A stretch of DNA of 35,956 bases from Acidobacteriota bacterium (lineage in GTDB: Bacteria; Acidobacteriota; Polarisedimenticolia; J045), in contig RFHH01000079.1 in assembly GCA_003696075.1 (NCBI GenBank), positions 1 to 35,956 of the forward strand, written 5' to 3'. Position numbers and translations under genes: made by a program. Of this stretch, positions 1 to 35,956 are shown piece by piece (the stretch's first letter is position 1; every line of letters begins with the position of its first letter). Below the pieces are notes generated by a model. The model was not told the origin of the DNA. It did no database searches and saw only the letters and a list, made by a program, of their open reading frames with translations.

Positions 1-258
1 CGGCAGCCCGCCGGCGTCGCCCGGCAGAAAGAGGGCTGTTCCGCTTCCGGAGACGAAGGCCCACGGGCGGGCCCCGGCCGCGCCGAAGCGGGCGGAGTCT
101 TTGCCCGGCACGTCGAGCGGGTGGTGGTGCGGCGTGTGCTTGATCGCGCCCACCGACCAGCCGGCCGCCGCCAGCCAACGCACCAGCTCGGCGACGAGCG
201 TCGTCTTTCCGTGCCCCTTGCGCCCGCAGATCCTCACGATCGGGGGGCCGCCGCTCAT
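1..258 (-). CDS. mobB: MobB, molybdopterin-guanine dinucleotide biosynthesis GTPase (partial)
   Basis: The first 86 codons are present; the C-terminus runs off the window edge. The protein starts MSGGPPIVRICG and has a P-loop GRKGHGKTT at about residues 12-20, followed by LVAELVRWLAAAGWSVGAIKHTPHHH. A P-loop followed by an A-I-K-H strand with nearby His residues is the MobB signature. MobB is a GTP-binding partner of MobA in attaching GMP to molybdopterin to form the bis-MGD cofactor used by DMSO-reductase-family enzymes, which fits the molybdoenzyme gene at 6378-9428. Its ATG overlaps the stop codon of the upstream transporter (ATGA), so the two are translationally coupled. Family assignment is confident; completeness of the gene cannot be judged. 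Confidence 0.9.
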   Translation of the reverse strand, partial: MSGGPPIVRICGRKGHGKTTLVAELVRWLAAAGWSVGAIKHTPHHHPLDVPGKDSARFGAAGARPWAFVSGSGTALFLPGDAGGLP

Positions 259-1415
259 GCCGCCTCCGGGCGCCGCCCGGCGATCGCAGCGGCGAGCGCG
301 CGCAGGCCGAACCAGACCGCCAGCGCGATCAGGAAGCCGGCGAGCGTGTTCAGCGCGACGATCGCGGCGGCCCCGGAGACCGCCGTCGCGGCCGCCGCCG
401 GGGCTCGGGCGTCGCGCGCGGCGCGCGCCAGCTCGTAGCCGGCGAAGACCAGCATCGGCGCGAGCACCGCGGCCGGATAGGCGGCGAGCACGGCGGCGGA
501 ACCGGCGCCGAGCAGCACGCCGCCGCCGATCTTGAGCAGGCCGAGCGCGATCACCGAGACGCCCGTGCGCGCGCCGAAGTGGTACTGCGCCGCGAGTCCG
601 CCCGAGCCGTGGCACATCGGCAGCCCGCCGAGCGGCACGGCGACCAGGTTCATCAGCCCGACGCTCGTCGCCACCCGGCGCGGCGGCAGCCCGCGCCCGG
701 GAAACAGGTCGGCACTGAGCGCGCAGACCGCCACGACCGAGTTCAGCAGCGTCAGCGGGATCTGCGGCAGCGCTCCCCGCAGCGCGCCGCCGAGGAAATC
801 GGCGGCCGCGGGCCAGTGGAGGGCGGGCGCCGGCAAGCCGGGGGCCCACGCCGCGAGCGCGCCCGGGTGGTCGAAACGCAGCAGCACGAAGCCGGCGGCG
901 AAGGCGAGCAGCGCACCGGGCCAGCGCCGCCACGCCGCGAGGAGGAGGAAGGCGCCGACGGCGAGCGCCGCGATCCATCCGTCCGCCCCACCGGCCGGCA
1001 GGCCGGCCGCCCAGGCGATCCCGCGCAGCGCCAGCTTGGCGCCGATGCCGAGCTGGATCGCCCGAACCACCGGAAGGGGGATCGCCGCGGCGAGCCGGTC
1101 GGCGAGGCCGGCGGCGCCGGCAGCGAGCACCACCGCGCCGGCGATCAACCCGGCGGCCATCAGCTCGCCGCGCGTGATCTCCCCGACGATCGCGGCCGCG
1201 GCGATCGCCTTCATCGGCTGCACCGGGATCGGCTGCCCGAAGGCGAGACCGGTGGCGACGTTCATGGAACCGGCCAGGACGAGCACCCAGGCGAGGTCGA
1301 GCCCGGAGGCGAGGGAGGCCGCGAGAACGAGCGGCAGGAAGGTGCCGAGATCACCGAGCCCTCCGGAGATCTCCCGGACGAGAGCGCCGGCCCGGCCCGC
1401 GCCGCCCGCGGCCAT
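255..1415 (-). CDS. MOT1-type molybdate/sulfate transporter
   Basis: This is a 386-residue, very hydrophobic protein with many predicted membrane segments. Two family motifs are visible: SGGLGDLGTFLPL at residues 17-29 and QPIPVQPMKAI at residues 61-71. A second-half counterpart reads ALPQIPLTLLNS, followed by PMCHGSGGLAAQ. These match the MOT1 branch of SulP-like anion transporters, several of which carry molybdate. I chose the ATG at 1415 because the family fold starts right after it; an open frame extends upstream to 1574, but that would overlap the MOSC gene and adds an atypical Arg/Pro-rich leader. The gene lies 2 bp after the MOSC gene and overlaps mobB, so it belongs to a molybdenum cofactor operon. 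Molybdate as substrate is inferred from family and neighbours; sulfate cannot be excluded. Confidence 0.85.
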   Translation of the reverse strand: MAAGGAGRAGALVREISGGLGDLGTFLPLVLAASLASGLDLAWVLVLAGSMNVATGLAFGQPIPVQPMKAIAAAAIVGEITRGELMAAGLIAGAVVLAAGAAGLADRLAAAIPLPVVRAIQLGIGAKLALRGIAWAAGLPAGGADGWIAALAVGAFLLLAAWRRWPGALLAFAAGFVLLRFDHPGALAAWAPGLPAPALHWPAAADFLGGALRGALPQIPLTLLNSVVAVCALSADLFPGRGLPPRRVATSVGLMNLVAVPLGGLPMCHGSGGLAAQYHFGARTGVSVIALGLLKIGGGVLLGAGSAAVLAAYPAAVLAPMLVFAGYELARAARDARAPAAAATAVSGAAAIVALNTLAGFLIALAVWFGLRALAAAIAGRRPEAA

Positions 1416-1417
1416 CG

Positions 1418-1888
1418 TCAGCAGGCGCCCGCGGCGGCCCCCTCCCGCCGCTCGATCGCCACCGGATCGCCGACACGGATCGTACCGGGCCGGAGCACCC
1501 GGCAGAAGATTCCCTCGCGCGGCATCACGCAACGGCCCACGCGGCGGAAGACGGCGCAACCGTGGCCGTGACACCGCTTGCCGATCTGCGTCACCTCGAG
1601 CAGCGCCGTGCCGGCGGCGATCCGGTCGCCCGGCCGGACGCCGGACAGGTCGAGACCCCGCACGGTGAGGTTCTCCGCGAAATCACCCTCGGCGAAGCTC
1701 CGGCCCGCCTCGCTGCCGAACGCCTCGATGCTCTCGTACGCCAGCAGGCTGACCTGCCGGTGCCACTCGCCGGCGTGGGCGTCGCCCCGAATGCCGCGAA
1801 GATCGACCACCGCCTCGCTGACCGGGCGCTTCTCCGTGCCGCGGGCGGGGGAAATGTTGATCGAGACCAGTTCGCCCTTCCCTGACAT
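1418..1888 (-). CDS. MOSC domain protein
   Basis: The product is a 156-residue soluble protein with the MOSC pattern: ISPARGTEKRPV near the N-terminus, the GIRGDAHAG strand-turn at about 32-40, and a C-terminal half with GDRIAAGTALLEVTQIGKRC, CAVFRR and GTIRVGDPV. MOSC domains are sulfur-carrier or metal-cofactor-binding domains of molybdenum cofactor sulfurases and related enzymes. Stand-alone versions occur in Moco operons, often beside or fused to MogA/MoaC. Several Cys residues cluster around GKRCHGHGCAVFRRVGRC. The start has a good ribosome binding site (GGAAGGAGAG, 7 bases before ATG). It lies 22 bp downstream of moaA and 2 bp upstream of the transporter. The exact reaction is not known from sequence. 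Confidence 0.88.
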   Translation of the reverse strand: MSGKGELVSINISPARGTEKRPVSEAVVDLRGIRGDAHAGEWHRQVSLLAYESIEAFGSEAGRSFAEGDFAENLTVRGLDLSGVRPGDRIAAGTALLEVTQIGKRCHGHGCAVFRRVGRCVMPREGIFCRVLRPGTIRVGDPVAIERREGAAAGAC

Positions 1889-1910
1889 CGTTCGGCTCTC
1901 CTTCCGCCCG

Positions 1911-2888
1911 TCAGCCGCCGACGGCGATCATCGTCCGGCGCGGCCAGCTCGTTGCGGGCCGGTCCTTCAGCGCGAGGACATCGCGCACGATCTCCGATAT
2001 CGCGGCGGTGTCGCCGCGCCGGAGCGGTTCCAGCAGGTCGATGCCGTCCTCCCCGCGCAGGCAGCGCAGCAGCCGGCCCTGGGAGTCGAGACGCAGGCGG
2101 TCGCAGCCGTCACAGAAAGGCGCCGAGACCGGCGAGATGAACCCCACGGCCACGTCGCGCCCGCCGACGCGGAAGAGCCACCGGCCGGCGGTTCCGCTGC
2201 GGCCGAGCGGGCCGCGGTCCTCGAAAGCCGACGCCAGCCGCCTTCGCGCCTCGCCCGCGGACAGGAATTCCCGCCGGAACAGCGGCGCTCCCGCTCCGAT
2301 CGGCATCAGCTCGATGAAGCGGATCTCCGCGCCTCGATCCGCGGCGAAGCGTACGAGCCGGTCGAGCTCGCTCGCGTTGACCGAGCGCATCAGGACGGTG
2401 TTGATCTTCAGGGGCGAGAACCCGACGCGCGCTGCGGCGTCGATTCCTGCCAGCGTCGCCTCGAGCCGCCCGGCCGGCGTCACGCGCGCGAACCGCATCG
2501 GGTCGAGCGTGTCGAGGCTCACGTTGACCGCGTCGAGTCCGGCCCGTCGCAGCTCGGCCGCGAGCGGGGCGAGGCGCTGGCCGTTGGTCGTCATCGCCAG
2601 GACCGCGCCCGGAAGCCGCTGCCGGAGGCCGCGCACGATGCGCGCGATCCCGGGCCGCAGGAGCGGCTCACCGCCGGTGAGGCGGACCTTTCGTACCGGC
2701 GCCGCCTGCGCCACGGCGGCCGCCAGGGCGACGATCTCGTCGTCGCCGGGCGGCGGGGCGGTCCTCCGGCGCGGCGAGGGAGGGCCCGGCCGGCAGTAGC
2801 GGCAGCGCAGGTCGCACGCCGACGTCACCGACAGGCGCAGGTAGTAACCGGAAGCAGCGGGGAGGGAAGCTTCGAGTCCGTCTTTCAT
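1911..2888 (-). CDS. moaA: GTP 3',8-cyclase MoaA (molybdenum cofactor step 1)
   Basis: A radical SAM enzyme of 325 residues that converts GTP to 3',8-cyclo-GTP, the first step of molybdopterin synthesis. The N-terminal radical SAM motif is CDLRCRYC, followed by the LTGGEPLLR strand that contacts SAM. The C-terminal second [4Fe-4S] site reads FCDGCDRLRLDSQGRLLRCL. The protein ends in Gly-Gly, the C-terminal diglycine that MoaA uses in catalysis. I placed the start at 2888 because GGAAAGGGAACGG lies just upstream and the family begins near here; the open frame continues to 2954 through an Arg-rich stretch that would run over the leader hairpins. The gene heads the moaA-MOSC-transporter-mobB run. 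Confidence 0.95.
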   Translation of the reverse strand: MKDGLEASLPAASGYYLRLSVTSACDLRCRYCRPGPPSPRRRTAPPPGDDEIVALAAAVAQAAPVRKVRLTGGEPLLRPGIARIVRGLRQRLPGAVLAMTTNGQRLAPLAAELRRAGLDAVNVSLDTLDPMRFARVTPAGRLEATLAGIDAAARVGFSPLKINTVLMRSVNASELDRLVRFAADRGAEIRFIELMPIGAGAPLFRREFLSAGEARRRLASAFEDRGPLGRSGTAGRWLFRVGGRDVAVGFISPVSAPFCDGCDRLRLDSQGRLLRCLRGEDGIDLLEPLRRGDTAAISEIVRDVLALKDRPATSWPRRTMIAVGG

Positions 2889-2910
2889 CCGTTCCCTTTC
2901 CGAACGCGGG

Positions 2911-2981
2911 AGGCCCGAGCGTTTCCCCTCGGACCCTGTCGCCCGCCGCCCCATGGCCCGTCGGGCTGTAGGAGCGGCGGG
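2911..2981 (-). promoter_or_regulatory. Structured 5' leader of moaA (two hairpins)
   Basis: Two strong stem-loops lie between 23 and 93 bases upstream of the moaA start. The distal one pairs CCCGCCGC with GCGGCGGG (2942-2949 with 2974-2981) and encloses a nested GCCCG/CGGGC hairpin (2956-2966). The proximal one pairs 2912-2919 with 2928-2935 over 8 bp (one G-U), with a loop containing GGGAAACG on the minus strand. No U-tract follows, so a terminator is less likely. The position before a Moco gene suggests a Moco-type riboswitch or leader, but I could not match the conserved core and in GC-rich DNA such stems can arise by chance. Confidence 0.35.
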
Positions 2982-3315
2982 TCGGAAACGGTGTCCTCGA
3001 TCACCGTCGATGTTAGCCCAGTTTCCTCACGAAACCCTCGTCCCGGGCGCCGCGGCGGCTCGGCGGTCCGGGTCTGCCGCCCTGTCGTTCCCGCCCGCTG
3101 CCCCGAGCGCAGGGGCACCACCCGCCCCCGGCCTGCCGGACGTCCCCCGAGCGGCGCACCGTACGCCTCGGAGGGTGCCCCGGCGTTGGAGCGGAGAGTT
3201 CGGCCTGCGGCGGCTGGACCGGGCGGTCTTTCCCCGGCCCCGTTCCCTCGAAATCCGCGGAGCCCGACTCCCGCCGGGACGGCGGCCTTCGACCGAGGGG
3301 GAGACCGTCCCGGGC
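2982..3315. other. Intergenic region between sigma-54 regulator and moaA
   Basis: This non-coding stretch of about 330 bases separates the stop of the regulator gene from the moaA leader. I see no convincing ORF, no sigma-54 element (no GG-N10-GC with TTGGC/TTGC) and no good sigma-70 pair. The best -10-like hexamer on the minus strand is TAACAT at 3015-3010, without a matching -35. The moaA promoter probably lies here but cannot be placed. Confidence 0.5.
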
Positions 3316-4830
3316 TCACCGCACATGGCTTCCGGACCTCGCCGGCGGCTTCGGTGCGCCGGCTCCCCGGCACTCGTGAGGATTCGTCGCCTCACACCGA
3401 TCGCACGGGTCGGCGGCGATTCCCGCGGGCGCGACGGCCGGATCCGGGCCGTCGCCGTCCCAGACCCGCCGGCCGGCGAGCCCGTGTGCACGCATCTTCT
3501 CCCAGAGGTTCTTGCGCGAGATGCCGAGGGCTCGTGCCGTTTTCCCGCGGTGCCCCTCGTGGCGCCGGAGGGCGTTCACGATCAGCTCTCGCTCCACCGC
3601 CCGAAGCGCCTCCGCCAGGCTCATCCCCTCCGCCCAAGCCAAGGCCGGCGGCGCCGGCGATGCGGGTTCCGGACGGCGGTACTCCTCCGGGAGATCGCCG
3701 ACCCGAATCGTCTCTCCGGCCACCGAGAGAACGAGCCGGTGGACGAGGTTGGCCAGCTCCCGGACGTTCCCGGGGAACGGGTGCCGCTCGAGGCGCCGGA
3801 GCGCCTCGGGATCGAACGCCATCCTCCTCCCGGCTTCGGCGGCATAGCGGTCGAGGAAACGGTTCAGGAGCAGCGGCACGTCTCCGCGCCTTTCGCGCAG
3901 GGGGGGCACGTGGATGGGGAGCACGTTGAGCCGGTAGAACAGGTCGGCCCGGAAGCGCCCGCAGGCGATCTCGCGCCGCAGATCGCGCGAGGTCGCAGCG
4001 ACGAAGCGAACGTCGACAGGGATCTCTTCGTTGCTGCCGAGCCGCGAGATTCGCTTGACCTCCAGCACCCGCAGGAGCTTGCTCTGGAGGGCTGGCGAGA
4101 GTTCTCCGATCTCGTCGAGCAGAACGACGCCGCCGGCAGCCTCCTCGAGACGGCCCTTCCGCCGGCGGACGGCACCGGTGAAGGCGCCGCGTTCGTGCCC
4201 GAACAGCTCGGATTCGATCAGCGGCTCGGGAATGGCCGCGCAGTTCACCGCCGCGAACGGCCCCCGGCGTCTCGCCGACAGCCGGTGGATGTAGCGGGCG
4301 ATCACCTCCTTGCCCGAACCGGTCTCGCCCGTGATGAGAACCGTTCCCTCCGAGGCGGCGGCGGCACGGGCCTGCTCGAGCACGGCCCGAAAAGCCGGTG
4401 ACTGCCCCCAGGGCTCGGGCGGGTCGTTCGGTTGCGCTCCGGGGCCGGGGAGGAAGCGGTGGAGGACGCGGGTGAGCCGCTCCTTTCCGACCGGACCGCG
4501 GAGCACTTCGTCCGCTCCCGCCGGAGGAGCGGCCGCGGCGTCGCCGCAAGGAGCCAGGACCACCACCGGAACGTCCGGCAGGAGCCGGCGGACGGCGCGA
4601 ACCGCCGCGATACCGTCTCCGCCGCCAGACCGGAGGTCGGCGAGAATCACATCGAAGGGCTCCCCCGCCGCGAGCCGGCAGGCGCTCTCGCTGTCGGCCG
4701 CGCGCCTGACCAGAAAGCGCGGCCCCGGGATCGCACGGAACAGCTCCGCCTCGGCTGCGGCCCCGTCGATCAGCAGGACACGGGGGCGGCGTCCGCTCGG
4801 GGGGAAGGCGGGGCCGAGCGCATCGCCCAT
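3316..4830 (-). CDS. Sigma-54-dependent activator with degenerate receiver domain (NtrC type)
   Basis: This 504-residue regulator has a receiver-like domain (about 15-118), an AAA+ sigma-54 interaction domain (about 140-375) and a Fis-type HTH (GKTARALGISRKNLWEKM, near 430). The AAA+ motor looks intact: Walker A GETGSGKE at 168-175, GAFTGA at 215-220 and Walker B VVLLDE at 235-240. The receiver keeps a phospho-acceptor-position Asp65, but one of the acidic pair is lost (Asp22-Gly23), the conserved Thr/Ser is Ala93 and the conserved Lys is Gly102, so normal phosphorelay control is doubtful. About 60 residues follow the HTH and include CDRCEATNPHEC, a possible small metal or redox site. No histidine kinase is adjacent. 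The sigma-54 promoter at 12798-12814 is a plausible target. Confidence 0.93.
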   Translation of the reverse strand: MGDALGPAFPPSGRRPRVLLIDGAAAEAELFRAIPGPRFLVRRAADSESACRLAAGEPFDVILADLRSGGGDGIAAVRAVRRLLPDVPVVVLAPCGDAAAAPPAGADEVLRGPVGKERLTRVLHRFLPGPGAQPNDPPEPWGQSPAFRAVLEQARAAAASEGTVLITGETGSGKEVIARYIHRLSARRRGPFAAVNCAAIPEPLIESELFGHERGAFTGAVRRRKGRLEEAAGGVVLLDEIGELSPALQSKLLRVLEVKRISRLGSNEEIPVDVRFVAATSRDLRREIACGRFRADLFYRLNVLPIHVPPLRERRGDVPLLLNRFLDRYAAEAGRRMAFDPEALRRLERHPFPGNVRELANLVHRLVLSVAGETIRVGDLPEEYRRPEPASPAPPALAWAEGMSLAEALRAVERELIVNALRRHEGHRGKTARALGISRKNLWEKMRAHGLAGRRVWDGDGPDPAVAPAGIAADPCDRCEATNPHECRGAGAPKPPARSGSHVR

Positions 4831-5079
4831 CAGCGCCGGCCCTCCGGCTCGAGCACGACACCCCGGCGTGAGGCACGCGGCGTCTGCCCGCTAACGACGC
4901 GATCCGCGCGCGTCACGACCGGACGCAAAGACGAGGCGGCGGCCTGACGGCGCCGCATTGCGACGGCCACCTCTCCGGCGGGCCCCCTCGAAAAGCCCGG
5001 AGGGTCGGCGGCGCGTCGATACCGGACCCCAGTCGTGGTCACTTCCGCACGGTGACCTCCGCGGGCCAAGGTGGACGCG

Positions 5080-5088
5080 ATTCTACCA
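5080..5088 (-). promoter_or_regulatory. Possible extended -10 promoter for the sigma-54 regulator
   Basis: On the minus strand TGGTAGAAT matches an extended -10 element (TGnTATAAT, one mismatch), with the hexamer TAGAAT at 5085-5080. No good -35 is visible, as is common for extended -10 promoters. It lies in the 290-base gap between the TorD-like gene and the regulator gene and would give a leader of roughly 240 bases. The rest of the gap (4831-5121) shows no ORF or clear terminator. Confidence 0.3.
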
Positions 5089-5121
5089 CACCGCGCGCGG
5101 GGAGCGCGGGTGAGCGTCGAT

Positions 5122-5751
5122 TCAGAGCGCGGAGCGATCCCGGAGCAGGAGCTGGACCCGCCCCGCCAAGGCCGCCATCACCCGCACCTGGCGCGATCGG
5201 GCTCGGCGCAAGGCCTCCTCGGCGAACCGGGACCACCAGGCGCCGTGCTCTTCGGCGAACCCCTCGATCCAGGAACGCACACGAGCTCGGGCGCCGTCGT
5301 CGTGCCGCTCGAGGCACGCCGCCTCGCGGCGCAGCAGCGCCGCGGCGAACCGGAGCTGATGCCCGATATGGTCCGGGCCGAGGTGCCGGAACGGCGCCAT
5401 GTCGTACCCGGCGCGCGCGTAGAGCAGTCGGCAGGCGGCCGCCGCCGGCCGCCCGCCCTCGTCCGCGTGAGCCCCTTCGCGAGGCACGACCGCCCGGGTC
5501 CGATCGGGGATCCGGAACAGAGCCTCGAACTCGCGGGCATGCCGGTCCGGATCGGCGAACCGCCCGCCGGGATCGGCGGCGAGCACACCCGATGCCACGA
5601 GGCCCGGAATCCAGCGCGGACGCCTCAGGAGGCGCTCCAGCTCGGGGGTCGGGCCGCCGAGGAAATAGCTGCCGGCGAGGTCCACCAGGTCGGCCGCGTG
5701 CTCCCGCACGGCCGCCGGGTCGGTTGCGCGCGCCCGCGCCGCCCCGCTCAT
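5122..5751 (-). CDS. TorD/DmsD-family molybdoenzyme chaperone
   Basis: This is a 209-residue cytoplasmic, helix-rich protein with features of the TorD family: an early FLGGPTPELERLLRRP segment, a middle LFRIPDRTRAVVPREG segment and the hallmark GPDHIGHQLRFAAALL at about residues 125-140. Such chaperones bind the Tat leader and apo-form of a molybdoenzyme until the cofactor is inserted. It is the last gene of the reductase operon and its ATG overlaps the stop codon of the ferredoxin subunit (ATGA), consistent with dedicated service to the enzyme at 6378-9428. Family membership is clear from pattern and context; the client is inferred. Confidence 0.85.
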   Translation of the reverse strand: MSGAARARATDPAAVREHAADLVDLAGSYFLGGPTPELERLLRRPRWIPGLVASGVLAADPGGRFADPDRHAREFEALFRIPDRTRAVVPREGAHADEGGRPAAAACRLLYARAGYDMAPFRHLGPDHIGHQLRFAAALLRREAACLERHDDGARARVRSWIEGFAEEHGAWWSRFAEEALRRARSRQVRVMAALAGRVQLLLRDRSAL

Positions 5752-6323
5752 CCGTGAACGATGTCGCGCCGCCACTCGATGTTGGGACGCGTGAGGCGCG
5801 GGTCGGCGAACTCCGGCGGCGGTTCGCCCGGGGCGTCGACATCGTAGGACCAGCTCAGGGCTCGACCGATGCAAGCGGTGACGCAGGCGGGCTCCAGGCC
5901 GGCGTCGATACGGTGCACGCAGAACGTGCACTTCTCCATCACGCCCGTCTCCTCGTTGAACTGCGGTGCGCCGTACGGGCAGGCCGCCGCGCAATAGCGG
6001 CATCCGATGCAGCGGTCCTGGTCGATCAGCACGATGCCATCGCTCTCGCGCTTGACGATCGCGTCGGCGGGGCAAGCCTTCATGCATGCCGGCTCGTCGC
6101 AGTGGTTGCAGGACATGCTGAAGAAGGCGCGGCGGGCGTTGGGATAGGTCCCCGATTCCACCTCGATGACGCGCCGCCAGTTGGTCTGGCGGGCGCTGAA
6201 TGCCGAGATCAGCGGGAGCGGGGAACCCGCCGGCGCAGTGTTGTTTTCCGCCTTGCACGCGATCTCACAGGTGTGGCATCCGGTGCACTTCGTCAGATCG
6301 AGGATCCAGCCGACGTTAGGCAT
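5748..6323 (-). CDS. Four-cluster ferredoxin subunit of the molybdoenzyme (DmsB/TtrB-like)
   Basis: The product (191 residues) carries four Cys motifs typical of the electron-transfer subunit of DMSO-reductase-family complexes: CTGCHTCEIAC at 13-23, CNHCDEPACMKACP, CIGCRYCAAACPYG and CTFCVHRIDAGLEPACVTAC. Each pair of motifs binds two [4Fe-4S] clusters. It has no signal peptide, so it is probably exported in complex with the Tat-bearing catalytic subunit. The start has AGGAGAG upstream. It lies 54 bp after the catalytic gene and overlaps the chaperone gene. No NrfD/DmsC/TtrC membrane anchor gene follows, so electrons probably come from cytochromes rather than directly from a quinol-oxidising anchor. 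Confidence 0.93.
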   Translation of the reverse strand: MPNVGWILDLTKCTGCHTCEIACKAENNTAPAGSPLPLISAFSARQTNWRRVIEVESGTYPNARRAFFSMSCNHCDEPACMKACPADAIVKRESDGIVLIDQDRCIGCRYCAAACPYGAPQFNEETGVMEKCTFCVHRIDAGLEPACVTACIGRALSWSYDVDAPGEPPPEFADPRLTRPNIEWRRDIVHG

Positions 6324-6377
6324 GTCCGTCTCTCCTTGACGCCAGATGTCTTCGGTCCGAGGCCGCGGTCCCCGCGA

Positions 6378-9300
6378 TCAGCGTCTCCCGTGCATCCTCT
6401 TCTCCCGAAGGTTCCTGCGGATGTCCGGCGGAGCCGTCCGGCCGCGCAGCGGCTCCGGGCGGCGCGATCCGGCGGCCCCCGCCGCAGCGCCTGCGAGAGC
6501 CGTGCCGCCTGCCGGGACGACCCTCACCCGCGTGTCGTAGAACGACGCCGAGCCGCCGATCTTGTCCTGCAGGCAGACGTCGCCGAGGTAGGGATCGGTC
6601 ATCAGCAGCGGGTTGATCGCGATCCCCCGGCCCCGCGCGGGATCGTGCGCGACCGGCTGGCCGTCGATCGTGTTCGAGCCGTTCGATCCCATTTCCCAGT
6701 GGCCGAACGAGTGCGGGACGCCGATCACGCCGGGCCGGATGCCCTCCGTCAGGCGCACGCGTCCGATGGCCACCGCGCCCGTCGGGCTCTCCACGCGAAC
6801 GAGATCCCCCGTGCGCAGTCCGCGAGCCTCGCCGTCCGCCGCGTTCATTTCGATGGCGTTCTCGGGTCTGAGGCCCTGCAGCCACGGATTGGCGATCGTG
6901 CGGGCCTGTGCGTGGTAGGCGTAGCGGTAGGTGACGACGTGCAAGTCGAACTCGGGGGAGGCTGTCACGGGCCTGTCGAGCACGTCACGGATCGGCTCGT
7001 ACTTCGGCAGGGGATCGTAGAACTGCCCGGTCATCGAGTCGCGCGTGGTTGCCAGCGGTTCGATGTAGATGTGGATCAGGTTCTCGAACCGGTGGCGCAG
7101 ATAGTCGCCGTCGTAGGCGACGGCCGGGTCGGAGGGGTCGCCGCTCGTCGGCTCGAACACGCCTCCCTTGGCGAGGATCTCCTCGACCGGCACGCCGCTG
7201 TGGATCGAAAGGTTGTTGAGGATGTTCAGGTACCAGTCCCATGCCGAGTAGAGACCCGACCGCCAGTCGTAACCGGGGGCCGCCCCGGTGAGGTCGAACG
7301 CGCCGGCCCCGATCCCGGGCAACCCCAACCGCCCGCCAAGGGCGATCATGATGTCTTCCATGAGCTGCGGGCCGGTCGCCTCGTCGGTGCCGAGCCAGAA
7401 ATCCCGCGCCACGTTCCCCTGCGAGAGAGGAGAGACATAGAAGCGACGCGTCTTGCCGTCGATCGTCTCCTCGATGAACTCTCCCACGAGGGGTTGCCGG
7501 AAGCCGGAGGTCTTGGTGAGGATGGCCGGCGAGACATGGGGCGTGGAGAAACGCTCGAGCCACGTCGTGTCCGGGAGGATGTAGTCGGCCCACTTCGAGG
7601 TCTCTCCGATGAGGATGTCGAAAGCGACGAGCAGCTTGATCTTGTTCTCGTCAGCCAGGATCCGCTCCCCCTCGGCCCGGGCCGCGGGCGTCGAGTAGAG
7701 GAGGTCGTTCCAGTAGAGGATCACGGCCTCGACCGGGTACGGATAGCCGTCCTTGATCGAGGGCAGGATCTCCTGGTAGCACCAGCGCTTGTTGAACGGG
7801 AACCACGGTCGCCTGGCGGGATACCCATCGCGGGCGAACAGATTCGGCGCGTCGGTCTCGTAGTGCTTTCCGTGGCGTGAGATCGGCACGCCGGAGGGGG
7901 TGAGCCCGCCGACCACGGTCTTCAGGTTGACCTGGCCGGGGGCCTTGCCGCCCATCTCGCCGAAGTGCGACCCGCCCTTGCTGTTGCCGCCCTTCCAGTC
8001 GAAGTTGCCGTTCAGAATGTTGAGCAGGTGAATGGCGAACAGGTTGTAAGCGCCGTTGGTGTGCTTGACCGGACCGCGATAGGGGTTCGCCACCCCCTTC
8101 TTCCCGGCGGCGGCGAACTCGCGCGCCGTCTCCTCGATCAACCGGACGTCGATCCCGCAGATCGCCGCGTACTCGTCGAGCGTCTTCTCCCGCACCCGTT
8201 CGACCAGGCGGGACCACACGGTGCGCGCGGTGGTGCCGTTGACCGACACGACACCGGGGTCGAGCTCTCCTTTGGAGCCCGGGGCGAGGCTCGCCGGCCA
8301 CGGCTGGCCGCCGTTCCAGACGAGCGGCTCGCCGGACGGGTCGCGCAGGAAGGTTCCGGTGCTCTCGTCGACGAGGAAGGTGGCGTCACTGTACGACTTT
8401 TCGCCGTTGACGTTCGGCTTGGTGTTGGTGAGGAAGTTCCGGTCGAAGCGGTCGTTGTCGATCATCCAGCGGGCCATGCCGAGCGCGAACGCCGCGTCCG
8501 TACCGGGCTTGATCGGGATCCAGCGGTGCGACCGGGCGGCGGTGTTGGACAGGACCGGGTCCACCGTCACCATCCGGCCGCCTCGGGCGAGGAAGTCGGT
8601 GATCATCCCGGTGAGCGTCTGCATCGGGAATCCCGCCTCGAGGGGCCGGGTACCGAACCAGATCAGGTAGTCGGCGTTCAGGATGTCCGGCTTGAAGTGG
8701 TGCGCCTTGAAATCGGTCATCAGGTCGCCGCCGGTGTGGTGCGAGACCTCGCAGATCGACGTGTGGTCGTGGCGGTAGTTGACCGTGCCGAAGCCGTTCT
8801 TCCAGATGCGGTCGGTGAATTCCTTCTGTCCGTGCTCGATGCGGCCGGCGGAGAACAGCACCTTGTTCGGCAGGTCGCCGAACTCGGGGAAGGCGGGATC
8901 GATCGGGACACCCGGCTGGTAGTAGGGGCGCAGTTTGTCGGCGATCTCGTCCAGCGCTTGCTTCCAGGAGATCTCCTGCCACTGGCCGGAACCGCGGGGG
9001 CCGACGCGCTTGAGCGGGTTCCGCAACCGGTACGGGTCGTAGACCGTCTGCACCGCGGCCTGGGATTTCACGCAGTTGTGGCCCCGAACGAGGTCCGCCT
9101 GCTCGGGAGGTGTGGTGTAGGGCAGCCGCTCATGGGGGAGGGCGGCGTTGGGGTGGTACGGGTTGCCGTCGACCTTGACCAGGGTGCCGTCGACAACCTT
9201 CCCCTGGATACCGCACGCGGAGTGGCACATCAGGCACACGGAGCGGACGATCCTCACCCCGGGCTCGGTCTCCGGCGGATCGGGATTCCCGTAGTTGACG

Positions 9301-9428
9301 GTCTCCACCGCCGCCGACGTCAGCACCGACCGGCCGAGCGTCAGCGCGGCCCCGACGGCGCCGGTGGTCTTGATGAACTGCCTCCGGTCCATGTGGAAGG
9401 CGGGCGTCAAGTCTCGGGTCTCGCTCAT
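6378..9428 (-). CDS. Tat-exported molybdopterin oxidoreductase catalytic subunit (TtrA/ArrA-like clade)
   Basis: A 1016-residue bis-MGD enzyme. A twin-arginine leader DRRQFIKTTGAVGAALTL starts at residue 14 and carries no lipobox Cys. The [4Fe-4S] site is Cys65, Cys68, Cys72 and Cys119 (CLMCHSAC and GHNC). The predicted Mo ligand is Cys226 in TSICEVSHHTGG, as in the polysulfide/thiosulfate, tetrathionate and arsenate reductase branch rather than the Ser-ligated DMSO reductases. GNPYHPN and the stretch VYDPYRLRNPLKRVGPRGSG resemble TtrA-like proteins. The substrate cannot be read from sequence: tetrathionate, polysulfide, selenate and arsenate are all possible. The start is supported by AGAGGTGA a few bases upstream. 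The last 45 or so residues are a basic Ala/Arg-rich tail with no evident function. Confidence 0.9.
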   Translation of the reverse strand: MSETRDLTPAFHMDRRQFIKTTGAVGAALTLGRSVLTSAAVETVNYGNPDPPETEPGVRIVRSVCLMCHSACGIQGKVVDGTLVKVDGNPYHPNAALPHERLPYTTPPEQADLVRGHNCVKSQAAVQTVYDPYRLRNPLKRVGPRGSGQWQEISWKQALDEIADKLRPYYQPGVPIDPAFPEFGDLPNKVLFSAGRIEHGQKEFTDRIWKNGFGTVNYRHDHTSICEVSHHTGGDLMTDFKAHHFKPDILNADYLIWFGTRPLEAGFPMQTLTGMITDFLARGGRMVTVDPVLSNTAARSHRWIPIKPGTDAAFALGMARWMIDNDRFDRNFLTNTKPNVNGEKSYSDATFLVDESTGTFLRDPSGEPLVWNGGQPWPASLAPGSKGELDPGVVSVNGTTARTVWSRLVERVREKTLDEYAAICGIDVRLIEETAREFAAAGKKGVANPYRGPVKHTNGAYNLFAIHLLNILNGNFDWKGGNSKGGSHFGEMGGKAPGQVNLKTVVGGLTPSGVPISRHGKHYETDAPNLFARDGYPARRPWFPFNKRWCYQEILPSIKDGYPYPVEAVILYWNDLLYSTPAARAEGERILADENKIKLLVAFDILIGETSKWADYILPDTTWLERFSTPHVSPAILTKTSGFRQPLVGEFIEETIDGKTRRFYVSPLSQGNVARDFWLGTDEATGPQLMEDIMIALGGRLGLPGIGAGAFDLTGAAPGYDWRSGLYSAWDWYLNILNNLSIHSGVPVEEILAKGGVFEPTSGDPSDPAVAYDGDYLRHRFENLIHIYIEPLATTRDSMTGQFYDPLPKYEPIRDVLDRPVTASPEFDLHVVTYRYAYHAQARTIANPWLQGLRPENAIEMNAADGEARGLRTGDLVRVESPTGAVAIGRVRLTEGIRPGVIGVPHSFGHWEMGSNGSNTIDGQPVAHDPARGRGIAINPLLMTDPYLGDVCLQDKIGGSASFYDTRVRVVPAGGTALAGAAAGAAGSRRPEPLRGRTAPPDIRRNLREKRMHGRR

Positions 9429-9439
9429 CGCCGTCACCT

Positions 9440-9895
9440 CTATCTCATGTAAAAGACGGGCCCCGGTCCGGACGGCCCGTGGCAGAGCGCGCACAGCTCC
9501 GGGTCGACGTGCTTGCGCAGAGCGCCGCTCGAGTCGATCTCGAGCTCGACGTACTTGTGGCACTGGATGCAGACGGCGTCGGTGGTCCCCTTTGCCGGGT
9601 TGTATCCCGGGGTGTACGGCACCATCGCGACGTGGAACGACGGAACGCGCGGGTCCGCCGAGGTTCGCTCCATCACCTCCTGGTGGCAGGCGAGGCACCG
9701 GCCGTCGTAGCGGTCCGATTCGGGATCGTGAAGCGCGAGGAGGTTCTGGGCCGTCTGGGCGGGAAGCGGCGTGCCGCGCTCCGGAGCCGCCGCGCGCGGA
9801 GGCTGGTGCGCCGACCCCGGCGGCATCGCGGGTGCCGGGGCCGTCAGACCCGCTGCGGCCAGGACCAGGATGCTGTGAAGCTTCGATCGTCGCAT
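9440..9895 (-). CDS. Periplasmic triheme c-type cytochrome
   Basis: The 151-residue product has an N-terminal signal peptide (MRRSKLHSILVLAAAGLTAPAPA) and three heme-binding motifs: CLACH at 67-71, CIQCH at 109-113 and CALCH at 135-139. A strong Shine-Dalgarno (AGGAGGAGAAGAG) fixes the start. The gene lies between the MtrB-like porin gene and the molybdoenzyme gene, 22 bp after the former and 11 bp before the latter. It is most simply an electron shuttle between the decaheme conduit and the iron-sulfur subunit, or between an inner-membrane quinol dehydrogenase encoded elsewhere and the reductase. I do not recognise a named family beyond multiheme c-type cytochrome. Confidence 0.88.
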   Translation of the reverse strand: MRRSKLHSILVLAAAGLTAPAPAMPPGSAHQPPRAAAPERGTPLPAQTAQNLLALHDPESDRYDGRCLACHQEVMERTSADPRVPSFHVAMVPYTPGYNPAKGTTDAVCIQCHKYVELEIDSSGALRKHVDPELCALCHGPSGPGPVFYMR

Positions 9896-9917
9896 CTCTT
9901 CTCCTCCTTGCGCAGAT

Positions 9918-11858
9918 CTACCAGCTCGAGCGCAGGCCTGCGCTGAGAAGATGGAAGGTGTACTCGTCCGAGCGTGAAGCCCCGGCACTGAAGTCCCAGA
10001 ACGACCATCGCAGGAACAACGCGAGCATGCCCTTGAGGCGCTGCGAAACCTCGACCTCGGCGCGCGTGAGCGCGAGGTCGAGATCCGACGTCTGCTCCAC
10101 GCGCTCCGCGCTTCCCCTCAACGTCCCTCGCCGCCACAGGGGGGTTTCTCCGCCCACGGCCGCGTACAGCCCGTCGACCTCCTCCGAGACCGGCGCGTAC
10201 GACGGCCGAACCCCCTCGCGCGGGAAGGTCCACTCGAGGTTCGTCCAGCCGGCCTCGGCCCACACCGCGCCGCGCTCGCCGCTCCTCGACAGCGAGCCGG
10301 AGATGCGGAGCAGCCGGTGATCGGCGTCGACGGGTTCCAGGACGACGGACGGATCGAACACCGGATCGAAGAGGGGGCGGTCGACGTCGAGATCGGCCTT
10401 CTCCCAGCGAACGCCCAGGCCGGCCTGCAGCGGGCCGGAGCGCCGCCGGACCCGAATGCCGGCCGCGGTGGTCGTCACGTCCCGCCCGCCGGTCGCGTAG
10501 CCGTCGGTGAGGTCGCGGATCGTCACGTCGGTCGAGCGGTCCTCGAGCCGCGCCCAGCCCTCGATCCGCATCCGGCCGAGCGGCATCCACGCTCGCGCGC
10601 GGAGCCGCAGGAGATCGGTGTCGCGCTCGAGGTCGGCGAGACTCGCCGGATCGCGCTCGTCGATCGTGCGCTCCGCCGACTGGAACCGCGCCTCCGCGGT
10701 CAGGCGGACCCGTGAAAGGCGGAAAGACCCGCGCGCGGTGAGGCCGGCTCGGCTGTCCTGATAGGACGTCTGCGCGAGCCCGTAAGGGGCGCCGGCGAGG
10801 TCGAGCGCGACCGCGCCGGTCTGGTCGGTGTCGGCCGCGTCGGCGGCGAGGGTGATCCGCACTTTCGGCGACGGAGACCAGACCGCTCCCACCGCGCCGG
10901 CGAGGCGGCTGCGCTCGACGTCGCCCCCGTGCGTGGCGAGACCCGCGACGAGCGGCGTCCCGCTGGGCTGCTCGCGCCGGTCGAACGCCTCCGGAGTGAA
11001 GGTGGCGTCGGTGTAGTCGGCATGCGCCTGCAGCGTCCAGTTCCGGACCGGCCAGACGGCGCCTGCCCGGACCCACGTCTCGTCGAACTCCGTCCGGTCG
11101 GACCAGGCATTGACGTCGATGAGTTCGGCCGTGCCCCAAGCGGGCAACCGCACCGCACTCCGCGCGTCGCCGCCCGCGAGGCCGCCGGCGAGACGCAGGT
11201 CGAGCCGGCCGAAGCGCAGCTTGGCGGTCAGCTCCGCCTCGGCGATCGAGGAGTCGAACGTCTCCAGACCGGCGGCGTAGGTCGCCGGGAGGCCGTTGTC
11301 CGCGAAGGAAAAGCCGCCGATCGACGGCACCCGCTCGCCGTCGTGCCCAGCGGCCGACAGGCGGAGCGCGATGCGGTCGGCGCCGCGCAGCCGGCCGGAA
11401 AGGACCAATTCGAAGCGGTAGCGGTCGTCGTGCGGCTTGCCGACGCCGAAGAAGCCGGGAAGCTCCGTCGTCGGCGGCACGAGTGTGGCCACGGCGGTTC
11501 CGGACGGGAGCCGGTCGTCGGCGAACGATGTATCGGACCAGCCGCTGTGGAAGGTCCCCGTGATGGCCAGGCGCAACCGGCGCCCCCTCCGCTCGAGGTC
11601 GAACCAGCCGGAACGGCCCGCCGTCGCGGCTGCTTCCAGCGACCAGGCTCGCTCCGCATCCGCCAGCCGCCAGCGCAAGACGTCGAGAAACGGCCGATCG
11701 TCGAGGCCGCCGGCGTGTTCGAGAAAGCGCCCTCGGTCGCCGTCCTCGATCGAGAACAGCGCCCCGGCGACGATCTCGCCGTCGCCGTCCTCCCCGCCGG
11801 CGCGCGCGGGGACCAGCATCAACGGAAGGACCAGCGCGATCCACCACCTCCGCTTCAT
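9918..11858 (-). CDS. MtrB/DmsF-like outer-membrane beta-barrel
   Basis: The protein has 646 residues, with a signal peptide (MKRRWWIALVLPLMLVPARAG) and then a long series of alternating hydrophobic/polar strands with many Gly, Asp, Arg and aromatic residues, ending in a C-terminal Trp (AGLRSSW) as outer-membrane barrels usually do. Size, strand pattern and position directly after a decaheme cytochrome gene match MtrB/PioB/DmsF porins that sheath an MtrA-type cytochrome through the outer membrane. The CxxC pair near the N-terminus known in Shewanella MtrB is absent. A perfect Shine-Dalgarno (AGGAGGTGA) overlaps the end of the decaheme gene, indicating strong coupled translation. The family call rests on pattern and neighbourhood rather than a motif. 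Confidence 0.8.
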   Translation of the reverse strand: MKRRWWIALVLPLMLVPARAGGEDGDGEIVAGALFSIEDGDRGRFLEHAGGLDDRPFLDVLRWRLADAERAWSLEAAATAGRSGWFDLERRGRRLRLAITGTFHSGWSDTSFADDRLPSGTAVATLVPPTTELPGFFGVGKPHDDRYRFELVLSGRLRGADRIALRLSAAGHDGERVPSIGGFSFADNGLPATYAAGLETFDSSIAEAELTAKLRFGRLDLRLAGGLAGGDARSAVRLPAWGTAELIDVNAWSDRTEFDETWVRAGAVWPVRNWTLQAHADYTDATFTPEAFDRREQPSGTPLVAGLATHGGDVERSRLAGAVGAVWSPSPKVRITLAADAADTDQTGAVALDLAGAPYGLAQTSYQDSRAGLTARGSFRLSRVRLTAEARFQSAERTIDERDPASLADLERDTDLLRLRARAWMPLGRMRIEGWARLEDRSTDVTIRDLTDGYATGGRDVTTTAAGIRVRRRSGPLQAGLGVRWEKADLDVDRPLFDPVFDPSVVLEPVDADHRLLRISGSLSRSGERGAVWAEAGWTNLEWTFPREGVRPSYAPVSEEVDGLYAAVGGETPLWRRGTLRGSAERVEQTSDLDLALTRAEVEVSQRLKGMLALFLRWSFWDFSAGASRSDEYTFHLLSAGLRSSW

Positions 11859-11862
11859 CGGG

Positions 11863-12765
11863 TCACCTCCTGCCGCGCGGGTTGAACAGGGGGTTGGTGT
11901 TGGAGCCGTGGACCTGGGCGTGGCAGTCCCAGCAGCGGGCCCCTCCGCCGAGCGAGAACTCGTGCTCGTTGACCTTGCCGATCCCCGGGAAGTTCGACTG
12001 GACATGGCACTCGAGGCAGATCGCGTTGCCGGAGCTGCGCACGAGATCGCGGTTCCAGGAGCCGTGGGGGCGGTGGCAGGAGGTGCACCCGTCCGACATC
12101 GCCTCGTGTTCGTAGAGGAAAGGGCCCCGCTGTTCGGTGTGGCAGCGGGTGCAGCGGCGCGAAAGCGACTCCTCGCTTTCGAACGCCGCCTCGCTCCCGT
12201 GGATGTCGTGGCAGTCGGTGCAGCGGACGGTGCCCTCGCGGACGGGGTGGTGGTATTCGAGGCGGAACTCCGCCTCGACGTCGCCGTGGCACGACCAGCA
12301 GCGGTCGAGTTGCCCGCGGTCCTGCTCCCCCCGGCGCGGCGCGGCCGGTGCCTCGGTTTCGAAGTGCAGCGCTTCGCCTGCGTGGCAGTTCCAGCACGAC
12401 ACCTCGTCCGCGTGAGCCGCGCCGTCCCAGCCGGGGAAATCGCGGCGGTGGCACGACAGGCAGGCCGCCGACCGTTCCGCCGGGCCGTAGCCGGACAGCG
12501 TCGCGCCGCGGACGATGTCCTCCGCCTCTCCGCTTTCGAGGTGCGCGGCGGGATCGCCGTGGCAGGCGATGCAGAACGCCTCCGAGCCGGCGAGGATGCC
12601 GCGGTGCGGCCCCGAGGCGACGCGCGCCGCGACGTCGTCGTGGCACTCGTAGCAGACGCCGCCGGGGGACGTGCCGCCGGGATCCGCCGCGACGCCGGAC
12701 GCGATGGACGCCACCAGAAGAGCGGCGGGAAGGCCGTACCGGCGCCACACGCTGGGAACGCTCAT
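11863..12765 (-). CDS. Decaheme c-type cytochrome, MtrA/DmsE-like
   Basis: A signal peptide (through about VASGVAA) is followed by exactly ten CxxCH motifs, starting at residues 38, 65, 102, 114, 136, 162, 185, 207, 230 and 258, in a 300-residue protein. The C-terminal pattern CWDCHAQVHGSNTNPLFNPRGRR and the spaced distal His residues resemble the DmsE/MtrA decaheme family, which forms a molecular wire inside an MtrB-type barrel. It is the first gene of the operon, 4 bp upstream of the barrel gene, with GGGAGGAG before the ATG and a sigma-54 promoter just upstream. No lipobox and no separate surface cytochrome (MtrC/OmcA-like) are seen. Direction of electron flow, outward to an acceptor or inward from a donor, cannot be decided from sequence. 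Confidence 0.92.
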   Translation of the reverse strand: MSVPSVWRRYGLPAALLVASIASGVAADPGGTSPGGVCYECHDDVAARVASGPHRGILAGSEAFCIACHGDPAAHLESGEAEDIVRGATLSGYGPAERSAACLSCHRRDFPGWDGAAHADEVSCWNCHAGEALHFETEAPAAPRRGEQDRGQLDRCWSCHGDVEAEFRLEYHHPVREGTVRCTDCHDIHGSEAAFESEESLSRRCTRCHTEQRGPFLYEHEAMSDGCTSCHRPHGSWNRDLVRSSGNAICLECHVQSNFPGIGKVNEHEFSLGGGARCWDCHAQVHGSNTNPLFNPRGRR

Positions 12766-12797
12766 GACGCTCCTCCCGTGGTTGGACGGACCGCTTC

Positions 12798-12814
12798 AGC
12801 AAGCTCCGGGCCAA
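12798..12814 (-). promoter_or_regulatory. Sigma-54 (-24/-12) promoter of the reductase operon
   Basis: Read on the minus strand the site is TTGGCCCGGAGCTTGCT. It has the invariant GG and GC elements exactly 10 bases apart and differs from the TTGGCAC-N5-TTGC consensus at one position. Transcription would start near 12787, about 22 bases before the decaheme ATG at 12765, leaving room only for the visible ribosome binding site. The regulator at 3316-4830 carries an intact GAFTGA loop, so activator and promoter occur in the same locus. Confidence 0.75.
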
Positions 12815-12944
12815 CGCCACCGGGAGTGAGCCGCATGGATCATGACGCGGGTCAAGCCCACAACTCTTTGAAAGCGAAGCGGATCGCAGGGCGCGGGGCG
12901 AGAGGCGATGCGGACGGACGGCTTCTCGCGCCGGGGGAGCCGAT

Positions 12945-12990
12945 CGGACCGTTACCGTTTAGTCAGTCGTTACCGTTCGGTGACGGTCCG
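12945..12990. promoter_or_regulatory. Repeat array, candidate enhancer/operator
   Basis: The heptamer GTTACCG occurs at 12951-12957 and 12969-12975 (18 bp apart), and its near inverse CGGTGAC at 12978-12984. The outer arms CGGACCGTTACCG (12945-12957) and CGGTGACGGTCCG (12978-12990) form an inverted repeat with 12 of 13 positions pairing. The array lies about 130-175 bases upstream of the -24 element at 12814, the usual distance for a sigma-54 activator's binding sites. It also sits just upstream of the selenoprotein gene and could control that instead. Confidence 0.5.
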
Positions 12991-13064
12991 CGGAGTGGGC
13001 TATCCTGAGCCCGACGACGCCGGGGGGCCCGACGGCACTCCCCCGGGACTTCCGGAGGCGCGCG

Positions 13065-13415
13065 ATGGCCAAGCGGATCGACTGGTACTACCACCGCTCG
13101 GGGTGAACGAGCTGCGGGCGCGCGCGGGAGTTTCTCGCGCCTCGTGACGTGAGGGTCGGAGAGGAGGTCAGCGCGGGCAAGGTCAAGATCGGGGCCGAGG
13201 AGGCGCTCGAGCTGGCGCGGTCGGTTTCGAAGATCCTCGTCGCCCGCGGGAAGAAGCTCGTCGAGTTCGACATGCGGCGCTCGCCGCCGCCGGACGACGA
13301 GTTGCTCGGACTGATCCTCGGCCGCTCCGGAACGCTGCGCGCGCCGGCGATCCGCACGGGCAAGACGCTGCTCGTCGGTTTCAACGAGGAAGCGTACCGG
13401 CGCGTGTTCGGGTGA
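13065..13415 (+). CDS. ArsC/Spx-like selenoprotein with in-frame TGA (Sec14)
   Basis: Read through TGA at 13104-13106 as selenocysteine, the frame gives 116 residues: MAKRIDWYYHRSGUTSCGRA, then a thioredoxin-like body ending KTLLVGFNEEAYRRVFG. U14-T-S-C17 aligns with the CxxC/CTSC redox site of ArsC/Spx-type proteins, after a predicted first beta-strand (IDWYYH). RSGTLRAPAIR supplies the usual cis-Pro segment. CGGAGG lies 7 bases upstream of the ATG. The frame stays open on both sides of the TGA, and starting at the downstream GTG (13149) would delete the first strand and active site. I know of ArsC-family (seleno)proteins in bacteria, but the substrate is unknown. The Sec machinery (selA, selB, selC, selD) is not in this window. 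Arsenic chemistry is not implied. Confidence 0.85.
13116..13142 (+). promoter_or_regulatory. Bacterial SECIS-like hairpin after TGA
   Basis: Directly downstream of the in-frame TGA, GGCGCG (13117-13122) pairs perfectly with CGCGCC (13136-13141), extended by a G-U pair. An alternative inner fold pairs GCGC (13122-13125) with GCGC (13137-13140) and GAG with CTC around a TTT loop (13131-13133), leaving two bulged G. The apical loop is about 25 bases after the TGA, within the range for bacterial SECIS elements read by SelB. No specific SelB contact could be confirmed by eye. Confidence 0.55.
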
Positions 13416-13541
13416 GGGTGGCGGCGCGCGCTTGCGCCGGGAGGCGCCCGCGGCCCGATCACCCCCGGTCGGATGCCGGGCGCATCCGCTCCACTGGGAG
13501 GAACCGACTTTCCCCCGCGCCGCCCCGCCGGAGCCTCGCGT

Positions 13542-15197
13542 TCAGTTCCCGTCGTCCGGGCCCACGTCGTAGAGCTGCCCGAAGCCGATCGCCCCGTCCG
13601 TGTGGGTGAAGCTCGTCCCGCCCGGTCCGGTGAAGCCGAGCCTGATCCAGCCGTTCTGTCCGTCGGGATTCCCGGGGCCGGCGAGCGACCGGTCCGTTGG
13701 GAACGCGGCGGAGGGTGCGTCGTGCCCCACCGCCTCGCAGGGTGGGCCGTTCCCCTCCGCGCACGGGCAGTCCGGGTGTCCTTCGAGGCACGCGCAGCAG
13801 ACGCGGAAGACGACGTTCAGGCACTCGTCGCCGGAGTGCTCCCAGGAGAGGAGCACGTCGCTTCCCCGCCGCTCCGCGGTCAGGTTCACCGCCCGGCAGA
13901 TCGCCCCGTCCGAAGGCCGCACGGCGATCCCGACGGGGCCGGAGCTTCTCACGCCGATCCGGTTGATCGGCGTCGTGTCCGGCGGCACGCTGGCGTCGGC
14001 GTGGACGATCGTGACCGTGCTGCTGTCATGGTTCGCCACGTAGGCCCGGTCCCACACGTTCGTCCCGGTCACGGCCACGGCGATCGATCCTTCTCCCGTT
14101 CTCTCCGACTGCACCAGGCAGGTGATCGGGTCGATGCGCAGCAGTTCGTCGTTCGGTCCGCCCGTGCGGTTCACGGCGAGCACGTCGGTGGATGACGGTC
14201 CCGGTCCCGAAACGGCGACGTCGACGAGGGTTCCTCCCGTGAAGCAAACGCCCCCCGTGTCGAGATTCGTCAGCTGGCCGAGCGGCCCTTCGGGAAAGAC
14301 CGGAAGCTGCCGGTCGAACGGCGCGCCGGGCCGGAACAGTTGCGGCAGCGCCTGCGCCGGGCCGAGCGTCGTCTCGCGGTAACGGACCACCTCCCACGGA
14401 TCGGTCTCCCGCGATCGCTTGGCGATCAGCACGGCCCGCATGCGGTTCGGCGTCTCACCGCCGGGGCCGGCGGGGATCCCCACCGCGTACCACGCCCGCT
14501 GGCGGGCCCAGCCCTCGCCGCCCGGCAGCACGGTCACGCCCGCGGCGTACGGTGCGGGCGGGGAGGGGGGAAAGTCCAGCAGCGGCCCGGCCGCGACCAG
14601 GAGGTCGCCCGCGGACGGCGCAGCGGAGGGCGGCAGATAGGGAGCCAGGAGGACCTCCTGATCGAGGATGACGTACCACGGTTCGGTGGCCGCTCCCGGC
14701 GCCGTTTCCACGTCGGCGGCGAGGTGCAGGTACGTCCGCCGGACCTGGGGAGCCGGGGATGGCCCGGGAGCCGCGTCGAACCACTGGGGCCGGGCCGAGG
14801 CGATCGCCTCGACGGTCAGCGGGTACCCGACCTCTCGCTCGAGGTCGACCGTGTCGATGACCTCCCTGAGCCCGGCATCGACGATCCGTAGCAGGCTCCC
14901 CTGCGCCGTGAAGGCGAACGCGCCGACCGCCCCGGGGAGCGTCGAGAAGGCGATCCCGCGCGCGGGCGGGCACGGGGTCCCTCCGGGACAGTCGGTGGGA
15001 AGCAGCACGTGCCCGGACAAGGTGTCGCTCGCCATGTCGATGATGGCGAGATCCTGCGACGCTTCGTTGACGGTCCAGACCTCTCCCTGGCCGGCCGCTG
15101 GCGAAGCGGCGGCGAGGACGAGCGCGGCGGCGGCGCAGCGCCCGAACCGTTCGCACGCCCGCCCGATCGCTGACATCCGGCTCGTGTGGGCTCGCAT
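13542..15197 (-). CDS. Secreted propeller-like protein of unknown function
   Basis: A 551-residue protein with an N-terminal signal sequence (hydrophobic stretch CAAAALVLAAASPAAGQG). The body has repeats of the kind seen in YVTN/NHL-type beta-propellers: VWTVNEASQDLAIIDMASD, GSLLRIVDAG, DVLAVNRTGGPNDELLRID and RAYVANHDSSTVTIVHAD. The C-terminal part contains an fn3-like strand (VNLTAERRGSDVLLSWEHSG) with a Cys-rich loop (CCACLEGHPDCPCAEG) and ends YDVGPDDGN. I chose the start at 15197 for its upstream AAGGAGAG; a second Met lies at 15176. I do not recognise a named family. The LSWE module is shared with the neighbouring gene at 15670-17016, which suggests related export or surface biology. 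Confidence 0.7.
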   Translation of the reverse strand: MRAHTSRMSAIGRACERFGRCAAAALVLAAASPAAGQGEVWTVNEASQDLAIIDMASDTLSGHVLLPTDCPGGTPCPPARGIAFSTLPGAVGAFAFTAQGSLLRIVDAGLREVIDTVDLEREVGYPLTVEAIASARPQWFDAAPGPSPAPQVRRTYLHLAADVETAPGAATEPWYVILDQEVLLAPYLPPSAAPSAGDLLVAAGPLLDFPPSPPAPYAAGVTVLPGGEGWARQRAWYAVGIPAGPGGETPNRMRAVLIAKRSRETDPWEVVRYRETTLGPAQALPQLFRPGAPFDRQLPVFPEGPLGQLTNLDTGGVCFTGGTLVDVAVSGPGPSSTDVLAVNRTGGPNDELLRIDPITCLVQSERTGEGSIAVAVTGTNVWDRAYVANHDSSTVTIVHADASVPPDTTPINRIGVRSSGPVGIAVRPSDGAICRAVNLTAERRGSDVLLSWEHSGDECLNVVFRVCCACLEGHPDCPCAEGNGPPCEAVGHDAPSAAFPTDRSLAGPGNPDGQNGWIRLGFTGPGGTSFTHTDGAIGFGQLYDVGPDDGN

Positions 15198-15669
15198 CGT
15201 TGCTCTCCTTCCCCGGCGCCGGCGGCCGGGAGCGAACCGCCCTGCGCGCACTCCCGTAGAGTTAGATCCGCGGCGAGCCCGATTTCACGAAAATCCCGGG
15301 GCGCCCCCTCGAAGGTGCGGCGAGACCATTCGAGCCATTGAAAAATCGGAGGTTGCGCGCTCCGTCCGGTCCCGGACGCCGGGATCTCCGGCAGCTCCCG
15401 GCGCCGCCGGGGGCCGGCGCCCGGTTCGCGCCGGGAAGGGTGCACCTCCCACCGCTTCCGAGGCGCCGGCCGGTTCCGCGGGACCCGCCGTCGGCCGAGG
15501 CTCCGGCCTCACCCGGGCGGGCGTCGCGCGGGGGAATCCGCTCGCGCGATCCGCCCCGGTGCGCCGGCCCTCCCGCCCCGGAAGCGGGCGCGGCACCGCC
15601 GCCGCGCGCCGGCGGCGCTCGGGCCATGCCGGGCGGCCGAGTGGAGGGAAGGGTTTCGCGGCAGAGCGG
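15198..15669. other. Intergenic region with a diverged repeat
   Basis: These 472 non-coding bases separate two same-strand secreted-protein genes. I find no credible ORF. A segment at 15326-15363 (CCATTCGAGCCATTG, an A-run, then GGTTGCGCGCTCC) resembles 17491-17528 upstream of the next secreted-protein gene. A CCCTCGAAGGTGCGG stretch at 15306-15320 loosely resembles the dispersed repeat at 17582-17603. No sigma-70 or sigma-54 promoter is convincing for the gene at 15197. Confidence 0.4.
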
Positions 15670-17016
15670 CTACGGGCAGGCGGGCGTACCCCCGTCGAGG
15701 TCGTCGCGCGGGTCGGGCGTGGCCGTGCCGTCGCCGTAGCTGCCGATGCCGCAGCCGTTCCGGCCGCGGACGAGCCAGTAGAGTCCCCCGCCCGCCAGCG
15801 GATCGGGCTGCCCGTCGGTCCACGGCGAGTCGGGCAACCCGGTGGCGAGGCACGCCGCCCGGCCGAACCCCCGGTCGGCGCGCAGCTCGCCGAGATCTCC
15901 ACCGATCACGTCGTAGACCGTGCTCAACCCGGAGACCGGATCGAGGCTCTCCCACGACAAGCGGGTGCCGGAGAGGTCCCTTTCGACCAGCAGGCCATGC
16001 ACCTCCGGCGGGGCACCGAACACGCCGGGATCGGCGACGTCGCAGTCGACGAACCAGGGTACCGTCGTTGGATCGCTCTCGAAGAAGGCCAGCAGCATGT
16101 CCGAAACCTTGTCGCGGCCGAGCGGGGAGGGGTGGGTGCCGTCGTCGTTGAAATCGACGCAGCGCCAGGTGAGGCCGTCGCTGCGCGGCACGAGACCGTC
16201 CGCCCACAGGTACGGGCCCCACGACAGCCACGGCGCTCGCACCGGGCCGCGGGCCGGGTCGAAGTTGAGCGCCGGTGATCCGGAGAGCTGTTCTTCGATC
16301 AGCCACTTGACCGAAAACCCGGACTGGTAGGCGTACGGTTCCGGGTTGAGCTGTGTCGTCGCGTAGCCGGCGTAGATGCGCGAGTCGAGGTAGACCGCGC
16401 GCGTGTTGGGGTAGCGCGACTTGATGATTCGCACGATGACCCTGAGCTGATCGCGAAGGATCCTGGCGTCCTCCGGGAACGGCTCGATGGGCTTGCGGCG
16501 CGCTTCCTTGAGCCAGACCGCCTGGACCTGCAACGGCGTCACGCCGGCCGCCGCGAGCTTGTCGTCGACGTGTTGCCAGTACTGGGCGTTCGGATCGGCG
16601 ATGTCTCCCGAAGCCTGGCCGCCCTCGGCCGCGTCGACGATCACCACCCGGTCGTTCTTCCGCGGGTCGGCGTCGGCCTTCTGCTTGAAGACCGAGAACT
16701 CCATCGTCGCGTTCGACATGCCGACCGACATCAACACGATCCGGCCGTTCTGCGCATCCGGCTTCCCGGCAGGGTCGAGGAGCATCGTCCGGCCGACGCG
16801 GTCGAGATCGGCGTCGTGCTTGGCGGGACGCGTGTTGACCCCGCCCGGATACAGACCGCCCTCGAAACCCTGATACAGCCCCGGCCCGAGGTCGTCGAGC
16901 GGCGTCTTGCCGACCGACGTCACCGAGCAGTCCTTCCCGGTGGCGTCGAGCGCTCCGCCGAAGGCGAACAGGAGCGCTGCGAGGATCGGGGCACGCGATC
17001 GGGGCGGGAGGGGCAT
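15670..17016 (-). CDS. Secreted SGNH-hydrolase-like protein with fn3-like C-terminus
   Basis: A 448-residue protein with a signal peptide (ILAALLFAFGGALDATG). The central region has features of a secreted SGNH/GDSL-type fold: GRIVLMSVGMSNATMEFSVF resembles block I with a Ser in a VGMSN context, VQAVWLKEA and VYLDSRIYAG resemble middle blocks, and DDGTHPSPLGRDKVSDMLL matches the block V Asp-x-x-His pattern. The C-terminal part is an fn3-like module (GTRLSWESLDP, YDVIGGDLGEL, YWLVRGRNGCGIGSYG) ending in PACP, a layout I associate with secreted acidobacterial proteins. The substrate is unknown; carbohydrate ester is only a guess. The ATG at 17016 has GAGG upstream and begins the signal peptide. 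Confidence 0.7.
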   Translation of the reverse strand: MPLPPRSRAPILAALLFAFGGALDATGKDCSVTSVGKTPLDDLGPGLYQGFEGGLYPGGVNTRPAKHDADLDRVGRTMLLDPAGKPDAQNGRIVLMSVGMSNATMEFSVFKQKADADPRKNDRVVIVDAAEGGQASGDIADPNAQYWQHVDDKLAAAGVTPLQVQAVWLKEARRKPIEPFPEDARILRDQLRVIVRIIKSRYPNTRAVYLDSRIYAGYATTQLNPEPYAYQSGFSVKWLIEEQLSGSPALNFDPARGPVRAPWLSWGPYLWADGLVPRSDGLTWRCVDFNDDGTHPSPLGRDKVSDMLLAFFESDPTTVPWFVDCDVADPGVFGAPPEVHGLLVERDLSGTRLSWESLDPVSGLSTVYDVIGGDLGELRADRGFGRAACLATGLPDSPWTDGQPDPLAGGGLYWLVRGRNGCGIGSYGDGTATPDPRDDLDGGTPACP

Positions 17017-17581
17017 CGGGGATCCTCGAGGGGCGTACCGGCAAGCTACGACGCCGGGCCGACAGCGGCAATGCCGGCACCCCGGCGCGGCAACGGGGCG
17101 GCGCTCGCTCCGCGGCGCGACCGGGGCGCCCCGAATCCGGCTCCACGAAGCGCGAGAAAGGCGTGGCCCGGTCGCCTCCGGTCTCCGGCGGGCCCGCCGC
17201 GCAAGGAAGCGGGGCGGCTCCGGGGAAGATCCCCCGGCGGGCGAGTGCCGCAGTCGATCCCGGATCGCCAGCGCCGGCTTTCCGCCCGGCACGAAACCGT
17301 CGGCCGGGAGGCTCTCGGGGCAACGTGCGGCCGGCGGCGGAAGGACGCGTGGACGGTCGGGGGGACGACGGAAAACGCCGCCCCCGCGCCGGAGGCCGCC
17401 TCGAGCGGAGACGAGTCCGGACAAGGATGCGGGCCGAGTCGGCGGGCGCCCCCCGGCGAGGCGGATGTGCATCCGCGATGCTGCGATTTCCCATCGAAGC
17501 CATTGGGAGTCGGCGGGTTGCGCTCCCGAGTGGCTCGAAGCCGGCGGGCCGGGCCGAATTGTCGGGCCTTCGTCGAGTTGG

Positions 17582-17730
17582 GAGGTGCTCCCTCGATGGT
17601 GCGACACGCCGCGCAACTCGACGAGAAACAAGCACTTCGGCGCGATTCCCGAGCATCGGCCCCTTCGACAGCGGAACCCCCGATCCTCCAACGACTTCGG
17701 CGGGACGACGCACCATTGGGGAAGCACCTC
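17582..17730. repeat. MITE-like unit bounded by 22-bp inverted repeats
   Basis: The left arm is GAGGTGCTCCCTCGATGGTGCG at 17582-17603 in shorthand terms: GAGGTGC, then CCCTCGATGGTGCG. The right arm at 17709-17730 is its reverse complement at 19 of 22 positions. About 105 bases of unrelated sequence lie between them. A third, solo copy at 35863-35884 matches the right arm (inverted) at 21 of 22 positions. The arrangement resembles a small non-autonomous element or a dispersed repeat family. No target-site duplication is clear. Confidence 0.5.
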
Positions 17731-17760
17731 GCACCTTTATGAGGTGCACCTCGATACAAT
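17724..17760 (+). promoter_or_regulatory. AGGTGC half-site cluster and -10-like element before the GYD gene
   Basis: GCACCTC (17724-17730), GCACCT (17731-17736), and the perfect 12-bp palindrome GAGGTGCACCTC (17741-17752) give four half-sites within 29 bases. TACAAT (17755-17760) follows immediately and matches a -10 element at 5 of 6 positions, with no good -35. It could be an operator/promoter for the gene at 17855, or partly a by-product of the adjoining inverted repeat. Confidence 0.35.
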
Positions 17761-17854
17761 CGGGTCCCGGGCGTCGATCTCAGCCCGGCGCCGCCGGGAC
17801 GGCCCGCGGCGGACCGGCTTCGCCGGCCGGAGTCCCGGCGGCGGAGGAGGTCCG

Positions 17855-18160
17855 ATGCCGCAGTTCGTCCTGCTGACGAAACTGGCTCCGGAGTCGATGC
17901 AGGATCCGAAGGCGCGCCGGGCGATGGGCAAGGACTGGCTCGGAAAGGTCAAGTCCGCCTGCCCCCAGGTCCGCTGGATCGCCCACTACGCGCTGCTCGG
18001 CCCTTACGACTTTCTCGACATCTACGAGGCGCCCGACGTCGAGACGGCGCAGAAGGTCGCCCTGATCTCGCGCTCGGGGGGCGCCACGACCGTCGAGAGC
18101 TGGCCGGCGCTGCCGTATGACGAGTTCATGCGCCTGTTCGAGGGCTTGAGCGGAAGCTGA
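17855..18160 (+). CDS. GYD domain protein
   Basis: The product is a 101-residue soluble protein with a ferredoxin-like alpha/beta dimeric-barrel pattern and the family's named motif as LLGPYDFLDIYEAPD (about 49-63). It begins MPQFVLLTKLAPESMQDP and has a strong Shine-Dalgarno (GGAGGAGG) just upstream. GYD proteins are small stress-associated dimeric alpha/beta-barrel proteins without a settled biochemical role. It is a single gene between the long intergenic region and nadA, apparently a separate transcript from nadA because of the hairpin at 18176-18202. Confidence 0.85.
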   Translation: MPQFVLLTKLAPESMQDPKARRAMGKDWLGKVKSACPQVRWIAHYALLGPYDFLDIYEAPDVETAQKVALISRSGGATTVESWPALPYDEFMRLFEGLSGS

Positions 18161-18175
18161 CGGGCACCGCCTTCC

Positions 18176-18202
18176 ACCGGCCGCGGCGAGCCGCGCGCCG
18201 GT
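18176..18202 (+). terminator. Stem-loop after the GYD gene
   Basis: ACCGG (18176-18180) pairs with CCGGT (18198-18202) and CGCGG (18182-18186) with CCGCG (18191-18195), separated by a small internal loop and capped by CGAG. It begins 15 bases after the stop codon. No T-run follows, so it may only assist termination or protect the 3' end. Confidence 0.35.
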
Positions 18203-18308
18203 TCCCGCCGGTCGGCCTGTCGCCGCCCGGTTCGCCGGCCGGTGCGGCGGGGAGGGTGCCGCCCTCCGGCTCGCGGGAATCGGCCCGCGGGGAGGGCCCG
18301 CGCTATAC

Positions 18309-18322
18309 TTGATTTGAATCAA
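18309..18322. promoter_or_regulatory. FNR/CRP-type box upstream of nadA
   Basis: TTGATTTGAATCAA matches the FNR consensus TTGAT-N4-ATCAA at all ten specified positions, within a longer 16-base inverted repeat CTTGATTTGAATCAAG (18308-18323). Such a site is unlikely by chance in this GC-rich sequence. Its centre lies about 92 bases before the start point predicted from the TTGACA promoter downstream, a helical phase used by class I FNR/CRP activation. It also overlaps a TATACT hexamer (18304-18309). Confidence 0.6.
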
Positions 18323-18372
18323 GATCGGAATCGCTCCGGATCAGGTCCGAGCCCGCGCGCGAGGCCCGCGGC

Positions 18373-18404
18373 TTGACAGGGAAGCGGCCGAGGTCTTGTA
18401 TGGT
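18373..18404 (+). promoter_or_regulatory. Sigma-70-like promoter of nadA
   Basis: A perfect -35 TTGACA (18373-18378) is followed after 17 bases by TTGTAT (18396-18401), which overlaps TATGGT (18399-18404). The -10 is weak (3 to 4 of 6) but lies in the only AT-richer spot. The start point would be near 18408, giving a leader of about 90 bases to the ATG at 18496. Confidence 0.45.
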
Positions 18405-18495
18405 CGGCCCGCCCTGGGACGATCGCCGGAATCCGTCTCGGGACGGGCCTTCTTGGGCGGCTCCCTCGGGCCGCCGGGAGAGGCTGCCGATCGCC

Positions 18496-19584
18496 ATGCC
18501 CATCGTCGAACCGACCGTCGCCAGGACCTACGACCGGCTGAAGGAACGGCTCGCGCACCTCGTTCCGGAACCGGAACTTCGGCTCAAGGCGGAGCTGGTG
18601 TTCGAGATCAACCGGCTGAAGCGCGAGCGCCGCGCGGTGATTCTCGGACACAACTACATGGAGCCGGCCCTGTACCACGGGGTCGCCGACATGGTCGGCG
18701 ATTCGCTCGAGCTGAGCCGGCTGGCGGCGCGATCCCCCGCGGAGCGGATCGTCTTCTGCGGCGTCCGGTTCATGGCGGAGACCGCGAAGATCCTCTCCCC
18801 GGACAAGACGGTTCTGTTGCCCGATCTCGAGGCCGGTTGCTCGTTGGCCGACGGGATCACGGCCGAAGATGTGCGGGAGCTGCGCGCGCGCTTCCCCGGC
18901 CTGCCGGTCGTCGCCTACATCAACACGAGCGCCGAGGTCAAGGCGGAGAGCGACATCTGCTGCACTTCGAGCAATGCGGCGAGGATCGTCGAATCGCTCG
19001 AGGCCCCGGCGGTGATCTTTCTCCCGGACGAGTTCCTGGCGGCGAACACCGCGCGCGAGACCGGCCGGCGCATCGTTTTCCCGGTCCGCGATGAGACGAA
19101 GGCCAGGGCGCTGCCGCGGCCGCTGGAACCGGCGATCGTGGGCTGGCGAGGGCGCTGCGAGGTGCACGAGAAGTTCACCGTCGAGGACATCGAGCGGGTC
19201 CGCGCGCAATATCCCGACGTCGAGGTCCTGGCGCATCCCGAGTGCCGGCCGGAGGTGGTCGCCGCGGCCGATTTCTCCGGCAGCACCTCGGCGATGATCG
19301 CCCACGTGCGGAAATCCTCGGCGCCGCGGTTCCTGCTGCTGACGGAGTGCAGCATGGGCGACAACATCGTCGCCGAGGCGCCGGGCAAGGAGATGCTCCG
19401 GCTGTGCAGCGTCCGCTGTCCGCACATGAACCGGATCACCCTGGAGCAGACGCTGGCGTCGCTGCGCGAGGACCGGTACCGGATCGAGGTTCCGGAGCAG
19501 GTCGCCGCTCGGGCCCGCCGCGCCCTGGAGGGAATGCTGCGCGGCGGCCCGGCCGTCCGCCGGCCCGCCGAGCAGGCGGTCTGA
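18496..19584 (+). CDS. nadA: Quinolinate synthase NadA
   Basis: A 362-residue [4Fe-4S] enzyme condensing iminoaspartate with dihydroxyacetone phosphate to quinolinate, for de novo NAD synthesis. Family signatures are clear: ILGHNYMEPALYH (49-61), FCGVRFMAETAKIL with Cys88, VKAESDICCTSSNA with the second cluster Cys, and LLTECSMGDNIVAEAP with the third. VLAHPECRPEVV supplies the conserved substrate-binding His/Glu region. I placed the start at MPIVEP; an in-frame Met at 18400 would overlap the predicted promoter. The cluster is oxygen-sensitive, which fits the FNR-type box upstream. nadB and nadC are not in this window. Confidence 0.96.
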   Translation: MPIVEPTVARTYDRLKERLAHLVPEPELRLKAELVFEINRLKRERRAVILGHNYMEPALYHGVADMVGDSLELSRLAARSPAERIVFCGVRFMAETAKILSPDKTVLLPDLEAGCSLADGITAEDVRELRARFPGLPVVAYINTSAEVKAESDICCTSSNAARIVESLEAPAVIFLPDEFLAANTARETGRRIVFPVRDETKARALPRPLEPAIVGWRGRCEVHEKFTVEDIERVRAQYPDVEVLAHPECRPEVVAAADFSGSTSAMIAHVRKSSAPRFLLLTECSMGDNIVAEAPGKEMLRLCSVRCPHMNRITLEQTLASLREDRYRIEVPEQVAARARRALEGMLRGGPAVRRPAEQAV

Positions 19585-19656
19585 CCGTGCCCGGCCGGCC
19601 GATGCAGGAGGTGTGAAGAGGGCTGACTAGCCTGTACTTTATACCGGCGAGCGCAC

Positions 19657-19662
19657 TATAAT
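19657..19662 (+). promoter_or_regulatory. -10 element (TATAAT) before the hemerythrin-kor-rnf run
   Basis: A perfect TATAAT stands in the only AT-rich stretch between nadA and the hemerythrin gene (19630-19670). No hexamer 15-19 bases upstream resembles TTGACA (best 3 of 6), suggesting an activator-dependent promoter. The predicted start is near 19669, about 50 bases before the ATG at 19718. It may drive a 16-kb transcript through apbE, since no better promoter or terminator is visible downstream. Confidence 0.45.
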
Positions 19663-19717
19663 CGCCAACGACTACGAGTTCCGCCCGGATCCCTGGCCGA
19701 GCGGCGCGAGGGTCCCG

Positions 19718-20191
19718 ATGGCTGACGAAGTCCCGGATGGGGGGTTCCCGCTCACCGGGGGACGGCGGGAACTCGACGAGCACAAGGCCTGCCTTGCGGC
19801 TGTCGGCCGCCTGGAAGCCTGTCTCGACCGTCCTCTGGATGACGCTTCGACCTGGCTGGGGGAGCTCCGCGAACGGCTTTCGGAGTTGAGGGCGATCCTC
19901 GCCCCCCATTTCGCCGAAGAGGCGGAGGGCTACCTTTATACAGAGGTTCCCGCCCGCGCACCGGGCCACGAGGCGAAGCTCGACCGGCTCCGGGCCGAGC
20001 ACGACACGATCCTCCGAGAACTCGACGGCGTCTCGGCGGCCGCGGCGCGACGCGGCGGTCTCGAGCGGCACGAGCTCCGCGAGATCAACGCCCGGGCTCA
20101 GTTGCTCGTCGCCCGCATCCGGCGCCACGAGGCGGAGGAGAACGAGATCATCATGAGCAGCCTCTGGGACGACATTGGAGCGGCCGACTGA
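19718..20191 (+). CDS. Hemerythrin-like (HHE) protein
   Basis: The 157-residue, all-helical protein carries the HHE metal-ligand pattern: ELDEHKACL near residue 20, LAPHFAEEAEGYLY near 62, RAEHDTILRELD near 93, and RIRRHEAEENEIIM near 137. Hemerythrin domains bind a di-iron centre and act in oxygen, NO or peroxide sensing, storage or scavenging. It lies 77 bp before korA on the same strand. Because both KorAB and the Rnf clusters are oxygen-labile, a protective or sensing role for this operon is plausible but inferred. Confidence 0.85.
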   Translation: MADEVPDGGFPLTGGRRELDEHKACLAAVGRLEACLDRPLDDASTWLGELRERLSELRAILAPHFAEEAEGYLYTEVPARAPGHEAKLDRLRAEHDTILRELDGVSAAAARRGGLERHELREINARAQLLVARIRRHEAEENEIIMSSLWDDIGAAD

Positions 20192-20268
20192 CCGGCCACG
20201 GCCGAGGAGCGACCGCGCCGCCACGATCCACGGCATTCCCACAAGGAAAGCAGAAAGGTATCGGACCG

Positions 20269-22206
20269 ATGACCAGTTCCCATGCAGCTTCCTCGCAGCC
20301 GTCCTCCTCTCCCGAGCCGCGCGTGGAGCGCGTCAGCGAGCACATCGTGGAGATCGTCTCCGACTCGGGAGAGGGTGCCCAGACCGCCGGCCAGATGTTC
20401 GGCACCGTCAGCGCCCGCATGGGAAACGGCGTGTGGACGGTGGAGATCATCCCCGCGGAGATCGAACCGCCCTTCCGATCCCGCGCCGGCGCCAGCGGTA
20501 ACCGGATCCGCATCTCGTCCGGCGCCGCCACCAACATGGGCGACGAAGCCGACGTGGTGGTGGCGCTCAACGAACAGGTGCTCTACAGCCGGATCGACGT
20601 CGGAGCGCTTCGGCGCGGGACGATCATCTTCCTCGAGAGCAAGTGGGGGGAGATCGACGACGAGAAGATCCGGCGGGAGTACCGAGAAGCGCTCGAGGAC
20701 TTCGAGAAGCGCGGCTACCGGGTCTTCGAGGTTCCGATGGAGCGCGAGTGCTTGAAGATCGTCCGCGACCCGCGCCGCGGAAAGAACATGTGGGTTCTCG
20801 GGATGCTCTGCGCGCTCTACGGGCGCAACGTGGAGTTCGTCCACGAGGAGATCCGGAAGAAGTTCGCCCGGAAAGGCGAGCAGGTCATCGAGAGCAACCG
20901 GAAGCTCGTCGATGCGGGGTACGCGTGGGCGCAGCAGAACATCCCGTTCCGCTTCGAGGTGCCGGCCCAGCCCGCCGAGAAGCCCCGCGTGGTGATGAAC
21001 GGCAACCAGGCCGTCGCTCTGGGAATCATGGCCTCGGGGATCGAGGTCGTGTCGATGTATCCGATCACCCCCGCGACATCGGTGTCTCACTACCTCGCCG
21101 CGAGCTTCGACAAGGCCGGTGGCTTCCTTCACCAGGCCGAGGACGAGATCTCGGCCATCGGTTTCGCCATCGGCGCCTCCTACGCGGGAAAGGTGGCCGC
21201 GACCGTGACCTCGGGACCCGGCCTGGCGTTGAAAACCGAGTTCATCGGGCTCGCCGTGATGGCCGAGATCCCCCTGGTGATCGTGGTCGTGCAGCGCGGA
21301 GGGCCCTCCACCGGGCTGCCGACTCGGGTGGAGCAGGGAGAGCTGCTGGCGTCGCTGTTCGGATCGCCGGGGGACGTTCCGAAGGTCGTCATCGCCCCCT
21401 CGTCGATCGAAGAGTGCTTCCACTTCATCATCACCGCCCGAACGCTGGCGGAGAAGTTCCGCACGCCGGTCATCGTCCTCACCGACGCCAACCTCGCGAC
21501 CGGACAGCAGCCGTTCACGCGGCCGGAGGTGCGCCCCGAGTGGCTGGCGCCGCCGCTCGACATGGCGCCGTGGGACCGCAACGTGGCCCCCTACGACTGG
21601 GATCGGGAAACGGGCCTCTCCCGCCGGCCGATCCCCGGCCAGCGCGGTGGCGAGTACGTGCTCACCGGGCTGGCCCACGACCGGTGGAGCCATGTCGCCT
21701 ACGAGTCGGCGATCAACCAGGAAGCGATGTCGATGCGCAGCCGCAAGCTGGCGGCGCTCCAGCGCACGCTGAAGCCGCCGAAAGTGTACGGGGATCCGGA
21801 GGGTGATCTCCTGGTCGTCGGCTGGGGGTCGACGCGTGGCGCCATCGAGGAAGCGGTCGACCGCGTGCGCGCCGACGGGGGGAGGGTCTCGTCGCTCACG
21901 CTCCGGTTCCTCTCTCCCCTGGAGCCGGGTCTCGCCGAGATCTTCCGCCGGTTCAAGCAGGTGATGACCGTCGAGATCAACTACAGCGACGACGGCGACG
22001 ACCCCGCCGTCACCCGGGAGTCGCGGCGGTTTTCGCAGCTCGCGTGGCTCCTCCGGGCGAAGACGCTGGTCGACGTCGACTGCTGGTCGAGGGTGCCGGG
22101 GACGCCTCTGCCTCCGGGACGCATCGAGAAGGAGATCCGCCGCCGCCTGGACGGAGAGAAGGCCGTCCGGCACGAGGAAGCGAAGAATGTACGGACTCAA
22201 GGATGA
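20269..22206 (+). CDS. korA: 2-oxoacid:ferredoxin oxidoreductase, gamma-alpha fusion (KorA)
   Basis: The protein has 645 residues. Residues about 25-215 form the POR gamma domain (VEIVSDSGEGAQTAGQMFG is its first strand and loop) and residues about 235-640 the alpha subunit, with the YPITPAT motif at 264-270. The layout is typical of 2-oxoglutarate (KorA) rather than pyruvate four-subunit enzymes. With KorB it performs CoA-dependent oxidative decarboxylation of a 2-oxoacid, reducing ferredoxin. The stop overlaps korB by 20 bases. No separate delta ferredoxin (PorD-like) gene is present; the large proteins encoded downstream may supply that function. 2-Oxoglutarate as substrate is the family-based guess. 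Confidence 0.93.
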   Translation: MTSSHAASSQPSSSPEPRVERVSEHIVEIVSDSGEGAQTAGQMFGTVSARMGNGVWTVEIIPAEIEPPFRSRAGASGNRIRISSGAATNMGDEADVVVALNEQVLYSRIDVGALRRGTIIFLESKWGEIDDEKIRREYREALEDFEKRGYRVFEVPMERECLKIVRDPRRGKNMWVLGMLCALYGRNVEFVHEEIRKKFARKGEQVIESNRKLVDAGYAWAQQNIPFRFEVPAQPAEKPRVVMNGNQAVALGIMASGIEVVSMYPITPATSVSHYLAASFDKAGGFLHQAEDEISAIGFAIGASYAGKVAATVTSGPGLALKTEFIGLAVMAEIPLVIVVVQRGGPSTGLPTRVEQGELLASLFGSPGDVPKVVIAPSSIEECFHFIITARTLAEKFRTPVIVLTDANLATGQQPFTRPEVRPEWLAPPLDMAPWDRNVAPYDWDRETGLSRRPIPGQRGGEYVLTGLAHDRWSHVAYESAINQEAMSMRSRKLAALQRTLKPPKVYGDPEGDLLVVGWGSTRGAIEEAVDRVRADGGRVSSLTLRFLSPLEPGLAEIFRRFKQVMTVEINYSDDGDDPAVTRESRRFSQLAWLLRAKTLVDVDCWSRVPGTPLPPGRIEKEIRRRLDGEKAVRHEEAKNVRTQG

Positions 22207-23140
22207 CTGGGAACTCGAACCGCGCGCCCGCCGGTTCGTCCTCGAGGACTACCAGGGAGCCACGCCGCGCTGGTGCCCGGGATGCGGCGACCACGCGATC
22301 CTGAACGCCCTGCAGCGGTTGGCCCGCGATGAGCAGCTCCCGCCGGAGAAGACGGTCGTCGTGTCCGGGATCGGGTGCTCCTCGCGACTGCCGCATTACA
22401 TGAAGACGTATGGCTTCCACGGGCTGCACGGGCGGCCCCTCCCGGTCGCGTGCGGGGTGAGGTCGCGGCGTCCCGATCTCAACATCTTCGTGATCACCGG
22501 CGATGGCGACTGCTGCGCGATCGGCACGGCGCACTGGATCCACGCCATCCGCTACAACATGAAGATGACCGTGATGATGTTCGACAACAACATCTACGGT
22601 CTCACGAAGATGCAGTCCTCGCCGACGACCCCGAAGAAGCACTTCTCCTTCACCCATCCCGGGGGCGCGCCGCTCAGCCCGATCAATCCGCTCGCGGTCA
22701 CGCTCGGAGTGCGGAACCTCTCCTTCCTCGCGCAGACGATCGACTGGAACCCGCCGCATCTGTACGCCACTCTCCGCGCGGCCCACAAGCACGAGGGGCT
22801 TGCCTTCGTGCGGATCCTCCAGCGGTGCCCGCATTTCATGCCGGAGATCTGGACGAGGCTGCAGGAGGATCCGCAGCTGGTGATGCTGCTGGAGCATCCG
22901 GAAGGTATCCAGCTCGAGGATGCCGCCAAGAGGCTGTTCAAGCGGCGGCGCGAGCACGATCCCCACGACCTGGCCGCCGCTCACGAGATCGTCAACGACG
23001 AGAGCGTCGTTCCCATCGGCCTGATCTACAAGAACGAGAACGCCGAGCGGTACGACGCCTTCTCGAGCCGCGGGATCGAGATGACGACCGAGGAAAAGCT
23101 TGCCGCGGCGCAGCAGGCGATCGACCGATTCCTCATCTGA
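22187..23140 (+). CDS. korB: 2-oxoacid:ferredoxin oxidoreductase beta subunit (KorB)
   Basis: A TPP- and [4Fe-4S]-binding catalytic subunit of 317 residues. The cluster Cys residues are C30 and C33 (WCPGCGDH), C64 (SGIGC) and C214 (LQRCPHF). The thiamine/Mg site is intact: GDGDCCAIG at 105-113 and NNIYGLT from 134. This contrasts with the two PFOR-like proteins downstream, which lack such a site, so KorAB is the only evident catalytic 2-oxoacid enzyme in the cluster. It overlaps korA by 20 bases and precedes the 819-aa gene by 17 bases. Confidence 0.95.
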   Translation: MYGLKDDWELEPRARRFVLEDYQGATPRWCPGCGDHAILNALQRLARDEQLPPEKTVVVSGIGCSSRLPHYMKTYGFHGLHGRPLPVACGVRSRRPDLNIFVITGDGDCCAIGTAHWIHAIRYNMKMTVMMFDNNIYGLTKMQSSPTTPKKHFSFTHPGGAPLSPINPLAVTLGVRNLSFLAQTIDWNPPHLYATLRAAHKHEGLAFVRILQRCPHFMPEIWTRLQEDPQLVMLLEHPEGIQLEDAAKRLFKRRREHDPHDLAAAHEIVNDESVVPIGLIYKNENAERYDAFSSRGIEMTTEEKLAAAQQAIDRFLI

Positions 23141-23157
23141 TTCACGGGGACGAGCGC

Positions 23158-25617
23158 ATGAGCCGCAGAGCGGACAGGCCGACCGACGCGAAGGGCACCG
23201 AGGCCGCGGGCGCGGCGGGTCCCCATTCGACCGGTGGGGGGGCGGAAGCGGCCACCCCGCCGCCCCTCAGAAGACCCGCAGCTCCCGCGGAGGTCGCGGC
23301 GCGCTCCGCGACCGCCGTGGTGCGGTTCCATCTCGTTCCGGAGGGAACCCCGGCCGGCGGCGGCGGTCCGGGACTGACGCCGGCAGCCCTGCTCGGCGCG
23401 CGCGCCTCGCGGCCGCCGTGGGAGACCTACCCGCTGTTCCTCGACGAGGACGGTACGGTGCGGCCGTTCGCCGCCCTCGTCCGGGACGGGATCGAGGAGC
23501 TCGCCGCCCAAGGCGGGGCGGACCTGATCGCCGGGGAGGTCGCGCGGCTCGCGCGGGCCGCGGCGCGGATCGCCGAACGGCATGGGGGGATCGTGCCGGC
23601 CGCATCCGGGCTCGCGGACGCTTTCACGCTCTTCCGGGAGGAGTTCGACCTGAGTGAAGCGGGAAGCGCCGCGCTCCGCCGGCAGGTCGCGGCCCTCGCG
23701 CAGACGCTGCCGGCCGGCGGTTACCTGCTCGCGATGGACGAGTCGGCGGCACCGCGCCTCCTCGCGCACGGCGTCCGGGCGGTGCGGCGGCGGCGGCTCG
23801 CCGACCGGCTGCCGGAGCTGAAGCGGCTCGCCGACCGGCTCGAGGCGATTCTGCGGACCGACGACGAGCTCGATCCCGGACGGCGCTCGCCGGAGTCGAT
23901 CGGCGCCGAGCTGGGCGGAGCGGCGGAACGGTTCGTCGATCCCTCCGCTCTCGCCGGGACCCTCCCGGGCCGCGGCCCGCAGCGACTGTCACCCGCGCAC
24001 CGCCGGAGGCTGGAGACCTCGCTGGAGGTGTTGCGGCGGCGGCTCGCCGCGGCCGAGACCGAGCCGGATCTCGTCCTGTTCGTGGAGGGGGAGGCGCCGG
24101 AGATCGGCTTGCCGGGCGTCGAGGTCCACCCTGCGGAGGACGCTCTGGCCGCCGCCGAAAGCCGGTTCGACGAGCTGGCGTCCGAGTTGACGGCGGCCGT
24201 CCGCGCGCTGCGCGCCGCCAGGCTCGAGGCCGACGGGGCATTCGAGGAGGAGCTGCACGAACCGGTGCTCGACGCGCTCACTTGGCGGGAGGCGACTCCC
24301 GAGGAGCAGGCGCTGGTGCCGCGCGTCGTCGCGCTCCTCCCCGCCCGGGTGCTCGAGCGCGAGCGGACGGAACGCTTCGTCGGCCTTCTGAGGAGTGCCC
24401 GTCCGGTGGTGATCCTGGCCCGCACCCCCGCCATTCCCGTCGCCGGCGGCGTGCCCGAGCCCGCCGGACCGGTTGCGGGCTGGCTGGCGCTGTCGCACCG
24501 CGCGGCCTTCGCCCTGCAGGGAACCCTCGCGGATCCGGAATCGCTCGCGGCGGGCTTTTCCCGCCTCGCCGCATCGCCCCGCACGGCCGTGGCGCTGTGC
24601 GCCGTGCCGTCAGGGGGTTCCGCGGCGGCGTGGTGGCGTTTGGTGGCGGCGGACGAGGGGCGGGCCCTGCCGGCGTTCCTCTACGACCCGGACGCGGGAC
24701 GCCACTGGGCCGACCGCTTCAGCGTGGCGGGCAACCGCCAGCCCGAAGCGCCCTGGCCCGCCTATCGGCTCGAGCCGGAGGACGGCGACTGGGAGCAGCG
24801 GCTGACCTTCGCTCACGCCGCGGCCCTCGTGCCGGAGCTGCGCGGGCATTTCCGGGTGCTGGAGCCCGGGGAATGGGCGGCGGATCAGGTGGAGATCTCC
24901 GAACTCCTGGACGAGCCCGAGGCGCACCCGCGGGCGATTCCCTACCTCTGGATCGTCGGCGAGGACGGCGCTCCCGCGCGCGCCGTCATTTCCCGCACCC
25001 TCGCCGAGGCGTGCGCCGAGCGGCTCGACACCTGGCACGCCCTCCAGGAGATGGGAGGGTACGCCAACGAGCACGCCCGGCGCGCCGCCGCCGCCGCGCG
25101 CGAGGCCGCCCTGGCCGAGGCGGAAGAGGAGCGGCGGCGCCTTCTCGAAAGCCACGCGGAGGAGCTCGACCGCGTGCGCCGGACCGCGACCGAGGAGGCG
25201 GTGGACCGGCTCGTGGCGGTGCTCACCGGGGCGGCGGCCGCCGAGACGCTCACCGCCGCGCCGGCGCCGCAGGCGCCGCCCCCCGTGCCGGAGCCGGCCG
25301 CACCGGAGGCAGCCGCCGAGGAGCCGGCGCCGGCCGAAGAGCCGCAGGAAGAGGAGGAGGACGAGCTCGCGCTGGAGCCGTACATCGACTCCGTCCTGTG
25401 CACGAGCTGCAACGAGTGCATCAACTTGAACCCGAAGCTGTTCACCTACAACGAGAACAAGCAGGCGCAGATCGGCGATCCGGCGGCGGGAACGTTCGAA
25501 CAGCTCGTCCTCGCCGCCGAGAAGTGTCCGGCGCGTTGCATCCATCCCGGAGCGCCGCGGCCGGGAGACGCCACCGCCACGGACGAGATGGTGAAACGGG
25601 CCGCCAAGTTCAACTGA
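23158..25617 (+). CDS. PFOR-derived protein with tethered C-terminal ferredoxin domain (non-catalytic)
   Basis: The product has 819 residues and no named family I can give. Residues about 30-250 are helix-rich. The middle (about 370-640) looks like a worn-down PFOR TPP domain: LTWREATPEEQALVP, then ALPAFLYDPDAGRHWADRFSVAGN, the counterpart of the PFOR pattern PLxxYDP...LSLxGNP. No GDG-NN thiamine site is present. A coiled coil (about 640-690) leads into a Pro/Ala/Glu-rich linker (about 705-740), then a ferredoxin-like domain with C748-x2-C751-x2-C754 and C790P, plus C794, enough for one [4Fe-4S] cluster. It is paralogous to the C-terminal half of the 1380-aa protein; both contain LTWR(D/E) and a W-x-x-LQE motif before a coiled coil. 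I infer an electron-carrying arm between KorAB and Rnf. Confidence 0.75.
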   Translation: MSRRADRPTDAKGTEAAGAAGPHSTGGGAEAATPPPLRRPAAPAEVAARSATAVVRFHLVPEGTPAGGGGPGLTPAALLGARASRPPWETYPLFLDEDGTVRPFAALVRDGIEELAAQGGADLIAGEVARLARAAARIAERHGGIVPAASGLADAFTLFREEFDLSEAGSAALRRQVAALAQTLPAGGYLLAMDESAAPRLLAHGVRAVRRRRLADRLPELKRLADRLEAILRTDDELDPGRRSPESIGAELGGAAERFVDPSALAGTLPGRGPQRLSPAHRRRLETSLEVLRRRLAAAETEPDLVLFVEGEAPEIGLPGVEVHPAEDALAAAESRFDELASELTAAVRALRAARLEADGAFEEELHEPVLDALTWREATPEEQALVPRVVALLPARVLERERTERFVGLLRSARPVVILARTPAIPVAGGVPEPAGPVAGWLALSHRAAFALQGTLADPESLAAGFSRLAASPRTAVALCAVPSGGSAAAWWRLVAADEGRALPAFLYDPDAGRHWADRFSVAGNRQPEAPWPAYRLEPEDGDWEQRLTFAHAAALVPELRGHFRVLEPGEWAADQVEISELLDEPEAHPRAIPYLWIVGEDGAPARAVISRTLAEACAERLDTWHALQEMGGYANEHARRAAAAAREAALAEAEEERRRLLESHAEELDRVRRTATEEAVDRLVAVLTGAAAAETLTAAPAPQAPPPVPEPAAPEAAAEEPAPAEEPQEEEEDELALEPYIDSVLCTSCNECINLNPKLFTYNENKQAQIGDPAAGTFEQLVLAAEKCPARCIHPGAPRPGDATATDEMVKRAAKFN

Positions 25618-25630
25618 CCGGGGCTCTGCC

Positions 25631-26479
25631 GTGAACGAGATCCTCACCGCCGCCGCCATCATGCTGGGGATCGCCGGGTTCTTCGGCGTGGTGCTGGCCC
25701 TGGCCGATCGCTGGCTGAGGGTCGAGGAGGACCCGCGGATCGAGGAGGTCGAGCGCCGGTTGCCGAACAGCAACTGCGGCGCGTGCGGCCGTCCCGGCTG
25801 CCGCGCCTTCGCCGAGGCGCTCGTGGGCGGGGAGGCCCAGCCCGCCGAGTGCACCGTCAGCGCGCCGGAAGCGGTCGAGGCGATCGCCGCTTTCCTGGGC
25901 GTTTCGGTGGGCCGCCGCGAAAAGCGCGTCGCACGGCTGCATTGCGCCGGCGGGCGCCTCGAGGTGAGGAAGCTCGCCGACTACCACGGGATCCCCTCCT
26001 GCAGGGCCGCCTTCGTCGTCAACGGCGGCGGCCGCGCCTGCCCGTGGGGATGCCTCGGCTTCGGTGACTGCGAGCGCGCGTGCAGCTTCGGGGCCATCCA
26101 CATGAACGACGACGAGCTACCGGTCGTCGATCCCGACCGATGCACCGCGTGCAACGACTGCGTGGTGGCCTGCCCGTTGGACCTGTTCACGCTGGAGCCG
26201 ATCACCAACCGCGTCATCGTCCAGTGCAGTGCGCCGCTCACCGGCGCCGCCGCGCGGATGGCCTGCGGCGTGGCCTGCGACGGGTGCGGCCGCTGCGCTG
26301 CCGATGCACCGGAGGGCGCGATCGAGATGCGCGGAGGTCTGCCCGTGATCGTCGACCCGAAGCGGCTGGACGAATCGGTGACCTTCCGCTGCCCGACGGG
26401 CGCCATCCGCTGGGTCGAAGGGCGTCAGTTCGACGAGGAGGCGCCGCCCCTCGAGGCGGCGGGAGGGCGCCGTGGCTGA
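25631..26479 (+). CDS. rnfB: Rnf complex subunit B (ferredoxin-like)
   Basis: The 282-residue protein has one N-terminal membrane helix (about 6-28), then the RnfB-specific NSNCGACGRPGCRAF with a following Cys, and two ferredoxin-type motifs (CPWGCLGFGDCERAC and CTACNDCVVACP). It is of the long RnfB type. The last two motifs are damaged: CDGCGRCAADAP lacks the fourth Cys, and the terminal motif keeps only the last Cys (FRCPTGAI). RnfB receives electrons from reduced ferredoxin at the cytoplasmic face. The start is GTG. The 1380-aa gene begins 8 bases before its end, so the two are translationally coupled. Confidence 0.93.
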   Translation: MNEILTAAAIMLGIAGFFGVVLALADRWLRVEEDPRIEEVERRLPNSNCGACGRPGCRAFAEALVGGEAQPAECTVSAPEAVEAIAAFLGVSVGRREKRVARLHCAGGRLEVRKLADYHGIPSCRAAFVVNGGGRACPWGCLGFGDCERACSFGAIHMNDDELPVVDPDRCTACNDCVVACPLDLFTLEPITNRVIVQCSAPLTGAAARMACGVACDGCGRCAADAPEGAIEMRGGLPVIVDPKRLDESVTFRCPTGAIRWVEGRQFDEEAPPLEAAGGRRG

Positions 26480-29400
26480 CCGGTCGTGGCTGTCCCGTCT
26501 GACGGGCGGGGGGGAGCCTCCCCGCGCCGCCGGCACTCCCGCGCTCCTGACCGGCTACGAGACGCTGGCGCGGGCATCCGCCCTCGTCTCGGAGACGCTG
26601 GTCACCGGGGGTGCGGCGTTCGCCGGAATCCCGGGAAGAAGGCACCACGACGACGCCGCGGGCGCCGTCGCGGCGGCCCGCGGCCTCGCCGCCACCGGTC
26701 ACCGCGCCGCCGCGCTGGTCGCGCCGGAGCGGATCGAGCCTCTCGCCGAGCAGTTGACCCTGGCGGCGTCCCGCCTGGAGCCGGTGCTCGTCCTCCTGGT
26801 GTTGCCGGAAGGACACGAAGGGGGCGCTCACGCTGCCTACCACGCGCTGGCGCCCACCGGCGCCCTCCTGGCCCAGGCGTCGTCGCTGCAGGAGCTCGCC
26901 GACCTGGCCGTGGTGCTGCGAGCGGTGGCGGAGCGGTCGCTGTTCCCCGCGGTCCTTGCGATCGATCCCCCGCTGGCGCGCGCCGTTCAGGATGTGCGGC
27001 TCGCGCCGGCCGATGCGGTGGAACGCTTCCTCGGCGATCCGGCCGACCGGGTGGAACCGCAGGATCCGGCCCAGAGCATCGTCTTCGGCGAATCCCGGCG
27101 CCGGGTCGTCCGCTGGTTCGATCCCGACGCACCGGTGGGCCGTGGTCTGCTCCCCGGGTCGGGCGAGCGCGCGGCCGTCTTGGCGGGACGGAGGGCCTTC
27201 CACGCGGAGCGCCTCCCCGCGACGATCGACGACGTCCTCGCGGAGTGGGCCGCGCAGACGGGCCGGCCGCTCGGCCTCCTCGCGGAGCACCGGCTGCACG
27301 GAGCCGAGTTCGTCATCCTCACCCACGGCAGTTTCTTCGAGCCCGCCTGTGCGGCGGCGACCCGCTTGCGGCGCGAGGGTGCCCGGCACGTCGGCGTGCT
27401 GGGGATGCCGTTCCTGCGGCCGCTGCCGGGCGAGGCGCTCCGCTTCGCGCTGGCCGAGGCGAAGACGGTCACCGTTCTCGAGGCCGCCGACGATCCCCTC
27501 GCGGGCGCCACCCCGCTGGCACAGCTGCTCCGGGCGGTGCTGCGGGAGAGCGCGACGCGGGTCCTTTCCGCGGTGGGCGGACTCGGCTTCCCGCCGGCGG
27601 GTGCGGCGGAGATCGAAGCGCTGTTCTCCGAGATGATGCGGGAGAATCCCCGCCCGATCGTCTACCTCGGCGTTCGGCCGCCCTCGGCCGGGTCGGCCTT
27701 CCCGAAGCGCGAGGCCCTGCTGCATCGGGTCGCCCGCGAGTGCCCCGGCGCGGAGCGGGTGGCGCTGCTCCCCCCTCCGGAAGCGCCGGCAGGCGCCCCG
27801 GCGGTGCGCGGCGTCGCGCTCGCCGCGCGGACCCGCGACGTCCCGTCCGACGCTCTCGAGCGTCTCGGCGCCGCTGCCGCGGGCGGTGCCGCGGAGGTCT
27901 GCGTTCGGGCCAGGGCCGGCGAGGCCGTGCCCGGCGTCTGGATCGGGCGGGCGCTGGCGGCGCCCGAGCCGTTCGAGGATCCCGGTGACGACGCGGCGGT
28001 CGATCTGGTGCTGGTGGCGGGGTTCGATCTCCCGGCGGGAGCGGAGCCGTTGCGGCTCGCGGCGCGGCGCGGCCGCGCGGTGATCGCCGCCTCGGAGGAC
28101 CCCGCGGAGGTGTGGCGGCGTCTTCCCGGTTCGTGGGCCGACGCGGTGCGAGAAAGGGAGTTGGACCTGTTCGTCTGGCGCGGCTCTCCCGCCGAGATGG
28201 CGGCGATCGCCGGCCCTCTCCTCGCGGGGGAGGCGGCCGACTTGGAGCCGGTCGACTGGTACTCCCTCCCCGAGCCGATGCGGGAGCCGGCGGAGGCGGA
28301 TCTACCGGAGCTGGTGCGTCGCTTCCAGAGGATCGACGCCCGCCACGACAACCTCCCGCGCTTCTGGTCGGAACAGGTGGAGCCGACGCTCGCCGGGGGG
28401 GAGCCGCCCTCCGTCGATCCCTACCTCACGGCGGGCAGCGTGCCGGCCTACAGCGCCGCACTCGCCGAGGTCGCCGGGCGGGCCGCGGCGCTGCCGCTGC
28501 TCGATGCCGAGCGGTGCACCGGGTGCGGCGTCTGCTGGACCGCCTGCCCCGACGGCGCGCTGGCTCCTGCGGCCGTGCCGACCGAATCGCTCCTCGACAC
28601 GGCCGCCCGGCAGGCCGCCGAGGAGGGCGCCTTCGATCCCGAATCGGAGGGAGGCCGGCGCTTGGCGCGCCTGCAGAAGCCGATCGCCGGCCGCCTCGAC
28701 GGGGCGGTCGCCCGGGCCGGGAGCCGGGCCGTCCCCGCGGGGACGGCGAGGAAGGCCGTCGATGAGGTGCTCGCGAAAGCGGGGGTGGAAGGACCGGCGA
28801 GCGAGGAGCTGGCCCGCGCCGCGGGGGCGGTGGCCGAACGGCTCGAGCGGCTGCCGCTCGTGGCTGGGGAGGCGCTCTTCCACGCGCCCCACAAGGCGCG
28901 CAAGGGATCGGGCCGGCTGCTCCTCCTCGCGCTCGACGCGCGGAGCTGCACCGGTTGCGGGGTGTGCGCCGCCGAGTGCCCCGAAGAGGCGCTTTCGTTG
29001 GAGCCGCGGACACCCGAACGGCTGGAGGAGGCGAAGTTCCGGTGGCGGCTGTGGGAACGCCTCCCCGACACCGCGGGCGAGACCATCGCGCGCGTGGCGG
29101 AGTCGCTCGGCCCGCTGCCCGCCATCCAGCTCTCGCGCCACGCCCTCGCCGCCGTCCGCGGGGATGCCGGCCGGGAGGCCGGTTCCGGCGGGAAGCTGGC
29201 GGTGCGTCTCGTCCTGACCGTGGCCGAGTCGCTGCGCCAGAAGGAGATGGTCGAAACGCGGCGCAGGCTGGAGGAGCTGGGAGAGCGGCTGCGGGAGCGG
29301 GTGCGGGAAGCGATGGTCGCACCGGTGGAAATCGACGATCTCGAGCTGCTGGAGCGCGTTCTCGACGGCGCACCCCCGCGGCGCACGGAGACGCGCGAGC

Positions 29401-30614
29401 TGCTCGAGCGGATCGAGCGGCTCGGAAAGCCCGCCAGCACCGACGTGCCGCGGCTCAAGGCGCTGCTGGCCGCCGCACGGGAGATCGCCTCGATCGGCGC
29501 GGCGCTCGAGGCCGGATTCGGCCGTTCCCGCTACGGTCTGGTGATCGCCGACGAGGCGACCGCCGAGTGGGCCGCGCGCTTCCCCCGCCATCCGTTCGGG
29601 GCACCGCTCGTCGTCGATCTGTCGGAGCGGGCGCTCGACCTCGCGGCGGGCCTGGCGGAGGGGCTCCTGGAGCGGGCGGTGGCGGAGGCGCGCGCGATCC
29701 GTCGGGCGGAGGTGCTCGCGCAGGCGCCGGCCGACGCTCCGCGGCGGCTGCGGGAGATCGAGCGGCTGACCTGGCGCGATCTGACGGACGAGGAGCGCGG
29801 GCTTTTCTCCCCGGTGCTGTTCGTGGCACGAGCCGTCGAGCTCAACGAAGGGATCCTGGCCGGTCTGTCGCGCGCGCTCGCCTCCGACCTGCCGCTCGTC
29901 GTCCTTCTCCTGGACGACCGCGACCTGCTCGCCGAAGCGGCCGATCCGGCACTGTTCGCGCTGGCCCACCGCGAAGCCTACGTGGCCTCGACATCGCCGG
30001 CCGCGTTCGGCCATCTGTACGACGCGGTCGCCGGGGCGCTCGCGGCGAAAGGGCCCGCCGTCCTGCACCTGCACGCCCCGAGCCCGGCTCGGCACGGCTT
30101 CCCCGCCGAGCGGCTTCTCGAGCGGGCGCGCGACGCGATCGCTTGCCGCGTTCACCCGCTGCTCCGGTACGACCCCTCCGGCGAGGGTGTCTTCGGGCTG
30201 CGGTTGTCGCTCGAGGGGAACCCCGATCCGGAGAGGGCTCTCCCCGAGGAGGCCGAGGCGCGGGGGCTGACGGCGGAGTCGTGGTGCGCCAGCGAGGAGC
30301 GCTACGCCCGCCACCTGGAGGGGGGACCGTCGCCCGAGCTGCAAAGGGCGATCGCCCGGACGCGCGAAATCTGGGCGACGCTCCAGGAGCTGGCGGGGCT
30401 GGTGACCCCCTTCACCGCCGCCGTGCGCGAGCGCGCCGAGCGGGAGGTGGCCGAGGCACACCGGGCGGAGATCGACCGGCTGCGGCGCGAGTACGAAGCG
30501 AAGTTGGCGTCGGCCGCGGCGGAGGCCGACCGGCGGCACCGGGCGATGCTCCGCGAACGGCTGCTCCAGCTCGCCGGTGCAGCCGGTGGCGGAAACGGGA
30601 GAATCGGACGGTGA
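26472..30614 (+). CDS. 1380-aa PFOR-like iron-sulfur protein embedded in the rnf operon (no TPP site)
   Basis: The protein follows the order of single-chain pyruvate:ferredoxin oxidoreductase. Residues about 20-390 match PFOR domains I-II (ASSLQELADLAVVL, ERFLGDPADRVEPQDPA, FVILTHGSFFEPACAA, MPFLRPLPGEAL). An iron-sulfur region follows with C682-x2-C685-x2-C688-x3-C692 and C826-x2-C829-x2-C832-x3-C836. The C-terminal TPP-domain relic has KGPAVLHLHAPSPARHG and PLLRYDPSGEG...LSLEGNP. The YPITP loop and the GDG-NN thiamine site are missing, so catalysis is unlikely. The two cluster motifs are 144 residues apart because of an inserted helical segment. A coiled coil ends the protein. The start is GTG. 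It overlaps rnfB by 8 bases and rnfC by 4. It probably relays electrons between KorAB and RnfB/RnfC. Confidence 0.78.
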   Translation: MADRSWLSRLTGGGEPPRAAGTPALLTGYETLARASALVSETLVTGGAAFAGIPGRRHHDDAAGAVAAARGLAATGHRAAALVAPERIEPLAEQLTLAASRLEPVLVLLVLPEGHEGGAHAAYHALAPTGALLAQASSLQELADLAVVLRAVAERSLFPAVLAIDPPLARAVQDVRLAPADAVERFLGDPADRVEPQDPAQSIVFGESRRRVVRWFDPDAPVGRGLLPGSGERAAVLAGRRAFHAERLPATIDDVLAEWAAQTGRPLGLLAEHRLHGAEFVILTHGSFFEPACAAATRLRREGARHVGVLGMPFLRPLPGEALRFALAEAKTVTVLEAADDPLAGATPLAQLLRAVLRESATRVLSAVGGLGFPPAGAAEIEALFSEMMRENPRPIVYLGVRPPSAGSAFPKREALLHRVARECPGAERVALLPPPEAPAGAPAVRGVALAARTRDVPSDALERLGAAAAGGAAEVCVRARAGEAVPGVWIGRALAAPEPFEDPGDDAAVDLVLVAGFDLPAGAEPLRLAARRGRAVIAASEDPAEVWRRLPGSWADAVRERELDLFVWRGSPAEMAAIAGPLLAGEAADLEPVDWYSLPEPMREPAEADLPELVRRFQRIDARHDNLPRFWSEQVEPTLAGGEPPSVDPYLTAGSVPAYSAALAEVAGRAAALPLLDAERCTGCGVCWTACPDGALAPAAVPTESLLDTAARQAAEEGAFDPESEGGRRLARLQKPIAGRLDGAVARAGSRAVPAGTARKAVDEVLAKAGVEGPASEELARAAGAVAERLERLPLVAGEALFHAPHKARKGSGRLLLLALDARSCTGCGVCAAECPEEALSLEPRTPERLEEAKFRWRLWERLPDTAGETIARVAESLGPLPAIQLSRHALAAVRGDAGREAGSGGKLAVRLVLTVAESLRQKEMVETRRRLEELGERLRERVREAMVAPVEIDDLELLERVLDGAPPRRTETRELLERIERLGKPASTDVPRLKALLAAAREIASIGAALEAGFGRSRYGLVIADEATAEWAARFPRHPFGAPLVVDLSERALDLAAGLAEGLLERAVAEARAIRRAEVLAQAPADAPRRLREIERLTWRDLTDEERGLFSPVLFVARAVELNEGILAGLSRALASDLPLVVLLLDDRDLLAEAADPALFALAHREAYVASTSPAAFGHLYDAVAGALAAKGPAVLHLHAPSPARHGFPAERLLERARDAIACRVHPLLRYDPSGEGVFGLRLSLEGNPDPERALPEEAEARGLTAESWCASEERYARHLEGGPSPELQRAIARTREIWATLQELAGLVTPFTAAVRERAEREVAEAHRAEIDRLRREYEAKLASAAAEADRRHRAMLRERLLQLAGAAGGGNGRIGR

Positions 30615-31948
30615 GGGCTCTGGCGGCGCTGCGGCGGACGCTGACGTTCAGGCACGGCGTCCATCCCGACGAGCACAAGGAGGCCACCTGCCGGCTGCCG
30701 ATCCAGCGGATGCCGTTCGTCGACGAGTACGTGCTGCCGTTGTCGCAGCATATCGGGCGGCCGGCGAAGCCGGTGGTACGCCCGGGTCAACGCGTGCAGC
30801 GCGGGGAGCTGATCGCCGAGCCGGACGGATTCGTTTCGAGCGCCGTGCACTCGCCCGTCACCGGGACGGTTGCCGCGATCGAGATGCGCCCGCACCCGAC
30901 CGGCCGCAAGATGGAGGCGATCGTCGTTCGCGCCGACCCGTTCGCCAGCCAGCGGTTCGTGCGTCGCTCCGACCGTCCCCGCGAGGATATGGAGCCCGAC
31001 GAGATCGTCGCCGCGATCCAGCGGGCCGGGATCGTGGGACTCGGCGGCGCCGCCTTCCCGAGCCACGTCAAGTTGAAAGTCCCGCCGGGAAAGCGCGTCC
31101 GGTTCGCCATCCTCAACGGCTGCGAGTGCGAGCCCTACCTCACCGCGGACCACCGGACGATGGCGGAGCGGCCGCGGGCGGTGCTGCGGGGGCTCGAGCT
31201 GATCATGAAGGTGACGGGGGCGGAGCGCGGCTACATCGGCGTCGAAGTGAACAAGCCCGATGCCATCGCCCGCCTGCGCGAGGAGATCCCCGACGGGATG
31301 CCGATCACGGTCGTGCCCTTGGCGGTGAAGTATCCGCAGGGGGCGGAGAAGGCGCTGATCGACGCCATCTTCCACAAAGAGGTCCCCACCGGCAAACTCC
31401 CGCTCGATCTCGAGATCGTGGTGCAGAACGTCGGGACGGCGGCGGCGATCGCCGACCTGTTCGCCACCGGCCAGCCGCTGATCGAGCGGGTCGTCACCGT
31501 GAGCGGTCCGGGTGTCCGGCGTCCCGCGAACCTGCTGGTGCCGATCGGGACCCCGGTGCGCGCGGTGCTCGAGCACTGCGGCGGTCTGCTGCCGTCGACG
31601 CGACAGGTGGTCCTCGGCGGGCCGATGATGGGGCACGCCCAGAAAGATCTCGATGTCCCTGTCGTGAAGGGGACCTCGGGCGTGATCGCGCTCGACCGCC
31701 TGGCACCCGTCACCGACGAGCAGCCGTGCATCCGCTGCGGCCGCTGCCTCGAAGCCTGCCCGATGTTCCTGAATCCCTCGCTGCTGGCGACTCTGGCGCG
31801 TGCCGAGCGGGTGGCCGATCTCAAGGAGCACCACATCCTCGACTGCTACGAGTGCGCGAGCTGCTCCTTCGTCTGCCCGTCCCACATTCCCTTGGTGCAG
31901 TTGATGCGCGTCGGGAAGGCTCTCGTCCGCGAACGCGGCTCCAATTGA
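30611..31948 (+). CDS. rnfC: Rnf complex subunit C (NADH/FMN, iron-sulfur)
   Basis: A 445-residue peripheral subunit that binds NADH and FMN and carries two [4Fe-4S] clusters. Visible signatures: an N-terminal barrel-sandwich domain (HSPVTGTVAAIEMRPHP), the glycine-rich GLGGAAFPSHVKLK, NGCECEPYLTADHR, and the ferredoxin pair CIRCGRCLEACP and CYECASCSFVCP near the C-terminus. The length is that of the short RnfC type without the long Ala/Lys-rich tail. The GTG start shares bases with the stop of the preceding gene (GTGA); no in-frame ATG fits the family N-terminus. Confidence 0.95.
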   Translation: MRALAALRRTLTFRHGVHPDEHKEATCRLPIQRMPFVDEYVLPLSQHIGRPAKPVVRPGQRVQRGELIAEPDGFVSSAVHSPVTGTVAAIEMRPHPTGRKMEAIVVRADPFASQRFVRRSDRPREDMEPDEIVAAIQRAGIVGLGGAAFPSHVKLKVPPGKRVRFAILNGCECEPYLTADHRTMAERPRAVLRGLELIMKVTGAERGYIGVEVNKPDAIARLREEIPDGMPITVVPLAVKYPQGAEKALIDAIFHKEVPTGKLPLDLEIVVQNVGTAAAIADLFATGQPLIERVVTVSGPGVRRPANLLVPIGTPVRAVLEHCGGLLPSTRQVVLGGPMMGHAQKDLDVPVVKGTSGVIALDRLAPVTDEQPCIRCGRCLEACPMFLNPSLLATLARAERVADLKEHHILDCYECASCSFVCPSHIPLVQLMRVGKALVRERGSN

Positions 31949-31955
31949 TCGAGCG

Positions 31956-32954
31956 ATGACGGCGTCCCCCCAGCTCGAGCTGACGACCGCTCCCTTTCTC
32001 CACCGCGGGCTCAGCACGCGGCGGGTCATGTTCGAGGTGCTCGCCTCGCTGGTTCCCGTGGTCGCGGCCGCCATCTACTTCTTCGGACTCGCGGCCGTTC
32101 TCTTGGTCTTGGCGGCGACGGCGGGAGCGGTTCTGGTGGAGTGGGCTTTCGACGCGCAGGGGACGCGGGCACTGCGCGACGGCAGTGCGCTGCTGACCGG
32201 AGTCCTGCTTGCGCTCACTCTGCCCCCGTCGCTCCCGATGTGGATGGCCTTCCTCGGTGGCGCCATCGGGATCGGTCTCGGGAAGACGATCTGGGGCGGG
32301 CTGGGGCACAATCTGTTCAACCCCGCCCTCGTGGGCCGCGCCTTTCTCCAGGCGGCGTTCCCGACGGCGATGACCACCTGGGCGCGTCCGGGATTGAGCT
32401 TTGCCGAGATCAGACCGGCGACACTGGCCTGGCCGTTCATGAAGCCGGCGGCCGACGTGGTGACGACCGCGACGCCGCTCGGCCTGGCCAAGTTCGACCA
32501 CCAGTACACCGGCTTGTGGCCCCTTCTTGCGGGAACCACCGCCGGGTCGCTCGGTGAGACCGCCGGCCTGGTGCTCATCGCTTGCGGGCTGTGGCTCGCG
32601 ATCCGGCGCGTGTTCGACTGGCGGCTGCCGGTGTCGACGCTTCTTTCGGTGGCGTTCTTCAGCGCGCTGCTCCGGGCGTTCGGTGGCGAGGCCTATCCCG
32701 GTCCTGCGTTCATGCTCTGCTCGGGCGGGCTCCTGCTCGGTGCGGTCTACATGGTGACGGACCCGGTGACCACTCCGCTCACCCCCCGGGGGGCGTGGAT
32801 CTTCGGCGCGGGCTGCGGGTTGCTCGTGGTGTTGATCCGCGTGTTCGGGGGTCTGCCCGAAGGGGTGATGTACGCGATCCTGCTCATGAACGCCGTGACC
32901 CCGCTGATCAACCGCTACACGCAGCCCCGGGTGTTCGGAGGCGAGGGCCGATGA
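31956..32954 (+). CDS. rnfD: Rnf complex subunit D (membrane flavoprotein)
   Basis: A 332-residue multi-pass membrane protein of the NqrB/RnfD family. It has LTGVLLALTLPPSLPMWMAFLG, then KTIWGGLGHNLFNPALVGRAF, and the flavinylation region DVVTTATPLG with Thr163 as the predicted covalent FMN site. The C-terminal part MVTDPVTTPLTPRGAWIFG is also characteristic. It needs ApbE (34841-35842) for flavin attachment and forms part of the ion-translocating core with RnfA, RnfE and RnfG. The gap to rnfC is 7 bases. Confidence 0.95.
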   Translation: MTASPQLELTTAPFLHRGLSTRRVMFEVLASLVPVVAAAIYFFGLAAVLLVLAATAGAVLVEWAFDAQGTRALRDGSALLTGVLLALTLPPSLPMWMAFLGGAIGIGLGKTIWGGLGHNLFNPALVGRAFLQAAFPTAMTTWARPGLSFAEIRPATLAWPFMKPAADVVTTATPLGLAKFDHQYTGLWPLLAGTTAGSLGETAGLVLIACGLWLAIRRVFDWRLPVSTLLSVAFFSALLRAFGGEAYPGPAFMLCSGGLLLGAVYMVTDPVTTPLTPRGAWIFGAGCGLLVVLIRVFGGLPEGVMYAILLMNAVTPLINRYTQPRVFGGEGR

Positions 32955-33601
32955 GCGGCGAGAGCGTTTCCCCGGTGCGGCTCGTCGGCACGCTCGCGGT
33001 GGCCGGCCTGCTCAGCGGGATCGTGCTCGTGTCGGTCTACCTGTGGGCGGCGCCGCGAATCGCGACGAATCGCGCCGACGCGCTGCGAGCGGCGGTCCTC
33101 CGGGCGCTGCCGGGGTCGGTGTCCAGCCGTCCCCTGGTGGTGCGCGAGGGCCGGCTCGTCCCGTACGAGGGACCGGAGGGGACGCTGCCGGAAGAAGAAG
33201 CCGTCTATGCCGGGTACGACGCGCAGGGGCGCCTGGTGGGCTACGCCGTGCCGGCCGCGGGACCCGGATTCATGGACACCATCGCGCTCATCTACGGGCT
33301 CGATCCCGACCGCCGCGTCATCGTGGGGATGGAAGTGCTCGACAGCCGCGAAACGCCCGGTCTCGGCGACCGGATCGTTTCCGATCCGGACTTTCACGCC
33401 AATTTCCGGGCGCTGGCGGTCGAGCCGGCGATCGTTCCGGTGAAGAAAGGCGAGAAGAGCGCGCCCAATGAGGTCGACTGCATCACGGGCGCGACGATCT
33501 CGTCGGAGGCGGTGGTTTCGATCATCAACCGGAGCCTCGAGACCTGGAAGGACCGGCTGCTGACGGGGGCGGCCGAAGAAGGGGCGGCGGAGGCGCAATG
33601 A
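32951..33601 (+). CDS. rnfG: Rnf complex subunit G (covalent FMN)
   Basis: The product is 216 residues with a single N-terminal membrane helix (about 11-32) and a periplasmic FMN-binding domain. The flavinylation motif is ITGATISSEAV with Thr182 as the predicted attachment residue. GYAVPAAGPGFMDTIALIYG and ETPGLGDRI are typical of RnfG/NqrC. The ATG overlaps the rnfD stop (ATGA). Covalent FMN is attached by ApbE after export, matching the lipoprotein ApbE encoded at the end of the operon. Confidence 0.95.
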   Translation: MSGESVSPVRLVGTLAVAGLLSGIVLVSVYLWAAPRIATNRADALRAAVLRALPGSVSSRPLVVREGRLVPYEGPEGTLPEEEAVYAGYDAQGRLVGYAVPAAGPGFMDTIALIYGLDPDRRVIVGMEVLDSRETPGLGDRIVSDPDFHANFRALAVEPAIVPVKKGEKSAPNEVDCITGATISSEAVVSIINRSLETWKDRLLTGAAEEGAAEAQ

Positions 33602-34266
33602 AGGATCGTGAACGCGCGGCCCGGGCAGCGCAGGAGTTCGTCAAGGGGCTGTGGCGCGAGAACCCCGTCTTCGTGGCGGTCCTCGGGCTGTGTCCCTCGC
33701 TGGCGGTGACGAATTCGCTCAAGAACGGCCTGGTGATGGGAGCGGCGACCACCTTCGTGCTGGTGGGTTCGAGCCTGCTGGTCTCGCTGGCGCGGCACCT
33801 CATTCCGCGTCAGGTCCGCATCTCGGTCTACATCGTGATCATCGCGACCTTCGTCACCTGTGTCGATTTCGTGCTCGCCGCCCTGATGCCCGACGCCCAC
33901 AAGCAACTCGGCGCGTTCATTTCGCTGATCGTGGTCAACTGCCTGATCCTCGGACGGCAGGAGGCCTTCGCCTCGAAGAACCCCGTCTGGCTGGCGGTTC
34001 CGGACGCGCTGGGGATGGCCGGCGGGTTCACCCTCGCGCTGTCGATGATCGGCGCCATCCGCGAGCTGCTCGGCAAGGGGTCGCTGCTCGGCTATCCCGT
34101 GCTGGGGAGCCGGTTCGAGCCGTGGGCGATCATGATCCTCCCGCCGGGGGGGTTCTTCGCTCTGGGGGCCCTGCTCACCGTCTTTGCCGCCGTGCGGACG
34201 GCAGCGGAACGGCGGCGGCAGCGGAAGGCCTTCGAACCGCCGGCGGCGGAGCGGAGGACGGCGTGA
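33598..34266 (+). CDS. rnfE: Rnf complex subunit E (membrane)
   Basis: A 222-residue membrane protein with six predicted helices, of the RnfE/NqrD family. The two half-helix Cys motifs are present: VLGLCPSLAV near residue 30 and IVVNCLILGRQEA near 116. Together with their partners in RnfA these ligate the intramembrane iron-sulfur centre that passes electrons across the membrane. The C-terminus is basic (RTAAERRRQRKAF). The start overlaps rnfG by 4 bases. Confidence 0.95.
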   Translation: MKDRERAARAAQEFVKGLWRENPVFVAVLGLCPSLAVTNSLKNGLVMGAATTFVLVGSSLLVSLARHLIPRQVRISVYIVIIATFVTCVDFVLAALMPDAHKQLGAFISLIVVNCLILGRQEAFASKNPVWLAVPDALGMAGGFTLALSMIGAIRELLGKGSLLGYPVLGSRFEPWAIMILPPGGFFALGALLTVFAAVRTAAERRRQRKAFEPPAAERRTA

Positions 34267-34844
34267 TGGGCGAACTCGTCTGGATCTTCTTCTCCGCCAG
34301 CCTGATCAACAACTTCACCCTGGCCTACTTTCTCGGCCTCTGTCCGTTCTTCGGCGTCACGGGGAGGCTCGACACCGCTCTCCGGCTCGGCTTCGCCAAC
34401 ATCTTCGTGATGCTCATCACGTCGATGGCGGCCTGGGTGCTGAATTCGTTCATCCTGCCGTTCGCCCCGTATCTCCAGCTCATTTCCTTCATCGTGGTGA
34501 TCGCCAGCACGGTGCAGTTCGTGGAGATGCTGATCCGGAAGCTGAGTCCGACGCTTTTCCGCGCGCTGGGCATCTTCCTCCCCTTGATCACCACCAACTG
34601 CGCGATCCTCGCTTTGGCCCTGTTCCAGACCAACCGGGGCTACGATCTCGTACAAGGCCTCGTTTACGCCCTCGGCGCCGGTGTCGGCCTCACGATCGCT
34701 CTGGTCATCATGGCCGGCCTGCGGCAGGACGCGGAGCTGGCGGGTGTGCCGCGCCTCGTCCGGGGCACGGCGATGAGCTTCTTCATCGCCGGGATCCTCT
34801 CGATGGCGTTCATGGGGTTCGCCGGTCTGTTCCACGGCTCGTGA
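34266..34844 (+). CDS. rnfA: Rnf complex subunit A (membrane)
   Basis: A 192-residue membrane protein with six predicted helices, paralogous in topology to RnfE and inverted relative to it. The conserved Cys motifs are YFLGLCPFFGVTG near residue 25 and PLITTNCAILALAL near 107. It also has SFIVVIASTVQFVEM and IMAGLRQDAEL, which are well-kept RnfA features. The start overlaps the rnfE stop by one base (TGATG). It completes the RnfABCDGE set. Confidence 0.96.
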   Translation: MGELVWIFFSASLINNFTLAYFLGLCPFFGVTGRLDTALRLGFANIFVMLITSMAAWVLNSFILPFAPYLQLISFIVVIASTVQFVEMLIRKLSPTLFRALGIFLPLITTNCAILALALFQTNRGYDLVQGLVYALGAGVGLTIALVIMAGLRQDAELAGVPRLVRGTAMSFFIAGILSMAFMGFAGLFHGS

Positions 34845-35842
34845 CGGAGCGGCTCCGGAGGCAAACCGCGCGCGCGGCGGCGGCAGCCGTTCTGCTGCTG
34901 GCGGCCGCCTGCTCCGGCGGAGGCCGCTTTCACGGCGAGCGGCTTCTGATGGGGACCCGCTTCGCCATCGAGGTCGACGGCGTCGGGGCGGCCGAGGCGG
35001 AGGAGGCGATCGGTGCCGCGTTCGACGAGGTGGCCCGCGTCGAAAGGCCCCTCAGCGAGTGGCGCGAGGACAGCGAGATCAGCGCTCTCAACCGCGCAGC
35101 GGGGGACGGGCCGGTCGCGGTCGGACGCGAGCTTCTCGATGTGTTGAGCCGCGCGCGCCAGATTTCCGAGCTGACGGGCGGGGCGTTCGACGTCACCTTC
35201 GCCGCGTGCGGCTCCCTGTGGTCGATCCCCGAACGCCGCATTCCCACCGAGTCGCAACTCGCCGCCTGCCGGCCGCACGTCGGCTGGCGCAAGCTTCTGA
35301 TCGATGCGGCGAAGGGAACGGCGGTCCTGTCCGAGCGGGGGATGCGCGCCGGGATCGCTGGCATCGCCAAGGGATACGGAATCGATCGCGCCGCCGAGGT
35401 CCTCGAGGCGCACGGGATCTCCAGCTACTTCGTCGACGGAGGCGGCGACATCCGCCTGCGGAGTTCTCCGGGGCGCCGGCCCTGGCGCGTCGGCATCGCG
35501 CATCCGCGGAGACCCGGGAAGCTTCTCGGCACCATCGAGCTGCGGCAAGGAGCGGTCGTGACCTCGGGAGATTACCTGCAGTACTTCGTGCGGGACGGCG
35601 TTCGCTACCACCACATCCTCGATCCCCGGACCGGTCGAGTCGCCCGCGCGTCCGTCGCCGTGACCGTCATCGCCCGCGACGCGATGACCGCCGACGCCCT
35701 CGCCACCGGCCTGTTCGTGATGGGCCCCGAGCGCGGCCTCGACCTCGTCGAGTCGCTCCCCGACGTCGAAGCGTTGTTCGTCGCCCCCGATCTGTCGGTC
35801 CACGCTTCGTCCGGCTTTCCCGAGCTGGAGAGCGGCGGCTGA
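34841..35842 (+). CDS. apbE: FAD:protein FMN transferase ApbE, lipoprotein
   Basis: The 333-residue protein has an N-terminal lipoprotein signal with lipobox LLAAAC (Cys24), so it is probably anchored in the periplasm. The body carries ApbE signatures: MGTRFAIEV, SEWREDSEISALNRAAGDG, FDVTFA, GIAKGYGIDRAAEVL, FVDGGGDIRLR and YHHILDPRTG. It transfers FMN from FAD to Thr of the RnfD and RnfG motifs, explaining its place at the end of the rnf operon. The GTG start overlaps the rnfA stop (GTGA). Confidence 0.95.
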   Translation: MTERLRRQTARAAAAAVLLLAAACSGGGRFHGERLLMGTRFAIEVDGVGAAEAEEAIGAAFDEVARVERPLSEWREDSEISALNRAAGDGPVAVGRELLDVLSRARQISELTGGAFDVTFAACGSLWSIPERRIPTESQLAACRPHVGWRKLLIDAAKGTAVLSERGMRAGIAGIAKGYGIDRAAEVLEAHGISSYFVDGGGDIRLRSSPGRRPWRVGIAHPRRPGKLLGTIELRQGAVVTSGDYLQYFVRDGVRYHHILDPRTGRVARASVAVTVIARDAMTADALATGLFVMGPERGLDLVESLPDVEALFVAPDLSVHASSGFPELESGG

Positions 35843-35862
35843 CGCGCTCCCTGGCGCCTTCT

Positions 35863-35884
35863 GAGGTGCTTCCCCGATGGTGCG
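35863..35884 (+). repeat. Solo copy of the 22-bp dispersed repeat
   Basis: This sequence, starting GAGGTGCTTCC and ending CGATGGTGCG, matches the inverted arm at 17709-17730 at 21 of 22 positions and the arm at 17582-17603 at 20 of 22. It begins 21 bases after the apbE stop. The remaining bases to the window edge show no ORF or clear terminator. Confidence 0.5.
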
Positions 35885-35956
35885 CTGCCGCGCCGGCGGG
35901 GCGCAGGTGCGGCCTGTTCCATGCCACCTCCCGCAGCCGGGACGCGCGCGCCGATC

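Follow-up and report, generated by a model that had tools for sequence, protein, structure and literature searches.

A selenoprotein gene of the NF041106 family, with a downstream SECIS-type hairpin, in an Acidobacteriota genome

Does the TGA codon that interrupts a short ArsC/Spx-like reading frame in an Acidobacteriota bacterium end translation, or does it encode selenocysteine (Sec) in a protein that ordinary gene calling truncates? The frame lies in a 35,956-nt stretch of DNA (contig RFHH01000079.1; hereafter the window), for which a preliminary description had proposed a hidden selenoprotein with a U-T-S-C motif. From the ATG at 13065 the frame passes through the in-frame TGA at 13104-13106 and then stays open until a TGA stop at 13413-13415. 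The read-through protein, MAKRIDWYYHRSG-U-TSC-GRAREFLAPRDV...GTLRAPAIRTGKTLLVGFNEEAYRRVFG, has 116 residues. It matches the NCBIfam model NF041106 (ArsC_rel_Se_1, "ArsC family (seleno)protein") over profile positions 1-107 of 107 and scores 130.3 bits, where the cut-off is 85. The match spans residues 5-111 and includes the part before the TGA, in line with the earlier claim of an open frame on both sides. That the protein is a selenoprotein of the NF041106 family is, in our judgment, almost certain. The locus is a monocistronic gene with a probably cytosolic product. The features of the gene, including the proposed Shine-Dalgarno sequence and the GTG-initiated frame that is all standard calling leaves, are collected in Table 1.

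Table 1. Features of the selenoprotein locus, in window coordinates
Feature	Position	Strand	Remark
Shine-Dalgarno GGAGG	13054..13058	+	6 nt 5′ of ATG 13065; read from the sequence
Selenoprotein gene, ArsC/Spx-like, NF041106 family	13065..13415	+	116 aa plus stop
UGA codon for Sec14, the U of U-T-S-C	13104..13106	+	assigned from UGA in homologues
Cys17 codon, likely resolving cysteine	13113..13115	+	Cys in 49 of 52 aligned rows
Bacterial SECIS hairpin (predicted)	13122..13140	+	8-bp stem, loop GUU at 13130-13132, 23 nt past UGA
88-aa GTG ORF, the conventional call	13149..13415	+	without the active site; not the true gene

The alignment with homologues that the preliminary description had called for bears directly on the codon. 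Among 57 readable homologue loci, drawn from many phyla, the Sec position is UGA in 56 and Cys in one, a locus from an Obscuribacterales genome (L011) with the motif C-N-T-C. One in-frame TGA is likewise found in all 14 matches from the class of the window and, across the 396 genomes of the phylum, in 27/27 matches above the NF041106 cut-off and 36/36 down to 53.7 bits; these class and phylum counts record a TGA anywhere in frame, the motif position having been read in the fetched loci only. Weaker matches in the phylum mostly lack a TGA and are other ArsC/Spx-like proteins. These homologues show a conserved Sec codon in the UGA at codon 14, which opens the U-T-S-C motif as had been proposed. 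Cys forms are nearly absent, and by the same comparison Sec is needed over Cys unusually strictly in this family. Given so strict a need, why selenium is required in NF041106 proteins is a testable question.

Two other arrangements were seen among the retrieved loci. Near a contig end, L047:1-160 keeps the SECIS stem-loop, but unrelated sequence stands where the N-terminus and the Sec codon would be; this fragment may be an artefact of assembly or a gene in decay. A second ArsC/Spx-like family, also with U-T-S-C and UGA and with R-R-P retained, occurs in other genomes of the class (L094, about 1747-1791, and L095, about 1750-1794, both on the minus strand) and reaches no more than 22-25 bits against NF041106.

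On comparison with homologues, the stretch leading up to the TGA has the pattern of conserved coding sequence. Between the window and its closest homologue, locus L001, the 13 codons 5′ of the TGA differ by one amino-acid change, and six of the eight base changes fall at third positions. This bears on the reading in which the TGA is a real stop, so that the product would be the 88-aa protein from GTG 13149 or the gene would be a pseudogene. The GTG frame does exist, but the conserved coding sequence upstream, the recurrence of the same TGA in many phyla, the Sec machinery of the genome and the covariation of the downstream hairpin all speak against it. On comparative grounds we consider a real stop already refuted and leave it very little probability.

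The genome, which is 98.6% complete, has the means to decode UGA as Sec, as a look-up of the machinery suggested at the outset made plain: selA (502 bits), selB (329 bits), selC (a tRNA-Sec with anticodon UCA) and selD (352 bits) were all found. The selD frame itself contains one in-frame TGA and reads ...SGGUAAKIGPG... with TGA as U (G000 C209:4208-5134, minus strand, L078); SelD of this genome is thus probably a selenoprotein itself. Within the class of the window, selA is present in 39 of 41 genomes, and both genomes without it also lack the NF041106 gene. No support was found for a reassigned TGA (for example to Trp) or for a sequencing error. Trp never occupies the position in homologues, which have Cys or Sec there, the identical TGA occurs in independent genomes, and the gene's own TGA at 13413 terminates it where homologues end. 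Such an explanation has a negligible chance of being correct.

A GC hairpin had been noted 3′ of the TGA, and scoring it as a bacterial SECIS element had been proposed. The hairpin, GCGCGGGA-GUU-UCUCGCGC, folds with -11.7 kcal/mol. Published bacterial SECIS elements have a stem of 4-16 bp, a loop of 3-9 nt with G in loop position 1-2, a distance of 16-37 nt from the UGA and an MFE of at most -7.5, and the loop, spacing, stem length and energy of the present hairpin all lie within these limits. Rfam at gathering thresholds returned no SECIS-type match. Longer segments folded no better than their shuffles (z +0.1 to +0.35); the 19-nt hairpin alone gave z -4.2, a value biased by the prior selection of the segment. 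Because the z-scores of the longer segments are not significant, the argument for the hairpin is one of comparison and covariation.

This comparison was made in 31 relatives picked by their protein sequence. Stem positions pair in 92.7% of cells; shuffling lowers this share to 80.8%, and sliding the register lowers it to 61.3% or less. Two-sided stem changes number 29 against 10.2 expected. In 29 of 30 distinct sequences a Watson-Crick pair joins the third base of the Ala, Ser or Thr codon at U+6 to the middle base of codon U+11, with combinations such as GCG-GCG (Ala), GCT-GAG (Glu), GCC-GGG (Gly) and ACA-GTG (Val). The synonymous base at U+6 thus tracks the amino acid five codons on, a pattern that is not explained by selection at the protein level.

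The hairpin is displaced by one base in a second clade, which has the motif A-S-K-F-L-D/E-A and is represented by 15 distinct sequences. There the shifted register pairs in 89% of cells against at most 43% in other registers, and the third base of the Ala codon complements the third base of the Asp/Glu codon in 13 of 15 sequences. The shuffle p-values for these comparisons (below 1e-5 and 2e-5) ignore the relatedness of the sequences. In the Cys homologue L011 four of the eight stem pairs remain and the 19-mer is unfolded; its Sec neighbours L036 and L049 have retained seven of eight. By this comparison L011 has lost the downstream hairpin. Taken on this covariation, the hairpin at 13122-13140 is real, and the earlier observation is borne out by conserved pairing with compensatory changes. 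It illustrates clearly how an RNA signal constrains the active-site helix of a protein. A planctomycete clade with the motif K/R-S/A-D-A-F-L-E-G (L004, L012, L018, L028, L030, L044, L058 and others) pairs well in neither register. Its members have predicted hairpins about 20-50 nt past the UGA without G at the loop start, and they may have a SECIS of another type.

AlphaFold2 on the family alignment gave a model with a pLDDT of 93.8. Its nearest solved structures are Spx, which ranks first, YffB and ArsC-related proteins, and the similarity is moderate (TM about 0.5-0.57, rmsd 6-8). The fold is predicted to be ArsC/Spx-type thioredoxin-like, as first described. Among the invariant residues are Tyr9, Arg11, Sec14 (replaced by Cys in a single row), Gly62, Gly86, Gly89, Ala93-Pro94, Gly99 and Gly105-Phe106. 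No Cys/Sec position other than 14 and 17 is conserved, and exactly two such residues occur in 41 of 52 rows. In rows that lack Cys17 the residue is Ala, Ser or Val. Cys17 is replaced by Ala in L007, by Ser in L017 and L091 and by Val in L052, and all four proteins keep Sec. These losses have three or more separate positions on the tree (L052; L091; L007 with L017). Since Cys17 can be lost while Sec is kept, Sec14 would be the essential group and Cys17 would not.

The protein could be a true ArsC arsenate reductase that has Sec in place of the catalytic Cys12, with glutathione/glutaredoxin or thioredoxin as reductant. In ArsC the nucleophile stands in the spacing His8-x3-Cys12, and the residue before the cis-Pro is Arg94, which binds the oxyanion. 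The read-through protein matches the Pfam ArsC domain (PF03960, 34.3 bits against a gathering score of 24), the H-x3-Cys/Sec spacing is kept in 42 of 52 rows, and reviews label the family "arsenate reductase-like" (PMC13188914, PMC9312934). The residue before the cis-Pro, however, is Ala93 in 52/52 rows, the R-R-P of Spx aligning with R-A-P, and the Arg position of Spx "STRSK" is Gly62 in 52/52. Read from alignments to Spx, Ala93 and Gly62 speak against ArsC-like binding of an oxyanion such as arsenate. The protein also differs from ArsC (PF03960 / COG1393) by the extra Cys at +3, and no ars operon was seen among the top recurring-neighbour clusters inspected. Both Spx and ArsC have Arg ahead of the cis-Pro, where this family invariably has Ala, and for this reason we regard arsenate reduction as unlikely.

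The U-T-S-C motif also matches the CTSC motif of Spx, so the protein might instead be a redox-sensing regulator that binds RNA polymerase, with Sec14-Cys17 as the switch. Spx is among the best solved relatives by both sequence and fold. The likeness to Spx and MgsR (1z3e, 3gfk, 6gho, 7f75) covers the ArsC/Spx-type thioredoxin fold, the CxxC-type motif and the C-terminal V-G-F/Y-N-E (VGFNE/VGYNE). Here, in contrast, Sec replaces Cys, R-A-P replaces R-R-P, and the Spx models NF002459 and TIGR01617 score far below their cut-offs (29.9 against 123 and 27.0 against 75.05 bits). A gap in the alignment to Spx adjoins the segment with which Spx contacts the alpha C-terminal domain of RNA polymerase, and a Sec14-Cys17 switch would be impossible in members without Cys17. 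A regulatory role of this kind seems improbable.

The best explanation of the whole, and one that we hold to be very likely, is an NF041106 Sec protein with a SECIS, a Sec machinery and a thiol/disulfide-type mechanism. The specific role that we favour, as somewhat more likely than not, is that of a thiol/disulfide-type oxidoreductase with a Sec nucleophile. In such an enzyme, SelB and Sec-tRNA(UCA) would decode the UGA as Sec, and Sec14 would attack an oxidised substrate (a disulfide, a sulfenic acid or a peroxide-type compound). Cys17 could then resolve the intermediate as a Sec14-Cys17 selenenylsulfide, after which the enzyme would be reduced by thioredoxin or a low-molecular-weight thiol. 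Since Cys17 is absent in at least three lineages, the two-residue resolving step would not be universal, and members without it would need an external thiol. A dispensable Cys17 agrees with a Sec nucleophile for which an external thiol can serve as resolving agent as well. A wider proposal, which we put forward tentatively, is that NF041106 forms a nearly obligate-Sec branch of the ArsC/Spx class, and is itself no arsenate reductase; in this branch Sec alone, and not the resolving Cys, would be indispensable, and a SECIS in two registers would have shaped the protein. If this is true, the same helix-1 codons carry the hairpin in both registers, and synonymous bases follow amino acids at a distance of five codons.

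The family itself is already catalogued, and the gene is a real and ordinary member of it. It shares the length, the Sec at the first position of UxxC and a full-length match above the curated cut-off, and no feature separates it from the other members; residues 87 and 90 are R and T where P and N are usual, and these are individual changes. A review lists a UxxC arsenate reductase-like selenoprotein with the NF041106 accession (PMC13188914), and another lists one without it (PMC9312934). Surveys from 2006-2008 had reported ArsC-like selenoproteins, including UxxC and UxxS forms (PMC1794560, PMC2398784). The Global Ocean Sampling protein "Arsenate reductase 2" (cd03032) shares the ArsC/Spx class and UxxC, and its table entry fits either the NF041106 family or the R-R-P family of L094 and L095 (PMC2398784). 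The selenoprotein of the preliminary description therefore stands, while "hidden" applies to standard ORF calling only, as an NCBI model and reviews list the family. The observation is confirmed and its interpretation supported, and the case shows the loss of an active site by ordinary gene calling, confirmed cleanly from raw sequence alone. New here are the hairpin in at least two registers and the loss of Cys17 in at least three lineages, all of which keep Sec.

Clustering of the ORFs of 70 loci gave no conserved neighbours, the clusters listed being synteny among close relatives and self-overlaps only. As no neighbourhood recurs beyond close relatives in the inspected clusters, gene context is no help on the substrate or the reductant. 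Divergent from the selenoprotein gene, the region 5122-12765 (minus strand) encodes a DmsE-like decahaem cytochrome c, a possible outer-membrane beta-barrel, another c-type cytochrome, a TtrA/DMSO-type molybdoenzyme, its Fe-S subunit and a delta-type chaperone, and looks like an extracellular respiration cluster. This decahaem/molybdoenzyme cluster was considered as a partner of the selenoprotein and set aside, because it does not recur across loci. At 2880-2995 (minus strand), where a moaA-like gene (1911-2954, minus strand) starts, lies a molybdenum cofactor riboswitch (RF01055, 71.5 bits). On the plus strand, as judged by eye, the region 20269-35842 begins with genes for 2-oxoacid:acceptor oxidoreductase, after which come an Rnf-type electron transport operon and an ApbE-like protein.
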